Assembly (NCBI RefSeq): GCF_001697225.1 | Contig: NZ_CP014671.1 | Coordinates: 1,860,001 to 1,924,000, forward strand | Direction: 5' to 3' | Length of the DNA: 64,000 nt | From: Immundisolibacter cernigliae | GTDB taxonomy: Bacteria > Pseudomonadota > Gammaproteobacteria > Immundisolibacterales > Immundisolibacteraceae | The notes under the pieces: generated by a model | The model's input: the letters and a program-made list of their open reading frames with translations, nothing else | Database searches by the model: none | What the model was told of the DNA's origin: nothing | In this document: piece after piece, positions 1 to 64,000 of the stretch | How positions within the stretch are numbered: the stretch's first letter is position 1 | Layout of the letters: every line of letters starts with the position of its first letter | Translations under genes and position numbers: made by a program

Positions 1-58
1 GGATGACACCGTGGCCATTCACCCGACCGCCAGCGAAGAGCTGGTGCTGATGAGGTAA
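1..58 (+). CDS. gor: Glutathione-disulfide reductase, C-terminal end only (partial)
   Basis: The first 58 bases encode the last 18 residues of a protein whose 5' part lies outside the window, ending with TAA at 56-58. The tail reads DTVAIHPTASEELVLMR, which closely matches the conserved C-terminus of glutathione reductase. In that family the HPT segment supplies the catalytic-base histidine next to the FAD/disulfide site of the partner subunit. The enzyme reduces glutathione disulfide with NADPH in the cytoplasm. The next gene starts 3 bases after this stop, so the two are probably co-transcribed. The identification rests on a short tail and is limited to that. Confidence 0.75.
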   Translation, partial: DDTVAIHPTASEELVLMR

Positions 59-60
59 GC

Positions 61-591
61 ATGAACCTGCGCAGTTTCGGCGGACATATGCCGCGCCTTG
101 GCGCGCGCGCCTGGGTGGACCCGGCGGCATTGGCGATTGGCAACGTGGAACTGGACGACGACGTGTCCGTGTGGCCGTTTTCCGTGCTGCGCGGGGATGT
201 GAACCGCATCCGCATCGGCGCGCGCACCAACATCCAGGACGGCTCGGTGCTGCACGTGAACCAGCCGACGCCGGACAAGCCGGCCGGCGATCCGCTGACC
301 GTCGGCGCCGATGTGACCATCGGCCACCAGGTCATCCTGCACGGCTGCACCATCGAGAACCGCTGCCTGGTCGGCATGGGCTCGCTGGTGATGGACGGCG
401 CGCTGCTGCGCAGCGGCGTGTTGTTGGCGGCCGGCTCGCTGGTATCACCCGGCAAGGAGCTGTACGGCGGCTGGCTATGGGCCGGCCGGCCGGCCAAGCC
501 GGTGCGCGAGCTGCGACCCGAGGAGCTGGAGTTTTTCGTGCACTCGGCGGCGCACTACGCCGAGCTCAAGGACGCCTATCGGGCTGGCTGA
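61..591 (+). CDS. Gamma-carbonic-anhydrase-like hexapeptide-repeat protein (YrdA family)
   Basis: This 176-residue protein is built almost entirely of left-handed beta-helix hexapeptide repeats, with recurring I/V-G-x-x-x turns from about residue 25 to 150. Three histidines sit where gamma-class carbonic anhydrases bind metal: H65 (in LHVN), H89 (in IGHQ) and H94 (in LHG). Proteins of this family are homotrimers with zinc or iron sites at subunit interfaces; many have weak or no measured carbonic anhydrase activity. The ATG follows the gor stop by 2 bases, so the pair likely forms an operon. Length is normal for YrdA/PaaY-type members. Physiological substrate is not evident from sequence. Confidence 0.88.
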   Translation: MNLRSFGGHMPRLGARAWVDPAALAIGNVELDDDVSVWPFSVLRGDVNRIRIGARTNIQDGSVLHVNQPTPDKPAGDPLTVGADVTIGHQVILHGCTIENRCLVGMGSLVMDGALLRSGVLLAAGSLVSPGKELYGGWLWAGRPAKPVRELRPEELEFFVHSAAHYAELKDAYRAG

Positions 592-640
592 CGCGCGATT
601 TGGCAGGAGCGGCCATGACCGAGAATCCTGAAGCTGCGGT

Positions 641-705
641 GTGGGAGGCCCGCCGTCGGGCCGAATGCACGATTCCGGAGTTCGCGGCGCGGGCGCCGCT
701 CCCAT
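641..705. repeat. REP-like element, copy A (two facing hairpin units)
   Basis: This 65-bp element lies in the 210-bp gap between the gamma-carbonic anhydrase and phoU. It begins GTGGGAGGCCCGCC and ends GGGCGCCGCTCCCAT. Two GC-rich hairpin units, one around GGCCCG..CGGGCC and one around GCGGCG..CGCCGC, are separated by a 15-base spacer. The outer ends form an inverted repeat GTGGGAG/CTCCCAt. The same two units recur at 17718-17782, 38056-38110 and 43611-43673, with a lone half at 57055-57077. It resembles BIME/REP elements found in other gammaproteobacteria. The rest of the gap shows nothing recognisable. Confidence 0.75.
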
Positions 706-801
706 AAGGGCGCGTGTACCAACCCCAATCAGTCGTCGGCACATGCGCCGGGCTGTGGAATCTCTCCCACAACGGGCCTGCCGACGGTCGTCGGCAGCGG
801 T

Positions 802-1545
802 TCAAACCGTCGGCGGCTGTGCGGGCATATCGCCCTGCACCTGCCGCTCGCGCTCCTCGATGCTGACGTGGCGCACATCCTTGCCCTGCACCAGATAGAT
901 CACGTACTCGGCGATGTTCTTGGAGTGATCGCCGATGCGTTCCAGGGCGCGCGCCGCCCAGATCAGGTTCAGCGCCCAGGTGATGGTGCGCGGGTCTTCC
1001 ATCATGTAGGTCATGAGTTGGCGCAGGATGGCCTCGTATTCCTTGTCGACCGCCAGATCCTCGCGCTCGACTTCCAGCGCCGCGGCCACGTCCATGCGGG
1101 CGAAGGCATCGAGCGCCTTGTTCAGCAGCCGGCGCGCCAGATCGCCCATGTGCCGCATGGTCGGCCGCGAGCGGCCGGGCTCGACATTGGCCAGTTCCAG
1201 CACCGTGCGCGCCACCCGCTCGGCCTGATCGCCAATGCGCTCCAGGTCGGTGACGGTCTTGATGACGGCGAAAATGAGCCGCAGGTCACCCGCGGCCGGC
1301 TGGCGGCGCGCCAGGATGCGGCTGCACTCCTCGTCCAGGTTCAGTTCGAGCGCGTTGACCTGCAGGTCGCCGCCGACCACCGAAGCGGCCAGCTGCGTGT
1401 CGCCGTCTTCCAGCGCGCTGATGGCGTCGGCGATCTGCCGCTCAACCACGCCGCCCATGTGCAGCACGTGGCTGCGCAGGTTCTCCAGCTCCTGGTTGTA
1501 CTGCTGCGAGATGTGATGGCCGATGTCGTCCTTGCCCAATGTCAT
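802..1545 (-). CDS. phoU: Phosphate transport system regulator PhoU
   Basis: PhoU is the cytoplasmic negative regulator that links the Pst transporter to the PhoR kinase, keeping the Pho regulon off when phosphate is plentiful. The 247-residue protein is all helical and has two tandem PhoU repeats. Each repeat carries an acidic metal-binding E/DxxxD-type pattern, visible near LERIGDQAERVART in the first half and LERIGDHSKNIAEYV in the second. It is the last gene of the pst operon and starts 15 bases after pstB. Length matches the family (about 230-245 residues). A role in sustaining PhoR inhibition is inferred from family and context. Confidence 0.96.
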   Translation of the reverse strand: MTLGKDDIGHHISQQYNQELENLRSHVLHMGGVVERQIADAISALEDGDTQLAASVVGGDLQVNALELNLDEECSRILARRQPAAGDLRLIFAVIKTVTDLERIGDQAERVARTVLELANVEPGRSRPTMRHMGDLARRLLNKALDAFARMDVAAALEVEREDLAVDKEYEAILRQLMTYMMEDPRTITWALNLIWAARALERIGDHSKNIAEYVIYLVQGKDVRHVSIEERERQVQGDMPAQPPTV

Positions 1546-1560
1546 GGCTTGCCCCCGCGC

Positions 1561-2373
1561 TCAGCCGTAACGGCCGGTGATGTAGTCTTCCGTCCGCTTC
1601 GATTTCGGATTGGTGAAGATCAGGTTGGTGTCGCCGAACTCCACCAGTTCGCCCAGATACATGAAGGCGGTGTAGTCCGATACGCGCGCCGCCTGCTGCA
1701 TGTTGTGCGTCACGATCAGGATCGTGACCTTGTCCTTGAGGCGGTGGATCAGCTCCTCGATGTTGGCAGTCGCGATCGGATCCAGCGCCGAGGTCGGCTC
1801 GTCGAACAGCATCAGCTCCGGCTCGGTGGCCAGCGCGCGGGCAATGCACAGGCGCTGCTGCTGGCCGCCGGACAGGTTGAAGGCCATGTCGTCCAGGCGG
1901 TCGCTGACTTCCTCCCAAAGCGAGGCGTCGCGCAACGCCACTTCGACTTTTTCTGCCATCACGCGCCGGCTGCGCTCGCCCCGCACCCGCAGGCCGTAAG
2001 CCACGTTCTCGAAGATCGACTTGGGGAACGGATTGGGCTTCTGGAACACCATGCCGATGCGCATGCGCACCTCGATCGGGTCCACGGACCGGTCCAGGAT
2101 GTCGATACCGTCCGGCTGGAACACGATCTGGCCGCTGTAGCGACTGCCGTCGTACAGGTCGTGCATGCGGTTGAAGCAGCGCAGGAAAGTCGACTTGCCG
2201 CAGCCGGACGGGCCGATCAGGGCCGTCACGCGGTTGGCGGCTACCGGCATGCTGACGTGCTTGAGCGCCTGCAACTCGCCGTAGAAGAAATCCAGCTCAC
2301 GGGCCTCGGCTTTCAGCGGCGGCATCGTTGCGCCCGCCGCCTGCGCGCCGATCACGCCGGCTGACATATCCAT
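1561..2373 (-). CDS. pstB: Phosphate ABC transporter ATP-binding protein PstB
   Basis: PstB is the ATPase of the high-affinity phosphate importer PstSCAB, acting at the inner face of the membrane. The 270-residue protein has all ABC motifs: Walker [11 protein letters not shown]-loop at FQKPNPFP, signature LSGGQQQR, Walker [14 protein letters not shown] and the switch histidine in VTHN. I chose the ATG at 2373, giving MDMSAG, because AGGGA lies about 8 bases upstream. The same frame stays open far upstream, through pstA in another frame, but that extension is not protein-like. The gene starts 11 bases after the pstA stop. Regulation comes with the whole pho/pst cluster. Confidence 0.96.
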
Positions 2374-2384
2374 GCCGCTTTCCC

Positions 2385-3305
2385 TCACCATTTGATTCGT
2401 TTGCGGTAACGCACGCGCAGCCAGATGGCAGCGGCGTTCATCAGAAGCGTCATGACCACCAGCACCACACCGGCGGCGGCGGCGTTTTCCTGAAAGGCCG
2501 CCTGCGGACGCGACATCCAGTTGAACATCTGTATCGGCATCACCGTGAACGGCGAGCGCAGCCACTCGAAGGAAATGAACGGGAACTCGCCACCCACCGG
2601 TGCCGGCGGCAGAAAGGCGATGAAAGTCAGCGCGCCGATGGTGATGACCGGTGCCGTCTCGCCGATGGCGCGCGCCAGGCCGATGATCACGCCGGTCAGA
2701 ATGCCGCCGGTCGAGTACGGCACCACGTGGTCGCGCACCGTCTGCCAGCGCGTGGCACCCAGCGCGTATGCGCCCTCGCGGATGGTGCCCGGGATGGCGC
2801 GGATGGCCTCGCGGGTCGACACAATGATCACCGGCAGGATCAGCAGCGCCAGCGTCAGGCCGGCCGACAGGATGCTCTGCCCGAAGCCCATTCCATACAC
2901 GAACAGGCTCAGCGCCAGCAGGCCGTAGACGATCGACGGCACGCCGGCCAGGTTGGTGACGTTGACCTCGATGATCTCGGTCACCCAGTTGCGCCGGGCG
3001 TACTCCTCCAGATACACGCCGGCGGCAATGCCCAGCGGAATCGCCGCCAGCGCCGTGACCAGCATGACCAGGCTGGAGCCGACAATCGCGCTCAGAATGC
3101 CGGCCTGCGCTGCGCGTCGCGATGGAAAGTGGCTGAAGAACTGCCAGTTCAGCCGGCCGGCGCCGTCCTGAATCAATCCGACCAGCAGCATCGCCAGCGT
3201 CAGCACGCCGACCATCAGGCACAGCAGACCGACAATGACGAATACCTTGTCCCACTGTTTGCCGCGCGCCACCAGGCGGTGCACGGCCTGCGCGTCGTAC
3301 GCCAT
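2385..3305 (-). CDS. pstA: Phosphate ABC transporter permease PstA
   Basis: PstA is one of two membrane permeases of the phosphate importer. The 306-residue product starts [10 protein letters not shown] and has six predicted membrane segments. The first is around residues 22-45 and the rest lie in the binding-protein-dependent permease domain, with the EAA-type loop visible as [19 protein letters not shown]. The ATG at 3305 overlaps the pstC TGA by one base (ATGA-type junction), which supports this start over a longer open frame that runs back into pstC. It pairs with PstC in the membrane and with PstB in the cytoplasm. Confidence 0.95.
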
Positions 3306-4273
3306 CAGTAGGCCTCCCGGAAACGCTTGCGCACCAGGTGGCCGAGCACGTTGAAGAACAGCGTCAGCAATACCAGCACCAGGCCGACGGCGAAGATGCT
3401 CTGGTATTCGAGGCTGCCGTGCGGCAGGTCGCCCAGCGCCACCTGCACGATGAAGGCGGTGATGGTGGCGCCCGACTCGCGCGGATCGAAGGTGAAATTC
3501 GGCTGCTGGCCGGCGGCGACCGCCACCACCATGGTCTCGCCCACGGCGCGCGAAATGCCCAGGATATAGGCCGCCACCACGCCGGAAGTCGCCGCCGGCA
3601 TCACCACCTTCAGGGCGGTCTGCAGGCGCGTGGCGCCCATCGCGTAGGAACCCTCGCGCATGTGCATGGGCACCGCGCGCATGGCGTCCTCGGCCACCGA
3701 ACTGATGTAGGGAATGATCATGATGCCGATCACCAGGCCCGGTCCGAGCATGTTGAAGCCGGGCAGCTCCGGCATGAACCACTGCAGGGCCGGGGTCACC
3801 ATCACCAGCGCGAAGTAGCCGAACACGACGGTGGGAATGCCGGCCAGCAGTTCCAGCGTCGGTTTGACGGTCTCGCGCACGCGGTGACTGGCAAATTCAC
3901 TCAGGTAGATCGCCGTCACCGTTCCGACCGGCACCGCCAGCAGCAGCGCCACGCCGGTGGTGGTCAGCGTGCCCGCCAGCAGTGGCGCAACACCGAAGTG
4001 CTTGTCGGTGAACATGATGGTCCACTGCGTGTCGGTCAGGAAATCCTTCAGCGACACGTGCTGAAAGAAGGCCTGCGACTCGTAGACCAGAATGGCGACG
4101 ATGGCAACCGTCACCGCGACCGCGGAGAAGGCGGCCAGAAACAGCACCCCCTCGATCAGGCGCTCGCCCCAGTGGCGCAACGCCTTGTGGGCAAAACGGT
4201 CGGGGCGGGTGTCGGCGAACGCGGTGTTCACTTTTCGGACCGGGGTGGACATGGCGGCTTTTCGGGGCGGCAA
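3305..4273 (-). CDS. pstC: Phosphate ABC transporter permease PstC
   Basis: PstC is the second permease of the phosphate importer. The product has a cytoplasmic lead, a first membrane segment near residues 38-60 and a C-terminal permease domain with an EAA-type loop ([18 protein letters not shown]). Two starts are possible. A TTG at 4273 gives 322 residues and has AGG 6 bases upstream. An ATG at 4252 gives 315 residues, starting MSTPVRK, but lacks a clear ribosome-binding site. I report the TTG start with moderate confidence. The 3' end overlaps pstA. A strong hairpin separates it from pstS. Confidence 0.93.
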
Positions 4274-4293
4274 ACTTTACCTGAACACAACAA

Positions 4294-4333
4294 CTGCGGG
4301 CCGGGGGACGGCGCACCACCCCCCGGCCCGCAG
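4294..4333 (-). terminator. Strong hairpin between pstS and pstC
   Basis: A perfect 14-bp inverted repeat (CTGCGGGCCGGGGG and its complement) with a 12-base loop lies between the pstS stop and the pstC start. Read in the direction of transcription it is followed by TTGTTGTG, only weakly U-rich. It could act as a partial terminator or as a stabiliser of the upstream pstS message. Either would give more PstS than membrane subunits, as is usual for binding-protein genes. Confidence 0.7.
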
Positions 4334-4351
4334 CTGCGGATTTCGCAAGCC

Positions 4352-5368
4352 TTACAGCTTGCCTTCGCGCTTGAGCAGGTCTTCCACCTTCAGACCGACC
4401 TCGGACGCACCGCCAAAGCCGGTGCCCAGCTTGCCGCTGCGGAAGTTTTCCAGCGCCAGCTCATACGCCGCCGCCGGCAGGTCGACGTAACCGACCTCCT
4501 TGGCCAGTTCGGCGCCGTTCTTGAGATAGAACTCGACGAACTCGCGCACCTCCGGCCGGGCCTTTGACTTTTCCTTCACGTAGATGAAGATCGGCCGGGA
4601 CAGCGGCACATAGGCGCCATTGTTGACCGTGGCCAGGGACGGCAGCACCGCGTCGGCGTCCGCCGTGGCCTTGATCGGCACCGCCCTGAGCTTGTCCTTG
4701 TTCTCTTCGTAGTAGGCGAGGCCGAAGTAGCCCAGCGCGCCCTTGTCGCGGGACACGAACTGCACGATCACGTTGTCATCCTCGGAGGCCTGGTAGTCGC
4801 CGCGGGAGGACTTGGCCTTGGCCATGACCGCTTCGGTGAAGTAGTCGAAAGTGCCGGAATCGGCGCCCGGACCGGCCAGCTTGAGCGGCATGTCCGGGAA
4901 GCTGTCGCGAATCTGCTTCCAGCTGGTCACCTTGCCCTGTGCGGCCGGCTCCCACATCTTCTTGAGTTCTTCCACCGTCAGGTAGTCGACGAAGTCGTTG
5001 TTCTTGCCGACCACGACCGTGAGCGCGTCATAGGCCACCGGCAGTTCGTAATACTTCACGCCGGCCTGGGCGCACAGGATCATCTCCTCGCGCAGGATCG
5101 GCCGCGAGGCGTCCGAAATGTCGGTCTCGCCACGGCAGAAGCGCTTGAAACCGCCGCCGGTGCCGGAGATGCCGACCGTCACCTTGGTGCCGCCGGACAC
5201 TTTCTGGAATTCTTCCGCCACTGCCTCGGTGACCGGGTAGACGGTGCTCGAACCATCGATCTCGATCAGCCCGGCCGCATGCGCCGTGCCGGCCGACCAA
5301 CCACCCAGCGCGGCCAACAGGCCGGCGGCACGCAGGGTCACCTTCACGGCATCAGGAAAATATTTCAT
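4352..5368 (-). CDS. pstS: Periplasmic phosphate-binding protein PstS
   Basis: PstS captures phosphate in the periplasm and delivers it to PstCA. The 338-residue precursor, starting MKYFPDAVKV, has a signal peptide of about 31 residues ending in an AHA-type cleavage site before AGLIEIDGSST. Phosphate-binding signatures of the PBP_like_2 fold are visible: IDGSSTVYP near the mature N-terminus, SGTGGGFKRFC, SDASRPI and ADSGTFDYF. The ATG at 5368 has GGAG about 8 bases upstream; a longer open frame is not needed. A terminator-like hairpin lies only 27 bases upstream. Expression may therefore depend on read-through from the porin gene or on a promoter inside the short gap. Confidence 0.95.
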   Translation of the reverse strand: MKYFPDAVKVTLRAAGLLAALGGWSAGTAHAAGLIEIDGSSTVYPVTEAVAEEFQKVSGGTKVTVGISGTGGGFKRFCRGETDISDASRPILREEMILCAQAGVKYYELPVAYDALTVVVGKNNDFVDYLTVEELKKMWEPAAQGKVTSWKQIRDSFPDMPLKLAGPGADSGTFDYFTEAVMAKAKSSRGDYQASEDDNVIVQFVSRDKGALGYFGLAYYEENKDKLRAVPIKATADADAVLPSLATVNNGAYVPLSRPIFIYVKEKSKARPEVREFVEFYLKNGAELAKEVGYVDLPAAAYELALENFRSGKLGTGFGGASEVGLKVEDLLKREGKL

Positions 5369-5394
5369 TGGGGGTACTCCTTGAGTTGCGTATC

Positions 5395-5431
5395 GGAAAA
5401 AGTGGCGGCCTCCCAGCATGGGCGGCCGCCA
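5395..5431 (-). terminator. Rho-independent terminator or attenuator between porin and pstS
   Basis: An 8-bp perfect stem (TGGCGGCC/GGCCGCCA) with a partly paired interior is followed, in the minus-strand direction, by CTTTTTCC. This is a good intrinsic terminator at the end of the porin gene. The pstS start codon lies 27 bases beyond the T-run. If pstS has no promoter of its own, the hairpin would act as an attenuator inside a porin-pstSCAB-phoU transcript. Confidence 0.75.
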
Positions 5432-5455
5432 TTACCGGCGCGTGACGAACGGCGA

Positions 5456-6721
5456 TCAGAACTTGGCCTCTACGTCCACCTGCAGGGTGTTGACGCTGGC
5501 GTCGTCGGTGAAGCGGCTGGCGACGTCGGACTCGGCCATGAAATAGGTAGTGCCGATCGAGAAATTCTTGCCGAGGTCGTACTTCAGCTTCAGCTTGTGG
5601 CCACGCGAGCCGACGTAGCCGGCGGCAAAGTCCGAATCGGTGAACGCACCGACCACGCCGTTGCGCTGCACGTCGCGGTAGTTGTAGTCCACGCCAACGT
5701 CGAACAGGCGGGTCATCACCCCGACCAGCCAGGCCTGGTCCTGATCGTCGTCGGGGCCGCGGGCCGCGCCGTTCATCACGTACTGGCCGTACACCGACAG
5801 CGGCAGCGGCAGGCCGATCACGTCGACCTGGCCGAAGGCCTCGTACAGGCGGAACTGGTCGGTCGTATTGCCGTTCACACGCAGCGCAGCGCTGTCCTCA
5901 TCGTCGTCGTAGGCGTATACGCTGCCGCCCACGGTGACCTTGAAGCTGTCACCGGGGAAAAAGCGCGTACCGACCTGGCCCGCGTACAGGCGCAGGTCGT
6001 GCTCGAACTGCACACCCTCGCCATCGATGTTGTCCTGCAACACGTAATAGCCGGCGCTGCCGAACACCTCCGTGCCGCCGAACAGGCGCTTGTAGGTGAC
6101 GGCGCCGCCCTCGGGGTTGATGTCGCCGTCCCAGATGGTGTCGCCCATGCTCACCCACGGCTGCTTCATCTTGCCGCCGAACACCTTCAGTCCCGGCACC
6201 TGCAGCGGGTGATAGTCGATGTATGCCAGGTCCAGCCACAAATCCTTCTTGTTGAAGTAGTCGGTCAGATCCTGATTGGTGGAGCGGGCGTCCTTGCCGC
6301 CGCCGGAGGCGATCTGGATGCCGGCCTCGACCTCCGGGTTCACCTGCGTGAAGGCACCCAGGCGCGCGCGAATGCGCTGGCGGTCCTTGTCGCGACCGCC
6401 GCTATCCAGTTCGTCCTCGATGTGGATGTTCTCGTAGCGCACGCGCACGTCGCCCTTGAGCTGGGTATTCATGGCCCAGGCGAGCTTCTGCTGCAGCGCG
6501 GTCATCTCTTCCGACTTGACCTGCTTGCTGGCGGTGCGCTCGGCGGCTTTCGTCTCGCGTGCCAGGTCGGCAGTCAGTTCGGCGTGCTGGGCGGCGGTGA
6601 TCGAGCCATTGGCCATCAACATGTCGAGCAGTTTGCCGTCGACCGCCGCATAGGCCGGGACGGTTGCGGCGAGCAACAGGCCGCCACACAGGCCCGCGGT
6701 TCGTGCAGTGACAAGACGCAT
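5456..6721 (-). CDS. Putative outer-membrane porin, likely phosphate-starvation induced
   Basis: The 421-residue precursor starts MRLVTARTAG and has a signal peptide ending near AYA-AVDGK. A short helical/coiled segment follows (residues about 25-75, rich in E, K and A), and then a long stretch of alternating amphipathic beta strands ending in a terminal aromatic (VEAKF). This layout fits the single-protein putative porin family (Porin_5-like) of trimeric 16-18-strand channels. The ATG at 6721 has AGGGAGA 7 bases upstream. A candidate Pho box lies about 130 bases upstream and pst genes follow. The likely role is therefore phosphate or polyphosphate passage across the outer membrane under starvation, like OprP/OprO; this is inference from context. 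Confidence 0.85.
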   Translation of the reverse strand: MRLVTARTAGLCGGLLLAATVPAYAAVDGKLLDMLMANGSITAAQHAELTADLARETKAAERTASKQVKSEEMTALQQKLAWAMNTQLKGDVRVRYENIHIEDELDSGGRDKDRQRIRARLGAFTQVNPEVEAGIQIASGGGKDARSTNQDLTDYFNKKDLWLDLAYIDYHPLQVPGLKVFGGKMKQPWVSMGDTIWDGDINPEGGAVTYKRLFGGTEVFGSAGYYVLQDNIDGEGVQFEHDLRLYAGQVGTRFFPGDSFKVTVGGSVYAYDDDEDSAALRVNGNTTDQFRLYEAFGQVDVIGLPLPLSVYGQYVMNGAARGPDDDQDQAWLVGVMTRLFDVGVDYNYRDVQRNGVVGAFTDSDFAAGYVGSRGHKLKLKYDLGKNFSIGTTYFMAESDVASRFTDDASVNTLQVDVEAKF

Positions 6722-6850
6722 ATCGAAATCTCCCTGCTTGAGGCGGAACGACGCTGGCGTCATTCCTGACAAGGCTGGTCCGTCGTGCGGTCAGCCGGAA
6801 CGACCGGCGCGGGGCCGATCCGTAAAGCAGGGCAAGTGTCACAGCCCTAT

Positions 6851-6868
6851 GTGACAGTACCGTTACAG
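6851..6868 (-). promoter_or_regulatory. Candidate Pho box upstream of the porin-pst genes
   Basis: On the minus strand this reads CTGTAAC-GGTA-CTGTCAC: two 7-base half-sites 11 bases apart, the spacing of PhoB direct repeats (consensus CTGTCAT-N4-CTGTCAT). A third similar unit, CTGTGAC, follows 13 bases later. It overlaps the last codons of phoR and points at the porin gene. A possible -10 (GACACT) lies about 11 bases downstream, where a PhoB-dependent promoter would have it. Confidence 0.75.
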
Positions 6869-8191
6869 GCAGGGGGCGTTTATGACGGCTTCGGAAGCCG
6901 GTACTGGCCGCGCCGCGGCGGGCAGGAACACGCAGCTGAAGGTGCTGCCGGCGCCAATCTGGCTGCGGATGCGCAGCTCGGCCTCGTGTCGGGCCAGCGC
7001 GTGCTTGACGATGGCCAGACCCAGGCCGGTGCCACCCTTGGCCCGTGAGCGGCTGGCGTCGACCCGGTAGAAGCGCTCCGACAAGCGTGGCAGGTGCTCG
7101 GCGGCGATGCCCTCGCCGTTGTCCTGCACGTCCAGCACCGGTCGGTCGTCCTGCAGCCGCCAGCGAATGGTGATCGTGCTGCCGTCGGGCGTGTGCTGCA
7201 CGGCGTTGCCGACCAGGTTGGAGAAGGCGCTGCGCAGCTCGGATTCGTTGCCACGCAACCAAAGGCCCGGGTCGGCGTCGACCTCGATTCGGTGCCGTCG
7301 GCTGCCACTGAGCGCGATCGCTTCGCTGCGAATCAGGTGAAGCAGGTTCGGGACGTTGACGTCGCTGTCTGCGCCGCGACCGCCGTCGCCTTCCAGCTGC
7401 GCCAGCATCAGCATGTCGTCGATGATGCGCTGCATGCGCAGCGTCTGCTGGGTCATCAGATCAAACGGGCGGCGCCAGCGTTCCGGCAGCACCGTACTGT
7501 CCCGCGTCAGGGTCTCCAGAAAGCCATAAACCACCGTCAGGGGGGTACGCAGCTCGTGCGATGCGTTGGCGACGAAGTCCCGCCGGACTTGCTCCAGTCG
7601 CCGCACCTGGGTGATGTCGCGCACCACCAGCAGCCGGCGGCCCTGACCGAAGCTGACGATCTGTGCGTGCAGCATCAGGTCGTCGCCCTGAGGCGCCGGG
7701 AACTCCACGCCTGCCGCGCGCTCACCCTCGCCACTGAAATACCGGGCAAAGGCCGGATGGCGCACGACATTGGTAATGCGCTGGCCCAGATCGCGCGGCG
7801 TACGCAGGCCCAGCAGGCGCTGCGCGGCCTCGTTGCACCAGTCGATGCGGCCATCCTCGCCCAGCAGCACGGCCGCATCGGGCAGGGCGGCACTGGATTC
7901 CTCGAAGCGCTGCACGATCTGCGCAAGACGGCGCTGGGCGGCCGTCGCTTCCCGCCGTGACCGGTGCAGGCGTTCGAACAGCTCGCCCCACAGGCCAACC
8001 GACTCGGGTGTGTCGCCGTCGCTGCCCAGGCGGGCCGCCAGGCGCAGGATATTTCGAACGTGCCAGGCGACGTAGCTCAAAAGACCCAGGCCGGCACCAG
8101 CGCCGGCATCGCCCGCCATCCAGCCCAGCAGCGCACCACCGGCCAGCAGCCCGCCGCCGAGGGCAGTCTCGGCCACCGCGCCGCGGATCAC
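6863..8191 (-). CDS. phoR: Phosphate regulon sensor histidine kinase PhoR
   Basis: PhoR phosphorylates PhoB when phosphate is scarce. The 442-residue protein has two N-terminal hydrophobic segments (residues about 8-26 and 30-45), a linker, and a PAS domain (about 100-195). The HisKA domain follows with the phospho-acceptor H212 in NASHELRTPLT, and then a HATPase domain with N-box NLVGNAVQHT and G-boxes DNGEGI and GGTGLGLAI. There is no large periplasmic domain, as expected for PhoR, which senses through PstSCAB-PhoU. The start is GTG at 8191, 4 bases after the phoB stop, so the two are co-expressed. Its 3' end contains the Pho box of the next transcription unit. Confidence 0.95.
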   Translation of the reverse strand: MIRGAVAETALGGGLLAGGALLGWMAGDAGAGAGLGLLSYVAWHVRNILRLAARLGSDGDTPESVGLWGELFERLHRSRREATAAQRRLAQIVQRFEESSAALPDAAVLLGEDGRIDWCNEAAQRLLGLRTPRDLGQRITNVVRHPAFARYFSGEGERAAGVEFPAPQGDDLMLHAQIVSFGQGRRLLVVRDITQVRRLEQVRRDFVANASHELRTPLTVVYGFLETLTRDSTVLPERWRRPFDLMTQQTLRMQRIIDDMLMLAQLEGDGGRGADSDVNVPNLLHLIRSEAIALSGSRRHRIEVDADPGLWLRGNESELRSAFSNLVGNAVQHTPDGSTITIRWRLQDDRPVLDVQDNGEGIAAEHLPRLSERFYRVDASRSRAKGGTGLGLAIVKHALARHEAELRIRSQIGAGSTFSCVFLPAAARPVPASEAVINAPCL

Positions 8192-8195
8192 CGGT

Positions 8196-8885
8196 TCAGC
8201 CCTTGGCCGACAGCCGGTAGCCAGCCCCGCGCACGGTCTGGATCAGCCGGTCCTTGCCGGCTGGCGAGAGCGCCTCGCGCAAGCGGCGCACGTGTACGTC
8301 CACGGTGCGTTCCTCGATGTACACGTTGCGACCCCACACCTGGTCGATGAGCTGGCTGCGGCTGTATACCCGGTCCGGGTGCGCCATCAGGAACTGCAGC
8401 AGCCGAAACTCGGTCGGGCCGATTTTCAGCTCGCCCTCGCCCGACACGACTCGATGGTCGACCGGATCCAGCCGCAATCCGTCCACAGCCAGCTCCTCGC
8501 CGGCGGCATGCGGCGAGGCGCGACGCAGCACGGCCTTGATGCGAGCGGCCAGTTCGCGCGGCGAGAAGGGCTTGGGAATGTAGTCGTCGGCGCCGGCATC
8601 CAGGCCGGTGACCACGTCGGCTTCCTGCGTGCGGGCGGTCAGCATGATGACCGGGATGTCGCGGGTGCCCGGGTCGCGCTTGAGTTCGCGTGCGAACTCG
8701 ATGCCGCTCTGGCCGGGCAGCATCCAGTCCAGCACGATCAGGTCCGGGTTGCTGTCCGCCACCAGGCTGCGGGCCGCGCGCACGTCGGTGGCCACGTCGC
8801 AGCGGTAACCGCTGTCGGACAACGCGAAAGTGAGCATCTCGCAGATGGCCGGCTCGTCTTCGACGATGAGGATGCGTATAGGCAT
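8196..8885 (-). CDS. phoB: Phosphate regulon response regulator PhoB
   Basis: PhoB is the DNA-binding response regulator of phosphate starvation. The 229-residue protein has a receiver domain (residues 1-120) with acidic pocket E9/D10, phospho-acceptor D53 in VLDWMLPG and the conserved lysine in PKPFS. A winged-helix OmpR-type output domain follows (about 130-229) with the recognition-helix signature [14 protein letters not shown] tripartite Pho-box-like array lies 35-63 bases upstream, indicating autoregulation. It is the first gene of the phoBR unit. Confidence 0.96.
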
Positions 8886-8919
8886 GGATGCCCGCCTGGA
8901 TTATCGAGGCGCGTATTGG

Positions 8920-8948
8920 GCGACAGCATTGTTTCAGTTCGGCGACAG
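8920..8948 (-). promoter_or_regulatory. Candidate tripartite Pho box upstream of phoB
   Basis: On the minus strand three half-sites occur at exact 11-base spacing: CTGTCGC-CGAA-CTGAAAC-AATG-CTGTCGC. Each keeps CTG at the start, and two match CTGTC. The array lies between phoB and the dienelactone hydrolase gene. A GATAAT -10 candidate lies 14 bases downstream (8900-8905). This would give positive autoregulation by PhoB. Confidence 0.72.
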
Positions 8949-8959
8949 GCCGTAACAAT

Positions 8960-9643
8960 TCAGCCCAGGTGCCGGCGCAGGAAATCCAGGCTGCGCTGCC
9001 AGGCCAGACTGGCTGCCGCCGCGTCGTAACTGGCGCGCTGGTCGCAGTTGAAGCCGTGATCGGCCGGGTAGACGTGCACTTCCGTTTCCGACAGCACGGC
9101 GGTGGCGGCGCGCAGCTTTTCCACGTCCGTCATCGGTATGAAATGGTCCTTCTCGCCGAAGTGAAACTGGATCGGGCAGCGGATGTTGCCGGCCTCGCCC
9201 AGGAAGTTGGCGATGCCGCCGCCGTAATAGGCCACCGCCGCGTCCGGCTTCAGGTTGGCCGCGCTGCGGTAGGCCAGCAGGCCGCCCATGCAGAAGCCGA
9301 GCACCGCCACCTTGCCGCCGTGGGCGCGAAGATCGGCGAGGCAGGCATCGATGTCGGCCAGCGCTCGGGGGTGGTCGAGCGCCTGCATCAGCTCGAAGCC
9401 GCGACCGAAGTCGGCCTGCTCGTAGCCCAGCTGCACGCCCGGCTCGCTGCGGTGGAACAGGTCCGGCGCCAGGGCGTTGAAGCCGGCCGCAGCCAGGCGG
9501 TCGCACACCGAACGGATGTGACTGTTGACGCCGAAAATCTCCTGGATGACGACCACGCTGCCGGCCGGCTTGCCGGCGGCGGTGGCCAGGTAAGCGGAAA
9601 ACTGGCCGTCGCTGGTTTTGAGGGTGACGTCTTTGCCGGGCAT
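8960..9643 (-). CDS. Dienelactone hydrolase family protein
   Basis: The 227-residue alpha/beta hydrolase has the family triad: nucleophile C118 in GFCMGG, an acid in FGEKDHF and a histidine in ADHGFN. E35 in IQEIFG is the glutamate that holds the cysteine in classical dienelactone hydrolase. Such enzymes hydrolyse dienelactone to maleylacetate in chloroaromatic degradation, but most genomic copies have unknown substrates. The ATG at 9643 has AGGAGA 7 bases upstream; the open frame continues upstream without support. The gene lies between pyrK-like and phoB without operon partners of related function, so its substrate cannot be inferred. Confidence 0.88.
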   Translation of the reverse strand: MPGKDVTLKTSDGQFSAYLATAAGKPAGSVVVIQEIFGVNSHIRSVCDRLAAAGFNALAPDLFHRSEPGVQLGYEQADFGRGFELMQALDHPRALADIDACLADLRAHGGKVAVLGFCMGGLLAYRSAANLKPDAAVAYYGGGIANFLGEAGNIRCPIQFHFGEKDHFIPMTDVEKLRAATAVLSETEVHVYPADHGFNCDQRASYDAAAASLAWQRSLDFLRRHLG

Positions 9644-9705
9644 GGTGTTTTCTCCTGAAGTGGGAAGTTGCTTGATGGCCCGGAGCCCGGGCGTATGTGA
9701 CGGGC

Positions 9706-10611
9706 TCAGGCGCTGGCGGTGAAAAGCTCGGGGTAAACCGCTGCAGCGTCGAACACCGGTCCGTCCACACAGACCCGCGCCATGGCCGATCCATCGGGCG
9801 TCGCCAGCTCGACCACGCAACCGGCGCAGCCGCCCACGCCGCAGGCCATATGCTCTTCCAGGCACAGCTGCGCCGGCAAGCGGTAACGGGCGGCCACCGC
9901 GGCGGCGGCGCGCAGCATGGGCGTCGGGCCGCAGGCGGCGATCTGGGTCTGCGCCAGCACATCCGCGCCAAGGGTCGCCAGATAGGCGTCGGCCAGCTGC
10001 GTGACGTGGCCCTCGTAGCAACCCGGAAAACCCTGTCCCGACGCCAGGCGACTCGGAATGCCCCAGTCCTCGGCCAGTGGCAGGGCGGCGATGATGCCCT
10101 GCGGCATGCCGTCCACCAGCATGGCCGACGGACGCGGCTGAAACGGAAACGCCACCTCCGAGCCCAGCAGCAGCAGCGGCTGCCAGGGCACCGGCTGGGG
10201 CGATCGCAGGGTCTGCGCCAGGAACAGCATCGGCGGCATGCCGACGCCACCGCCGATGGCGAGCACCCGCGGCCGGCCCGGGTCGGGACTGAACGGCTTG
10301 CCGATCGGCCCCAGCACACTGATCGCCTCACCACGCTGGCGTGTCACCAGCTGCCGGGTGCCGACGCCGACCGCCTTGTACAGCAGCTCGATCTGCCCGC
10401 TGTGCACGGTGGCACGCAGAATCGACAGCGGCCGGCGCATCGGCAGGTCCGGCCCGCAGCGCAGGTGCACGAACTGCCCCGGCCGGGCGCGCGCGGCGAT
10501 GCCCGGCGCCGTCAGGCGCAGCAGGTAATGGCCGCCCGGCAGCGCCTCGTTGGCGTCGACGATGGCGTCCTGCAGCAGGATGCTGCCCGGCGCGCCGGCC
10601 TCACCGGCCAT
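9706..10611 (-). CDS. Dihydroorotate dehydrogenase electron-transfer subunit (PyrK-like)
   Basis: The 301-residue flavoprotein has a ferredoxin-reductase layout: an FAD-binding barrel with RRPLSIL near residue 60, an NAD-binding fold beginning IGGGVGMPPML, and a C-terminal [2Fe-2S] cluster with cysteines in ACGVGGCAGC plus a later cysteine. PyrK passes electrons from dihydroorotate dehydrogenase 1B to NAD+. The start chosen (ATG at 10611) overlaps the pyrC' stop by 11 bases, placing it at the end of pyrR-pyrB-pyrC'. No pyrD is visible in the window, so the electron donor is not shown; a role in pyrimidine synthesis is inferred from operon position. Confidence 0.85.
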   Translation of the reverse strand: MAGEAGAPGSILLQDAIVDANEALPGGHYLLRLTAPGIAARARPGQFVHLRCGPDLPMRRPLSILRATVHSGQIELLYKAVGVGTRQLVTRQRGEAISVLGPIGKPFSPDPGRPRVLAIGGGVGMPPMLFLAQTLRSPQPVPWQPLLLLGSEVAFPFQPRPSAMLVDGMPQGIIAALPLAEDWGIPSRLASGQGFPGCYEGHVTQLADAYLATLGADVLAQTQIAACGPTPMLRAAAAVAARYRLPAQLCLEEHMACGVGGCAGCVVELATPDGSAMARVCVDGPVFDAAAVYPELFTASA

Positions 10612-11879
10612 CGGCGGGTTCCGACAAACGATAGACGACCTGCCCGCCAAGCAGCGTCAGCAGCACCCGGCCGCGCAGCGTTCGGCCCCACACCGGCGTG
10701 CAGTGCGCGGCGCTGTGCCAGGTCGTGGCATCCACCGTCCAGGCGCGGTCCGGGTCGACCACGCACAGGTCGGCCAGGGCCCCGACCGCCAGTCGACCGC
10801 CGTCGCCGAGCACCGCCGCCGGTCCGCTGGTGACGGCCGCCAAGGCCCGCTGCAGGGGCAAGCCGCCGTCCTGAGCGAGTGCCAGGACCAGCGGCAGCAA
10901 GGCCTCGAAGCCGGCCACGCCGGCCGCGCAGCGGGCGAACGGCTGGCGCTTGGCCTCGCCGTCGAACGGCCGGTGGTCGGAGCAGACGGCATCCAGCGTG
11001 CCGTCGGCCAGCGCCTCGCGCAGCGCCGCCCGGTCGCCGGCCTCGCGCAGCGGCGGGCGCAGGTGAAAGGCCGGGTCGTAGGCACCGATGTCCATATCCG
11101 TGTGGTGCAGGTTCCAGATCGGCGTGTCGGCCGTCACCGGCAGGCCGGCACTTTTGGCGGCCCGCAGCAGCGCAACGCCGGCCGCGCTCGACAGGCCGTG
11201 CAGATGGATGCGCGTGTCGCAGGTGGTGGCCAGCGCCAGGGCCAGCGACAGCGCCGCCACCTCGGCGGCCACCGGAATGCCGGTCAGGCCAAGCTGCGCG
11301 CTGACCGCGCCCTCGTGCATGCAGCCGCCGGCGGCAAGCTGCGCGTCCTCGGCGTCGACCACCACCGTCAGATCGTGCCCGCGCGCATATTCGAAAGCCC
11401 GGCGCAGCACGCGTGCGCCGATAGCCTGGCCACCCTGGCCGACCAGCCGGCAGCCGGCGCGCCGCAGCAGGCCAAGCTCGGCCAGTTGCTCGCCGCAAAG
11501 GCCCGCCGTCAGCGCGCCGATCGGCGCCAGGCGCAGCAGGCCGAGCGCCCGCGCGCCGTCGCGCAGGCGGCCGATGACGGCCGGGCTGTCCAGGCCCGCA
11601 TCCACGCGCGGCGCAACGGCAAGCTGGGTGATGCCGCCGGCCGCCGCGGCCAGCAGCTCGCCGCGCGAGAGCGCGTCCGGGCTGCCGACCTGGCCGGACA
11701 GGTCCACCAGCCCGGGCAGCACCCAATGCCCGGAGACGTCGATGATCTGCCCGCGCGCGCTGTCCGGCGCCGCGCCAAGGCCGATGATGCGCCCGCCCTC
11801 GATGTGCACGTCCAGCTGCGCGTCGGTGCCGCTGGCCGGGTCGATCAGCCGCCCGCCGCGCAAGGTCAGGCGCGTGATC

Positions 11880-11887
<8 letters not shown>
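10601..11887 (-). CDS. pyrC': Dihydroorotase-like protein PyrC', probably catalytically inactive
   Basis: This 428-residue amidohydrolase has the dihydroorotase fold but has lost zinc ligands. The D-x-H-x-H motif reads DLSGQ (S64 and Q66 replace the histidines), and the HAED-type ligand reads DAED. Such PyrC' (PyrX) proteins, known from Pseudomonas and relatives, are structural partners needed for assembly and activity of aspartate carbamoyltransferase and are not dihydroorotases themselves. The start overlaps the pyrB stop by 8 bases, consistent with tight co-expression. A functional dihydroorotase must then be encoded elsewhere. Automatic annotation as an active dihydroorotase would be misleading. 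Confidence 0.9.
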
Positions 11888-13354
<1,467 letters not shown>

Positions 13355-13371
<17 letters not shown>

Positions 13372-13768
13372 GCCAGGTCTCCACGATGATGGCGGCGGCC
13401 ATGGCGTCGCGTTCGCGGCGCACCGCCTCGTGCCGCCGGCCATCAGCCAGCAGGCGCGCCTCGGCCTCGTGCGAGGACAGGCGCTCGTCGATCAGGGCCA
13501 CCGGGGTGCCCGTGCGTTTGCCGAGCGCCGCCGCAAACTGTCGCGCGGCCAGGCTGACCGGCGTATCCGTACCATCGGCCGCCAGCGGCAGGCCAACCAC
13601 CAGTTGCGTCGGTCGCCAGTGGTCGAGCAGGGCATCGACATCGGCCCAGCCGGCGGCCTGCGGATTGGGCAGCGTGGCCAGCGGCGTAGCGGTGCCGGTC
13701 AGCGCCTGGCCGGTGGCCACGCCGATGCGCTTGTGGCCGTAGTCGAAGCCCAGCACGAGGCCGCTCAC
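13355..13768 (-). CDS. ruvX: Holliday junction resolvase-like RuvX/YqgF
   Basis: The 137-residue protein has the RNase H-like fold of YqgF: the first acidic strand is GFDYGHKRIGVA (D9), the central strand is VVGLPL, and a later acidic site is DERLSSHEA. The family acts in 16S rRNA 5'-end processing and is also called a putative Holliday junction resolvase. The start is a GTG at 13768 overlapping the yqgE stop (GTGA). The yqgE-ruvX pair upstream of pyr genes is a common gammaproteobacterial arrangement. Confidence 0.94.
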
Positions 13769-14328
13769 GCGTGCCCGGCGCGGCCGGCGAGCAAGGCCAG
13801 ATCGACGCCGATCGAAGCCGCCGCGGCCCGCCAGCGTTGGTCGGCGGGCAAGTCGAACAGCATTTCGGCGCTTCCGGGAGCCGTCAGCCAGGCGTTGTCG
13901 GCCAGTTCCTGTTCGAGCTGCCCGGCGCCCCAGCCGGCATAGCCCAGGCAGACCAGGAAATCGTCAGGGCCGACGCCGCGGGCGATGCTCGCCAGCAGGT
14001 CCATGGAGCCGGTCAGGCCGATCTGGTCGGTCACCGGCAGGGTGGAGTCCCAGCGCCCGAGCGGACGGTGCAGGATCAGGCAGGCGTTTTGCTGCACCGG
14101 GCCACCGCCGTACACCGGCTGACCGGCAATGGCATCGGTGGCCGGTTTCAGGCCAACCTGCTCCAGCAGGTCGCCGAGCGTCACGTCGAGCGGCCGGTTG
14201 ACGATCACACCCAGCGCGCCCTGCTCGCCGTGTTCACAGACATAGCTCACCGTCTGACGAAAATTGTCGTCCGCCAGCGCCGGCATGGCGATCAGCAGGT
14301 GGTGGCTCAGATCGAGGGTTTCGGCCAT
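13765..14328 (-). CDS. yqgE: YqgE/AlgH family protein
   Basis: The 187-residue protein matches the UPF0301 family (YqgE, AlgH). Conserved blocks are visible at LLIAMPALADDNFRQTV, GVIVNRPL, GGPVQQ and CLGYAGWGAGQLEQEL. Its biochemical function is not established; AlgH has been linked to alginate regulation in Pseudomonas. It is the first gene of the yqgE-ruvX-pyrR-pyrB-pyrC'-pyrK-like string. An extended -10 element ends only 6 bases before the ATG, so the transcript may be leaderless. Confidence 0.94.
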   Translation of the reverse strand: MAETLDLSHHLLIAMPALADDNFRQTVSYVCEHGEQGALGVIVNRPLDVTLGDLLEQVGLKPATDAIAGQPVYGGGPVQQNACLILHRPLGRWDSTLPVTDQIGLTGSMDLLASIARGVGPDDFLVCLGYAGWGAGQLEQELADNAWLTAPGSAEMLFDLPADQRWRAAAASIGVDLALLAGRAGHA

Positions 14329-14334
14329 GGCCGC

Positions 14335-14343
14335 ATTCTAGCA
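14335..14343 (-). promoter_or_regulatory. Extended -10 promoter directly before yqgE
   Basis: On the minus strand this reads TGC-TAGAAT, an extended -10 element. Only 6 bases separate it from the yqgE ATG, so transcription would start at or next to the A of the start codon. No clear -35 is seen. The same TGCTAGA(A/C)T word occurs before the aminotransferase gene (23079-23087) and before lptF (42633-42641). The rest of the 168-base tonB-yqgE gap holds an imperfect hairpin near 14409-14444 (ATGGGGCG/CGCCCCAT). Confidence 0.6.
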
Positions 14344-14496
14344 GGGGGGGTCGGTCGCGCCTGATTGCAAAAGGCAGAGTGGGTGGTGGTGCCTGGAGCC
14401 CGGCCATATGGGGCGATGTCTTTCATCACGCCCCATCGCCCGTCCACAGCGCCATACAGCGCCCCATACCACCACCTGGGCCGGTTGCCTGTGCGA

Positions 14497-15380
14497 TCAC
14501 TCGCCCGCCAGGGCACGCCCATCCAGAAATTGCCAGGTACGAGTGATGACCAGCATGTCCGCCTCGGCGCGGATGTCCGGCGGAAAGGGCGCATACGGCG
14601 CCGCCCAGCGCACGATGTCCTGCGCTGCCCGATCGAGGACCGGGTGCCCGGAACTGCGGCGCAGGGTGGTGTCGACCAGGCTGCCGTCGGGACTGATGCG
14701 CACCGTCAGCAGCAGGCTGCCGGACAGTCCCTCGTTGCGCGCCTCGGCCGGGTAGTTGAGCTTGCCGACCGCCTCCACCTTGCGCCGCCAGGCCTCCATG
14801 TAGGCGGCGTATTTGTATTCACGCGTGCGGGCGGTGATGAACTTCTCGCGGGGAATCTTGGCGTAGGCGCGCTGCTGACGGTCCAACCGGGCCTCCAGCT
14901 GGGCATAGCGACGGGCGCCGCTGAGGAGTTCATCGGCGCTGGGCGGCTGCGCCACCGGTCCCGGCTGCGGCGCGGTCGCCACCTGCGCAGGCTTCGGTTT
15001 GGCGCTCGTCAGCAGCTGGCGCTGGACCGGCGCCGGCGCCGCCACGGCCGGCGTCGGTTTCGGCGATGGCGCAACCGCTGCCGGTGCCGGCCGGCCGGGG
15101 GCTACGCTGGTCGGCAGGCGCGGCTTGGACTGGTTGCCGCCGCCGTCCTGGCTGACTTCGGCCAGGTAATCGGCCGTCTTGGGGGGGTGGCGGACGGCGG
15201 ACGCTGCACAAGCGTGATTTCCAGCCGCGGCGCGGCGGCCGGTGCCGGCGCCTTGGGCGGCGTGATGTGCAATCCGAGCGCCAGCGCCAGATGCACCGCC
15301 AGCGCGTACAGCACGGTCAGCGCCAGCCGGCTGCCGGCCAGCGTCGATGGCGCAGGTGGCAGAACGGGCGCGTAGCTCAT
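14497..15380 (-). pseudogene. tonB: Energy transducer TonB, frameshifted in the proline-rich linker
   Basis: Two frames form one TonB. The N-terminal part starts MSYAPVLPPA at 15380 and has a membrane anchor (about residues 17-38, LTVLYALAVHLALALGL). The frame breaks at a run of seven G on the plus strand (15181-15187); one more base would give a proline-rich linker continuing KTADYLAEVSQDGGG. The second frame then carries the Pro/Ala linker and the C-terminal TonB domain (LNYPAEARNEGLSGSLLLTV). The restored protein would be 294 residues. TonB couples inner-membrane proton force to outer-membrane receptors. As with pyrR, a homopolymer error is possible. Confidence 0.85.
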
Positions 15381-15393
15381 GCCACGGCGGCGG

Positions 15394-16350
15394 TCAGCGC
15401 CCGGCCAGGCGGCTCTCGATGGCGTCGAACACCTGGCCGGCGATGTTCAGGCCGTAGATGGCATCCAGCTCCCGCGCGCAGGTGGGGCTGGTGACGTTGA
15501 TCTCGGTCAGATACTCGCCGATCACGTCCAGGCCCACGAACAGCAGGCCCTTCTCGCGCAGCGTCGGCCCGACCTGGGCGGCGATCCAGCGGTCGCGCTC
15601 GGTCAGTTCGCGACCCTCGCCGCGACCGCCGGCGGCCAGGTTGCCGCGCGTCTCGCCGGCCGCCGGAATGCGCGCCAGGGCGTGCGATACCGGCTGCCCA
15701 TCCACCATCAGGATGCGCTTGTCGCCGTGCACGATGTCCGGGATGTAGCGCTGGGCCATGATCGGCCGGGCCTGGTAGCGGGTCAGGGTTTCGATGACGA
15801 CGCCCAGGTTCGGGTCGCCCTCGCGCAGGCGAAACACCGACGCGCCGCCCATCATGTCGAGCGGCTTCAGGATCACGTCGCCGTGCTCGTCGAGGAACGC
15901 CCGGATGTGCCGCTCCGAGCTGGTGACCAGCGTCGGCGGCGTGCACTGGCCGAACCAGGCCGTGTAGAGCTTTTCGTTGACCTCGCGTAGCGCCTGCGGG
16001 CGGTTGACCACCAGCACGCCGGCGTGCTCGGCGCGTTCGAGCAGATACGTGGTGTACAGGTACTCCTGATCGACCGGCGGGTCCTTGCGCATCAGGATCA
16101 CGTCCAGCTCCGCCAACGGGCCGTACACCTCGCCGCGAAAGGCGAACCAGTGCTTCGGATCGTCGAACACCTCGACCAGCTTGCGGTTGGCCAGCACCTG
16201 CCCGTCGCGCATCAGCAGATCCGACTGCTCCATGTAGTGGATTTCGCAGCCGCGCCGCTGCGCCTCCAGCATCAGCGCCAGCGTGGTGTCCTTCTTCGGC
16301 TTGATGTGGTCGATGGGGTCCATGATGACCCCGACCCGGTACTCAGCCAT
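15394..16350 (-). CDS. gshB: Glutathione synthase
   Basis: GshB joins gamma-glutamylcysteine and glycine using ATP. The 318-residue protein, from MAEYRVGVIMDPI, matches the family length (E. coli 316). It has the N-terminal GSH-synthase segment, then the ATP-grasp core with DVILKPLDMMGGASVFR and the metal-binding end with EINVTSPT. The ATG at 16350 overlaps the upstream gshA stop by 8 bases, supporting this start over a longer one at 16410. Product and precursor enzyme are thus co-expressed. Confidence 0.96.
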   Translation of the reverse strand: MAEYRVGVIMDPIDHIKPKKDTTLALMLEAQRRGCEIHYMEQSDLLMRDGQVLANRKLVEVFDDPKHWFAFRGEVYGPLAELDVILMRKDPPVDQEYLYTTYLLERAEHAGVLVVNRPQALREVNEKLYTAWFGQCTPPTLVTSSERHIRAFLDEHGDVILKPLDMMGGASVFRLREGDPNLGVVIETLTRYQARPIMAQRYIPDIVHGDKRILMVDGQPVSHALARIPAAGETRGNLAAGGRGEGRELTERDRWIAAQVGPTLREKGLLFVGLDVIGEYLTEINVTSPTCARELDAIYGLNIAGQVFDAIESRLAGR

Positions 16351-17644
16351 GGGCGGCCATCTCCCGCGCCGCCGCCAGCAGCGCCAGGCGCGCCACCACG
16401 CCGTAGGCATAGAAGCGGTTCGGTGCGGCGTCCGGCGCCTGGCCGCAGTCCGGCGTGTTGCAGGGTTCCACGAAGGCCAGCGGCTCGAAGTGCATGCCCG
16501 GCGCGTTCAGATTCTCGTCCGCGCCGCGCCCGGTGTGCACCCGGTAGAAGCCGCCCACCACATGCTGGTCGATCATGTACACCACCGGCTCGGCCACGGC
16601 CGGCGGATCGCCCACGGTCTCGAAGGTATAAACACCCTCCTGCATGATGACCTGGCGCACCGCCTGGCCCTCCTTGCTGGCCGCCATGCGCTTGCGCTCC
16701 TTGCGGTTCAGGTCGCGCACGTCATCCACGCTGCGGGCGGTCATCACGCCCATGCCGTAGCTGCCGGCGTCGGCCTTGATGATCACGAACGGCTCGCGGT
16801 CGATGCCGTACTCGTCGTACTTCCTGCGGATCGAGGTCAGCAGCACGTCCAGGTTGCCGGCCAGGCAGTCCTCGCCGGTGCCGGCCATGAAGTCGACCTC
16901 ACCGCACTGGCGGAAATACGGGTCGATGAACCACGGGTCAAGGTCGATCCGGGCCCCGAACTCGCGCGCCACGTCGTGGTAGTGACGGAAATGCTCGGAC
17001 TTGCGCCGCTGCGTCCAGCCGAGCGCCATCGGCGGCACCACCGGCTGGCTGATGCCTTCCAGGATGGCCGGCCGGCCGCCGGAAAGATCATTGTTCAGCA
17101 GCACGAAACAGGGATTGAAGCCGGCCACGCCAACCCGGTCGCCCTGGCGCTCGATCGGCTCCAGGCGCAAGCGGGCGCCCGACGGCAGGCTCACGGTCTG
17201 CGGTTCGGCGAGATCCGGCAGCAGCGAGCCGATGCGCACCTCATAGCCGGCGCTCTCCAGGATGCGCCGCAGCACGGCGACGTTTTCCAGATAAAACAGG
17301 TTGCGGGTGTGGCTTTCCGGCACCAGCAGCACGCCGCAGGAGCGCGGGCAGACGCGCTCGATGGCGGTCTGCATGGCCTGCACGCACAGCGGCAGGAAGC
17401 GCTCGCCAAGATTGTTGAAGCCGGCCGGGAACAGGTTGGTATCCACCGGCGCCAGCTTGAAGCCGGCGTTTCGCAGGTCCACCGAGCAGTAAATGGGCGC
17501 CGGCGTGGCGCGAAACTGCTCGCGAAACCAGGCCTCGATGGCGACCTGCGCCTGCAGCAACTGCGTCTCGAGGCGCAGCAACGGCCCGGTCAGGGCGGTG
17601 GTCAGGTGCGGCACCGTCGACAGGGCGGGCGAGGCATTGTTCAT
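16343..17644 (-). CDS. gshA: Glutamate--cysteine ligase (proteobacterial GshA type)
   Basis: This enzyme makes gamma-glutamylcysteine, the first step of glutathione synthesis. The 433-residue sequence fits the Acidithiobacillus-type GshA family, distinct from E. coli GshA. Family-like segments include YCSVDLRNAGFKLAPVD near residue 52, LNNDLSGG, the acidic run DPWFIDPYFRQCGEVDFM and KADAGSYGMGV. It lies directly upstream of gshB with an 8-base overlap, which strongly supports the role. Upstream of the ATG is a 150-base gap containing REP copy B. Confidence 0.93.
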   Translation of the reverse strand: MNNASPALSTVPHLTTALTGPLLRLETQLLQAQVAIEAWFREQFRATPAPIYCSVDLRNAGFKLAPVDTNLFPAGFNNLGERFLPLCVQAMQTAIERVCPRSCGVLLVPESHTRNLFYLENVAVLRRILESAGYEVRIGSLLPDLAEPQTVSLPSGARLRLEPIERQGDRVGVAGFNPCFVLLNNDLSGGRPAILEGISQPVVPPMALGWTQRRKSEHFRHYHDVAREFGARIDLDPWFIDPYFRQCGEVDFMAGTGEDCLAGNLDVLLTSIRRKYDEYGIDREPFVIIKADAGSYGMGVMTARSVDDVRDLNRKERKRMAASKEGQAVRQVIMQEGVYTFETVGDPPAVAEPVVYMIDQHVVGGFYRVHTGRGADENLNAPGMHFEPLAFVEPCNTPDCGQAPDAAPNRFYAYGVVARLALLAAAREMAAHG

Positions 17645-17717
17645 GGCGTCACTTCAGATCGCGTAGCGGCCCGGTATTGAAGCACAGGCCGTGAGTCAGC
17701 CTCGCGGCCGAGGCGGG

Positions 17718-17782
17718 CGTGGGAGCGGCGCCCTCGCCGCGAACATTCCGGCCGCTCGTTCGGCCCGAGGGCGGGCCTCCCA
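17718..17782. repeat. REP-like element, copy B
   Basis: This 65-bp element lies between the kup end and the gshA start. It is the same two-unit element as 641-705 in the opposite orientation, also with a 15-base spacer, and has perfect outer ends GTGGGAG/CTCCCAC. Its reverse complement starts GTGGGAGGCCCGCCCTCGG. The conserved 25-base units with an unconserved spacer show that the structure, not the spacer, is maintained. Confidence 0.8.
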
Positions 17783-17797
17783 CGACCGCCTGCCGTG

Positions 17798-19726
17798 TCA
17801 GGCGCGGTCCGCGTCGCGCGCCCGCACCGGCACCGCGGCTTCCACCCACAGGCCGATTTCCACCGCCTGGCGCGGCGGGATGCGGTAGAAATCGGTGGCC
17901 CGCAGCGCGTTCCTGAACATGAACACATACAGCCGTTCGCGCACCCGGTCGAACCAGGGCATGTCGGGCGGCACGATCAGCGTCTCGCGGCCGATGAAAT
18001 ACGTCATGTCGGTCGGGTCCACCGGCAGGCCGTGGGCCGAGGCCGCCTCCATCGCGCGGGGCAAATCCGGGCTCTCGGCAAAGCCATAGCGCACGAACAG
18101 CCTGTAGAAGCCCTGCTCCAGCGGCTCCACCACGAGGCGCTCGTCGGGCGGCACACGCGGCGTGTCGCGGTTCTCCACCGTCAGCAGGATCACCCGCTCA
18201 TGCAGCGCGTGGGCATGGCGCAGGTGGTGCTGCAATGCCGGCGGCGCGCCCAGTTTGGGCGCGGTCATGAACACCGCCGTGCCGGGCACGCGGGCCACCC
18301 GCTCGCGCGCCAGGCGCGAGAACAGCGTCGGCAGCGGCATGGTCTCGGTGCGCAGCATGCCGATCAGGTTGCCGCGGCCCCAGTTCCAGGTGCTCATCAT
18401 GCCGTACAGCACGGCGGCGGCCGCCAGCACCATCCAGCCGCCGGCCGGCACGCGCAGCATGTTGGCGCTGAAGAAGGACACATCCACGATCAGGAACAGA
18501 CCGGTCCACAACGCCGCAAACAACAGCGGCAGACGCCAGCGCCAGCGCATGGCCAGGAACAGCATGCCGGTGGTGATGATCATGGTGGTGCTGATGGCAA
18601 CGCCGTAGGCATTGGCCAGCGCCGCCGAGGAACCGGCCGCCAGCACCACCGCCACTGTGATCAGCATCAGCAGGGTGTTGAGCGCCGGCACGTAGATCTG
18701 CCCGCCGGTCACGGCCGAGGTCTGAACGACCTTGACGCGCGGGATGACGCCCATCTGTATCGCCTGACGCGTCAGCGAGAAGGCGCCCGAGATCACTGCC
18801 TGCGAGGCAATCACCGTCGCCACCGTGGCCAGCGCGATCAGCGGGTACAGCGCCCAGTCCGGCGCCAGCTCGAAGAAGGGCTGTGTGACCGGCACCGGCG
18901 AGCTCAGGATCAGCGCGCCCTGCCCGAAGTAGCACAGCAGCAGCGCCGGGAATACCAGCCCGAACCAGGCGTACTGGATCGGCTTGCGGCCGAAGTGACC
19001 AAGGTCTGCGTACAGCGCCTCGGCGCCGGTCACCACCAGGAACACCGAGCCCAGGATGCGCACGGCGGCCCAGCCCTCGTGGTACAGGAAAGCCGCGCCG
19101 TAGGCCGGGTTGATCGCAGCCAGCACGCCCGGGTGGCGCACGATCTGCACCGTGCCGAGCACCGCCATGACCACGAACCAGACGGCCGTGATCGGCCCGA
19201 ACCATACCCCGATGCGCGCCGTGCCGCCGCGCTGGATGCGAAACAGCGCCAGCAGGATGCCGACCGTGATCGGCAGCACCAGCGGTGCCAGCTGCGGCGC
19301 CGCGACTTCCAGGCCCTCGACGGCGCTCAGCACCGAGATGGCCGGCGTCAGCACGCCGTCGCACAGCACCAGCGCCGCGCCCAGCACGGCCATTTTCTGC
19401 AGCAGCGGCCCCAGCCAGGCGCCGCCACGATGCCGCGACGGACGCAGCAGGGCCAGCAGCGCCAGGATGCCGCCCTCGCCGCGGTTGTCGGCGCGCAGCA
19501 CGACCATCTGGTACTCGATCGAGATCAGGATGGTCAGGGTCCAGAAGATCAGCGACAGCACGCCCAGCACGTTGTCGTGCGTGGCCGCGACGCCGTGCGC
19601 CAGGCACTCGCGCAGGGCGTAGATCGGGCTGGTGCCGATATCGCCATAGACCACGCCCAGCGCGCCCAGGCCGAGCAGGCCCATGCGGCGCAGGCGGGGC
19701 TGCCCGGAAACCACCGGCGGGTTCAC
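17798..19726 (-). CDS. kup: Low-affinity potassium uptake protein Kup
   Basis: Kup is an inner-membrane K+/H+ symporter. The 642-residue protein has about 12 hydrophobic segments between residues 15 and 445, starting with the family hallmark GVVYGDIGTSPIYALRE, followed by a soluble C-terminal domain of about 180 residues. CDGVLTPAISVLSA and GGIPALNT-like loops (GGQIYVPALN) are family motifs. The start is GTG at 19726. Length is close to E. coli Kup (622). It appears monocistronic, between msrA and the REP element upstream of gshA. Confidence 0.95.
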   Translation of the reverse strand: MNPPVVSGQPRLRRMGLLGLGALGVVYGDIGTSPIYALRECLAHGVAATHDNVLGVLSLIFWTLTILISIEYQMVVLRADNRGEGGILALLALLRPSRHRGGAWLGPLLQKMAVLGAALVLCDGVLTPAISVLSAVEGLEVAAPQLAPLVLPITVGILLALFRIQRGGTARIGVWFGPITAVWFVVMAVLGTVQIVRHPGVLAAINPAYGAAFLYHEGWAAVRILGSVFLVVTGAEALYADLGHFGRKPIQYAWFGLVFPALLLCYFGQGALILSSPVPVTQPFFELAPDWALYPLIALATVATVIASQAVISGAFSLTRQAIQMGVIPRVKVVQTSAVTGGQIYVPALNTLLMLITVAVVLAAGSSAALANAYGVAISTTMIITTGMLFLAMRWRWRLPLLFAALWTGLFLIVDVSFFSANMLRVPAGGWMVLAAAAVLYGMMSTWNWGRGNLIGMLRTETMPLPTLFSRLARERVARVPGTAVFMTAPKLGAPPALQHHLRHAHALHERVILLTVENRDTPRVPPDERLVVEPLEQGFYRLFVRYGFAESPDLPRAMEAASAHGLPVDPTDMTYFIGRETLIVPPDMPWFDRVRERLYVFMFRNALRATDFYRIPPRQAVEIGLWVEAAVPVRARDADRA

Positions 19727-19771
19727 GCGGTCAGGCCCGCCGAAGGCGCGTTGCCGGGTGCCGGGCGATCA

Positions 19772-20404
19772 TCAGCCGCAGCGCACGCCCGTGCCACCCA
19801 GGCCACAGTAGCCGCCCGGGTTCTTGGCCAGGTACTGCTGGTGGTAGTCCTCGGCGTAGTAGAACGGCCCGGCCGGTGCGATTTCGGTGGTCGGCGGGCC
19901 GTAGCCTGCGTCGGCCAACGCTTTCGCATAGGCGTCGCGCGAGGCTTGCGCCGCCGCCAGCTGGGCGGCATCGAAGGTGTAGATGGCCGAGCGGTATTGG
20001 GTGCCGATGTCATTGCCCTGGCGCATGCCCTGCGTCGGGTCGTGGCTTTCCCAGAACTCGCGCAGCAAGGCCTCATAGCTCACCCGCGTGGGATCGAACA
20101 CCACCAGCACCACCTCGGCATGGCCGGTGGCACCGCTGCACACCTCGTCGTAGGTGGGATTGGGCGTGTGGCCGCCGGCGTAGCCGACCGCCGTGCTGAC
20201 CACGCCGTCCATCTGCCAGAAGCGCCGCTCCGCGCCCCAGAAGCAACCCAGGCCGAACACCGCCTGCTGCAGGCCAGCCGCGAACGGGCCCTTGATTGGC
20301 TGGCCGTTGACGAAATGCCGGTCCGTGACCGGCACGGGCGTGGTCCGGCCGGTCAGGGCCTGGGCCGCGGTTGGCAGTTCCAGCGATTTTCCGAACAGGC
20401 GCAT
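19772..20404 (-). CDS. msrA: Peptide-methionine (S)-S-oxide reductase MsrA
   Basis: MsrA repairs oxidised methionine. The 210-residue protein, from [10 protein letters not shown], has the catalytic motif GCFWG with C54 and the downstream conserved stretch [13 protein letters not shown]. The C-terminal resolving cysteines are in [14 protein letters not shown], a pattern of three-cysteine MsrA enzymes that recycle through thioredoxin. An N-terminal extension of about 45 residues precedes the core, as in E. coli MsrA. The start at 20404 is preferred over an upstream one because it follows a -10 candidate (20440-20445, TATACT) and begins the family-like sequence. Confidence 0.95.
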
Positions 20405-20439
20405 GAATACCCCGCAGGCGGCGTGGTTGCGACTCGAAA

Positions 20440-20445
20440 AGTATA
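20440..20445 (-). promoter_or_regulatory. Candidate -10 element for msrA
   Basis: On the minus strand this reads TATACT, 35 bases before the msrA ATG in the short rimO-msrA gap. No convincing -35 hexamer is present in the GC-rich sequence upstream. Confidence 0.45.
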
Positions 20446-20471
20446 GGCGCGCGGCCGGACCCGACCGGCAT

Positions 20472-21800
20472 TCAGCCCAATTGGGGCACGGCGTACAGGT
20501 CGTGCTCGTCGGCGTCTTCCACCTCGACCAGCAGCACGTCACCCACCGCCACGCCCTCGGCGTCGGTCAGATGGACCACGCCGTCGATTTCCGGCGCATC
20601 GGCATAACTGCGGGCGATCACACCCTCGTCGCCGACCTCGTCCACCAGCACCTCGATGGTGCGGCCGATCTTGTCCTGCAGGCGCCGGGCGCTGATCGCG
20701 GCCTGTTTTTCCATGAAGCGCGCCAGGCGCTCGCGCTTGATTTCTTCCGGCACCGCACCGGGCAGGGCATTGGCGGCGGCGCCGGCCACCGGCGAGTAGG
20801 CAAAGCAGCCGACCCGGTCCAGCTGCGCCTGGTCCAGGAACTCCAGCAGCGCCTCGAAATCGGCCTCGGTCTCGCCCGGAAAGCCGACGATGAAGGTACT
20901 GCGAATGGCCAGGTCCGGGCAGATGCCGCGCCAGCTGTGGATGCGTTCGAGCGTGTTTTCCACGTGTGCCGGGCGGCGCATGGCCTTCAGGATGTGTGGG
21001 CTGGCATGCTGCAGCGGCACGTCCAGGTACGGCAGCAGCAGGCCGTCGGCCATCAGCGGGATCAGCGCGTCCACGTGCGGGTAGGGGTACACGTAATGCA
21101 GGCGCACCCACACGCCCAGCTCCCCCAGCGCGCGGGACAGATTCAGCAGGTCGGTGCGCAGCGGCCGCCCGCCGTGAAAGCCGGTGCGGTATTTGACGTC
21201 CACGCCGTAGGCGCTGGTGTCCTGCGAGATCACCAGCAGCTCGCGCACGCCGGCATCGACCAGCGCCTCGGCCTCGGTGAGCACCTCGCCGATCGGCCGG
21301 CTGACCAGGTCGCCGCGCATCGACGGGATGATGCAGAAGCTGCAGCGGTGGTTGCAGCCCTCGGAAATCTTCAGGTATGCGTAATGCGGCGGCGTCAGGC
21401 GCAGGCCCTGCGGCGGCAGCAGGTCGACATAGGGATCGTGTTCGCGCGCGGGCGGCGGCGGCAGGTGCTTTTGTACTGCGGCCACGACCTCGGCGTAGGC
21501 ATGGGGTCCGGTCACCGCCAGCACGCTCGGATGGCGCTCCAGAATCTCGCTGACGTTGGCGCCCAGGCAGCCGGTGACGATGACCTTGCCGTTCTCGGCC
21601 AGCGCCTCGCCGATGGCGTCGAGTGACTCCTGCCTGGCCTCGTCGATGAAGCCGCAGGTGTTGACCACCACCAGGTCCGCCCCGGCGTAGCTGTCGGACA
21701 GCTCATAGCCGCCGCCGCGCAGCTCGGTCAGGATGCGTTCGGAGTCCACCAGCGCCTTGGGACAGCCCAGGCTGACAAAACCGATCTTGTGGGAGCTCAT
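20472..21800 (-). CDS. rimO: Ribosomal protein S12 methylthiotransferase RimO
   Basis: RimO adds a methylthio group to an aspartate of ribosomal protein S12. The 442-residue protein has the UPF0004 domain with cluster cysteines C13, C49 and C78, the radical-SAM motif CNHRCSFC (C149, C153, C156) and a C-terminal TRAM domain (about residues 370-442). The order and length match RimO rather than MiaB: the N-terminus [15 protein letters not shown] is RimO-specific. A TATAGAAT-like -10 lies about 35-40 bases upstream of the ATG. Confidence 0.96.
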
Positions 21801-21878
21801 GCGGCGGGGACGGGAAACGCGGGGGGCGGCGATTCTATATCAGCGCACCCCGGGGCAGCGGCCGCCGTGGCCCGGCCT

Positions 21879-23045
21879 TCATGCCAACAGGCGGCCGAGG
21901 CGGTCGATGGCCTCGCCGAGGCGCTCGCGGGAGGTGGTGTAGGCAAAGCGCAGGTGCGTGCGCGCCGTGTGCGGGCCAAAGTCGAGGCCCGGCGTGGCGG
22001 CCACGCCGGCTTCGTCCAGCAGGCGCAGGCACAAGGCGGAGCTGTCATCCGCAAAACGCCCGCAACCGGCATAGATGTAGAACGCGCCCTGCGGCGTGAC
22101 CGGAATGTCGAAGCCCAAGCCGCGCAGCGCCGGCAGCAACAGGTCGCGCCGGGCCCTGAACTCGTCCCGGCGCTGGTCGAGCAGCGCCAGCGTGGCCGGC
22201 TCGAAGGCGGCCAGCGCCGCGTGCTGGGCCGGCGTCGGCGGTGCGATGAACAGGTTCTGCGCCAGTTTTTCGACCGGCCGCAGCAGCGCTTCCGGCACCA
22301 CCGCCCAGCCCAGGCGCCAGCCGGTCATGCCGAAATACTTTGAAAAGCTGTTCACGACGATGGCGTCGGCGTCGCAGGCCAGCGCCGTGCAGGTGTCGGC
22401 CTCGTAAATCAGGCCGTGGTAGATCTCGTCGGCGATCAGCGCCACGCGGCGTTCACGCAACAGCGCCGCGATGCGGGCCAGTTCTTCACGGTCGATGACG
22501 GCGCCGGTCGGGTTGGCCGGCGAGGCCAGCAACACGGCCCGCGTGCGCGGCGTGAGCGCGGCCTCGATCTGCGCCGCGGTCGGCTGCCAGCCGGTGTCCG
22601 GGCTGACCGGCAGCTCCACCGGCACGCCGCCGGCCAGGCGCACGAAGTGCCGGTTGCAGGGGTAGCCGGGGTCGGTCAGCAGCACCTCGTCGCCGGGGCC
22701 GATCAGCGCCCACAGCGCCAGTTGCAACGCGCCCGAGGCGCCGACCGTGACCACCACCTGCCGCGGCTCGACCGCCACGCCGTGGCGCCTGCGGTAGAAA
22801 TCGGCAATCGCCTCGCGCAGCGCCGGCAGGCCCAGCGCCAGCGTGTAATGCGTGTGGCCCTCGCGCAGGGCGCGGATGCCGGCCTCGACGATGGGCTCGG
22901 CAGTCGCGAAATCCGGCTCGCCGACTTCCATGTGCACGATGTCGCGCCCCGCCGCGGCGGCGGCCTGGGCGCGGCCCATCACTTCCATGACGTGAAACGG
23001 GGCGATGCCCGCCATGCGGGCGGCGGGGCGAAAACGGTCGGTCAT
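21879..23045 (-). CDS. Pyridoxal-phosphate aminotransferase, class I/II
   Basis: The 388-residue fold-type I aminotransferase has the N-terminal region VGEPDF, the PLP-binding asparagine/aspartate strand (SPANPTG), DEIYHGL and the Schiff-base lysine in NSFSKYFGMTGWRLGW, followed by the carboxylate-binding arginine region THLRFAY. It is closest in pattern to the aspartate/alanine-type aminotransferases that use varied amino donors; the specific substrate cannot be read from sequence. It is divergent from the rnfB-like gene, sharing a 64-base intergenic region with two opposing -10 elements. Confidence 0.88.
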   Translation of the reverse strand: MTDRFRPAARMAGIAPFHVMEVMGRAQAAAAAGRDIVHMEVGEPDFATAEPIVEAGIRALREGHTHYTLALGLPALREAIADFYRRRHGVAVEPRQVVVTVGASGALQLALWALIGPGDEVLLTDPGYPCNRHFVRLAGGVPVELPVSPDTGWQPTAAQIEAALTPRTRAVLLASPANPTGAVIDREELARIAALLRERRVALIADEIYHGLIYEADTCTALACDADAIVVNSFSKYFGMTGWRLGWAVVPEALLRPVEKLAQNLFIAPPTPAQHAALAAFEPATLALLDQRRDEFRARRDLLLPALRGLGFDIPVTPQGAFYIYAGCGRFADDSSALCLRLLDEAGVAATPGLDFGPHTARTHLRFAYTTSRERLGEAIDRLGRLLA

Positions 23046-23078
23046 ATGAAACGTGGCGGGCGGCAGAACGGCTGGGGC

Positions 23079-23100
23079 AGTCTAGCAGCGGCGGTAAAAT
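23079..23100. promoter_or_regulatory. Divergent promoters between the aminotransferase and rnfB-like genes
   Basis: On the minus strand, TGC-TAGACT (23079-23087) is an extended -10 for the aminotransferase. On the plus strand, TAAAAT (23095-23100) lies 9 bases before the rnfB-like ATG at 23110, so that transcript would be nearly leaderless. The two elements are only 7 bases apart, so the promoters would compete for RNA polymerase. Confidence 0.5.
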
Positions 23101-23109
23101 GCCCCGGCC

Positions 23110-23694
23110 ATGCCAAGCCTCGCAAACACCATCGACGCGCTGCTGCCGCAAACCCAGTGCGGACGCTGCGGCTACGACGGGTGCCAGCCATACGCCCAGG
23201 CGCTGGCAGCCGGCGCGTGTGATCTGAACCGTTGCCCGCCGGGCGGCGAGCAGACCATCGCCGCACTCGCGGCATTGCTCGGCCGGCCGGCGCGGTTGCT
23301 GGACCCGGAATGCGGACCGGCGCCACCGCCGCAACGGGCGTGGATCGATCCAGCCGCCTGCATCGGCTGCACCAAATGCATCCAGGCCTGTCCGGTGGAT
23401 GCCATCGTCGGCGCCGGCAAGCGCCTGCACGGGGTAATCGAGCAGGAGTGCAACGGCTGCGGCCTGTGCGTGGCGCCGTGCCCGGTGGACTGCATTCATC
23501 TGCTGCCGCAGCCGGCCGAAAGCGGCCAGCGACGGGCCGCACTGGCAGCCATCAACCGGCGCCGTCACGACGCGCGTCAGCGGCGCCTTGCCGCCAAAAC
23601 CGCCGCTGCGCCGCCGGCGCCGAGCGGTCCCTCGCCCGAGGTCCAGACGGCCCTGGCGCGGGCGCGTGCACTGCTGGCGGCCCGCGGCGCATGA
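23110..23694 (+). CDS. rnfB: RnfB/RsxB-type iron-sulfur protein, without membrane anchor
   Basis: The 194-residue protein matches RnfB/RsxB. An N-terminal Fe-S domain with a four-cysteine pattern ([13 protein letters not shown] and RCPPGG) is followed by two CxxCxxCxxxCP ferredoxin motifs ([24 protein letters not shown]). The usual N-terminal membrane helix of RnfB is missing: the protein starts almost at the Fe-S domain. The C-terminal 55 residues are Ala/Arg-rich. No other rnf/rsx genes are nearby. The stop overlaps the nth start by 4 bases. Soluble RnfB-like proteins next to nth are found in many proteobacteria; the electron partner is unknown. Confidence 0.88.
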
Positions 23695-24356
23695 ACGCCC
23701 ACAAACGCCGGCAGATGTACGAACGCCTGCAGGCCGCCCTGCCGGCACCGACCACCGAGCTGCACTACCGCTCGCCGTTCGAGCTGCTGATCGCGGTGAT
23801 CCTGTCCGCGCAGGCCACCGACAAGAGCGTCAACCAGGCCACCGCCACGCTGTTCCAAGCCGCCAGCACGCCACAGGCCATGCTCGCCCTGGGCGTGGAC
23901 GGCGTAAAGGCACACGTGCGGCGCATCGGGCTTTTCAACAGCAAGGCCCAGAACATCATCAAGACCTGCCGGATCCTGGTCGAGCAGCACGGCGGCCAGG
24001 TGCCGCGCGATCGCGCGGCGCTGGAGGCGCTGCCCGGTGTCGGCCGCAAGACCGCCAACGTGGTGCTGAACACCGCCTTTGGCGAGCCGACCATCGCGGT
24101 GGACACGCACATCTTTCGCGTCGCCAATCGCACCGGTCTGGCGCCGGGCAAGACTGTGCGCCAGGTCGAGGACCGCCTGCTGAAGGTCACGCCGCCGGAA
24201 TTCCGCCACGATGCGCACCACTGGCTGATCCTGCACGGCCGCTACACCTGCACCGCCCGCCGGCCGCGCTGCGGGCAGTGCCTGATCGCCGACCTGTGCG
24301 ACTGGCCGGACAAGGCCGCGGCGGTGGCGGCGGCCGGCACCGCGCAGGCGGCCTGA
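23691..24356 (+). CDS. nth: Endonuclease III
   Basis: Nth is a bifunctional DNA glycosylase/AP lyase that removes oxidised pyrimidines. The 221-residue protein has the helix-hairpin-helix [12 protein letters not shown] with catalytic lysine K120 and D138 in [11 protein letters not shown]-terminal [4Fe-4S] cluster is formed by cysteines spaced C-x6-C-x2-C-x5-C. The ATG at 23691 overlaps the rnfB-like stop (ATGA), which is preferred over a longer upstream frame that is a shadow of that gene. The length is close to E. coli Nth (211). Confidence 0.96.
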
Positions 24357-24775
24357 TGTTCGGCCAGGACCGGGACAGCCTGCGCCGCGCCTATGCCGAG
24401 GCGTGGCAGCGCCGTCTGGACGGCCTGCCGCTGGACGCGCAGCAGCAGCGCATCGCCGATGTGGTGGCGCTGCACCCGGAATATCAGGCCTTCGTGCTGG
24501 CGCCGGAGGCGCTCGCGCAGGACTTCGACGGCAGCGACGGACGAACCAACCCGTACCTGCACATGGGTCTGCACATCGCCATCCACGAGCAGCTCGCCAC
24601 CGGCCTGCCGCCGGAAGCGGCGCAAACGCACCAGCGTCTCGCCCGGCGCCTGGGCGACGCCCACGCCGCCGAGCACCGGCTGATCGACTGCCTGGCGCAG
24701 ACCCTGTGGCAGGCGCAGCGCGACGGCCGCGCGCCGGACATGGATGCGTATCGCGAGGCCCTGCGGCGGCTGTAG
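24356..24775 (+). CDS. DUF1841 family protein
   Basis: The 139-residue protein begins [17 protein letters not shown] and contains NPYLHMGLHIAIHEQL, a histidine-rich segment characteristic of the DUF1841 family. Function is unknown. It is predicted to be helical and soluble. The ATG overlaps the nth TGA by one base, completing an rnfB-nth-DUF1841 operon seen in other gammaproteobacteria. A 369-base gap follows. Confidence 0.85.
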   Translation: MFGQDRDSLRRAYAEAWQRRLDGLPLDAQQQRIADVVALHPEYQAFVLAPEALAQDFDGSDGRTNPYLHMGLHIAIHEQLATGLPPEAAQTHQRLARRLGDAHAAEHRLIDCLAQTLWQAQRDGRAPDMDAYREALRRL

Positions 24776-25144
24776 AACCCCGCCCCGTGCCAGAGCTTCG
24801 ATCTCGATCCTCGCATCGGCCACAGCGACCCGCAATGCTTGGCCGCGGGTTTCGGAGTGATCGACGCATCGAGGCTCCGATTCGGGGTCAAGATTGGCTG
24901 GGACCAAGCCGCCCTCTGGGGCTGGCGTGCGCACGGGATCTGCGGGCAACTCCGCTGCGCGGGCAGCAAAATGGCGCTCGCGTCGGGGAATAACGAAGAG
25001 GCCTCTCGAAGCGCAGGAGCACGGCCGGTCCAGCCGCGAATGCAGAGCCTGGCTGAAAGATCACCGTATCCCGTATGGTTCGAAGAACGCCGCCCCGGCG
25101 CCCGGTTACCGGCCTTTGGGCCGCATTTTGAACATTGGAAGCTC
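24776..25144. other. Gap between the nth operon and the restriction operon
   Basis: No intact gene is seen. One frame on each strand stays open through much of the gap, but neither yields a recognisable domain. It may hold a decayed gene end, for example the minus-strand stretch around 24790-24940. No tRNA, integrase or clear attachment repeat marks the left edge of the defence operon. A purine-rich GGAAG a few bases before 25145 serves as the hsdM ribosome-binding site. Confidence 0.5.
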
Positions 25145-27628
25145 ATGGCCCTGAAAAAATCCCAGCTTTATTCCTCCCTCTGGCAAAGCTGCGACGAGCT
25201 GCGCGGCGGCATGGACGCCAGCCAGTACAAGGACTATGTCCTGACGCTGCTGTTCATGAAGTACGTGTCGGACAAGTACGCTGGCAAATCGGATGCGCTG
25301 ATCGAGGTTCTCCCCGGCGGCGGCTTCGCCGACATGGTCAAGCTCAAGGGCGACAAGGAGATTGGCGACCGGATCAACAAGATCATCGGCCGGCTGGCCG
25401 AGGCCAACGACCTCAAGGGCGTCATCGACCAGGCCGACTTCAACGACGAGAGCAAGCTCGGCAGCGGCAAGGAGATGCAGGACCGGCTGTCGAAGCTGGT
25501 CGCAATCTTCGACGGCCTCGACTTTCGCGCCAACCGCGCCGAGGGCGACGACCTGCTGGGCGACGCCTACGAATACCTGATGCGCCACTTCGCCACCGAC
25601 AGCGGCAAGAGCAAGGGCCAGTTCTACACCCCCGCCGAGGTGTCGCGGATCATGGCGCAGGTGGTTGGCATCGGCGCCGACACCCGGCCCGACCAGACCA
25701 TCTACGACCCCACCTGCGGCTCCGGCTCGCTGCTGTTGAAGGCCGCCGACGAAGCCCCGCGCGGTATCAGCATCTACGGCCAGGAGATGGACGTCGCCAC
25801 CTGGGCGCTGGCACGCATGAACATGATCCTGCACGGCCACCCCACCGCCGAGTTGTGGCGCGGCAACACCCTGGCCAGCCCGCACTTCAAAACCTGGGAC
25901 GACAGCCTCAAGACCTTCGACTTCGCCGTCGCCAATCCGCCGTTCTCGTCCAAGGCCTGGGCCAGCGGCCTCGACCCGGCCAACGACGCATTCGGCCGTT
26001 TCGCCTACGGCATCCCGCCGGACAAGAACGGCGACTACGCCTTCCTGCTGCACCTGATCGCCTCGCTCAAGAGCAGCGGCAAGGGCGCCATCATCCTGCC
26101 CCACGGCGTGCTGTTTCGCGGCAACAGGGAGGCCGACATTCGGCGCAATCTCATCCAGCGCGGCCTGATCAAGGGCATCATCGGTCTGCCCGCCAATCTC
26201 TTCTACGGCACCGGCATTCCGGCCTGCATCATCGTCATCGACAAGGCGCAGGCGCACGTTCGCACCGGCATTTTCATGATCGATGCCAGCAAGAGCTTTC
26301 TGAAGGACGGCAACAAGAACCGCCTGCGCGCGCAGGACATCCACAAGATCGTGGACGTGTTCAACCGGCAGATCGAGCTGCCGCGCTACTCGCGGATGGT
26401 GCCGGTGAGCGAGATCGGAAGCGTAGCCAACGACTACAACCTCAACCTGCCGCGCTACATCGATGCCAGCGAACCGGAAGACCTGCACGACCTGCATGCG
26501 CACTTGAACGGCGGCATTCCCAATCGCGACATCGACGCGCTGGGCGACTACTGGGCCGTCTTCCCCGCGCTGCGCAAGGCGCTGTTCACCGACAACGGCC
26601 GCGCCGGCTACAGCGAGGCCCGCATCGACACCCACCAGATCAAACCCGCCATCCTCGAACACGGCGAGTTCAAGACCTTTGCCGCCCGCGTTGGCGCCGT
26701 GTTCGACGGCTGGCGCCAAGCCCACCAGCCGCAATTGCTCAGCCTGAAGATTGACGACCTGCCCAAGACCGTCATCCACTGCCTGTCGGAAGACCTGCTG
26801 ACGCGCTTTTCAGATTTACCCCTGCTCAGCCGCTACGACGTCTACCAGCGGCTGATGGACTACTGGGCCGATGTGATGCAGGACGACGTCTACCTGATCG
26901 CCGCCGACGGCTGGCTGGAGGCCGCCAAGCCGCGTGGCGTTGTCGAGGACAAGGACCGGAAGATCAAGGAGACGCCGGACCTTTCCATCGGCCGCAAGAA
27001 GTACAAGATGGACCTGCTGCCCCCGGCGCTGATCGTGGCGCGTTACTTCAAAGAGCAGCAGGCCACCCTCGATGCGCTGCAGGCCGCGCAGGAAACCGCC
27101 GCCCGCGAGCTGGAGGAGTTCGTCGAGCAACATGTGTGCGAAGAAGGCCTGTTGGAAGACGCCGTCAACGACAAGGGCAAGGTCACCAAGGCCAGCATCA
27201 AATCGCGGCTCAACGAACTGAAGGCCGTCATTCCCGCGCCCACCGTCATTCCCGCGCAGGCGGGAATCCAGGAAGACCAGGAAGAACACGACGCCCTCAC
27301 CCGCTGCCTGCAACTCATCGACGCCGAGTCCGACGCCGGCAAGGCGGTGAAGGACGCCCAGGCCGCGCTGGACGAGAAGGTGCTGGCCCGCTACGCCAAG
27401 CTCAGCGAGGCCGAGATCAAGACGCTGGTGGTCGAGGACAAATGGTTCGCCAGCCTCCAGGCCGCCATCGCGGGCGGGGTGCAGCGACTCACCCAGCAAC
27501 TCGCCGGGCGGGTAAAGGAGCTGGAAGAGCGCTACGCCCGGCCGCTGCCGGAACTGGAACGCGACGTGGAGACGTTCAGCGTCAAGGTCGAGGAACACCT
27601 GAAGCAGATGGGCCTGGCCTGGGCATGA
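25145..27628 (+). CDS. hsdM: Type I restriction-modification system methyltransferase subunit HsdM
   Basis: HsdM methylates adenine at the site chosen by HsdS. The 827-residue protein has the N-terminal HsdM helical domain (residues about 8-145), the SAM-binding motif DPTCGSGSL (188-196) and the catalytic NPPF motif (264-267), giving N6-adenine specificity. It is about 300 residues longer than classical HsdM. The extension (about 520-827) is rich in charged helices and probable coiled coil, a form seen in the long HsdM variants. Residues about 694-708 are encoded by a dRS3-like DNA repeat inserted in frame. The ATG at 25145 begins the family-like MALKKSQLYSSLWQSCD. It is the first gene of a seven-gene overlapping operon. 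Confidence 0.95.
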   Translation: MALKKSQLYSSLWQSCDELRGGMDASQYKDYVLTLLFMKYVSDKYAGKSDALIEVLPGGGFADMVKLKGDKEIGDRINKIIGRLAEANDLKGVIDQADFNDESKLGSGKEMQDRLSKLVAIFDGLDFRANRAEGDDLLGDAYEYLMRHFATDSGKSKGQFYTPAEVSRIMAQVVGIGADTRPDQTIYDPTCGSGSLLLKAADEAPRGISIYGQEMDVATWALARMNMILHGHPTAELWRGNTLASPHFKTWDDSLKTFDFAVANPPFSSKAWASGLDPANDAFGRFAYGIPPDKNGDYAFLLHLIASLKSSGKGAIILPHGVLFRGNREADIRRNLIQRGLIKGIIGLPANLFYGTGIPACIIVIDKAQAHVRTGIFMIDASKSFLKDGNKNRLRAQDIHKIVDVFNRQIELPRYSRMVPVSEIGSVANDYNLNLPRYIDASEPEDLHDLHAHLNGGIPNRDIDALGDYWAVFPALRKALFTDNGRAGYSEARIDTHQIKPAILEHGEFKTFAARVGAVFDGWRQAHQPQLLSLKIDDLPKTVIHCLSEDLLTRFSDLPLLSRYDVYQRLMDYWADVMQDDVYLIAADGWLEAAKPRGVVEDKDRKIKETPDLSIGRKKYKMDLLPPALIVARYFKEQQATLDALQAAQETAARELEEFVEQHVCEEGLLEDAVNDKGKVTKASIKSRLNELKAVIPAPTVIPAQAGIQEDQEEHDALTRCLQLIDAESDAGKAVKDAQAALDEKVLARYAKLSEAEIKTLVVEDKWFASLQAAIAGGVQRLTQQLAGRVKELEERYARPLPELERDVETFSVKVEEHLKQMGLAWA
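27227..27270. repeat. dRS3-like inverted repeat inside the hsdM coding region
   Basis: ATTCCCGC-GCAG-GCGGGAAT (27248-27267) is a perfect 8-bp palindrome with a 4-base loop, preceded by two direct copies of GTCATTCCCGCGC (27227 and 27245). The sequence matches the widespread dispersed word ATTCCCGCGCAGGCGGGAAT known from several proteobacteria. Translated in frame it gives VIPAPTVIPAQAGIQ within a linker of HsdM, so the insertion did not break the gene. Confidence 0.8.
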
Positions 27629-28950
27629 GCACCGAAGCCATGCAGGTCAAGGACGCGAGCGGCCGCTATCTGGCCAAGGCCGCAGTGCAGGAGGTGCCGC
27701 CGGGGTACAAGCGGACCGAGGTGGGGGTGATTCCGGAGGATTGGGAGGCAAAAACACTTGCCGAGCTTGGCGCCTTCATGAAGGGCAAAGGTATCAGGCG
27801 CGATGACGTTGCTGATGACGGGGTTGCCTGTATTCGCTACGGCGAGATTTATACGCGCTACAACAACTATGTCCGCTCGCCTTCATCCCGTATTCCTGCA
27901 TCAGTGGCAGCTAGTTCACAGCGGATGAACGAAGGTGACTTGCTGTTCGCGGGTTCAGGTGAAACTGCGGAGGAGATAGGGAAGTGCGTCGCCTATCTTG
28001 GGGAAGATGAGGCATACGCCGGGGGTGACATCGTCATCCTGAGACCGTTCAGTCAAGACTCACTTTACCTTGGGCACCTCCTTAACCATGAGGTTGTCGC
28101 TGAACAGAAGGTCCGTTTCGGCCAAGGCGACGCAGTCGTTCACATCAGCGCCAGAAATTTGGCAATGGTGAAAGTACCGCTTCCCCCCGCCCACGAACAA
28201 CGCGCCATCGCCGAGGCGTTATCGGATGTGGATGGCTTGCTCGGAGCGTTGGAGGCGCTGATCGCCAAGAAGCGGGCCATCAAGCAGGCCGCCATGCAGC
28301 AACTCCTCAGCGGCAAAACCCGCCTGCCGGGCTTCAGCGGGGCGTGGGAGACGAAGCGGTTGGGGGATGTCATAGACAAGCTCGTCGGAGGTGGAACACC
28401 GAGTCGCAGCAATCCAGGGTTCTGGGGCAACGAGATTCCATGGGTCACCGTGAAGGACTTTGCGACTTTCCATCCCCAGCAAACGCAGGAGTCGATCACC
28501 AAGGTAGGACTAAACAACAGCGCATCGCACTTGATCCCTGCTGGCACGCTGATCACGTCAACTCGCATGGCACTCGGCAAGGCTGTGATTTTTGAGGTTG
28601 ATGTCGCCATCAATCAAGATCTCAAGGCGGTATTTCTGAAATCCAGCGCGAACGTCCGGTTCCTTTTCTACTGGTTCGAGTACAGCGCCAAGATGATCGA
28701 CGATCTCGGCAGCGGTAGCACGGTGAAAGGCATTTCAATCGCTCAGTTATCAGGTCTTCCGTTCCCGCGCCTATCACTTGGAGAACAAACCGCCATCGCC
28801 AGCGTCCTCTCCGACCTGGACGCCGAAATCGCCGCGCTGGAACGCCGCCGCGACAAGACCCGCGCCCTCAAACAGGGAATGATGCAGCAGCTGCTCACCG
28901 GCCGAATTCGGCTGGTCAAGTCATCGCAGGTGGAGGCTCCGACGTGCTGA
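27625..28950 (+). CDS. hsdS: Type I restriction-modification specificity subunit HsdS
   Basis: HsdS recognises the bipartite target. The 441-residue protein has two target-recognition domains (about residues 38-200 and 240-405), each followed by a helical spacer: QQLLSGKTRLPGF in the centre and QQLLTGRIRL at the end. The repeated spacer helices are the conserved regions that set the gap between half-sites. The two recognition domains are lower in GC and differ in codon use from the flanks, as expected for exchangeable specificity modules. ATG 27625 overlaps the hsdM stop (ATGA). The target sequence cannot be predicted here. Confidence 0.95.
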   Translation: MSTEAMQVKDASGRYLAKAAVQEVPPGYKRTEVGVIPEDWEAKTLAELGAFMKGKGIRRDDVADDGVACIRYGEIYTRYNNYVRSPSSRIPASVAASSQRMNEGDLLFAGSGETAEEIGKCVAYLGEDEAYAGGDIVILRPFSQDSLYLGHLLNHEVVAEQKVRFGQGDAVVHISARNLAMVKVPLPPAHEQRAIAEALSDVDGLLGALEALIAKKRAIKQAAMQQLLSGKTRLPGFSGAWETKRLGDVIDKLVGGGTPSRSNPGFWGNEIPWVTVKDFATFHPQQTQESITKVGLNNSASHLIPAGTLITSTRMALGKAVIFEVDVAINQDLKAVFLKSSANVRFLFYWFEYSAKMIDDLGSGSTVKGISIAQLSGLPFPRLSLGEQTAIASVLSDLDAEIAALERRRDKTRALKQGMMQQLLTGRIRLVKSSQVEAPTC

Positions 28951-29480
28951 ACACCTTCGCCAAGTTCCTGCTGGTTTCGACATCCCTGGCGCCGGTGCTT
29001 GGCGCGGTGGCAGTGAATCAGTTGGCGCATCAGGAACATTGGACCCGCTGGGGCGCGTGGCTAGCCGTGGCCGCGCTGCTAGTCTTTCTCTGCTGGGCAA
29101 TGCTCCGCTATGCGGCAAAGAACGCGCAGAAGCATCTTTTCCATATCAAGGAGTTCGAGCGCAATGACCAGGAGGTACTGGCTTTTCTTTTGGCGTATCT
29201 GCTGCCGTTCGTATCCGCAGAGAACATGGACTTTACCGACGAATGGCTGACTGGCGCGTACATCCTCGGCGTCATTTTTCTGGTCATTGCGCATGCCGGC
29301 GCCTTTCACTTCAACCCGGTGATGGGGCTGCTCGGATATCACTTCTATGCCGTCAAGAACGGCGATGGGGTCTCTCATTTGTTGATCAGCAAGGACGAAC
29401 TGCGACGGCCCGGCAAGGACGTGCAGACGGTGCGGCTCGCCCACAACATCTATCTGCAAGCGGGAGGCATCGATGCTTGA
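28944..29480 (+). CDS. Small membrane protein, KwaA-like (Kiwa-type anti-phage module), tentative
   Basis: The 178-residue protein has four hydrophobic segments (about 7-27, 35-55, 79-94 and 103-125). A soluble C-terminal tail follows, with GYHFYAVKNGDGVSHLLIS followed by a basic segment. It starts with GTG at 28944, with GGAGG 7 bases upstream, and overlaps the hsdS stop by 7 bases. The gene after it encodes a DUF4868-type protein. A four-helix membrane protein paired with a DUF4868 protein is the composition of Kiwa (KwaA/KwaB), in which KwaA is the membrane component and KwaB the effector. The assignment rests on this pairing, length and topology, not on a clear sequence motif. Confidence 0.5.
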   Translation: MLNTFAKFLLVSTSLAPVLGAVAVNQLAHQEHWTRWGAWLAVAALLVFLCWAMLRYAAKNAQKHLFHIKEFERNDQEVLAFLLAYLLPFVSAENMDFTDEWLTGAYILGVIFLVIAHAGAFHFNPVMGLLGYHFYAVKNGDGVSHLLISKDELRRPGKDVQTVRLAHNIYLQAGGIDA

Positions 29481-30354
29481 GAATTTTCAGCTTGCGGCAA
29501 TCGTCAAGCAAGGCGCCCAAACCCGCTTGCTGAGGATACCGCTGCACCAGGCGTTGCAGGATGCCCTCTCACAAAGTTGGCAAGACCAGTACGACGCCTT
29601 TGTAGCAGACGTCGATGAGATTGACTTCAATGCCGGTTACCAACCGGAGGAGCATGAGCGCTTCCGCCTGCCGGACTTCGCGCTACCCGATTGGCTGGCA
29701 AACGAGAATAGCCAGACCGTGCCCGATCTGGATGCCATCACCGATAACGAAAATTTGGTTGATGCCATCAGGGGGATAGTCGGCGTTGCTCGCAATGATC
29801 GGAATGAGGAGCTGATGCTGTTCCAGAACTTCAGCAAGGCTCACGTGATCCAACCGGGGCGCTTTCTGTTTTTGCAGAACAACACTTACGAGACCACGCA
29901 ACGCCCCGGCCTAACGCTCGACGGCAAGTTGAGCGCCGTCTACCTGCCGGCCGACAACAAGCTGTTGTTCCACAACTTCCGGACCGTCAATACATTCCTA
30001 CCGCTAGCCGATTTTTATGAGGAGGCGTCGGAGCAGGAGATTCGGGGGGTTCTGAACCACGATCGCCTGACTCCGGAAGACCCGGATGCCTTGGCGACTG
30101 GTGCCAATCAATGGTTCCGCAAGCGCTTTGCCATGCTCAGGGATTCCGGCATCCTCGATCGGTTCACAGCGCAACAGATAGCGAACCATTCAGAGGGCTT
30201 CGAAGTCGATATTCACCTGGATGGTGACCAGATCGTCTTCCCGTCGGATCGAGCCCAGGCAAAGCGCCTGCTTCAGTTCCTGAACGAAGAGATCTTTCGC
30301 GGCGCCATTACAGAAACGCTCTACGAGACCAACTCGAAGCGTGAGGCCGACTGA
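29473..30354 (+). CDS. DUF4868/KwaB-like protein, tentative
   Basis: The 293-residue soluble protein has the feel of DUF4868. A central strand-rich region (about residues 110-185) contains FQNFSKAHVIQPGRFLFLQ and LLFHNFRTVNTFLPLADFYEE. The C-terminal helix-strand region ends FLNEEIFRGAITETLYETN. KwaB of the Kiwa anti-phage system belongs to DUF4868. The start overlaps the membrane-protein stop by 8 bases, with GGGAGG upstream, so the two are translationally coupled. It is lower in GC than the hsd genes, consistent with separate ancestry. I cannot confirm the family without a profile search. Confidence 0.55.
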   Translation: MLENFQLAAIVKQGAQTRLLRIPLHQALQDALSQSWQDQYDAFVADVDEIDFNAGYQPEEHERFRLPDFALPDWLANENSQTVPDLDAITDNENLVDAIRGIVGVARNDRNEELMLFQNFSKAHVIQPGRFLFLQNNTYETTQRPGLTLDGKLSAVYLPADNKLLFHNFRTVNTFLPLADFYEEASEQEIRGVLNHDRLTPEDPDALATGANQWFRKRFAMLRDSGILDRFTAQQIANHSEGFEVDIHLDGDQIVFPSDRAQAKRLLQFLNEEIFRGAITETLYETNSKREAD

Positions 30355-30875
30355 TGAGCCCAGTCGGCCAGCGTGAAATCCTCACCCAACTGCGTGTGGT
30401 CCAGTTCTTCCAAGACGCGTTCGGGTACGCCTACTCTCCACTCACAGCGTTCGCTCACCAGGGAGAACACATGGGCACGGGGACGCGGGACATGATCCGG
30501 CGCTGTGTGAACGCCGGGCTCCAGGAGCCGGAGTTCGCGGAAGCGGATGGTTTTGTCACGACGATCCGGCGCGCACTGCCACAGCCGCGGAGCCGGCGTA
30601 AGGCCCAAGAGGCCCAAGTAACGCTGCTGGCCTGGGAAGTGGACATGCTCAGGGTCTGTGCCGGGCACCCGGCCACAGGCCAGGACCTGCTGGCCGCCGC
30701 CGGATACTCGTCCCGTACCGGCAATTTCAAGCGGGGTTTGGCCAAGCTCCTCAGCGAGCGGCTGCTGGAGATGACGATACCTGACCAGCCCCGCAGCCAC
30801 AGCCAGCAGTACCGGCTGTCTGCGGCCGGCGAGAAGAAGCTGAAGACGATTGCGCAGGAGCAGAAGCGAAGATGA
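30354..30875 (+). CDS. Chimeric ORF: HsdR N-terminal copy joined to an AlbA_2/RecG-like C-terminal fragment
   Basis: The 173-residue product begins MSPVGQREILTQLRVVQFF and continues FGYAY, nearly the same as the HsdR N-terminus encoded 518 bases downstream (MSTVGQREILTQQRVVAFF). From about residue 40 the sequence changes to GTGTRDMIRRCVNAGLQEPEF. A winged-helix-like region follows (about 95-165), the pattern of the C-terminal end of AlbA_2/RecG-type ATP-binding regulators, whose N-terminal domains are missing. It is an overlapping member of the operon (ATG at 30354, TGA shared with the hsdR start). It could be a recombination scar or a small fused protein; function unknown. Confidence 0.7.
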   Translation: MSPVGQREILTQLRVVQFFQDAFGYAYSPLTAFAHQGEHMGTGTRDMIRRCVNAGLQEPEFAEADGFVTTIRRALPQPRSRRKAQEAQVTLLAWEVDMLRVCAGHPATGQDLLAAAGYSSRTGNFKRGLAKLLSERLLEMTIPDQPRSHSQQYRLSAAGEKKLKTIAQEQKRR

Positions 30876-33800
30876 GCACGGTTGGCCAGCGCGAAATCCT
30901 TACCCAGCAGCGGGTGGTGGCGTTTTTCCGGGACGCGCTCGGTTACGCCTACCTCGGCCACTGGCAGGACCGACCCGACAACGGAAACGTCGAGGAAGCG
31001 CAGCTCACCAACTGGCTGGCGCGCCAGGGCCACAGCGACAAGATCATCGGCAAGGTGCTCCACGAGCTGGGCAAGGCGGCCGCGCTCGGCGGCAGCAAGA
31101 CGCTCTATGACGCCAATCGCGAGGTCTACGGCCTGCTGCGCTATGGCGTAAAGGTACGGCCCGAGGTGGGCGAGCAGAACATTACCGTGTGGTTGATCGA
31201 CTGGGCCAACCCAGCCAGCAATGACTTCGCCATTGCCGAAGAAGTGACCGTTTCCGGAGAGAACACCAAGCGGCCGGATCTGGTGCTGTACGTCAACGGC
31301 ATCGCGCTGGGCGTGCTGGAGCTGAAACGCTCCACGGTGTCGGTGGCCGAGGGCATCCGCCAGAATCTCGACAGCCAGAAAAAGACATTTATCCGGCCGT
31401 TCTACGCCACGGTGCAGCTGGTGATGGCGGGCAACGACACCGAGGGACTGCGCTACGGCGTGATCGAGACGCCGGAAAAATACTGGCTGCGCTGGAGGGA
31501 GCACGGCGCGCCATCCGACATCATGGCGGCGGCCGGCGAAAACGCGCTGCTGCGCGAGCTGGGGCAGCTGTGCGGCAAAGCGCGGCTATTGGAGATCGTG
31601 CACGACTTCATCGTCTTCGACGCCGGCATCAAGAAGACTTGCCGTCACAACCAGTACTTCGGCGTGCGGGCCGCGCAGCAAGCGGTCGCCCGCCGCGAGG
31701 GCGGCATCATCTGGCACACCCAGGGCAGCGGCAAATCGCTGACCATGGTCTGGCTGGCCAAGTGGATCCGCGAAAACGTGGCCAACAGCCGGGTGTTGAT
31801 CATCACTGACCGCACCGAGCTGGACCAGCAGATCGAGACGGTATTCAAAGGCGTGAGCGAGGCCATCTACCGCACCAAAAGCGGAGCCGACCTGGTGCAG
31901 GTGCTCAACGCCAGCGAGGAATGGCTGATCGGCTCGCTGATCCACAAGTTCGGCGCCGGTGACGAGATCGGCGACAAGGACATCGAGGCCTTTGTGGCGG
32001 AGATCAAACAGAGCCTGCCCAGGGGCTTCCACGCCAAGGGCGAGGTCTTCGTCTTTGTGGACGAATGCCACCGCACCCAATCCGGCAAGCTGCACGATGC
32101 GATGAAGGCGCTGCTGCCGGGGGCGATGACCATCGGCTTTACCGGCACACCGCTGCTCAAGAGCGACAAGCGGCGCAGCATCGAGACTTTCGGGCCCTAC
32201 ATCCACACCTACAAGTACGACGAGGCGGTGCGCGACGGCGTGGTGCTGGACCTGCGCTACGAGGCCCGCGACATCGACCAGAACATCACGTCGCAGGCCA
32301 AGATCGACCAGTGGTTCGAGCTCAAGACCCAGGGCCTGACCGATGTGGCGAAGGCTCAGCTCAAACAGCGCTGGGGCACGATGCAGAAGGTGCTCAGCAG
32401 CCGGGACCGGCTGGAGCAGATCGTCGCCGATATCCTGATGGACATGGCCACACGCGACCGGCTGCAGAGCGGCCACGGCAACGCCATGCTGGTGTCCGGC
32501 AGCATCTACTCGGCCTGCCGTTTTTTTGAGCTGTTCCAGCAGACTGATCTGGCGGGCAAGTGCGCGATCGTCACCTCCTACCAGCCGTCGCCGGCTGACA
32601 TCAAGGGCGAGGAGACCGGCGAGGGTCTGACCGAAAAGCTGCGCCAGTACGACATCTACCGCAAGATGCTGGCGGCGCACTTCGACGAGCCCGAAGACAC
32701 GGCCATGGTCAAAGTGGAGCGCTTCGAGCAGGAAGTGAAAAAGCGCTTCATCGACCAGCCGGGGCAGATGAAGCTGCTGATCGTGGTGGACAAGCTGCTG
32801 ACCGGTTTCGACGCGCCACCGGCAACCTACCTCTACATCGACAAGCAGATGCAGGATCACGGCCTGTTCCAGGCCATCTGCCGGGTCAACCGGCTGGATG
32901 GCGAGGACAAGGAATACGGCTACATCATCGACTACAAGGATCTGTTCCGTTCGCTGGAAGGCGCCATCAAGGATTACACCGGCGAGGCCTTCGCGGGTTT
33001 TGATGCGGCCGACGTGGAAGGCCTGCTGAAAGACCGCCTCAGCCAGGGTCGGGAGCGGCTGGAAGAGGCGCGCGAGGCGATCAAGGCGCTGTGCGAGCCG
33101 GTGGCGCCACCGCGCGATACCACCGCCTACGTGCGCTACTTCTGCGCCGCCGAGAGCGGCAACGCCCAGCAACTGAAAGACAACGAGCCCAGGCGGGTGG
33201 CGCTGTACAAGCTGGCGGCGGTGTTCCTGCGCGCTTATGCCAACCTGGCCAACGAGATGCGCGAGGCCGGCTACAGCGAGGCCGAGACCCAGGTGATCAA
33301 GGCCGAGGTGAGTCACTACGAGAAGGTCCGCGAGGAGGTCAAGCTCGCCAGCGGCGACTACATCGATATGAAGCTGTACGAGCCGGCCATGCGCCATCTG
33401 CTCGATACCTACATCCGCGCCGAGGAGAGCGAGAAGCTATCGGCTTTCGATGACCTGACGCTGGTGCAGCTGATCGTCGAGCGCGGCGAAACGGCTGTTG
33501 AGTCGCTGCCCAAAGGCCTGCGCGAAGACCGCGAGGCGATGGCGGAGACCATCGAGAACAACGTCCGCCGGCTGATCATCGACGAGATGGCGGTCAACCC
33601 GAAGTACTACGAGAAGATGTCCGAGCTGCTGGATGCGTTGATCGCGCAGCGCCGGCAGGCGGCCGTGGAGTACAAGGCCTACCTGGCCAGGATCGTCGAG
33701 CTGACGAAGCAGGTCAGCCAGCCGCAGAGTCAGGCGTATCCGGTCCCCATCAACAGCCCCGCTCGGCGCGCGCTGTACGACAACCTGAAAGGTGTGCAAG

Positions 33801-34033
33801 GGCTCGAAGAACGGGTGCGGCAACACGACCAGATGGCCGACTCCGCTGCCGACGCGGCCGAGATCGCCGCACTGGCCGTGGACAACGCCATTCGCCGCGT
33901 GAAGAAGGCGGATTGGCGCGGCAACCGCTTCAAGGAGCGCGAAGTCCGCAACGCCATCAAGGCAGAACTGGGCGGTGACGATGCGCTCGTGGACGCGATG
34001 TTCCAGATCGTGAAGGCCCAGCGTGACTACTGA
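30872..34033 (+). CDS. hsdR: Type I restriction-modification endonuclease/translocase subunit HsdR
   Basis: HsdR cuts unmethylated DNA after ATP-driven translocation. The 1053-residue protein has a PD-ExK nuclease domain with D136, E150 and K152 (VLELKR). The superfamily 2 helicase core has Walker A GSGKS (285-289), DECH (397-400) and GFTGTPLL. Its C-terminal helical region binds the methylase complex. The ATG at 30872 overlaps the stop of the chimeric ORF by 4 bases. Length and motif order are typical. The sequence shows no break, so the restriction complex HsdMSR looks complete. Confidence 0.96.
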   Translation: MSTVGQREILTQQRVVAFFRDALGYAYLGHWQDRPDNGNVEEAQLTNWLARQGHSDKIIGKVLHELGKAAALGGSKTLYDANREVYGLLRYGVKVRPEVGEQNITVWLIDWANPASNDFAIAEEVTVSGENTKRPDLVLYVNGIALGVLELKRSTVSVAEGIRQNLDSQKKTFIRPFYATVQLVMAGNDTEGLRYGVIETPEKYWLRWREHGAPSDIMAAAGENALLRELGQLCGKARLLEIVHDFIVFDAGIKKTCRHNQYFGVRAAQQAVARREGGIIWHTQGSGKSLTMVWLAKWIRENVANSRVLIITDRTELDQQIETVFKGVSEAIYRTKSGADLVQVLNASEEWLIGSLIHKFGAGDEIGDKDIEAFVAEIKQSLPRGFHAKGEVFVFVDECHRTQSGKLHDAMKALLPGAMTIGFTGTPLLKSDKRRSIETFGPYIHTYKYDEAVRDGVVLDLRYEARDIDQNITSQAKIDQWFELKTQGLTDVAKAQLKQRWGTMQKVLSSRDRLEQIVADILMDMATRDRLQSGHGNAMLVSGSIYSACRFFELFQQTDLAGKCAIVTSYQPSPADIKGEETGEGLTEKLRQYDIYRKMLAAHFDEPEDTAMVKVERFEQEVKKRFIDQPGQMKLLIVVDKLLTGFDAPPATYLYIDKQMQDHGLFQAICRVNRLDGEDKEYGYIIDYKDLFRSLEGAIKDYTGEAFAGFDAADVEGLLKDRLSQGRERLEEAREAIKALCEPVAPPRDTTAYVRYFCAAESGNAQQLKDNEPRRVALYKLAAVFLRAYANLANEMREAGYSEAETQVIKAEVSHYEKVREEVKLASGDYIDMKLYEPAMRHLLDTYIRAEESEKLSAFDDLTLVQLIVERGETAVESLPKGLREDREAMAETIENNVRRLIIDEMAVNPKYYEKMSELLDALIAQRRQAAVEYKAYLARIVELTKQVSQPQSQAYPVPINSPARRALYDNLKGVQGLEERVRQHDQMADSAADAAEIAALAVDNAIRRVKKADWRGNRFKEREVRNAIKAELGGDDALVDAMFQIVKAQRDY

Positions 34034-34751
34034 CCGCCAACAGATCGAAGTAGGCGGGATCGCCATCGACGTGGTTCGCAAGGACATCAAGAACCTCCAT
34101 GTCGGCGTTTACCCGCCTTGCGGGCGAGTACGGGTGGCCGCGCCGCTGCGCCTGGATGAGGAGGCCGTGCGGTTGGCGGTCGTTTCGCGCATGGGGTGGA
34201 TTCGCCGCCAGCAGGCCGAGTTCGGGCAACAGGATCGCCAGTCGCAGCGGGAGTTCGTCACCGGCGAAAGTCATTACTTTCAGGGGCGGCGCTACCGGTT
34301 GGACGTGGCCGACCACGACGGCCCGCCGTCCGTGTGGCTGGCAAACAACACGACGATGGCGTTGCGTGTGCGCGCGGGAACCGATACGGCGAAACGCGAA
34401 GCTGTGCTTCAGCGGTGGTATCGGGCGCGGCTGAACGAGCAACTGTCACCGCTGATCGCCAAGTGGGCGCCCAAGGTGGGCGTGGCCGTTGCGGAAGTGC
34501 GCATCAAGCAGATGAAAACACGTTGGGGTAGCTGCAATGCCCAGGCTGGGCGCATCTGGCTGAATCTGGAGTTGGCCAAGAAACCGGCGTTGTGCCTGGA
34601 GTACATCCTCGTGCACGAACTGGTTCACCTGCTCGAACGGCACCACAACGAGCGCTTTCGCGAGTTGATGGATAGGCTGATGCCGCAATGGCGCCTGTAC
34701 CGAGAGGTATTGAACCGAGCGCCCCTGGCGCATGAAGATTGGCCTTACTGA
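34023..34751 (+). CDS. YgjP-like metallopeptidase domain protein (M48-related), linked to hsdR
   Basis: The 242-residue protein has a central basic region, TRWGSC (residues 167-172) and the zinc motif HELVH (198-202) with a later histidine pair in ERHHNERF, typical of the YgjP/DUF45 family of SprT-like proteases. It starts with GTG at 34023 inside the end of hsdR (11-base overlap). Genes of this family are often placed at the end of type I restriction operons; their role there is not established. Proteolysis of the restriction subunit or of DNA-protein crosslinks are possible roles, both unproven. Confidence 0.88.
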   Translation: MTTDRQQIEVGGIAIDVVRKDIKNLHVGVYPPCGRVRVAAPLRLDEEAVRLAVVSRMGWIRRQQAEFGQQDRQSQREFVTGESHYFQGRRYRLDVADHDGPPSVWLANNTTMALRVRAGTDTAKREAVLQRWYRARLNEQLSPLIAKWAPKVGVAVAEVRIKQMKTRWGSCNAQAGRIWLNLELAKKPALCLEYILVHELVHLLERHHNERFRELMDRLMPQWRLYREVLNRAPLAHEDWPY

Positions 34752-34982
34752 TGCGGGCACCGCGTGCAAAGTGTCGCCCTTTGCCTTCAGGCCAGGCCAG
34801 GTCCCTGCGCTCGCCGACGACGGCGGGCAAGATCAGAAATGCGGGCTAAACTGCCCGCCGATTCCGGCCTTGGGCCGCACTGGCACGGCCCGCCGATGGA
34901 CTTTCATTGTTTGCTGGCGCGCCACGCAGAGACGCCTTCAGGCGCGAATGCCTTTGTTGATGCCGCCCGAAACGGCCGGAAA

Positions 34983-35007
34983 TTCGCGGCTAAAGCCGCT
35001 CCTACGG
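34983..35007. repeat. REP-type element, short form (copy F), in the gap after the defence operon
   Basis: TTCGCGGCTAAAGCCGCTCC contains the stem GCGGCT/AGCCGC and matches the common gammaproteobacterial REP word (TTCGCGGC...GCCGCTCCTAC). It lies in the 284-base gap between the metallopeptidase and desaturase genes. Nothing else is recognised in this gap, and no repeat shared with the left edge of the defence operon was found. Confidence 0.7.
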
Positions 35008-35035
35008 TCGTGCCCACGCCAATGGATACCCTGGG

Positions 35036-36130
35036 ATGAATGCACCCTCGCCCAACACCGCCCCCGACCGCTTCGCGCTCGACCACATGCGCCGCCTGGT
35101 GGCCGACCTGTTCGCCTACCGCCCGGCGCTGTACTGGATCGATTTCATCCTGAGCGCCGGCCTGGGCTACGCGCTGGCGCTGGCGTATCTGACCGGCAGC
35201 GGGCCGGTGTGGGCACAGGCGCTGGCCTTCGTCGGCGCCGGCGTGCTGCTGTTCCGGGCCGGCACCTTCATGCACGAGATCGTGCACATGAACGGCCAAG
35301 TCATGCCCGGTTTCCGGCTGTTCTGGAATCTGTTCTACGGCATCCCGCTGCTGATGCCGTCGCTGATGTACCGGAACCACCTGGATCACCACAACGTCAA
35401 CCGCTTCGGCACGCCGCAGGACGGCGAGTACCTGCCGCTGGGCAGCGCGCCCACCGGCGAGACCATCAAATACCTGATCCAGGTGCCGATCCTGCCGCTG
35501 CTGGCGGTGCTGCGCTTCCTGGTGGTGACGCCGCTGTCCTACCTGCACCCGGGCCTGCGGCGCTGGGTGATGCGCCGCGCCTCGTCCTACGGCAGCAACC
35601 CCTACTACCAGCGCCAGGTTCCGGCCGACGAGCCGCTCGCGCTGTGGGCGCTGCAGGAGTGGGCCTGCTTTGCCTGGCTGGCGTTCCTGACCGGCCTGTT
35701 CGTGACCGGCGTGCTGCCGTGGGCGCTGCTGGGCAAGGTCTATCTGTTGATGACCTTTGCCATCGGCCTGAACTGGCTGCGCAATCTGGCCGCTCACAAG
35801 TACGTCAACACCGGCGAGCGCATGAGCCTGCAGGGTCAGCTCGAGGACTCGATCAACATCACCGGTCAGACCTGGCTGACGGCTCTGCTGTTCCCGATCG
35901 GCCTGCGCTACCACGCCCTGCACCACCTGTTCCCGGCCATGCCGTATCACTCGATGGGCGAGGCGCACCGGCGGCTGATGGCGCAGTTGCCGCCCGATGC
36001 CGCCTACCGGGTGACCGACTATCCCAACTTCTTCGCCGCCGTTTCGCAGCTGTGGCGCGGCGCCCGGCAAAGCGCCGGCAACGGCGCGCTGATGCAGGAC
36101 TGGCGCCGGCTCGGCGCACCCGGTGGCTGA
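35036..36130 (+). CDS. Fatty acid desaturase/hydroxylase family membrane protein
   Basis: The 364-residue integral membrane protein has the three histidine boxes of the di-iron desaturase family: H80-EIV-H84, H115-LD-HH119 and HALHH near residue 293. Hydrophobic segments lie at about 33-52, 60-78, 155-180 and 220-265. It probably introduces a double bond or hydroxyl into an acyl chain or long-chain base, using oxygen. It is the first gene of a short operon with the lipid kinase and Tam41-like genes (stop/start overlap of 8 bases with the next). In the setting of the sphingolipid locus it may act on a sphingoid base or ceramide; this is inference. Confidence 0.85.
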   Translation: MNAPSPNTAPDRFALDHMRRLVADLFAYRPALYWIDFILSAGLGYALALAYLTGSGPVWAQALAFVGAGVLLFRAGTFMHEIVHMNGQVMPGFRLFWNLFYGIPLLMPSLMYRNHLDHHNVNRFGTPQDGEYLPLGSAPTGETIKYLIQVPILPLLAVLRFLVVTPLSYLHPGLRRWVMRRASSYGSNPYYQRQVPADEPLALWALQEWACFAWLAFLTGLFVTGVLPWALLGKVYLLMTFAIGLNWLRNLAAHKYVNTGERMSLQGQLEDSINITGQTWLTALLFPIGLRYHALHHLFPAMPYHSMGEAHRRLMAQLPPDAAYRVTDYPNFFAAVSQLWRGARQSAGNGALMQDWRRLGAPGG

Positions 36131-37076
36131 ACCGGCAAGCGTCGGCGTCATCAGCAATCCGGCCAGCCGGCACAACGTCCGCGGCGGCCTGGCGGCGATC
36201 AAGGCCGTGCTCGCCGGCCATCCGGCGATCCCGCACCGGCTGGCCCAAACGCCGCAGCAGATCGAGACCGCGCTCGGCGAACTGGCCGCGGCCGGCGCGA
36301 GCTGCGTGGTGCTCAGCGGCGGCGACGGCACCGTGCAGGCGGCACTGACCACCCTGTCCCTGCGCTCGCCGTTCGCATCCCCACCGACGCTGCTGGTGCT
36401 GGCCGGCGGCACCACCAACATGAGCGCCTACGACCTTGGCAGCCACGGTCGCCCGGCGCGGCTGCTGCGGCGTCTGCTGAGGGGCCGGCTCGCCGTCACG
36501 CGCCGGCGCGTGCTGTGCGTGCGCGAGGCCGACGGCACCACCCGCTGCGGATTTTTCTTCACCGCCGGCGGCCTGCCGGCGGCGGTACGGGATTGCCGCA
36601 CGTTTCGCGAGACCAGCACCCTGCCGGGCATGCGCAGCGCGCTGGGCACGGCGGCATGGATCAGCGGACGACTGCTGCGCCTGCTCGCCGGCCGCGAACC
36701 CTTCGAAGCCTTGCCGGTCAGCTGGCAGCCGGACGCCGAACCGGCCCGCCGCTGCGAGGCGCTGCTGCTGCTGGCCAGCACGCACGAGCGCCTCGCCCTG
36801 GGACTGACGCCGTGGTGGGGCCCTGGCAGCGGCCGGATCAGGACCACACTGATCAGCCGGCCGGCGCGACGCCTGGCGCGGGCGCTGCCGGGACTGCTGC
36901 GCGGGCGCCCGCCGGCCTTTGCGAATGCCGCCACCGGCTACGAAAGCCGGGCGGTCAGCACCTTGCACCTGACTCCTACCGGCGGCTACGCCCTCGATGG
37001 CGAGGATTACTTCCCGCCCGCCGGCAGTGAGCTGGCGATCAGCACCGGCCGCGAATTCGAGTTTCTTCAGCCATGA
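36123..37076 (+). CDS. Diacylglycerol/sphingoid-base/ceramide kinase family protein
   Basis: The 317-residue protein has the DAG-kinase catalytic domain: a nucleotide loop GGDGTVQAAL (residues 66-75) and LVLAGGTTNMSA, corresponding to the GGDGT and GTxN motifs. The C-terminal half carries the beta-sandwich domain of the DgkB/LCB5 fold. The start is GTG at 36123, overlapping the desaturase stop. Enzymes of this fold phosphorylate diacylglycerol, sphingosine or ceramide. Placed between a desaturase and a cytidylyltransferase-like gene, in a locus with serine palmitoyltransferase, it could be a ceramide kinase. The substrate is not shown by sequence. Confidence 0.82.
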   Translation: MAEPASVGVISNPASRHNVRGGLAAIKAVLAGHPAIPHRLAQTPQQIETALGELAAAGASCVVLSGGDGTVQAALTTLSLRSPFASPPTLLVLAGGTTNMSAYDLGSHGRPARLLRRLLRGRLAVTRRRVLCVREADGTTRCGFFFTAGGLPAAVRDCRTFRETSTLPGMRSALGTAAWISGRLLRLLAGREPFEALPVSWQPDAEPARRCEALLLLASTHERLALGLTPWWGPGSGRIRTTLISRPARRLARALPGLLRGRPPAFANAATGYESRAVSTLHLTPTGGYALDGEDYFPPAGSELAISTGREFEFLQP

Positions 37077-38011
37077 GCAGCGCCGACCGCGACGCCCTGC
37101 GTGAGGACATCGACCGCCTGATCGACGCGCCTGCCCCGCCGGGTGCCCTGGCACTGGCGCAGGCGCTGCGCGCGCGCCACGGCGACACCGTGGCGGCGGT
37201 GCTGTTCTACGGCTCGAACTTTCGCCGCGCCGACGACCGCGAGGGCCTGCTGGACCTGTACGTACTGGTCGACGATTGCCGCGCGGCGCTCGCCAGCCGC
37301 CTGTCCGCGCTGGCTTGCCGGCTGCTGCCGCCCAACGTCTATTACCTGGAACTGCTGGTCGATGGCCGCACCGTGCGCTGCAAGTACGCTCTGCTGGAGC
37401 TGCCCGTCTTTGGCCGCTACATGACCGCCCGGCAAAGCTATTTCTGGGGCCGCTTCGGCCAGGCCAGCGGCCTGCTGTACGCACGTGATGCAGCAGCCCG
37501 CCAACAGGTGACGCGGGCACTCGCACAGGCCGTACTGACCCTGCTCGGACGTGCCTTGCCGCTGCTTCCTAATGAAGTCGACGAAGCCACCTGGTGGCAG
37601 ACGGCACTGGCCGCCTGCTACGGCGCGGAGCTGCGCCCGGAGCGGCCGGGGGCGGTCGAGGGACTAGTGCGCGATCTTGCGCCCTGGCGTGAACGACTCA
37701 CGCCGCCGGCCGCCGCCTGCCTGGCCGGCGTCAGGCCGCAGGCCGGGCACTACCGGGTAGAGCTTGCGCCCGGCCGGCGCCGCCTCGGGCGCCTGGGCTG
37801 GGTGGTACGCCGCCTGCTCGGCAAGACGCTGAACGTGGCGCGCCTGATCAAGGCCGCGTTCACCTTCGCCGGCGGTGTCGACTACCTGCTGTGGAAGGTC
37901 GAGCGCCACTCCGGCGTGCGCATCGAGCCAACGCCCTTCCTGCGCCGCCATCCGCTGCTGGGCATCTGGGGCGTGGCCTGGCGGCTGTGGCGACGGGGTG
38001 GGTTCAGATAG
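37073..38011 (+). CDS. Tam41-like nucleotidyltransferase (possible CDP-lipid synthase)
   Basis: The 312-residue protein shows patterns of the Tam41/Mmp37 cytidylyltransferase family: YGSNF and LDLYVLVDD in the N-terminal nucleotidyltransferase core (residues about 45-68), then VYYLELLVDGRTVRCKYALL and a C-terminal helical part. Tam41 makes CDP-diacylglycerol from phosphatidate and CTP in mitochondria. The ATG overlaps the stop of the lipid kinase by 4 bases, so the product of the kinase may be its substrate. A convergent CDP-alcohol phosphotransferase gene lies opposite. The assignment is by motif likeness and context; a profile search is needed to settle it. Confidence 0.55.
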   Translation: MSSADRDALREDIDRLIDAPAPPGALALAQALRARHGDTVAAVLFYGSNFRRADDREGLLDLYVLVDDCRAALASRLSALACRLLPPNVYYLELLVDGRTVRCKYALLELPVFGRYMTARQSYFWGRFGQASGLLYARDAAARQQVTRALAQAVLTLLGRALPLLPNEVDEATWWQTALAACYGAELRPERPGAVEGLVRDLAPWRERLTPPAAACLAGVRPQAGHYRVELAPGRRRLGRLGWVVRRLLGKTLNVARLIKAAFTFAGGVDYLLWKVERHSGVRIEPTPFLRRHPLLGIWGVAWRLWRRGGFR

Positions 38012-38055
38012 CGCCGGGCGACCTGCGCGCGGGCGCAGTCATCCGGGCCGGAAGA

Positions 38056-38110
38056 TTCGCGGCGAGGGCGCCGCTCACAGTGGGCGTGGGAGGCCCGCCC
38101 TCGGGCCGAA
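38056..38110. repeat. REP-like element, copy C (units in reverse order)
   Basis: Here the unit TTCGCGGCGAGGGCGCCGCTCAC comes first and GTGGGAGGCCCGCCCTCGGG second, with only 7 bases between, the reverse of copies A and B. It lies between the convergent Tam41-like and CDP-alcohol phosphotransferase genes, where a bidirectional terminator role is plausible. Confidence 0.78.
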
Positions 38111-38146
38111 GATCGTCGACGCAAGCCCCGGCCGAATACCGACACC

Positions 38147-39304
38147 TCAGCTGGCAAACCAGCGCACGGCGCGGCTGTCGGTGGGGATTTCACGCCCGAC
38201 CTGCTCCAGCCACGACACCAGCGGGCCGCGTTGCCGCGCAACGACCCCCTGAGCGACCCGCACCCACAGCAGCAGCGTCGACAGCACCGTCCAGCCGGCC
38301 ACCAGCCACAGGCCAAGTGCAGGCTGGCCGACCAGGGCACACAGCGTCAGCAGCAGCAGGTTCGGATTGCGCCGGGCGGTGATCAGGCGGTTGTAGGAAT
38401 CAAACGGCCGCCATACGAACAGCGAGAACCTGGCGCAGAGCCCCTGGAAGCCGCCCTCGGCCAGGCGTCCGCCGATGTAAGCGGCCACGATCACCCAGAT
38501 CAGCGTCTGCGTCGGCACGCTGCCCTCGGGCAGGCCCAGCGCCCAGGCGGCATACCAGAACGGCGGATGGATCAGGTCGATGCCGTGGTCCAGGATGTCG
38601 CCAAAGCGGGTGGACTTGACCGTCACCCGCGCCAGCTTGCCGTCGACCGTGTCCAGAAAGGTCATCAGCCAGGCACAGACCAGGCCCGGCAGCCACCAGC
38701 CGCCCCAGAAGGCAAAGCCGGCGGCAACGGTCAGCGCCAGGCCGGTCAGCGTCACCTGGTTGGGCGTGATGCCGTGGCGGGCGCACCAGCCGGTCGCCGC
38801 CCGCGCCGGCGCCGGCCACCACCACTTGGTGATGAAATCCGTGACGCCCTTGTAGGCGGTACCGAACAGGCGCCGCTCCAGATCAGTCTGCCCGGCGGGC
38901 GTAACGTGCAGCACGTAGGGCGTAGAAACCTTGCGCAGCTTCTTCTGATAGCCCGTGGTCAACGTGGTGGGGAGTTCGACCACGTAGCCGTCGGCCGGCT
39001 GCTGTTCGGCCAGCACGGCCTGCGCCCGCGTGGCACCGCCCACCGGCGCGTGCAGCGCCACCAGCGGGCCATCGGCGCTCACGCGCAGCGCCACGCCGGG
39101 CGCATCGACCAGCGCCGCCACCACCCGCTCGTCGAACAGATAATCGGCGCGCAGGCACAGCACGCTGCGCTGCGGCGGCGGCGCGGCGGTGTCATCCAGC
39201 ACCTCGATGCCCAGCTTGCCCAACACACGCCGCAGGCGCTCGCGCCCGCCAAGGCCCCACAGACGGACCGGCGCTTCGCCGGCAAGATACGCGACCGGTT
39301 TCAC
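38147..39304 (-). CDS. CDP-alcohol phosphatidyltransferase with an N-terminal extension
   Basis: The 385-residue protein has a soluble N-terminal part (about 1-160) and a membrane phosphotransferase domain. The catalytic motif is complete: D218, D221-G, A225-R226, G235, D239 and D243, the DxxDGxxAR-x8-GxxxDxxxD signature. The TPNQVTLTGL segment before it is also family-typical. The N-terminal part resembles a worn nucleotidyltransferase domain, as in bifunctional inositol-phosphate cytidylyltransferase/DIPP synthases. The enzyme should swap CMP of a CDP-activated lipid or alcohol for another alcohol. It faces the Tam41-like gene. Confidence 0.85.
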   Translation of the reverse strand: MKPVAYLAGEAPVRLWGLGGRERLRRVLGKLGIEVLDDTAAPPPQRSVLCLRADYLFDERVVAALVDAPGVALRVSADGPLVALHAPVGGATRAQAVLAEQQPADGYVVELPTTLTTGYQKKLRKVSTPYVLHVTPAGQTDLERRLFGTAYKGVTDFITKWWWPAPARAATGWCARHGITPNQVTLTGLALTVAAGFAFWGGWWLPGLVCAWLMTFLDTVDGKLARVTVKSTRFGDILDHGIDLIHPPFWYAAWALGLPEGSVPTQTLIWVIVAAYIGGRLAEGGFQGLCARFSLFVWRPFDSYNRLITARRNPNLLLLTLCALVGQPALGLWLVAGWTVLSTLLLWVRVAQGVVARQRGPLVSWLEQVGREIPTDSRAVRWFAS

Positions 39305-39402
39305 TGTTCAGACCCACTCATCGGCTGGCAAAAAAGCGCGCAATCGTATATCAAGCCTGCGCCGCCGCATCCCGCCGCGCCCGCCTCACTACCCTGCCTT
39401 TC

Positions 39403-40341
39403 GTGTCCAGTATCGAACCGAACGAGCCAAACCCCGCCGACGCCCCACCGAGCGAATGGGCGCTGGCGCATTTGTCGGACCTGCACCTGACCGATCCGCT
39501 GGCAGACGCCGACGCGCCGCTGGCGATCAAGCAGCGCCTGGGCCGTGCCTCCTGGCGTCGCCGCCGCAGCCTCATTCATCAGCCGGCGGTGCTGGCCGCC
39601 CTGGCCGCCGACCTGCACGCCCAGGCGCCGCGCCAGATCGCCATCAGCGGCGATCTGGTGCAGATCGGGCTGCGGCGCGAGTTCGAGCAGGCCGCCGACT
39701 GGCTGGCCGGTTTTGCGCCGCCCGCGCGCCTGCTGCTGGTGCCGGGCAACCACGAGGCCTACGTGGCCAACACCTGGCAGGCCGGCCGCGAGTGCTGGCG
39801 CCCCTATCTGGCGGGTGCGGCGGATGGCGCACCGTGGCTGCTGCGCCGCGACCGGCTGCTGCTGATCGGGCTGTCGAGCGCCGTGCCGAGCTGGACTGGC
39901 CTGGCCACCGGTACGCTCGGCAGGACGCAGATCGCCGCCCTGGACGCGGCGCTGCAAGCGGGCGCCGACGAAGGGCTGTTTCGAGTCGTCGTCATCCACC
40001 ATCCGCCGGCGACCAATGTGGTCAGCTGGCGCAAGCGCCTGACCGATCATCGCCGCTTTGCACAGGTCATCGCGCGCCGCGGCGCCGGCGTGATCCTGCA
40101 CGGCCACGCCCACCGCGCCACGCTGTCACAGCTGGCCGGCCCCGCCGGCCCGGTGGCGGTGGTCGGCGCGCCGTCGGCTTCGGCACTCGACCGACGCCCC
40201 GACCGCATGGCCGGCTACAACCTGCTGCGCATCCGGCCATCGGCGCACGGCTGGCAGCTGCGCCTGAGCCGGCGTGTTTTCCGGCCGCAAACGCAGGACT
40301 TCGACTGGCAGGAACACCACGACCTGGCCAGCCACGGCTGA
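39403..40341 (+). CDS. Metallophosphoesterase
   Basis: The 312-residue calcineurin-like phosphoesterase has the full metal-binding set: LSDLHL, SGDLV, PGNHEA, VIHHPP and HGHAH. No signal peptide is seen; the protein starts with GTG at 39403 after a charged/proline-rich lead. Family members hydrolyse phosphomonoesters, phosphodiesters or UDP-linked lipid precursors (as LpxH does). In this lipid locus it may remove a phosphate from a lipid intermediate, an inference. It is divergent from the CDP-alcohol phosphotransferase and convergent with lptG. Confidence 0.85.
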   Translation: MSSIEPNEPNPADAPPSEWALAHLSDLHLTDPLADADAPLAIKQRLGRASWRRRRSLIHQPAVLAALAADLHAQAPRQIAISGDLVQIGLRREFEQAADWLAGFAPPARLLLVPGNHEAYVANTWQAGRECWRPYLAGAADGAPWLLRRDRLLLIGLSSAVPSWTGLATGTLGRTQIAALDAALQAGADEGLFRVVVIHHPPATNVVSWRKRLTDHRRFAQVIARRGAGVILHGHAHRATLSQLAGPAGPVAVVGAPSASALDRRPDRMAGYNLLRIRPSAHGWQLRLSRRVFRPQTQDFDWQEHHDLASHG

Positions 40342-40403
40342 GACGCCCGCATGCGCCGTGGCAGGGCCGCCGCAACCGGCGCCTTGCCATGCAGGCGCGA
40401 TGA

Positions 40404-40431
40404 TCGCCCGGCACAGCCGGGCCCCTACACG
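40404..40431. repeat. REP-like hairpin between convergent genes (copy G)
   Basis: The stem CCCGG/CCGGG (40407-40411 and 40417-40421) is flanked by ATCG and CCCCTACACG, similar in layout to the short REP at 34983. It sits between the convergent metallophosphoesterase and lptG genes and may terminate both transcripts. Confidence 0.55.
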
Positions 40432-40450
40432 TGAATACCGCAGCGCTTCC

Positions 40451-41512
40451 CTATCGCAAGCGGCGCAGCAGACGACCTGCAAACAGCAGGATCAGCGTCG
40501 GCAGGGCCAGCGCCGTCAGCGGCGCCGGCAGGTGCAGCAGCAGGCCCAGGTAACCGAGCGTCTGGCTGACGAAATACAGCCCGATGCCGGCCACCGTGCC
40601 GGCCAGCACACGGCGACTGAGCGTGCTCGACCGGTTGCTGCCCAGCACCAGCGGGACGGCCACCAGCATCATGGCCAGCGTCACCAGCGGTTGTGCCAGC
40701 TGCTGCCACAGGCGCAGCTCTTCCTGCGGCACCTGCTCGTTACGGGCGCGCAGATCGCGCACGTAGAAATACAGGTCGATCGGCGACAGGGCTTGCGGCG
40801 GTATCACCAGCACGCCCAGCTGCTGGGCATTGAGGAACGACGACCATTCCAGCTGCGCCAGCTGCTGCGCGCGCGCCGGCGGCGGCTCGAACTGCTTGAC
40901 CACCACGTCCTGGAGCCGCCACACGCGGTCCTGCTCCAGACTCGCGCGCTGGGCGTGCAGATAGCGCTGCAAACGCCCGGCGGCATCGAAGTCATACACC
41001 GTCACATCGGACGGGGTGCGCCCACGCAGCATGCGCCCGACGTTCAGGAAACTGCGCCCGTCGCGCGACCAGAAGCCGCCGCGAAAATCCACCGACACAT
41101 CCTCGGCCAGCGCCGCGGCGCGCATGCGCTCGGCGCGCATCTCCAGCGGCGGCGCCACGAACTGGGCCATCAGCAGCATCAGCATCAGCAACGTCAGGCC
41201 GGGCGCCAGCACCATGCCGATCAGCCGCCGCAGCGGCAGGCCGGCGGCGCGCATGGCGAGAATCTCGTTGCCGTCCGCGAGCAGGCCCAGCGGCACCAGC
41301 GTGCCCAGCAGGGCGATCACCGGCGTGGCATCCAGCAGGCGGCGCGGCAACATCATCAGCACGTACAGGAAGGCGTCGACCAGCGTGTAGGCGCCCTCGA
41401 CGTCGTCGAGCTGCTGGATCAGCTCGATGAAGCTGAACAGCGCCACGAATACCAGCGCCACCAGCAGGTAGCCCTGCGCCATGGCGCGGGCGATGTAACG
41501 GGCAAGAATCAT
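40451..41512 (-). CDS. lptG: Lipopolysaccharide export permease LptG
   Basis: The 353-residue inner-membrane protein starts MILARYIARAMAQGYLL. It has a pair of N-terminal and a group of C-terminal membrane helices flanking a periplasmic beta-jellyroll region (about 125-250), the LptF/LptG (YjgP/YjgQ) layout. With LptF and the ATPase LptB it extracts lipopolysaccharide from the inner membrane. The ATG at 41512 overlaps the lptF TGA (ATGA). The order lptF-lptG and sequence such as GLPLRRLIGMVLAPG point to the canonical export pair, though its place within a sphingolipid locus raises a second possible cargo. Confidence 0.9.
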   Translation of the reverse strand: MILARYIARAMAQGYLLVALVFVALFSFIELIQQLDDVEGAYTLVDAFLYVLMMLPRRLLDATPVIALLGTLVPLGLLADGNEILAMRAAGLPLRRLIGMVLAPGLTLLMLMLLMAQFVAPPLEMRAERMRAAALAEDVSVDFRGGFWSRDGRSFLNVGRMLRGRTPSDVTVYDFDAAGRLQRYLHAQRASLEQDRVWRLQDVVVKQFEPPPARAQQLAQLEWSSFLNAQQLGVLVIPPQALSPIDLYFYVRDLRARNEQVPQEELRLWQQLAQPLVTLAMMLVAVPLVLGSNRSSTLSRRVLAGTVAGIGLYFVSQTLGYLGLLLHLPAPLTALALPTLILLFAGRLLRRLR

Positions 41513-42585
41513 CGGTGGCGGCGACGCCGCCACTGCGGCAGCACGATCAGCGCGGCCAGCACCACGCAGCCGAGCAGGGGAACGAGCAACACCCCGGGCC
41601 AGGGAGCCAGCTCGCCGTTCTCCACCGCATCCATCACCACCGCCAGCAGGTTGTAGTACACGATGCAGCCGAGCAGGCCGACCGTCAGCTTGCTGGAGCG
41701 GCTGCGCCGCGGCGGCATGCGGCTGATTGGCACGCCCAGCAGGCCCAGCAGGACGGTAGAGAACGGTGCCGCGATGCGCCACTGCAGTTCGGCCGTGTCC
41801 TCCGGATCCGCTGACGCCGCCAGCTCGTCGTTCGCGGTGGCCTTGCGGCGCTTGCGCACGATGACCTGCTCCTCGTCCAGGCGCAGCGCCAGCGTACGGT
41901 AGCTGATGATCATGTCGCTGCCCAGGCTGTCGCCCGTGCCCGGATCGAGCTGGTAGTAGTGGCCGTCGAGGAATTCCACGACCTGCCGCCCGTCGGGGTC
42001 GGTGAGCTGGCGTGCCCGCTGGGCGAACACCACCCCGTCGGCCTGGCCGCCGCTGTCGGCGTGGGTGAACACCTGCAGCCGCTCGTCACCCTCGGCCGCC
42101 TCGCTGAACATCACCAGACCGCCGGTGAAATCGGCATAGAACCGGCCCGGCGGCAGGCGCGTCAGGTCGAAGCGGCGCTCGGCGCTGGCCTCCAGCCGGT
42201 AGACGTTCTGATACAGCTGCGGGCGCACTACCAGCGATGCGACTGCCACCACCGCCGCCACCGGCAGCGCCAGCCACAGCACGGCCTGGAACAGCCAGCG
42301 TTCGCCGATGCCGCAGGCTGCCAGGGCGGTGGTCTCCTGATCGCGCTGCAGGCGCCCCAGGCCGAGCGCCACCGACAGCATCAGCGCCATCGGCACGATG
42401 GCATCCAGGCTGATGAACAGCTTCAGCCCGATCAACACCGCCGCCAGGCTGCCGGGCAGTGCGCCGCTGGCCGCCTCGCCCAGAAAGCGCGCCGAGCTGT
42501 AACCGGTAAAAACCAGCAGCAGGCTGCCGCACACCACCGCAAACGGGCTCGCCAGCTCGCGCAGCAGGTAGCGTCTGAGGATCAT
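41509..42585 (-). CDS. lptF: Lipopolysaccharide export permease LptF
   Basis: The 358-residue partner of LptG starts MILRRYLLRELASPFAVV at 42585. It has the same layout: membrane helices near the N-terminus (about 15-35 and 50-120), a periplasmic region (about 130-260) and C-terminal helices (about 285-350). The motif SRMPPRRSRSSKL precedes the last helices. An extended -10 element (TGC-TAGACT) lies about 50 bases upstream. The longer open frame reported to begin at 42777 is not supported. The 275-base region upstream also serves the divergent nucleotidyltransferase gene. Confidence 0.92.
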   Translation of the reverse strand: MILRRYLLRELASPFAVVCGSLLLVFTGYSSARFLGEAASGALPGSLAAVLIGLKLFISLDAIVPMALMLSVALGLGRLQRDQETTALAACGIGERWLFQAVLWLALPVAAVVAVASLVVRPQLYQNVYRLEASAERRFDLTRLPPGRFYADFTGGLVMFSEAAEGDERLQVFTHADSGGQADGVVFAQRARQLTDPDGRQVVEFLDGHYYQLDPGTGDSLGSDMIISYRTLALRLDEEQVIVRKRRKATANDELAASADPEDTAELQWRIAAPFSTVLLGLLGVPISRMPPRRSRSSKLTVGLLGCIVYYNLLAVVMDAVENGELAPWPGVLLVPLLGCVVLAALIVLPQWRRRRHR

Positions 42586-42632
42586 GGCAAACGGTAGGGG
42601 CGTGGCCGGGACGGGATGGATCGGGGGCCGGC

Positions 42633-42743
42633 AGTCTAGCAGGCCGCATCCGGTCATTCGCCAGACCGCCACCACCGGCGGGCAGCCAGTCGCCCTGACC
42701 CGCCGCTGCGCCAGCCGGACCGCGAAAGCCGCTGTGCTAGGCT
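42633..42743. promoter_or_regulatory. Divergent promoter region between lptF and the nucleotidyltransferase gene
   Basis: On the minus strand TGC-TAGACT (42633-42641) is an extended -10 for lptF. On the plus strand TGC-TAGGCT (42735-42743) is a matching element for the gene at 42861. Neither has a clear -35. The remaining gap (42586-42860) is GC-rich and shows nothing else. Confidence 0.5.
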
Positions 42744-42860
42744 TTGCGCCCGGCGCAGGCTTGCCTGTGCCCGGCATGCCGACCGCCCTGCCGGGCGTCC
42801 TGCCCCTTTCCCGGTCGTCGCCTGACGGCCATCTCGTTTCGCGGAGTTCCGATCCAACCC

Positions 42861-43583
42861 ATGCAGGCCGTCATCCTGAGCGCCGGTCAAGGCCGGCGCT
42901 TGCTGCCCCTCACCGCCGATCGCCCCAAGTGCCTCATCGACCTGCACGGCAAGACGCTGCTGCAATGGCAACTGGACGCGCTGCTGGCCGCCGGCGTCGG
43001 CCCGATCACCGTGGTCACCGGTTACGCCAGCGAGGCAGTCGAGGCGGTGATCGCCAATCACTACGCCGGACAGGCGGTGCAGGTGCAGTTCAACCCGTTC
43101 TTCCAGGTGGCGGACAACCTTGGCAGTTGCTGGATTGCCCGTGCCGCCTTCGAGGGCGAGCTGCTGCTGCTCAACGGCGACACGGTGTTCGAACCGGCGA
43201 TCGTGCAGCGCCTGCTGGCGGCGCCGGCGGCGCCGATCCGCCTGACCATCGACCGCAAGGCCCAGTACGACGACGATGACATGAAGGTCATCGTCGACGG
43301 CGAGCGGCTGCTGCGCATCGGCAAGCACCTGCCGGTGGATGCGGTGGATGCCGAATCGATCGGCATGCTGCGCTTCGGCGCCGATGGGGCACGGCATTTT
43401 CAGGCGGCCGTTGAACGCGCGCTGCGCGAGCCGGACGGCCTGCGCTGGTGGTATCTGTCGGTGATCGACCGGCTGGCCGACGAGGGCCTGGTCGAGACCT
43501 GCTCGATCGAAGGCCTGCGCTGGGCCGAGGTGGATTTCCCGCGGGATCTTGACGCCGCGCGGGCGGTGGTGGCCGAAGGCTGA
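42861..43583 (+). CDS. Nucleotidyltransferase of the sugar/alcohol-phosphate type
   Basis: The 240-residue protein begins MQAVILSAGQGRRLLPL, the G-x-G-x-R/K-x-x-P signature of sugar-1-phosphate nucleotidyltransferases, followed by DRPKCLIDL with the conserved lysine and NGDTVF with a metal-binding aspartate near residue 112. By layout it is nearest to phosphocholine/inositol-phosphate cytidylyltransferases. It likely makes an NDP-activated head group or sugar for the lipid locus. The ATG at 42861 is chosen because the family signature starts there; the open frame extends further upstream without support. Its precise substrate is unknown. Confidence 0.8.
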   Translation: MQAVILSAGQGRRLLPLTADRPKCLIDLHGKTLLQWQLDALLAAGVGPITVVTGYASEAVEAVIANHYAGQAVQVQFNPFFQVADNLGSCWIARAAFEGELLLLNGDTVFEPAIVQRLLAAPAAPIRLTIDRKAQYDDDDMKVIVDGERLLRIGKHLPVDAVDAESIGMLRFGADGARHFQAAVERALREPDGLRWWYLSVIDRLADEGLVETCSIEGLRWAEVDFPRDLDAARAVVAEG

Positions 43584-43610
43584 TCCGTCCCCGCGCCCGG
43601 ACCCGACCTG

Positions 43611-43673
43611 TTCGCGGCGCGGGCACCGCTCACACAGCGCTTCTGCGGTGTGGGAGGCCCGCCCCCGGGCGAA
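43611..43673. repeat. REP-like element, copy D
   Basis: Same unit order as copy C: TTCGCGGCGCGGGCACCGCTCAC then GTGGGAGGCCCGCCCCCGG, with a 15-base spacer. It lies between the convergent nucleotidyltransferase genes at 42861 and 43700 and may help terminate both. Confidence 0.78.
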
Positions 43674-43699
43674 TGTCAGCCGAATGCTTCGGCGTTTCC

Positions 43700-44491
43700 T
43701 TAGCCGGCGCCGGCCAACAGTCGCTCGACCAGCTCGAAATCGGCCACAGAATCGACATCCACCGCCGCTCGCGGATCGTCCAGCAGCACGGCGCCGAGCT
43801 GCGCCCCGACCCGCCGCGACAGGCGGCCAAGGCCCGCCTCCAGGGTCAACCAGCCGCACAGGTACGCCAGCAGCGTGCCCGGCCCGAGCGCCGCCGCCAG
43901 CCGGTGCGGTTTCTTGCGCTGCTGCTCGATACGGCGCCAGAACTCGGGCGCGCGCCGGCCGGCCGGACTCAGAAACGCGAACAGATTGCAGCCGCAGTAG
44001 GCGCCGTCTCGGAAGCGAAGCGCCGTGCGACGCGACTGCGGAAACGCCGCCTGCACCGCCGCATGGCGGGCCAGGCCCACCACGGCATCCTTGCCGGTCG
44101 CCTCGGCGGCGCCGCAGAAGGCATCGACCCAGGCCGCCTGCAACAAGGCGTGGTCCGCCGTCGTGAGCAGCACCGGCGTGCCCGCCGGCACGCTGGCCAG
44201 ACCCGCCAGCGCGCTCTGGCTGGGCGAGGGCGCCGGCGCCAGCCAGGCCAGCTCGCCGCCGGCAATCCGCCTCGCCAGCGGCGGGCAAGCGGCGATCTGC
44301 TCCTGGGTCGGGCCAACCAGCGTCACCCGGCTCACCGCCGTGCTGGCCGCCAGCGCGTCCAGCACGCGCAGCAGCATCGGCTGGCCGGCCACCGGCACCA
44401 GCGCCTTGCAGGCTGCGCCCGCGTGGCGGGCCACCGGATCGTCCGGGCCGCGGTCGCCGGCCAGCACCACGGCGTGAAACAGAGTGCTCAA
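43700..44491 (-). CDS. MobA-like nucleotidyltransferase domain protein
   Basis: The 263-residue protein has a nucleotidyltransferase core: FHAVVLAGDRGPDDPVA near the N-terminus, CKALVPVAGQPML (the conserved lysine region) and TTADHALL with acidic residue. The start is most likely a TTG at 44491 that overlaps the upstream stop (TTGA). The typical GG.. loop (LAGGxGxR) is degenerate here (LAGDRG). Conserved domain order fits MobA/GlmU-type nucleotide transferases, and activity may be altered. It follows the ceramide-synthase-like gene with a 4-base overlap, so it probably serves the same lipid pathway. Confidence 0.72.
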   Translation of the reverse strand: MSTLFHAVVLAGDRGPDDPVARHAGAACKALVPVAGQPMLLRVLDALAASTAVSRVTLVGPTQEQIAACPPLARRIAGGELAWLAPAPSPSQSALAGLASVPAGTPVLLTTADHALLQAAWVDAFCGAAEATGKDAVVGLARHAAVQAAFPQSRRTALRFRDGAYCGCNLFAFLSPAGRRAPEFWRRIEQQRKKPHRLAAALGPGTLLAYLCGWLTLEAGLGRLSRRVGAQLGAVLLDDPRAAVDVDSVADFELVERLLAGAG

Positions 44492-45624
44492 AGCGCCTTG
44501 CCGTAGATGCGGTAGCGCTTGTAGCAGCGGCTGCCGAGCGACTCGATGATGCTGCGCATGCCGCGGTTGTCCTCCAGAATCCACGACATCTCGGCCTGCG
44601 TGACACCGCGCCGCAGACCGGTCTGGCGAACGGCATCGACCACCAGCATCGCCAACGCGGCGCCCAGCCGGGTGCGCTGCAGGCGCTGGCGCACGCCCAG
44701 CAGCGCCACCCGCACGGCCTTCGGGTGGCGTACCTTGAGCCGCCACAGCAGCCTGGCCCAGCCAAACGGCAGCAAGCGACCATGCAGGTCCGCAATCGCC
44801 TCGTTGAGGTTGGGCAGCACGGCGATCATCGCCACCGGCTCACCGGCCACCTCGGCAATCTGCACAAAGCCCGGATCGACCAGCCAGCGCACCAGCTGGC
44901 CGAGCTGCCTGAACTCGGCCGCGGTGAACGGCACGAAGCCCCAGTTGCCGGCCCAGGCATCGTTGAAGATGTCGCGCAGGATGGCGATGTCGCGGTCCAG
45001 GTGCTTGAGGTCCAGCGGCCGCAGCGTGACCTGGTCACGCTCTCGCTCGAGCACGCGCTGGGCTGCCGGCGAGAACCGAAAATCCGCATCGACGATGTAG
45101 GCCAGCAGATCCTTGGCCTTGGCATAGCCCTGCTCCTGGATACGCGGCCCGTAGTACGGCAGGGCATGGCCCATCATCACCATCGGCGGGGTGTCGAAGC
45201 CGTCCACCAGCACCCCGCATTCCTCGTTGATGGACAGGTTGAAAGGTCCGCGGATCTCGGTCATGCCCTGGCCGCGCAGCCAGTCTTCGGCAGCGCCCAG
45301 CAGGGCCGCGAATACCTGCGGGTCGTCTTCGGCCTCCAGCAGCCCGAAATACCCGACCCGCTCGCCGTGCGTCTGCTCGTACAGCGTATCCACCTGCGCG
45401 CTGATGCGCCCGACCACCTGGTCACCGCGCTTCGCCAGCCAGGCCTGCCAGCGGGCGTGCTCGAACAGCGGATTGCGGGCCGACAGCAGTTCATGTCGCT
45501 CCAGCAGCAGCGGCGGCACCCAATGGGGATCGTTCCGGTACAGGCGCTGTGGCAACGCCCAGAAAGCACGCTTGGCCGACCGTCCCATCAAGGGCGTGAC
45601 GGTCAACGACGCCGGGCCGTTCAT
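44488..45624 (-). CDS. bcerS: GNAT-fold N-acyltransferase, bacterial ceramide synthase-like
   Basis: The 378-residue protein resembles the GNAT-superfamily proteins identified as bacterial ceramide synthase (bCerS), which join an acyl-CoA to a sphingoid base and were often misnamed dATP pyrophosphohydrolase. Characteristic segments are PQRLYRNDPHWVPPLLLE near residue 25, RISAQVD, VGYFGLLEAEDD and the C-terminal acceptor region ending YKRYRIYGKAL. It starts at ATG 45624 and is divergent from the HIT/acyl-AMP-ligase operon across a 284-base AT-richer region. Context with serine palmitoyltransferase and ACP supports the role; direct similarity should be checked. Confidence 0.78.
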   Translation of the reverse strand: MNGPASLTVTPLMGRSAKRAFWALPQRLYRNDPHWVPPLLLERHELLSARNPLFEHARWQAWLAKRGDQVVGRISAQVDTLYEQTHGERVGYFGLLEAEDDPQVFAALLGAAEDWLRGQGMTEIRGPFNLSINEECGVLVDGFDTPPMVMMGHALPYYGPRIQEQGYAKAKDLLAYIVDADFRFSPAAQRVLERERDQVTLRPLDLKHLDRDIAILRDIFNDAWAGNWGFVPFTAAEFRQLGQLVRWLVDPGFVQIAEVAGEPVAMIAVLPNLNEAIADLHGRLLPFGWARLLWRLKVRHPKAVRVALLGVRQRLQRTRLGAALAMLVVDAVRQTGLRRGVTQAEMSWILEDNRGMRSIIESLGSRCYKRYRIYGKAL

Positions 45625-45713
45625 GCGCACAGCCGGCGCGAGGCAAACAGACGAAAGCGGATCATCGACCACCTGGAGGGCAAGGAAAACGCGGCACAGC
45701 CGGCCGCGCGATT

Positions 45714-45751
45714 TTTCGCACACATGTTAGATACGTTATATTCCGCGGCAA
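45714..45751. promoter_or_regulatory. Overlapping divergent promoters in the ceramide-synthase/HIT gap
   Basis: On the minus strand TTGCCG (45746-45751), a 16-base spacer and TAACAT (45724-45729) form a recognisable promoter for the ceramide-synthase-like gene. On the plus strand TATATT (45737-45742), with TTTCGC 17 bases before it, faces the HIT gene. The plus-strand leader of about 160 bases ends with a small hairpin GGCGGT/ACCGCC (45876-45893), 15 bases before the HIT ATG, that could affect translation. The rest of 45625-45908 shows no gene. Confidence 0.5.
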
Positions 45752-45908
45752 TTTTACGATTGTGACGAAATCATGTATCCGGCTTCACGGCCCATGCATG
45801 CGGTCATCGACGCCAAAGTCACAAAGGGTTCAACTTGCTCGCCGTACCAGCCCAAGCCTTGTCTGCCTTCCGATCGGCGGTACATACACCGCCCCCTGAC
45901 AGCCCGGC

Positions 45909-46337
45909 ATGAACGCCACGGCGCGAAAATTCGGCGACCCGACCACACGCATCGCCACCTGCGGTGCGTGGACCGTGTTGCTGCGACCACGCCAGCCTAC
46001 GCTGGGCGCGCTGGTGCTGGTGTGTGAAGAACCGGTACGCGCGTTCGGTGATGTGAGTGCGGCGGCCTACGCCGATCTTGCCCGAACCACCCGCCGCGTC
46101 GAAGCCATGCTTGGCGCCGCATTTGCTTACGACAAGATCAATTACCTGATGCTCATGATGGTGGACCCCGACGTGCATTTTCATGTCCTGCCGCGCTACG
46201 CGCAGATCCGGCACTTCGCCGGACATGCGTTTTCCGATCTGGCCTGGCCCAACGCCCCCGATCTGGGTTTCGATCATGCCATCGACGCCGCGACGCAGGC
46301 CGCCCTGATCGAGCGCCTGAAAGAGGCGTGGCAATGA
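45909..46337 (+). CDS. HIT-family protein with altered histidine triad
   Basis: The 142-residue protein has the HIT fold: YDKINYLMLMMVDPDVHFHVLPRY near residues 74-97. The classical H-x-H-x-H triad reads D88-V-H90-F-H92, so the first histidine is an aspartate. The nucleophilic central histidine is kept, so phosphoramidase or nucleotide hydrolase activity remains possible. Its TGA overlaps the start of the acyl-AMP ligase gene by 4 bases. HIT enzymes often hydrolyse adenylates, so it might remove misactivated acyl-AMP or act on another nucleotide in this pathway; this is inference. Confidence 0.72.
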   Translation: MNATARKFGDPTTRIATCGAWTVLLRPRQPTLGALVLVCEEPVRAFGDVSAAAYADLARTTRRVEAMLGAAFAYDKINYLMLMMVDPDVHFHVLPRYAQIRHFAGHAFSDLAWPNAPDLGFDHAIDAATQAALIERLKEAWQ

Positions 46338-48133
46338 GCGGTGCGGCCCAGGCCAACCCGGACTTCGGCTACGGCGCGGCCACGGCCCGGCCCACGCCGA
46401 CGCACAACACCCTGCCGGTGCGTTTTGCCGACTTCGATACGCTCACTGACGCACTCGATTACGCGGCCGCGGGCACCACCGGCAGCAATTTCTACAATGC
46501 GCGCGGCGATCTGGCGCTGGCGCTGAGCTATGCCCAGCTGCGCCAAGACGCGCTGGATCTAGCGCAGCGCTTCGCGGCTCTGGGCCTGCCCCGGCAGGCA
46601 CGCGTGGCGCTGGTGGCGGAAACCGACCCGGATTTCGTGCGGCTGTTTTTCGCCTGCCAGTACGCCGGGCTGGTGCCGGTGCCCCTGCCCGCGGCGGTGC
46701 ACCTGGGCGGGCGGGAGGCCTTTGTGCGCCAGCTGCGCACCATGCTGGACGGTTGCCAGGCCAGTGTGGCGATCGCGCCGCCGGACTTCGGCCCCATGCT
46801 GCACGCCGCCGCCGTCGATGTGCCGCTCGCCTTCTGTGGCACGCCCGATGAGTTCCGCGCGCTGCCGCTGGCGGACAACCCACCGGCATCGTCGCAGGCT
46901 GACGAGCTGGCCTATTTGCAATACACCTCCGGAAGCACCCGTTTCCCGCGCGGGGTGATGATCACCCACCGCACCGTGATGCAGAACCTGCAGGGCATCG
47001 TGCGCCATGGCCTGGCCATCAGCGACGCTGATCGGTTCATGTCCTGGCTGCCCTTCTATCACGACATGGGGCTGGTCGGACTGGTGTTCTCGCCGCTGGC
47101 CGCGCAGCGTTCCGTGGACTACCTGGGCACGCGCGATTTCGCCATGCGGCCGCGCCAGTGGCTGGCACTGATGTCGCGCAATCGCGCCACCATCGCCTTC
47201 AGCCCGCCGTTTGGCTATGCGCTGGTCGGGCGCCGCTTGCGACCGACCGATGTCGCCCAGTACGACCTGTCGGCCTGGCGCATCGCCGGTGTCGGCGCCG
47301 AGACCATCCGCGCCGAGACGCTGGAACAGTTCGCAGCGGTACTGCACGACAGCGGCTTTCGCGCCGAGGCCTTCCTGCCCTGCTACGGCATGGCCGAGTG
47401 CTCGCTGGCGGTCAGTTTCGCGCCGCTTGGCCTGGGCATCGACACGGACACGGTGGATGCACAGGTGCTTGGCCATCAGCGGGTGGCCCAGATGGCCGAC
47501 GCGCATACCACCAGCGTCAACCGCTTCGTCAACTGCGGCGCGGTATTGCCGGGACATTCCCTTGAAATCCGCGACGAGGCCGGCCGCCGACTGCCGCAGC
47601 GGCGTTGCGGAACCATTTTCGTGCGCGGACCCAGCGTCATGTCCGGCTACTTCGGCGATGCCGCCGAAACCGCCCGCGTCCTGTCACCGGACGGCTGGCT
47701 CAATACCGGCGATGTCGGTTATCTGGCCGACGGCCGCCTGTTCATCACCGGCCGCGAGAAGGATCTGTTCATCATCAACGGGCGCAACATCTGGCCGCAG
47801 GATCTCGAATTCCTGGCCGAACAGCAGCCGGAACTGCGCCCGGAAGATGCCTCGGCGTTCGCCGTGCCCGACGCCGACGGCGACGACCTTGCGGTGCTGG
47901 TGGTGCAATGCCGCGAGCACGACCCGCTGCGTCGCATCGACCTGGTCATGCGCCTGCAGGGCCTGATCAAGGCCGAGCTTGGCATTCCCTGTTTCATCGA
48001 ACTGGTGGCCCCGCACACCCTGCCGCGCACCTCCTCGGGCAAGCTGTCGCGCTCCGGCGCCCGCCGCGACTTCCTGGAGCGCAACGGCAATCAGGCACCG
48101 GCGCCCAGTCGCCTCGCCAAGAGCATTGACTGA
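46334..48133 (+). CDS. Fatty acyl-AMP ligase/acyl-ACP synthetase of the sphingolipid cluster
   Basis: The 599-residue adenylating enzyme activates a fatty acid with ATP and passes it to a carrier protein or CoA. It has the AMP-binding P-loop YTSGSTRFPRGVMITH (near residue 197), the YGMAE motif, and TGDVGYLADGRLFITGREKD at the hinge, followed by a short C-terminal domain with GKLSRSG. The start is ATG 46334, with AGAGG 8 bases upstream; a GTG 6 bases earlier is less likely. The order HIT - ligase - reductase - ACP - serine palmitoyltransferase on one strand strongly suggests that it loads the ACP encoded at 49125 with the acyl chain used for sphingoid-base synthesis. Confidence 0.88.
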   Translation: MSGAAQANPDFGYGAATARPTPTHNTLPVRFADFDTLTDALDYAAAGTTGSNFYNARGDLALALSYAQLRQDALDLAQRFAALGLPRQARVALVAETDPDFVRLFFACQYAGLVPVPLPAAVHLGGREAFVRQLRTMLDGCQASVAIAPPDFGPMLHAAAVDVPLAFCGTPDEFRALPLADNPPASSQADELAYLQYTSGSTRFPRGVMITHRTVMQNLQGIVRHGLAISDADRFMSWLPFYHDMGLVGLVFSPLAAQRSVDYLGTRDFAMRPRQWLALMSRNRATIAFSPPFGYALVGRRLRPTDVAQYDLSAWRIAGVGAETIRAETLEQFAAVLHDSGFRAEAFLPCYGMAECSLAVSFAPLGLGIDTDTVDAQVLGHQRVAQMADAHTTSVNRFVNCGAVLPGHSLEIRDEAGRRLPQRRCGTIFVRGPSVMSGYFGDAAETARVLSPDGWLNTGDVGYLADGRLFITGREKDLFIINGRNIWPQDLEFLAEQQPELRPEDASAFAVPDADGDDLAVLVVQCREHDPLRRIDLVMRLQGLIKAELGIPCFIELVAPHTLPRTSSGKLSRSGARRDFLERNGNQAPAPSRLAKSID

Positions 48134-49052
48134 CGCCGGCAGCCGCACGGTCGCCATCACCGGCGCCAGCGGTTTTGTCGGCGCCGCCCTGGCCCGCCAT
48201 CTGGCCAGCCAGGGCTGGCGCTTGCGGCTGCTGGTGCGGCCGGGCTCGCAAAGTCGCTTGCCCCGGATCGACGTCGCCCATGTCGTCACCGGATCGCTCT
48301 GCGACGCGAACGCCCTGCGGCAGTTGCTGGACGGCGCCCAGGCACTTGTGCACTGCGCCGGGGCGGTCCGCGGCCTGACGCGCGCCGACTTCGACCGCGT
48401 CAACGTCGACGGCGTACAGGCGCTGCTGGACGCCACCGGCCCGGCGCAGCGGGTGGTGCACATCTCGTCGCTGGCGGCGCGTCATCCCGGCCTGTCGCAC
48501 TACGCCGCCAGCAAGCTGGCCGGCGAGCGGCGGGTGACCGACCAACTGCCGCCACAGCGGTGGGTCGTGCTGCGCCCGCCGGCGATCTACGGCCCGGGCG
48601 ACCGGGAACTGCGTCCGCTGCTGGACCGGATGATGCGCGGCCTGGCGCTGCTGCCGGGCCCACCGGACGCACGATTCTCTCTGCTGCACGTCCACGATCT
48701 GGCCCGCGCCGTCGGCTGCCTGTTGTCGGGCGACGCCGGCTGGGGCCAGACCCACGAGCCGGACGACGGCCACCGGCCAGGCTACGGCTGGCAGGATCTG
48801 CTGGACGCCGTCGCCCGGCTGCGCGGCGCGCCGGTGCGAGCCGTGCGCGTACCCGGTCCGCTGCTGTCGGCGCTGGGCGCCTGCAACGAACTGGCGGCCC
48901 GGCTCGCTGGCCGCGCGCCGATGCTCAGTCGCGGCAAGGCACGCGAGCTGCGCTGGCCGGACTGGCTCGCCGGCGGCAACGCCAGCCTGCTCGGCTGCGG
49001 CTGGCGGCCGGAAATCACACTCGATCAGGGGCTGCGGGACACGCTTGGCTGA
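48126..49052 (+). CDS. cerR: NAD-dependent epimerase/dehydratase-type reductase, CerR-like
   Basis: The 308-residue short-chain-dehydrogenase (extended) enzyme has the NAD(P) motif TGASGFVG, an aspartate/asparagine at the end of the second strand, and the catalytic YAASKLAGER tyrosine-lysine pair, with HISSLAARH before it. In Caulobacter-type sphingolipid clusters a protein of this class (CerR) reduces the 3-keto group after condensation. The start is most likely TTG at 48126, overlapping the ligase stop; no ATG fits the operon. A promoter-like TATACT lies in the 72-base gap before the ACP gene. Confidence 0.8.
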   Translation: MTDAGSRTVAITGASGFVGAALARHLASQGWRLRLLVRPGSQSRLPRIDVAHVVTGSLCDANALRQLLDGAQALVHCAGAVRGLTRADFDRVNVDGVQALLDATGPAQRVVHISSLAARHPGLSHYAASKLAGERRVTDQLPPQRWVVLRPPAIYGPGDRELRPLLDRMMRGLALLPGPPDARFSLLHVHDLARAVGCLLSGDAGWGQTHEPDDGHRPGYGWQDLLDAVARLRGAPVRAVRVPGPLLSALGACNELAARLAGRAPMLSRGKARELRWPDWLAGGNASLLGCGWRPEITLDQGLRDTLG

Positions 49053-49062
49053 GCCGGGCCGC

Positions 49063-49068
49063 TATACT
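49063..49068 (+). promoter_or_regulatory. Candidate -10 element before the acyl carrier protein gene
   Basis: TATACT lies 56 bases before the ACP ATG, in the only gap of the cerR-acp-spt run. It could provide an internal promoter, giving more ACP than the upstream enzymes. No clear -35 is present. Confidence 0.4.
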
Positions 49069-49124
49069 CCCGCCGCCAGCCGCGCCAGTTGCGCGCAGGG
49101 CAGCAGGCGAGCGGGAGGAACCAC

Positions 49125-49367
49125 ATGGCAGTCAGCGCACAGCGCATCCTCGAAACCCTGCAGGATCGCCTGAACGCTCTTACCGGCGGCAAGGCGGTCA
49201 GCGGCGACACCGATCTGGTCGGCGACCTGGGACTCGATTCCCTGCAGGTCATGGAATTACTGATGGAAATGGAAGACGCATTCGACATCTCGATCCCGGT
49301 CAACGTGATGGCCGACGTGCGCACCGTCGGCGAGCTTGCCGCCGCCGTGCAAGCCCTGCTCGCCTGA
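49125..49367 (+). CDS. Dedicated acyl carrier protein of the sphingolipid cluster
   Basis: The 80-residue protein has the acyl carrier fold with the phosphopantetheine site in LGLDSLQVMEL (S39). GGGAGG-like purines (GGGAGGAA) stand about 5 bases before ATG 49125. Its acidic composition and length are typical. Placed between the acyl-AMP ligase/reductase and serine palmitoyltransferase, it probably carries the acyl group used by the latter, in place of CoA. Confidence 0.92.
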   Translation: MAVSAQRILETLQDRLNALTGGKAVSGDTDLVGDLGLDSLQVMELLMEMEDAFDISIPVNVMADVRTVGELAAAVQALLA

Positions 49368-49381
49368 TCCGGCGGCCCGAC

Positions 49382-50596
49382 ATGGCTCTGTTCGACAAAC
49401 TCGCGAGCGCTGCCGCGGTTCGCCGCGACGTGATCAGCTCCGGCGGCCTGGTGCCGTTCGGCGTCACCGTGGAGCGCATCCTGTCGCCCACCGAGGGCAT
49501 GGTCGCCGGCCGTCGGGTGATCCTGGGCGGCACCAACAACTACCTTGGGCTGACCTTCGACCCCGAGTGCATCGAGGCCGGTGCCGCCGCGCTGCGCAGC
49601 GAGGGCACCGGCACCACCGGTTCGCGCATGGCCAACGGCAGCTACGCCGGCCACCTGGCGCTGGAACACGAACTGGCAGAGTTCTACGGCTGGCCCCAGG
49701 CGATCGTGTTCTCGACCGGCTACCTGGCCAACCTGGGCATGATCGGCGCGCTGGCCGCGCCGGGCGACGTGCTGGTCATCGACGGCGACTGCCACGCCAG
49801 CATCTACGACGGCTGCAAGCTGTCCGGGGCGGAAGTCATCCGCTTCCGGCACAACAATGCCGCCGATCTTGACCGCCGTCTGGCCCGCCTGGGCGAGCGC
49901 GCCCAAAATGCCTTGGTCATCGTCGAGGGTATTTACAGCATGCTGGGTGACCAGGCGCCACTGGCCGATATTGCCGCGGCCACACACCGCCACGGCGCCA
50001 TGCTGATGGTGGACGAGGCGCACTCGCTGGGCGTGCTGGGTGCCAACGGCCGGGGCCTGTGCGAAGCCGCCGGCGTCATGGACGGCGTCGACTTCGTGGT
50101 CGGCACCTTCAGCAAGAGCCTGGGCGGGGTCGGCGGTTTCTGCGTCAGCCCGCACGCCGAGCTTGGCCTGGTGCGCTACACCAGCCGGCCGTACATCTTC
50201 ACCGCCTCGCCCTCGCCGGCCACCATCGCCTCCACCCGCACCGCGCTGGCTGCGCTGCGCAGCCGCCCGCAGCTGCGCCAGCGGCTGTGGCACAACGTGT
50301 CGCGCCTGCACGCGGGCCTGACCGCGATGGGTCTGCCGCCGGCGGCCGAGCCGAGCCCGGTGCTGGCGGTGCTGCGGGACAGCCGCGACCAGGCCCTGGC
50401 CGACTGGCAGCAGTTGCTGGATGCCGGTGTGTACGTGAACCTCATGGTGCCGCCAGCCACGCCGGGCGGCATCAGCCTGCTGCGCTGCAGCATCAGCGCC
50501 GCCCACACCGACGCGCAGATCGACCAAATTCTCGCCGCCTTCCGCGCCCTGCCGGGCGCCGGTCACGCTGTCGCGGGGCAGGCTGCTCTGGCATGA
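49382..50596 (+). CDS. spt: Serine palmitoyltransferase (sphingolipid committing enzyme)
   Basis: The 404-residue PLP enzyme belongs to the alpha-oxoamine synthases. It starts MALFDKLAS, as bacterial serine palmitoyltransferases do. It has GTNNYLGLTFDPE near residue 50, H138 (DCHASIYDG) stacking on PLP, D211-E-A-H214, and the Schiff-base lysine K245 in GTFSKSLGG. The enzyme condenses L-serine with an acyl thioester to 3-ketosphinganine in the cytoplasm as a homodimer. Sequence blocks match the Sphingomonas/Caulobacter type rather than KBL or BioF. Its stop overlaps the start of the next gene (ATGA), coupling synthesis to glycosylation. Confidence 0.93.
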   Translation: MALFDKLASAAAVRRDVISSGGLVPFGVTVERILSPTEGMVAGRRVILGGTNNYLGLTFDPECIEAGAAALRSEGTGTTGSRMANGSYAGHLALEHELAEFYGWPQAIVFSTGYLANLGMIGALAAPGDVLVIDGDCHASIYDGCKLSGAEVIRFRHNNAADLDRRLARLGERAQNALVIVEGIYSMLGDQAPLADIAAATHRHGAMLMVDEAHSLGVLGANGRGLCEAAGVMDGVDFVVGTFSKSLGGVGGFCVSPHAELGLVRYTSRPYIFTASPSPATIASTRTALAALRSRPQLRQRLWHNVSRLHAGLTAMGLPPAAEPSPVLAVLRDSRDQALADWQQLLDAGVYVNLMVPPATPGGISLLRCSISAAHTDAQIDQILAAFRALPGAGHAVAGQAALA

Positions 50597-52890
50597 GCCA
50601 AGCCGCCTCGCGGTCGACCCCGCCGGCACAAGCGCCCCTGCTCACCCCGGTGGTTTTCGAGGCGGTGGCCGGGGCCGCCGCCAGTCCGTTGCCGCCGGTG
50701 CGCATCTTTCTTGGCACCGAACCGGCCCAGCACCGGGCCGAGCGGGTGTTTTTCCACTCCCTGAAAAAGGTCCGCGATCCGGCGCGCCGGTACGAGGTGT
50801 ACCGCATGACGCGCCTGCCGGGCTTCGCGCAGGGGCGCTGGCGCACCGGCTTCACCAACTTCCGCTTCGCCATTCCGGATCTGGCCGGTCGCCACGGGCG
50901 CGCGATCTACAACGACGTTGACGAGATTTACCTGGCCGACCCGGCGCCGCTGTTCGACCTGCCGATGGGCGAGGCCGGCTATCTGGCCCTGACCCCGGCC
51001 GATACCGCCGTGATGCTGCTCGACTGCGCGCGCATGGCCGAGGTGTGGACGCTCGAGCGCGCGCAGCGCCTGGGCAAGAAGACGCTGCTGGAACTGGCGG
51101 CCGAGAAGCCCGGCCTGTGGGCGCCGCTGCCGGCGCAGTGGCACGCCCGCGACATGGAGTACCAGCCGGGCTTCACCGCCTGCCTGCATTACACGGCGCT
51201 GAACCAGCAACCCTGGCACCCGGCCCCGGAGCAGTATTCCTACCACCCGCATCCGCTGGGCGAACTGTGGCGCGACCTGGAGCGGGACGCCGACGCCGCC
51301 GGCTACGAGATCTTCTGCGCCGCAGCGCCGAGCCCGGCGTTTGCCGGCGCGGCGGCGCGTCTGGCAGCGGCGCCGCGTTGGCAGCTACCGGCCGATGTCG
51401 CTGCGCTGGCCGGTCGCCCAGGCAGTGTGGCGACGGTGGGTCCGCTCGATACGAGCCCGCTCGACGGGCTCGACGTGACGGCGTTTGCGATCGATGCGCT
51501 GGGCGACACCAAGGCCGACCTAGTCGCCGCGGCCCATCTGGAACAGTGCCCGGCGGACGATCTGCCGTGGCTCATCGACGCGCTGTTCGCCGCCGCCGGC
51601 ACGGCGGTCTACCTGGCCGTGGCGCCGGTCGCTGCTGAACAGCCGGCGGATACCGAGGCCTGGTGGCGGGCACGCCTGCGCACCGCGGCGCGCCGCCACC
51701 CCGGCCGCATCTGGCGGCTCGACGTGCTGGATGCCGCCGGCCAGCGAACGCACGGCTGGCAGGCCGGCGAGGCGTGCAGGGCATCCCCCACGATATGGCG
51801 ACTACACGGCAAGCACGCCGGCGACAACGCGCAGATCGATGCCTTCGCCGACGCCGTAGGCTGGCCAAGTCGGCTGCACCGCCTGCGCTTCTCGCCGCTA
51901 TCGCGCCTGCCCGGCTGGCTCAAGGGCGCGAGCCGTTTGGGTCTGGTCGGCAGCGAGCCGCCGCTCGGACCGTGGCCCGATCTGGTCATCGCCGCCGGCC
52001 GGCGCAGCGCCAGCGTGGCGCGCTGGATCGTCAGGCAAAGCGGCGGGCGCACGCGCACGGTGCTGCTGGGCCGGCCGCGGGCGCCGCTGTCGGCCTTCGA
52101 CCTGGTAGTCACCACGCCGCAGTACGGTCTGCCGGTGCGCAGCAACGTGCTGCACCTGCCGGCACCGCTGGCGCTGCCCGCCACCGCCGACGACGCCATG
52201 CTGGAGAGCTGGCGCGCGCGCTGGGCGGTACTGCCGCGGCCGTGGATCGGGCTGTTGGTGGGCGGCGACCGGGCGCCGTATTACCTCGATGCCGACGCCG
52301 CCCGGCGGCTCGCCGCGGCGGCGCGGGCGCTCGCCGCCCAGCACGGCGGCAGCGTGCTCGCCACCACCGGCCCGCGCACGACGCCGGCGGCGGCCGAGGC
52401 GCTGTTCGCGGCGCTCGGCGAGTCCGCCTTTCGCCACCGCTATGTGCCGGGGCAGGCGGACAACCCGTACCCGGCCCTGCTGGCACTGGCCGACCAGTTC
52501 ATCGTCACCGGCGACAGCGCCTCGATGCTGGGCGAGGCGGCGGGCACCGGCAAGCCGCTCGCGGTGTTCGAACCGCCCCGGCGACGCACCGCCGCGAAAC
52601 GCCTGCTGCACTGGCTCGAACGACACCTGGGCCTGATCGAGCGCGGCGCCGGCAGCCGCGGCACGGCCCGCCAGCAGAATCGCCTCGGCCGGTGCTATGA
52701 CGGCTTACTCGCGGCCGGTATCATCAGCCGTGATCGCGATCTGACCGCCCTGCGACAGACCCTTGGCCTGGTCACCCTGCCGGCCGGGCCCACGCCGCCG
52801 CTTCTCGACCCTCACCTGCTCGCCCGCGCCCAGCGTGCGGCAGCCGACAGGGTGCGCGAACTGCTCACCGCCGAACATCCCATTTCGTGA
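50593..52890 (+). CDS. Fusion protein: glycosyltransferase-like domain with C-terminal ELM1 domain
   Basis: The 765-residue protein joins two unrelated parts. The N-terminal part (about 1-290) contains an acidic DxD-type site YNDVDEIYLADP (D108, D110) and a WHARDMEYQPGFTACLHYTA region like retaining glycosyltransferases that use nucleotide sugars. The C-terminal part (about 420-765) matches the ELM1 family: PDLVIAAGRRSASVARW, GLLVGGDRAPYYL, TTGPRTTP and VTGDSASMLGEAAGTGKPL. ELM1 proteins are distant relatives of GT-B glycosyltransferases and occur near lipid glycosylation genes. The gene overlaps spt by 4 bases. It could add the first sugars to a sphingolipid; acceptor and donor are unknown. 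Confidence 0.8.
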   Translation: MSQAASRSTPPAQAPLLTPVVFEAVAGAAASPLPPVRIFLGTEPAQHRAERVFFHSLKKVRDPARRYEVYRMTRLPGFAQGRWRTGFTNFRFAIPDLAGRHGRAIYNDVDEIYLADPAPLFDLPMGEAGYLALTPADTAVMLLDCARMAEVWTLERAQRLGKKTLLELAAEKPGLWAPLPAQWHARDMEYQPGFTACLHYTALNQQPWHPAPEQYSYHPHPLGELWRDLERDADAAGYEIFCAAAPSPAFAGAAARLAAAPRWQLPADVAALAGRPGSVATVGPLDTSPLDGLDVTAFAIDALGDTKADLVAAAHLEQCPADDLPWLIDALFAAAGTAVYLAVAPVAAEQPADTEAWWRARLRTAARRHPGRIWRLDVLDAAGQRTHGWQAGEACRASPTIWRLHGKHAGDNAQIDAFADAVGWPSRLHRLRFSPLSRLPGWLKGASRLGLVGSEPPLGPWPDLVIAAGRRSASVARWIVRQSGGRTRTVLLGRPRAPLSAFDLVVTTPQYGLPVRSNVLHLPAPLALPATADDAMLESWRARWAVLPRPWIGLLVGGDRAPYYLDADAARRLAAAARALAAQHGGSVLATTGPRTTPAAAEALFAALGESAFRHRYVPGQADNPYPALLALADQFIVTGDSASMLGEAAGTGKPLAVFEPPRRRTAAKRLLHWLERHLGLIERGAGSRGTARQQNRLGRCYDGLLAAGIISRDRDLTALRQTLGLVTLPAGPTPPLLDPHLLARAQRAAADRVRELLTAEHPIS

Positions 52891-52895
52891 TACCC

Positions 52896-53615
52896 ATGTC
52901 CGACCTTCGCTACCTGGACAAGGCACGCCTGGATGCGCTCGATGCTGCGTATTTCCAGGCCCGCCGACCCTTTCCGTGGATCAACCCGGAGGCGCTGCTT
53001 ACACCCGCCGCGTTTCAGACCCTCTACGAGACGCTGCCGGACCTCGAATTGTTCGAGAAAAACTTCGGCGTGGAACGCAAATACGGCCAGCAAAGTCACG
53101 ACCGCTACGCGCTCGACTACCGACCGGACCTGCCACTGGAAGCGCCCTGGCACGAGTTCGTGACCGAACTGAACGGACCGGTCTACACGGCGTTTCTGAC
53201 CCGCATGCTGGGCGTGCGCAGCGTGAGCCTGTCCTGCCACTGGCACTACACGCCCAACGGTTGCTCGGTGTCGCCGCACTGCGACGCCAAGCGCAAGCTC
53301 GGCTCGCACATTTTCTATTTCAACACCGACAAGGACTGGGATCCGTCCTGGGGCGGCGAGACGCTGGTGCTGGAATCCGAGCACCGGCTGGAGCCAAGCT
53401 CCGCGCCGACGCTGGATGCGTTCAAGCGCATCACCGCCAGCGAGGCCATCGGCAACCGTAGCCTGCTGTTTGCCCGCACCGACCATTCCTGGCACGCGGT
53501 GCGGGAAATCCACTGCCCGCCACAGGCCCTGCGCAAGGTGTTCATCCTGGTCATCGAGCCGGGCGCCGCCTGGTGGCGCAAGCTGCTGCCGGCGCGACTG
53601 GCGCGCGGCTATTGA
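52896..53615 (+). CDS. 2-oxoglutarate/Fe(II)-dependent oxygenase
   Basis: The 239-residue protein has the 2OG-Fe(II) oxygenase facial triad: H128-C-D130 in SPHCDAKRK and a distal histidine in TDHSWHAV (H200, with H197 near). R214 in ALRKVF may bind 2-oxoglutarate. The enzyme would hydroxylate a substrate using oxygen. Its position between glycosyltransferase genes in a sphingolipid operon suggests action on the lipid or a sugar. The start is ATG 52896; a GTG 9 bases earlier would overlap the previous stop. Confidence 0.82.
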   Translation: MSDLRYLDKARLDALDAAYFQARRPFPWINPEALLTPAAFQTLYETLPDLELFEKNFGVERKYGQQSHDRYALDYRPDLPLEAPWHEFVTELNGPVYTAFLTRMLGVRSVSLSCHWHYTPNGCSVSPHCDAKRKLGSHIFYFNTDKDWDPSWGGETLVLESEHRLEPSSAPTLDAFKRITASEAIGNRSLLFARTDHSWHAVREIHCPPQALRKVFILVIEPGAAWWRKLLPARLARGY

Positions 53616-54805
53616 ACGGACAGACCGACCCGCCACGCCTGGCCTTGCTGATATCCGGCCTGGGCCTGGGCGGCGTGCAGCGCACCATGCTGACCCTGGC
53701 CGGCGGGCTGGCCGACCGCGGGCTGGCAGTCGACCTGCTGGTACCGGACGATCGGGGCCCGTTTCGTGACCAGGTGCCGGCGAACGTGCGCCTGGTGAAC
53801 CTGTCGCGCTGGTGGCTGCGCTTGCCGGTGATCCGCACCCGCAAGCGGCGCAAGGCGCTGCTAATGGCCCCCGCGGTGGCGGCCTACCTGCGCCGCGAGC
53901 GCCCGGACGCGCTGCTGTCCGCCTCGCATTACGTGAATCTCGGCGCCCTGTGGGGTCGTGATCTTGCCGGCACCGGCACCCGGCTGGTCATCAGCCAGCG
54001 CACGCAGCTGTCGGTGGCCATCACCAACAGCAAGCTGCCGGTGCTGCACCGCCGGCCGCTGCTGGCCTGGCTGACGCGCCGCTACTACCCGCGCGCCGAC
54101 GCCATTGTGGCGGTGTCGGACGGCGTGGCGGACGATCTCGCCGCGGTTGCCCGGCTGCCGCGCGAACGCGTGCAGACCGTCTACAACCCGACCGACGTGA
54201 ACTACATCGTCCGCCGAGCCGCCGAGCCGGCGCCGCATCCGTGGCTGGAAGACGGTGGCCCGCCGGTGATCGTGGCGGTGGGCCGGCTGGCAGCCCAAAA
54301 GGACTTCACCACCCTGCTGCGGGCCTTCGCCCATGTACTGGAACGACGCCCGGCGCGGCTGCTGATCCTTGGCGAGGGAGGCCTACGCCCGACACTGGAG
54401 GCGCAGGTGGCCGAGCTCGGCCTCGGCGCGGTGGTGGCCATGCCCGGCTACGCCGAGAACCCGTTCTCCGCACTGGCGCGGGCCGATCTGTACGTCATGT
54501 CGTCCCGCTACGAGGGTCTGCCCGGCGCGCTGATCCAGGCCCTGGCCTGCGGCTGCCGGGTGGTCAGCACCGACTGCCCGTCCGGGCCGGCGGAGATCCT
54601 TGATCATGGCCGTTTCGGCCGCCTGGTGCCGGTCGGGGACGCGCCGGCTTTGGCCGAAGCCATGCTGGCGGCGCTGGAAACGCCGCCCGATCCACAGCGT
54701 CAGCGCGAGCGCGCGGCGCAGTTTTCCGTGCCGCGGGCGGTGGATGCGTATCTCGATCTGCTGCTGGGCGATGAGGCTGTCAATTTCCGGCAAACGGCAG
54801 GCTGA
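53612..54805 (+). CDS. Family 4 glycosyltransferase (first of two)
   Basis: The 397-residue GT-B enzyme has the N-terminal glycine-rich loop SGLGLGGVQRTMLTLAGG and the C-terminal donor-binding region: VAVGRLAAQKDFTTLLRAF, then ALACGCRVVSTDCPSGPAEIL with the E-x7-E type motif near SRYEGLPGALIQA. It probably transfers a hexose or related sugar from a nucleotide sugar to a lipid-linked acceptor. The start is TTG at 53612, a TTGA overlap with the oxygenase stop. It is paralogous to the next gene (shared ALACGC, CPSGP motifs). Confidence 0.88.
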   Translation: MNGQTDPPRLALLISGLGLGGVQRTMLTLAGGLADRGLAVDLLVPDDRGPFRDQVPANVRLVNLSRWWLRLPVIRTRKRRKALLMAPAVAAYLRRERPDALLSASHYVNLGALWGRDLAGTGTRLVISQRTQLSVAITNSKLPVLHRRPLLAWLTRRYYPRADAIVAVSDGVADDLAAVARLPRERVQTVYNPTDVNYIVRRAAEPAPHPWLEDGGPPVIVAVGRLAAQKDFTTLLRAFAHVLERRPARLLILGEGGLRPTLEAQVAELGLGAVVAMPGYAENPFSALARADLYVMSSRYEGLPGALIQALACGCRVVSTDCPSGPAEILDHGRFGRLVPVGDAPALAEAMLAALETPPDPQRQRERAAQFSVPRAVDAYLDLLLGDEAVNFRQTAG

Positions 54806-54808
54806 ACC

Positions 54809-55972
54809 TTGGCCCGTATCGCCATCTTGGTCTCGTCCTGGCCGCGCGGCGCGATCCAGCGCCTGATGCTGAACCTAGCGGCGGAGTTTGCCGCCGCCGG
54901 CCATCGCGTCGATTTGCTGGCGCCGCGCGGACAGCCGCCCGCCGAGGGTCTGCCGGACGGCGTGCGGCTGCTGGAACTGGCGCCGCGCCTGGCCAGCCTG
55001 CCCGGTGTGCGGCGGCACAAGCGCTGGTTCGTACCGCTGGCCCTGCCGGCGCTGGTTGCGTATCTCGGGCGCGAGCGACCGGCCGCCCTGCTCAGCGGTG
55101 GCGAGTGGCCGAATGTGGTGTCGCTGCTGGGGCGCCGTCTGGCCGGCGGCTCGACCCGCATGGTGGTGTCCGAGCACATTCATGTCGGCGCCTCCACCGC
55201 CGGCACCGCGCAGCGCAAGCGCCGCCACCTGCTGCCCTGGCTGATGGCACGCCTGTACCCGCGTGCCGCGGCCGTCGTTGCCGTGTCCGAGGGCGTGCGC
55301 CAGGACCTGCTTGCGCGCTTTCCGCTGTCTCCGGCGCAGGTCCATACCATCTACAACCCGGTCATCACGCCGGCGCTGCTGGCCGCGCGCGATGCACCGC
55401 TGGACGATCCGTGGTTCACGCCCGGTGCGCCGCCGGTGCTGCTCAACGTGGCGCAACTGCGCGTGCAAAAAGACCAGGCCACACTGCTGCGGGCTTTTGC
55501 CCAGATACGCCAGCAGCGCCCGGCACGCCTGCTGATCCTGGGCGAAGGCAACCAGCGAGGACCGCTCGAAACCCTCGCCCGGGAGCTTGGCATCGCCGCC
55601 GACGTCCGTCTGGCCGGCTTCGTGCCCAATCCGCTGGCCTACATGCGCCGGGCAGCGGTGTTCGTGCTGTCCTCGGCCTGGGAGGGCTTGCCGACGGTGT
55701 TGATCGAGGCACTGGCCTGCGGCTGTCCGGTGGTCAGCAGCGACTGCCCGTCGGGGCCGCGGGAGATACTGGACGGCGGCCGCTACGGACGACTCACGCC
55801 AGTAGGCGACGCAAATACGCTGGCCGCTGCCATCGTGGCCAACCTGCATGCGCCAATCAACCGCGTCGGACTGGAAGAGCGCGGCATGGCATTCAGTGCC
55901 GCGTCTGCAGCCGGGCAGTATTTACGCCTGCTGCTGCCGCAATCGATAAATTTGTCTGCCCCCAACAGCTAA
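54809..55972 (+). CDS. Family 4 glycosyltransferase (second of two)
   Basis: The 387-residue GT-B enzyme has the N-terminal SSWPRGAIQRLMLNLAAEF and the C-terminal donor site NVAQLRVQKDQATLLRAF, SSAWEGLPTVLIEALACGC and CPSGPREILDGG. It is a likely product of duplication with the preceding gene; the donor site is kept while the acceptor half differs, suggesting a different acceptor. The start is TTG at 54809, 3 bases after the previous stop. Confidence 0.88.
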   Translation: MARIAILVSSWPRGAIQRLMLNLAAEFAAAGHRVDLLAPRGQPPAEGLPDGVRLLELAPRLASLPGVRRHKRWFVPLALPALVAYLGRERPAALLSGGEWPNVVSLLGRRLAGGSTRMVVSEHIHVGASTAGTAQRKRRHLLPWLMARLYPRAAAVVAVSEGVRQDLLARFPLSPAQVHTIYNPVITPALLAARDAPLDDPWFTPGAPPVLLNVAQLRVQKDQATLLRAFAQIRQQRPARLLILGEGNQRGPLETLARELGIAADVRLAGFVPNPLAYMRRAAVFVLSSAWEGLPTVLIEALACGCPVVSSDCPSGPREILDGGRYGRLTPVGDANTLAAAIVANLHAPINRVGLEERGMAFSAASAAGQYLRLLLPQSINLSAPNS

Positions 55973-55987
55973 TCACCGGAGCGTGAT

Positions 55988-56962
55988 GTGGCGAAAATCA
56001 ATGTCTTTGCATCGACAGCGCTCCCGAGACTGCCGCATCAGGCCGCCTACCTGGACGCCTTCCATCGCTCGCTGCGCGATGCCGGTGAGGATGTTGAATG
56101 GGTACAAGGCGGCTACCAAGCCTGCGATATTGCGGTGGTGTATGGTTATCCCAAACCCGACAGTCGGTCTGCGTGGGCATGTCGCGCCGTGTACGCACAG
56201 CACACCGGTCCCGTGGTGATCGTGGAGTCACCTTTTCTGGGCCGAACGCCATACATAGAGAAAAACGGCATTCGCGCCTTTATCCGGCGCATCCGCGGCA
56301 AGCGGAACCTGGTTGACCAGCATCTCTACTCCCGCATAGGCATCGACGGCGCGTTTCAGGACGATGCGGATTTTTGCAACGCGGGCTCCCCGGCGGATCG
56401 CTGGAATCTGCTGAGTCGTGAATTCTGCCTGGAGCTGCGCCCCTATCGCACGACCGGCTCGCATGTGCTGATCGTCGGTCAGAAGCCAGGTGATGCCTCC
56501 CTGCGCGGCTGCAACATCGTTGATTGGATGATTAACACTGTCACAGAGGTGCGGCGCTACACCGACCGGCCGATTGTGGTGCGGGCCCATCCGGCGGCAC
56601 TCCCGACGGATTTCCCGAAGATGAAAAAAGCCTGCGGCGCCAACCGAAACGTCCAGCTCGATATTCCGCCAACAGGCACCATCAACGACGCCCTGCGCGA
56701 CTGCTGGACTGCCGTCACCTATTCGTCGAGTGCGGCGATCAATGCCTTGCTCAATGGCACACCCGCCATCTCGATGTTACCGGCCAGCATGGCTTGGCCG
56801 GTCACGGATCACGACCTGTCGAAGGTCGAGAATCCGACCTTGCACGAGCGCGAGCAATGGCTATACGACCTTTGCTATGCGCAATGGTCCGTGGAAGAGA
56901 CCGCGCGCGGTATGGTGTGGGCGCGATTGAGAGACAAGCTGCTTCAAAAACTCAACCAATAA
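55988..56962 (+). CDS. Capsule-polysaccharide-type transferase, putative
   Basis: The 324-residue protein is a distant relative of the capsule/Kdo-type GT-B family. It contains VRAHPAALP and the C-terminal segment VTYSSSAAINALLNGTPAIS, the donor-binding loop typical of KpsS/KpsC-like enzymes. The start is GTG at 55988. Base composition is lower in GC than its neighbours, with more AT-rich codons, so it may be a later addition. It ends the glycosylation string. Donor and acceptor are unknown. Confidence 0.62.
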   Translation: MAKINVFASTALPRLPHQAAYLDAFHRSLRDAGEDVEWVQGGYQACDIAVVYGYPKPDSRSAWACRAVYAQHTGPVVIVESPFLGRTPYIEKNGIRAFIRRIRGKRNLVDQHLYSRIGIDGAFQDDADFCNAGSPADRWNLLSREFCLELRPYRTTGSHVLIVGQKPGDASLRGCNIVDWMINTVTEVRRYTDRPIVVRAHPAALPTDFPKMKKACGANRNVQLDIPPTGTINDALRDCWTAVTYSSSAAINALLNGTPAISMLPASMAWPVTDHDLSKVENPTLHEREQWLYDLCYAQWSVEETARGMVWARLRDKLLQKLNQ

Positions 56963-57054
56963 GCCAGGCATCGCCCTCAAGCCGCTCCTTGACTCGCTCT
57001 GTGGCGTGCAGCCGATGCCTATCTTGCGGTGCTGCTGCCCGAAGGGCTGTGAAA

Positions 57055-57077
57055 TCGCGGCGGGGCGCCGCTCCCAC
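57055..57077. repeat. REP-like element, single half (copy E)
   Basis: TCGCGGCGGGGCGCCGCTCC matches one unit of the REP-like family. It lies between the convergent genes ending at 56962 and 57104. The second unit is absent. Confidence 0.65.
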
Positions 57078-57103
57078 TGGGTGCACTTGAACCGATGTCG
57101 GCC

Positions 57104-58084
57104 TCAGTCCCCGACCACGATGCGGGCAATTTCCGGGCTCGGGAACATCAGTTCCAGCCAGTTGTCAGCCAATGGCTGGATCACTTCCACGAACAATCCG
57201 GCCAGCGACTGGCCGCCGTCGAAGTAGGCAAAGGCCATCAGGCCCGGGATGCTGGCGGACTGGCCGACCACGATGCCGCGCGGCGCCAACTCGGCCGCCG
57301 CGCGCTGGAAGTCCTGCGGCGGCGCCAGGCTGACCATGATGTGATGCACGCACTCGCCGCGCCGGTCGAGCGCGTCGCGGTAGACGGTGGGGCCGCTGAG
57401 CGGCTCGACCAGTTCGAAGCAGGCGCCGCCGCGGCGGCCGATGGCCAGCCGCGCCGTATGTTCGACTGGCTTGCCGTAGTACTCGCAGCCTGGCATCTGC
57501 GCGCTGTCGATGCCGATGTCCACCCAGACCTCGACGCCCAGCAGCGCGCGAAAGCGTGCCTTGGCGGCGTCCAGGTCACGCACCATCACCGACACCTGAT
57601 AGAGCTTTTGCACCGGCAGGATGGCGTCACCGGGCAGGTGCAGCGGCTCGCCGTGCGGGATCAGCGCATCGGCGTCGGCGAACACCAGGCCCAGGCCGCC
57701 CAGCGCCGTGCGGCTGTCCAGCAGCCGGCGCCGGCCGCCATGCTCCTCGTGCTCGGCCACGGTGCCCAGACCGGTGGCCGCCTGCGCCTGGGTCAGCGCC
57801 GCCCAGTCGGGGGCCGGGATCACCACGTGGCTCGGCCCCTCGCCGCAGCGGGCCAGTTCGTCCGCCCATAGCCCTGACTGCGGCTCGATCAGCTCGAAGC
57901 CGACGCCGTTGGCGTAACCCACCGCCTGCCGGTGGGCGTACTCGTTCCCGTCCGCAGTGCGCCCGGCGCAGTCGGCGACGCGCCAGTTGTTGATGCCGAA
58001 AAAGCGTGCGTACTGGGCGGCGGCGGCGCGGCAGTCGCGCGTCAGCACGCCGACCCGGGCGATGGCGGTTACCGGCAGCGGCAT
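57104..58084 (-). CDS. Two-domain VOC-family protein
   Basis: The 326-residue protein is made of two vicinal-oxygen-chelate modules (about 8-140 and 165-300). The first has the segment ARVGVLTRDCRAAAAQYARF and GFELIEP; the second has QVSVMVRDLDAAKARFRAL and CFELVEPLSG followed by HHIMVSL. Such proteins include dioxygenases, glyoxalases and epimerases and use metal held by H/E residues. The reaction cannot be named. It is the last gene of the catabolic cluster on this strand. Confidence 0.8.
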   Translation of the reverse strand: MPLPVTAIARVGVLTRDCRAAAAQYARFFGINNWRVADCAGRTADGNEYAHRQAVGYANGVGFELIEPQSGLWADELARCGEGPSHVVIPAPDWAALTQAQAATGLGTVAEHEEHGGRRRLLDSRTALGGLGLVFADADALIPHGEPLHLPGDAILPVQKLYQVSVMVRDLDAAKARFRALLGVEVWVDIGIDSAQMPGCEYYGKPVEHTARLAIGRRGGACFELVEPLSGPTVYRDALDRRGECVHHIMVSLAPPQDFQRAAAELAPRGIVVGQSASIPGLMAFAYFDGGQSLAGLFVEVIQPLADNWLELMFPSPEIARIVVGD

Positions 58085-58094
58085 GACGAACTCC

Positions 58095-59486
58095 TCACAA
58101 ATTCGGCGGGATGAACAGCATGGCGATCATCATCATGATGCCGATCGGCACGCCGACCATGAACGAATAGCCGGCAAAGCGCCCGAAGCGGATACCGGTA
58201 ATGGCGACGATGGGGATCGCCATGTACGGATGGATCAGGTTGGTCAGCGAGCCGCCGTGCATGTAGGCGATCAGCGTGGTGGTGACCGACACGCCCAGTT
58301 CGCGCGCCGCCGGAATGACGTAGGGCGCCTCGATGATCCACTTCGAGCCGGCCGAGGGCACGAAGAAATCCATGATCCCCGAGTAGACGTAGATCACCAG
58401 CGGGAACATTTCCTGACTGGAGAAGCGCACGAACAGCCCGCTCAGCCAGTGCCCGAGCTCGGTGCCGGTCATCAGGCCGAAGATGCCGCCGTAGAACGGG
58501 AACTGCAGCACCACGCCGTAGGCCGAATCAAGCCCGCGGCGCACCGCCTGCACGAACGACAGCGGATTGCCGTGCAGCAGCAGCGCCAGACCCAGGAACA
58601 CGGCGTTGTAGGCGTTGATGTTCCAGGCGCGGGCGAAACCCTGCGTCTGCATGTTGTAGCCGAGCGTGAACAGCACCATGCCGCCGGCCAGGTAACACCA
58701 GACGCGCCGGTTCTCCAGCCAGCTGGCGGGCGTGGCGCGCTCGGGCTCGATGCTGGGCGGCTGCGGCAGCATGGCGTCCAGACGCTCCTGATCGAGCGTC
58801 ACCACCGGCGTCCTGCCGCGCGGATGCAGGGCGCAGATCGCTGCGATGCTGATCACCGACAGCAGCGCCAGCAGCATCAGGTTGAAGTGCGCGAACACGG
58901 TCTCGGTGACCGGGTACAGGCGATCGACGATGGGGTTGCCGGCGGCGGGCTTGATCATCGGGTTGTCGGGCGTGGCCATGATCAGCGCGGCGGAACCTGA
59001 CAGCGCCGCGTTGGTGACGGTGCCCACGCCCATGAAGGCGGCCGCGCACAGCACGCGGATGTCGGTTTTCGGATTGCGCCGCGCCACGAACGGGATCAGC
59101 AGCGCGCTGACCACGAAGCACAGCGCCCAGTTGAGCAGGCCGGTCAGGGTGGTGGTGACCGCCAGCAGCAGCACCGCCTGCACCGGTTTGTCCGGATTGG
59201 GGATGCGCGCCAGGCGGTCGAACATCCAGAAGCCGGGCCGCGACATGACGCAGGCATAGGCCGCGAACACCGAAATCGAGAACTGCATGGTGATCTGCAG
59301 CAGACCCCACATGCCGTTGCCCCAGGCGGTCACGGCATGCAGCGGCTCGACACCGGCGCCGAACACGCCCAGAAACAGGGCGATGGCGGTCAGCACCATG
59401 CACACCACCCAGGCGTCCGGGATGTAACGCTCGGCCACGCCCGAGGCGGCGTTGCCGGCGCGGCTGAAGGCTTCCAGCAAGGCCAT
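58095..59486 (-). CDS. Short-chain fatty acid transporter, AtoE family
   Basis: The 463-residue membrane protein has at least 10 hydrophobic segments and matches AtoE-type short-chain fatty acid transporters. Typical patterns include SGSAALIMATPDNPM and GGIFGLMTG. It likely takes up a short organic acid for activation by the acyl-CoA synthetase of the same cluster. It starts at 59486, with GAGGGGAGA-like purines upstream, and lies 48 bases after the thioesterase stop. Confidence 0.88.
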   Translation of the reverse strand: MALLEAFSRAGNAASGVAERYIPDAWVVCMVLTAIALFLGVFGAGVEPLHAVTAWGNGMWGLLQITMQFSISVFAAYACVMSRPGFWMFDRLARIPNPDKPVQAVLLLAVTTTLTGLLNWALCFVVSALLIPFVARRNPKTDIRVLCAAAFMGVGTVTNAALSGSAALIMATPDNPMIKPAAGNPIVDRLYPVTETVFAHFNLMLLALLSVISIAAICALHPRGRTPVVTLDQERLDAMLPQPPSIEPERATPASWLENRRVWCYLAGGMVLFTLGYNMQTQGFARAWNINAYNAVFLGLALLLHGNPLSFVQAVRRGLDSAYGVVLQFPFYGGIFGLMTGTELGHWLSGLFVRFSSQEMFPLVIYVYSGIMDFFVPSAGSKWIIEAPYVIPAARELGVSVTTTLIAYMHGGSLTNLIHPYMAIPIVAITGIRFGRFAGYSFMVGVPIGIMMMIAMLFIPPNL

Positions 59487-59534
59487 CTCCCCTCCTTTCG
59501 CGTTGTCCGGCGCCGGTCTTGGCGCCGCGCCCGG

Positions 59535-59954
59535 TCAGGCCGGGATTTTCTTCTGCAGCCGGGCGTTGAACTTCTCGGCGTCGACGACGAAGCGCTCGTG
59601 TGTGCCCTCGGCAATCGTGTCCACGCCGTCGTGGGCGCTGACGGTGAATTTCAGACGCTTGCCGTCGACCTCGTCCAGACGCACCTGCACGGTCACCGTC
59701 AGGCCCGGCGGCGTGGCCGCCAGGTGCGACACGTTGATGTGCGTGCCCACGCTCTGCTCGGCCGGCCAGTCCAGGTGCGGCTTGATGGCGTCGATGCAGG
59801 CCCACTCCAGCAGCGCCACCATGTAGCCGGTGGCGAATACCCGCGGCATGGCCTGGAAGTCGGCCGCCTCGGGGTAGATGTTGGGCACCGTCTTGGCGTC
59901 GGTGACGGTGAACTGGAAGCTGTGTTCCAGGCCGGGTTTGAGGCTGTCTTTCAT
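59535..59954 (-). CDS. FlK-like hotdog-fold acyl-CoA thioesterase
   Basis: The 139-residue protein has the FlK pattern: an N-terminal strand with TVTDAKTVPNIYPEA, TGYMVALLEWACIDAI (the acidic residue of the active-site helix), and a histidine strand VGTHINVSHLAATPPG. FlK hydrolyses fluoroacetyl-CoA; relatives act on other short acyl-CoA. In this operon it may release a CoA product or protect against a toxic acyl-CoA. It lies between the acyl-CoA synthetase and the transporter genes. Confidence 0.82.
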   Translation of the reverse strand: MKDSLKPGLEHSFQFTVTDAKTVPNIYPEAADFQAMPRVFATGYMVALLEWACIDAIKPHLDWPAEQSVGTHINVSHLAATPPGLTVTVQVRLDEVDGKRLKFTVSAHDGVDTIAEGTHERFVVDAEKFNARLQKKIPA

Positions 59955-59967
59955 GGCAGATTTCCGG

Positions 59968-62061
59968 TCAGTCGAAACGCGCCAGGGCGTCGATCAGCGT
60001 GGTCGGCGTACCGGCAGGCGGCACGATGATGGGGTTCAGGTCCAGCTCCTGAAGGCTGCCGCGGTGGTCGTAGGCGAACTGCGACAGGCCCACCAGGGTG
60101 CTGACCAGCGAGGCAGTATCCAGCGCCGGCTTGCCGCGGTAGCCGTTCAGGATCTTGCGCACGCCGATGCGGTCGATCATGAGCTCGGCCTGCTCGGGCG
60201 TGATCGGACACAGGGCATGCGCATGCTTGTCGAACAGCTCGGCCAGCACGCCGCCAGCGCCCAGGGTGAGCACCGGCCCGGCCACGTGGTCGTGCACGAC
60301 GCCGGCCAGCAGTTCCAGGCTGTCCGACAGGTCCAGCATGGGCTGGGCGATGATCGACCAAGTCTTGAGTTTCTGCTTCTTGGCGATGGCGGTCAGCGCC
60401 TTGACCGCGGCCGCGCAGGCGGTGTCGTCGGCAATGCCGACCTTGACCGCGCCGTGTTCGGTCTTGTGCGGCAGGCCGGGCGATTCGAGCTTCAGCACCG
60501 CCGGGAACGCCGGCTTGCCCTTGCCGGCCTTGCCGGTGTGATCCAGCAGCGTCACATGCCCGGCGCAGTGCAGGCCGTACGCGGCCAGCGGCTTGACCAT
60601 GTCCGGGAAGGTCGCCACCGCCGGGCCCTTCCAGCGCTTGGGTTTGTCGTTGCACCAGCCCTGCGGCAGATAACCGGGTTTGTCGAAGTAGTCGCGCATG
60701 GCCGCCAGGCCACGCGCCAGTGCCTGCCCGCCCTGCACGTTGGGCAGCGGGTCGCTGTCCAGCCAGTCGCGGTAGGTGTCCTTGAGCGCACTGGTCTCGA
60801 TGCAGCTGGCGATGATCGGCTTCTGGATGCGGCCCTGCCAGGTTGCGACCGGGGCATAGAAGCGCTCGCCGCCATCCCAGTTGCCGAACATGATCGACAC
60901 CGCGTCGTAGCCTTCATGCTTGATCATTTCGTCCGCCATCTGGAAGTAGACCTCGGCAAAACCGTAGATCTGTGCCGTGATGTCGAAGGGGTTGTTGAAG
61001 GTGACGTTCTCGACCCAGCCGGGCAGCAGCTTGGTGACACTCTCGGGCAGGGGCGGCGTTTCGATGCCCTCGTCGGCGAAGTAGTCACCCATCAGCGCCG
61101 ACCAGCCGCCGGAGATGCTGATCAGACCGGCCGTACGCACCGGCCGCCAGCTGCGCGGCGGGGTGACGGCGAACACCGAGGCGCGGTCCAGCGCCTCGTC
61201 CAGCGTGTCGACCGGGATGGCGCCGGCCGCCTCGATGGCGGCGCGCGTGATCGCGCCGGTGGTGGTGATGGCGCCGGTGTGGCCCAGCGCCGCACCGCGG
61301 CCGGCTTCGGACCTGCCGATTGCGACCACGATGACGGGCGTGTTGTTGGCCCGGCATTTCTGTACTGCTTCAACGAAGTGTGGGTAGTCGCCGAACTGCT
61401 CGACGTAGGTCACCACCACCCGCGTGTCGGAATTGGTGGCCAGGAAATTGAGCGCATCGGTGAGCGCGAAATTGACCTGATTGCCGGTCGAAATCTGGAA
61501 GCTGATGCCAAGACCGCGGTCCCAGGTCAGGCAGCACAGCGCGCCCAGCACGCCGCTGGACTGGCCCAGCAGCGCCACCGTGCCGTGCCGGTAGGGGCGG
61601 TTGATGGGGCCGGTCCACAGGTGCAGGCCGGCGCCGGCGTTGATGTAGCCGTTGCAGTTGGGGCCGATGATGATCAGGCCCAGTTTTTCGGCCTGCGCCC
61701 GCAACTTGGCCAGCGGCTCCGGCTGCTCGAAGCCGGCCGCCAGCACATAGGCAGCCTTGCAGCCGGTGGCCGCCACCTGTTCCAGCATGGCCGGCACATG
61801 CTTGGCGCCCAGCAGCACGGCCGCGATGTCGGGTTTTTCCGGCAGGTCTGCCACCGACTTGAAGGACTGGAAACCCAGCACCGAACTGCGCGAGGGGTTG
61901 ACCACGTACACGCGGCCCTGGAAACCGTGGCCACGCAGGCCATCGAGCAACTGGCGCGACCACAGGGTGTCCGGCGAGGCGCCGATAACGGCCACCACCT
62001 TGGGATTGAAAAACGCCTCGACGGTGGCGGCGTCGTAGTGAGCCGCGCGCACAGCAGTCAT
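59968..62061 (-). CDS. ADP-forming acyl-CoA synthetase (acetate-CoA ligase family), fused form
   Basis: The 697-residue protein joins a CoA-binding domain (about 10-110, VVAVIGASPDTLWSRQ), a succinyl-CoA-ligase-like flavodoxin domain with the phospho-histidine in GHTGAITTTG (near residue 275), and a C-terminal ATP-grasp domain (about 480-697, ELDLNPIIV at the end). It converts a short organic acid, CoA and ATP to acyl-CoA, ADP and phosphate. The ATG at 62061 has GGAGG 4 bases upstream. Its neighbours point to acids imported by the AtoE-type transporter. Confidence 0.88.
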   Translation of the reverse strand: MTAVRAAHYDAATVEAFFNPKVVAVIGASPDTLWSRQLLDGLRGHGFQGRVYVVNPSRSSVLGFQSFKSVADLPEKPDIAAVLLGAKHVPAMLEQVAATGCKAAYVLAAGFEQPEPLAKLRAQAEKLGLIIIGPNCNGYINAGAGLHLWTGPINRPYRHGTVALLGQSSGVLGALCCLTWDRGLGISFQISTGNQVNFALTDALNFLATNSDTRVVVTYVEQFGDYPHFVEAVQKCRANNTPVIVVAIGRSEAGRGAALGHTGAITTTGAITRAAIEAAGAIPVDTLDEALDRASVFAVTPPRSWRPVRTAGLISISGGWSALMGDYFADEGIETPPLPESVTKLLPGWVENVTFNNPFDITAQIYGFAEVYFQMADEMIKHEGYDAVSIMFGNWDGGERFYAPVATWQGRIQKPIIASCIETSALKDTYRDWLDSDPLPNVQGGQALARGLAAMRDYFDKPGYLPQGWCNDKPKRWKGPAVATFPDMVKPLAAYGLHCAGHVTLLDHTGKAGKGKPAFPAVLKLESPGLPHKTEHGAVKVGIADDTACAAAVKALTAIAKKQKLKTWSIIAQPMLDLSDSLELLAGVVHDHVAGPVLTLGAGGVLAELFDKHAHALCPITPEQAELMIDRIGVRKILNGYRGKPALDTASLVSTLVGLSQFAYDHRGSLQELDLNPIIVPPAGTPTTLIDALARFD

Positions 62062-62128
62062 GAAACCTCCTTGACGAAAAACGGCCGCGGGCCGGGCACC
62101 GGCTGGCACCCGGCCCGCGGAATGAGAT

Positions 62129-62587
62129 TCAGTTGAGCTTGAGGATGGCCTCGATCATGGCCCGCGCGGCGGCTTCGTCAAGCTGCGGGTGGGCAATCAT
62201 CGGCGTCGGCCCCCATACGCCACCGCCGCCGTGCAGGACTTTCTGCGTCAGCTTGTCCACGGCCTGCGGGTCGGTGCGGTACAGCCCTGCCACGACGCGC
62301 AGCGGCGGGCCGATGCGGGCGCCGTTCACGTCGTGGCAGGAATAGCAGCCGTCCTTGATCAAGGTATCCGGCAGGCCGGCGGCCGCAAACGTTGCAGCCG
62401 CGCTTTCGGGCGGCAGGGCGGCGACCGGCTCGGCTGGCGCCGGCTGGGTGGCAGGCGCCGGGGCAGTTGCCGGCGGCGGACTTGCCGGCGCGCTGCTGGC
62501 CCCGGCTTGCGGCGCCTCCTGATCCTTGCCGCAGCCCGCCAGGCTGGCCACGGTTAGTACCCCCACGAGCAAGCCCTTCATTGACAT
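62129..62587 (-). CDS. Cytochrome c lipoprotein
   Basis: The 152-residue precursor has a lipobox near residue 16-19 (SLAGC), a proline/alanine-rich linker (about 28-60), and a single c-type heme motif CYSCH with a later methionine ligand candidate (PMIAH). It is thus a membrane-anchored periplasmic electron carrier. The start is ATG 62587; an upstream GTG at 62596 has AGGGG about 10 bases ahead and is possible. It may pass electrons from an oxidation step of this pathway. Confidence 0.82.
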   Translation of the reverse strand: MSMKGLLVGVLTVASLAGCGKDQEAPQAGASSAPASPPPATAPAPATQPAPAEPVAALPPESAAATFAAAGLPDTLIKDGCYSCHDVNGARIGPPLRVVAGLYRTDPQAVDKLTQKVLHGGGGVWGPTPMIAHPQLDEAAARAMIEAILKLN

Positions 62588-62634
62588 GCCTGACACGTCG
62601 CTTCCCCTCCCGTAACTCGGTGTTTTGGTGACTA

Positions 62635-62985
62635 TCAGCTCGCCAAGAGGCGCCGTTCCATGGTTTCCGACAACACGTCCAGGTGCTCTGCGCCCAGGCT
62701 CTCCTGCACATCCGCACCCTTGAACAGCTCCACGCAGACCGCCGCCTCCATGAACATCAGGCCCAGGTACAGCAGCGGCTTTTGCTCGGCCGGCAGCGCG
62801 TCGATCGAGAATTTCGACAGATGCTCGGCCAGCGCCTCCATGCGCGGCAACAGCGTGCGGTAGTAGTCGGTCAGCTCGACCATGCTGGAGGCAAGGCGCT
62901 TGCGCATCCGGGCATCTTCCGTCGGCAGCGCCCACGGCATGAAGCGCTCCAGATCGGCAAACTCAACGGGCAAGGTATTGGACAT
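62635..62985 (-). CDS. Uncharacterised small helical protein
   Basis: The 116-residue protein is predicted all-helical, with no membrane segment or signal peptide. It starts MSNTLPVEFADLERFMPWA and has a C-terminal region LGLMFMEAAVCVELFKG. I do not recognise a family. It lies between the luciferase-like monooxygenase and the cytochrome gene on the same strand and is probably part of that operon. Its composition matches its neighbours. Confidence 0.7.
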   Translation of the reverse strand: MSNTLPVEFADLERFMPWALPTEDARMRKRLASSMVELTDYYRTLLPRMEALAEHLSKFSIDALPAEQKPLLYLGLMFMEAAVCVELFKGADVQESLGAEHLDVLSETMERRLLAS

Positions 62986-63009
62986 GGCGACCGGTCTCCT
63001 GCTTGTCGA

Positions 63010-64000
63010 TCAGCGCAAGGCCGGCATCACGTCGCGCGCGAACAGTTGCAACGTGCGCGCCACCTGCCACTCGGCCTGGCCGCCAAAATCGGCCATCAGC
63101 GCCAGCTCCTGGAAATCGTAATGACGCTCGCGAAAACGCTGCAACCAGGGGATGAACTGGCTGGGCGTGCCGACGAAGGCAATGTCGTTGGCCAGCACCG
63201 ACTCGAAGGTGTATTCCTTCATCTGGTTCAGGAAGCCGCCGGCGTAGAAGTGGAAGCCACCGCCGCGCAGACGCTCCTTGACCTCCTCGTTATTGATCGA
63301 TTCCTGCGGTACCACCAGGTTGGCGTAGCTGCGCATCATCGGCTCGCGCGCCTCGCGCAGGGCAGTGGCCTCGTCATCGGCCAGGAACACCGGCACCACC
63401 AGGCCGACCTGCGGCGTGTTGCCAGCTTCCTTTGCCGCCGCGGTATAGGCATTGACCGCTTCGGTAAACAGCGGCGGTGGCGCCGCGCCAACCACCACAC
63501 CGCCGCCGCGCCGGCCAGCGTCGCCAAACACGCGCGCGCTGGTGCCGGTCTGGAAGATTTTCAGGCTCGGCTGCAGCGGCTTTGGCACCACCTCGACATC
63601 GCGCACGTTGTAGTGCTTCCCTTCAAAAGAGAAGCGCTCGTTGCTCCAGGCGCGCTGCAGGATTTCGAGCGATTCCTCGTACAGGCCGATGCTGTCGGCC
63701 ATCGGCACGCTGGCCGGGTCGTACAGCCAGCCGTGACCGCGGCCTACACCGACTTCCAGCCGCCCGTCCGTGAGGTGATCGCACTGCGCGATTTCGGCGG
63801 CCAGCACCATTGGATTGTGTACCGGCAGGGTGTGGCACATGGCCCGAAAGCGGATGTTTTTCGAGCGCTGCGCTGCGGCGGCGAAGAACGCCAGTGGGTT
63901 GACCGAAATGGAGAAGGTGGGGAAGAAGTGATGTTCCAGGGTCATGAATACGTCATAACCGAGCGCATCGCCCAGCTCCACGCTGCGCAGGGTCTCGTCA
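63010..64000 (-). CDS. Luciferase-like (LLM) flavin-dependent monooxygenase, 5' end beyond the window
   Basis: At least 330 residues of a bacterial-luciferase-like protein are present, running off the right edge. It has the TIM-barrel pattern: TLEHHFFPTFSISVNPLAFF near the start, RFRAMCHTLPVHNPMVLAAE, and GRLEVGVGRGHGWL. This last is the F420/FMN-type loop of the LLM family. Such enzymes oxidise alkanes, aldehydes or sulfonates with reduced flavin. The gene heads the catabolic operon seen here and is probably involved in the first oxidation step. The true start lies outside. Confidence 0.85.
   Translation of the reverse strand, partial: DETLRSVELGDALGYDVFMTLEHHFFPTFSISVNPLAFFAAAAQRSKNIRFRAMCHTLPVHNPMVLAAEIAQCDHLTDGRLEVGVGRGHGWLYDPASVPMADSIGLYEESLEILQRAWSNERFSFEGKHYNVRDVEVVPKPLQPSLKIFQTGTSARVFGDAGRRGGGVVVGAAPPPLFTEAVNAYTAAAKEAGNTPQVGLVVPVFLADDEATALREAREPMMRSYANLVVPQESINNEEVKERLRGGGFHFYAGGFLNQMKEYTFESVLANDIAFVGTPSQFIPWLQRFRERHYDFQELALMADFGGQAEWQVARTLQLFARDVMPALR

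What the first reader, a model, noticed from the sequence alone, without database searches (positions are those of the whole stretch)
36123..39304. Possible CDP-ceramide (or CDP-lipid) head-group route
A lipid kinase, a Tam41-like cytidylyltransferase and a complete CDP-alcohol phosphotransferase sit next to each other. Together they would phosphorylate a lipid, activate it as CDP-lipid and exchange CMP for an alcohol. Such a route is known for glycerolipids. Applied to ceramide it would be new to me, and the setting beside serine palmitoyltransferase makes it attractive.
Basis: inference. Interest (0 to 1): 0.82.

Follow-up and report, generated by a model that had tools for sequence, protein, structure and literature searches.

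The report
Ceramide phosphoglycerate gene cluster, Tam41-type step

Summary
The three genes are real and adjacent: a DAGK-type lipid kinase (36123-37076), a Tam41-fold protein (37073-38011) and a CDP-alcohol phosphotransferase with a complete motif (38147-39304, opposite strand). They lie in a complete ceramide phosphoglycerate cluster like the one studied in Caulobacter: CpgB, CpgC, CpgA, CpgD, CC_1153, LptF2/G2, CerS, AasR, CerR, AcpR and Spt. Making an NDP-activated ceramide with this enzyme was already suggested in print in 2024, so the core idea is not new. The proposed three-step chain is not supported as one unit. In 52 genomes with the Tam41-like gene, the phosphotransferase occurs in exactly the 28 that also hold CpgD, the CDP-glycerate synthase; the kinase, the Tam41-like gene and the CC_1153-type nucleotidyltransferase are always together. 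Published Caulobacter genetics agree: CC_1159 is needed only for the second phosphoglycerate. Most likely: CpgB makes ceramide-1-phosphate, CpgC probably makes CDP-ceramide (inferred), an unidentified transferase makes CPG, and CpgA with CpgD extends CPG to CPG2. New lead: CC_1153 is CpgC's obligate partner.

The parts
36123..37076 (+). CpgB-type ceramide (lipid) kinase, 317 aa, DAGK catalytic domain with GGDG
   Evidence: Pfam DAGK_cat E 2.5e-11; family present in 52/52 genomes with the Tam41-like gene and, as a partial weak match, in 1 of 16 ceramide-synthase genomes without it
37073..38011 (+). CpgC-type Tam41-fold cytidylyltransferase, 312 aa; motif YGS x12 D(61), K104, R127; own C-terminal part 266-312
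38147..39304 (-). CpgA-type CDP-alcohol phosphotransferase, 385 aa, complete DxxDGxxARx8Gx3Dx3D motif
   Evidence: distribution
35036..36130 (+). fatty-acid desaturase/hydroxylase family protein, first gene of the same operon; candidate for hydroxylation of the ceramide acyl chain
   Evidence: PF00487 E 1.6e-27; relatives beside CpgB/CpgC in L066, L085, L091, L102; function inferred from CC_0202 (PMC11324152)
39403..40341 (+). calcineurin-like metallophosphoesterase conserved in the cluster (44 of 80 loci)
40451..41512 (-). LptF-type permease (LptF2), start set by homology
41509..42585 (-). LptG-type permease (LptG2), start set by homology
42861..43583 (+). CpgD-type CTP:phosphoglycerate cytidylyltransferase (COG1213-like), start set by alignment
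   Evidence: same 28 genomes as CpgA
43700..44488 (-). CC_1153-type nucleotidyltransferase, obligate companion of CpgC
   Evidence: model, fold; nearest solved relative TTHA0179
44488..45723 (-). bacterial ceramide synthase CerS (GNAT-like)
46328..48133 (+). fatty acyl-AMP/ACP ligase AasR
48144..49052 (+). ceramide reductase/epimerase family CerR (start set by homology)
49089..49367 (+). acyl carrier protein AcpR
49238..50596 (+). serine palmitoyltransferase (aminotransferase I/II family; the homologous part begins near 49238, start codon not settled)
   Evidence: BLAST match to family F10 in ORF 48560-50596; Pfam of the F10 representative

Best explanation
The region is a complete ceramide diphosphoglycerate (CPG/CPG2) synthesis and export cluster in an Immundisolibacter (Gammaproteobacteria). 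[quoted passage not shown] Step 2 (fold shown here, reaction inferred, about 50% likely): CpgC, a Tam41-fold enzyme, transfers CMP from CTP to ceramide-1-phosphate, giving CDP-ceramide. Step 3 (enzyme unknown): glycerate or phosphoglycerate displaces CMP to give ceramide phosphoglycerate (CPG); the obligate companion CC_1153-type protein is the first candidate to test, a housekeeping CDP-alcohol phosphotransferase the second. Step 4, optional (CDP-glycerate by CpgD shown in Caulobacter; transfer by CpgA inferred): CpgA moves a phosphoglycerate from CDP-glycerate to CPG, giving CPG2. So the CDP-alcohol phosphotransferase next door uses the soluble CDP-glycerate and is not the enzyme that consumes the lipid made by kinase and Tam41-like protein.
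For: Gene content and order match the published cluster CC_1168-CC_1152 and recur in 80 named loci of alpha-, gamma- and deltaproteobacteria and Nitrospirota. CpgC has a Tam41 fold: profile E 2e-8, Foldseek E 1.6e-9, VIA Z 18.7. Like Tam41, which keeps only one of the three usual acidic residues (PMC11646218), CpgC has a single invariant acid in that domain, D61; GS, K104, R127, Y183, R188 and E190 also align with Tam41. The genome has an ordinary CdsA, so CpgC is not the housekeeping CDP-DAG synthase. CpgA and CpgD: 28 of 52 genomes have both, 24 neither, none only one (Fisher p 2e-15), and the label switches at least 10 times on the best CpgC tree, 5 forced by well-supported branches. CpgC and CC_1153: the same 27 of 398 genomes, out of 43 with CerS. 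CpgB: 52 of 52. Caulobacter genetics and CpgD/CpgB biochemistry agree.
Against: No activity of any CpgC has been measured; papers of 2025-2026 still call its mechanism unidentified. A Tam41 fold does not fix the lipid substrate; CpgC could act on phosphatidate, since CpgB also phosphorylates DAG in vitro. In Caulobacter a CC_1153 mutant still makes CPG, and more of it, which speaks against CC_1153 as the CPG synthase there. Caulobacter sequences could not be fetched here, so orthology rests on gene content, order and domain types. Co-occurrence counts are not corrected for kinship: on supported branches only 5 independent switches remain.
Confidence: 0.72

Rival explanations
1. One reading: kinase, then Tam41-like CDP-ceramide synthase, then the neighbouring CDP-alcohol phosphotransferase exchanges CMP for an alcohol on CDP-ceramide.
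For: Adjacency; full CDP-alcohol phosphotransferase motif; Tam41 fold; many enzymes of this family use CDP-lipids.
Against: CpgA is absent from 24 of 52 genomes with kinase and Tam41-like gene and tracks CpgD exactly; Caulobacter lacking CC_1159 but expressing CC_1160 still makes CPG; convergent strand here.
Confidence: 0.07
2. CC_1153 is the missing CPG synthase: a nucleotide-diphospho-transferase-fold enzyme that uses CDP-ceramide from CpgC and joins it to D-glycerate (or 2-phosphoglycerate) with release of CMP.
For: Same 27 of 398 genomes as CpgC, absent from 16 CerS-positive genomes without CpgC; present also where CpgA and CpgD are absent; lacks the usual GxGxR loop but keeps metal-binding Asp positions; nearest solved relative is TTHA0179 of Thermus thermophilus HB8, E 7e-39, Z 26.2, a strain whose phospholipid carries phosphate on the 2-OH of D-glyceric acid (PMC3398001).
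Against: The Caulobacter CC_1153 mutant accumulates CPG and lacks CPG2. Fold neighbours are nucleotidyltransferases (IspD, GlmU). Some genomes have two copies, so redundancy is possible but untested.
Confidence: 0.17
3. CpgC does both activation and transfer: it forms a CDP-ceramide and completes the exchange with glycerate itself, using its own conserved C-terminal part.
For: Residues from about 243 on carry 6 of 23 invariant positions, and the Tam41 match ends near residue 265; no dedicated CDP-alcohol phosphotransferase is available in 12 genomes.
Against: No known Tam41 does this; the C-terminal part may only bind the membrane.
Confidence: 0.12
4. CpgC makes ordinary CDP-diacylglycerol and the cluster only feeds normal phospholipid.
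For: Tam41 makes CDP-DAG; CpgB phosphorylates DAG in vitro.
Against: The genome has CdsA; all 27 CpgC genomes of the phylum set are within the 43 with ceramide synthase CerS; deletion of CC_1161 abolishes CPG in Caulobacter; cpgB deletion leaves phosphatidate unchanged.
Confidence: 0.06

Closest known systems
Caulobacter crescentus CPG2 cluster CC_1168-CC_1152 (cpgA, cpgB, cpgC, cpgD, CC_1153, spt, cerS, cerR, aasR, acpR, lptC2/F2/G2)
   Same: Same set of functions and neighbourhoods: ceramide synthesis genes, kinase, CDP-DAG-synthase-like gene, CDP-alcohol phosphotransferase, two nucleotidyltransferases, phosphoesterase, LptF2/G2.
   Different: Here hydroxylase, kinase and CpgC form one operon and CpgA is convergent to it; the metallophosphoesterase is widely conserved, whereas CC_1158 was reported missing from several species. 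Direct sequence comparison with Caulobacter could not be made.
Tam41 CDP-diacylglycerol synthase (6ig2, 6ig4, 7ecd)
   Same: Fold over residues 19-265 (Z 18.7), GS...D motif with a single acidic residue, K, R, Y and E positions.
   Different: 13-18% identity, no Pfam Tam41 hit, own C-terminal segment, setting with ceramide kinase; substrate unknown.
CDP-alcohol phosphotransferases of the archaetidylinositol-phosphate/PIP synthase and DIPPS type (AF2299, 6wm5, 4mnd)
   Same: Complete catalytic motif; N-terminal soluble part before the membrane domain.
   Different: Below all NCBIfam cut-offs; co-occurs with a CDP-glycerate synthase.
TTHA0179 of Thermus thermophilus (2dpw)
   Same: Nearest solved relative of the CC_1153-type protein (Z 26.2, 32% identity).
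   Different: Function unknown; different lipid backbone (diacylglycerol) in Thermus.

Membership tests
CPG/CPG2 biosynthesis cluster | Five ceramide genes (spt, cerS, cerR, aasR, acpR) together | tested here: met
CPG/CPG2 biosynthesis cluster | Kinase CC_1160, CC_1161, CC_1159, CC_1153 and CC_1152 counterparts present | tested here: met
   domain types and conserved synteny; no Caulobacter sequence available for direct comparison
CPG/CPG2 biosynthesis cluster | Product CPG/CPG2 in the lipids | not testable with these tools
   needs lipid mass spectrometry
Tam41 fold | Overall fold beyond the nucleotidyltransferase core | tested here: met
   Z 18.7, 227 residues aligned to 7ecd; next fold Z 7.7; Foldseek top five all Tam41
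Tam41 fold | Nucleotidyltransferase motif with only one of three acidic residues | tested here: met
   G47 and D61 invariant, S48 nearly so, no other invariant acid in that domain; Tam41 feature from PMC11646218
Tam41 family (Pfam) | Match to the curated family model | tested here: not met
   no Pfam or NCBIfam hit for this protein nor a Tam41 hit for six family members; filed as a distant relative with the same fold, not as a member of the Pfam family
CDP-diacylglycerol/CDP-ceramide synthase | CTP-dependent cytidylyl transfer to a lipid phosphate | not testable with these tools
   needs enzyme assay
CDP-alcohol phosphotransferase | DxxDGxxARx8Gx3Dx3D motif and Pfam match | tested here: met
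   the motif read in the window sequence
Bacterial ceramide kinase CpgB | DAGK catalytic domain with GGDG, linked to ceramide genes | tested here: met
   substrate itself not tested

The most novel reading that the evidence does not exclude
The CC_1153/TTHA0179 family joins lipid phosphates to D-glycerate: in sphingolipid makers it takes CDP-ceramide made by the Tam41-fold CpgC to form ceramide phosphoglycerate, and in Thermus it takes part in forming the phosphatidylglycerate unit of the glyceroylalkylamine lipids. That would be the first CDP-ceramide pathway and a head-group transferase outside the CDP-alcohol phosphotransferase family.
Probability: 0.14. Interest if true: 0.82.

Novelty: new member of a known kind. 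Interest (0 to 1): 0.5.

Why it matters
How ceramide-1-phosphate becomes ceramide phosphoglycerate is an open step in the synthesis of the anionic sphingolipid that helps Caulobacter live without LPS. The Tam41 fold of CpgC gives that step a concrete chemistry, and the exact co-occurrence sets say which genes to assay together: CpgB, CpgC and CC_1153 for CPG, CpgA and CpgD for CPG2. No paper in the held library uses the term CDP-ceramide, so showing the molecule would be new.

Tried and rejected
A single-sequence search of the PDB with the CpgC protein found nothing; the profile of its relatives was needed. Two broad CpgC alignments could not be turned into patterns for the genome-contig scan; a four-member one worked. 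I looked for another CDP-alcohol phosphotransferase near CpgC in clusters without CpgA: 47 loci, some of them short, have no ORF with the motif. I considered CC_1153 as a mere ceramide gene: rejected, because 16 CerS-positive genomes lack it. I considered that absence of CpgA reflects incomplete genomes: several negatives are complete one-contig genomes (G183, G302, G355, G415). No TTHA0179 literature was found, and no Thermus genome could be reached by handle. Caulobacter sequences were not among the 80 loci returned. The promoter scan gave nothing, the terminator scan nothing convincing.
Full report
Observation. The three genes exist at the stated coordinates. The kinase carries a DAGK catalytic domain, the phosphotransferase a CDP-OH_P_transf domain with the complete motif. 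The middle protein has no Pfam or NCBIfam match. The desaturase/hydroxylase gene, kinase and middle gene overlap and form one probable operon; the phosphotransferase is convergent to it. The genome is 3.24 Mb in one contig, and an Immundisolibacter MAG is a near relative.

What cluster this is. The wider window holds bacterial ceramide synthase, acyl-AMP/ACP ligase, ceramide reductase, acyl carrier protein and serine palmitoyltransferase, plus LptF/LptG-type permeases, a metallophosphoesterase, a COG1213-like cytidylyltransferase and a MobA/IspD-like nucleotidyltransferase. This is the published ceramide phosphoglycerate (CPG/CPG2) set of Caulobacter, CC_1168 to CC_1152 (PMC11324152). I could not fetch Caulobacter sequences, so the naming CpgA-D rests on domain types, gene content and order. 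In Caulobacter, CpgB is a ceramide kinase (PMC10331486), CpgD makes CDP-glycerate (PMC12275187), and the mechanism of CpgC was still called unidentified in 2025-2026. The 2024 paper already suggested that CC_1161 (CpgC) might form an NDP-activated ceramide and that a further, unknown enzyme would condense it with glycerate.

Is the middle protein Tam41-like? Yes. A profile of six relatives hits mitochondrial Tam41 at E 2e-8. An AlphaFold2 model from 49 natural sequences has pLDDT 92 and pTM 0.90; Foldseek's first five hits are all Tam41, and VIA-align gives Z 18.7, rmsd 3.1, 227 residues to the Firmicutes Tam41 with CTP-Mg, against 7.7 for aminoglycoside nucleotidyltransferases. Tam41 is unusual in keeping one of three acidic residues of its fold (PMC11646218); CpgC likewise has one invariant acid there, D61. 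K104, R127, Y183, R188 and E190 align with Tam41. It fails the curated family models, so I file it as a distant relative with the same fold. An ordinary CdsA is elsewhere in the genome.

Do the three genes form one chain? I tested co-occurrence in whole genomes. In 52 distinct genomes with CpgC (53 searched; G367 and G450 are the same), CpgA is present in 28 and CpgD in exactly the same 28 (Fisher p 2e-15). Kinase and CC_1153-type protein are present in all. On a CpgC tree the CpgA/CpgD label needs 10 changes, 5 of them forced by well-supported branches, so the pair was gained or lost together several times. In an even sample of 398 genomes of the phylum, CerS is found in 43, CpgC in 27, CC_1153 in exactly those 27, CpgA in 10 of them. 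Of the 16 CerS genomes without CpgC, 15 lack the CpgB-type kinase and one has a partial weak match. The profile is nested: ceramide synthesis, then kinase + CpgC + CC_1153, then CpgA + CpgD. Twelve CpgC genomes without CpgA have just two CDP-alcohol phosphotransferase genes in all; that these are PgsA and PssA is inferred from scores and lengths.

Mechanism. Published genetics place CC_1160 and CC_1161 before CPG and CC_1159 after it. CDP-ceramide as the product of CpgC is the simplest chemistry that fits a Tam41 fold acting after a ceramide kinase; I put it at about one half. The enzyme that would then put glycerate on it is not known.

A new lead. The CC_1153-type protein has been placed in the CPG2 step because its mutant lacks CPG2 and accumulates CPG. 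Its distribution does not fit a CPG2-only role: it is always with CpgC, also where CpgA and CpgD are missing. Its model (pLDDT 95) is of the IspD/GlmU type, with Thermus TTHA0179 clearly nearest (Z 26.2; profile E 7e-39). Thermus thermophilus HB8 makes a phospholipid in which phosphate sits on the 2-OH of D-glyceric acid (PMC3398001), and CpgD prefers 2-phospho-D-glycerate. The family may thus be tied to lipid-phosphoglycerate linkages. This is inference from two lineages and conflicts with the Caulobacter mutant unless a second copy helps there; six sampled genomes do have two strong copies.

Verdict. Real genes, correct Tam41 call, wrong grouping of the third gene, and a pathway that is known in outline and already suspected of using an activated ceramide.

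Noticed in passing
window 43700-44488: CC_1153-type nucleotidyltransferase occurs in exactly the same genomes as CpgC and is closest to Thermus TTHA0179 of unknown function.
   Followed up: yes
window 35036-36130: FA desaturase/hydroxylase gene opens the kinase-CpgC operon; relatives sit beside CpgB/CpgC in L066, L085, L091 and L102. A candidate ceramide acyl hydroxylase like CC_0202.
   Followed up: partly
L096:2441-3649, L100:3138-4364, L103:2517-3806, L110:3166-4395, L119:3077-4390: A second, divergent CDP-alcohol phosphotransferase (motif DSVDGKxARLTF) lies near CerS and LptF in several alphaproteobacterial clusters that also have CpgA; possibly another head group.
   Followed up: partly
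window 39403-40341: Metallophosphoesterase conserved in 44 of 80 CpgC loci, with or without CpgA, although CC_1158 was reported as rare; could be a phosphatase of a phosphorylated CPG intermediate.
   Followed up: partly
L063, L069, L087, L109: Methylothermaceae-type loci have CpgC with LptF/G and phosphoesterase but no kinase found beside it.
   Followed up: no
window ~51784-52890: Mito_fiss_Elm1-type protein in the sphingolipid region; the same family often follows CpgC in other gammaproteobacteria (family F11).
   Followed up: no
window 45909-46337: Small conserved protein of the cluster (family F18 in 9 loci), not identified.
   Followed up: no
window 29473-34751: A block that looks like a type I restriction enzyme gene (30872-34033) with neighbours of lower third-position GC lies just upstream of the operon; possible insertion.
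   Followed up: no
L108, L115, L052: CpgC genes in MAGs labelled Acetothermia, Marinimicrobia and Rokubacteria; horizontal transfer or binning error not resolved.
   Followed up: no
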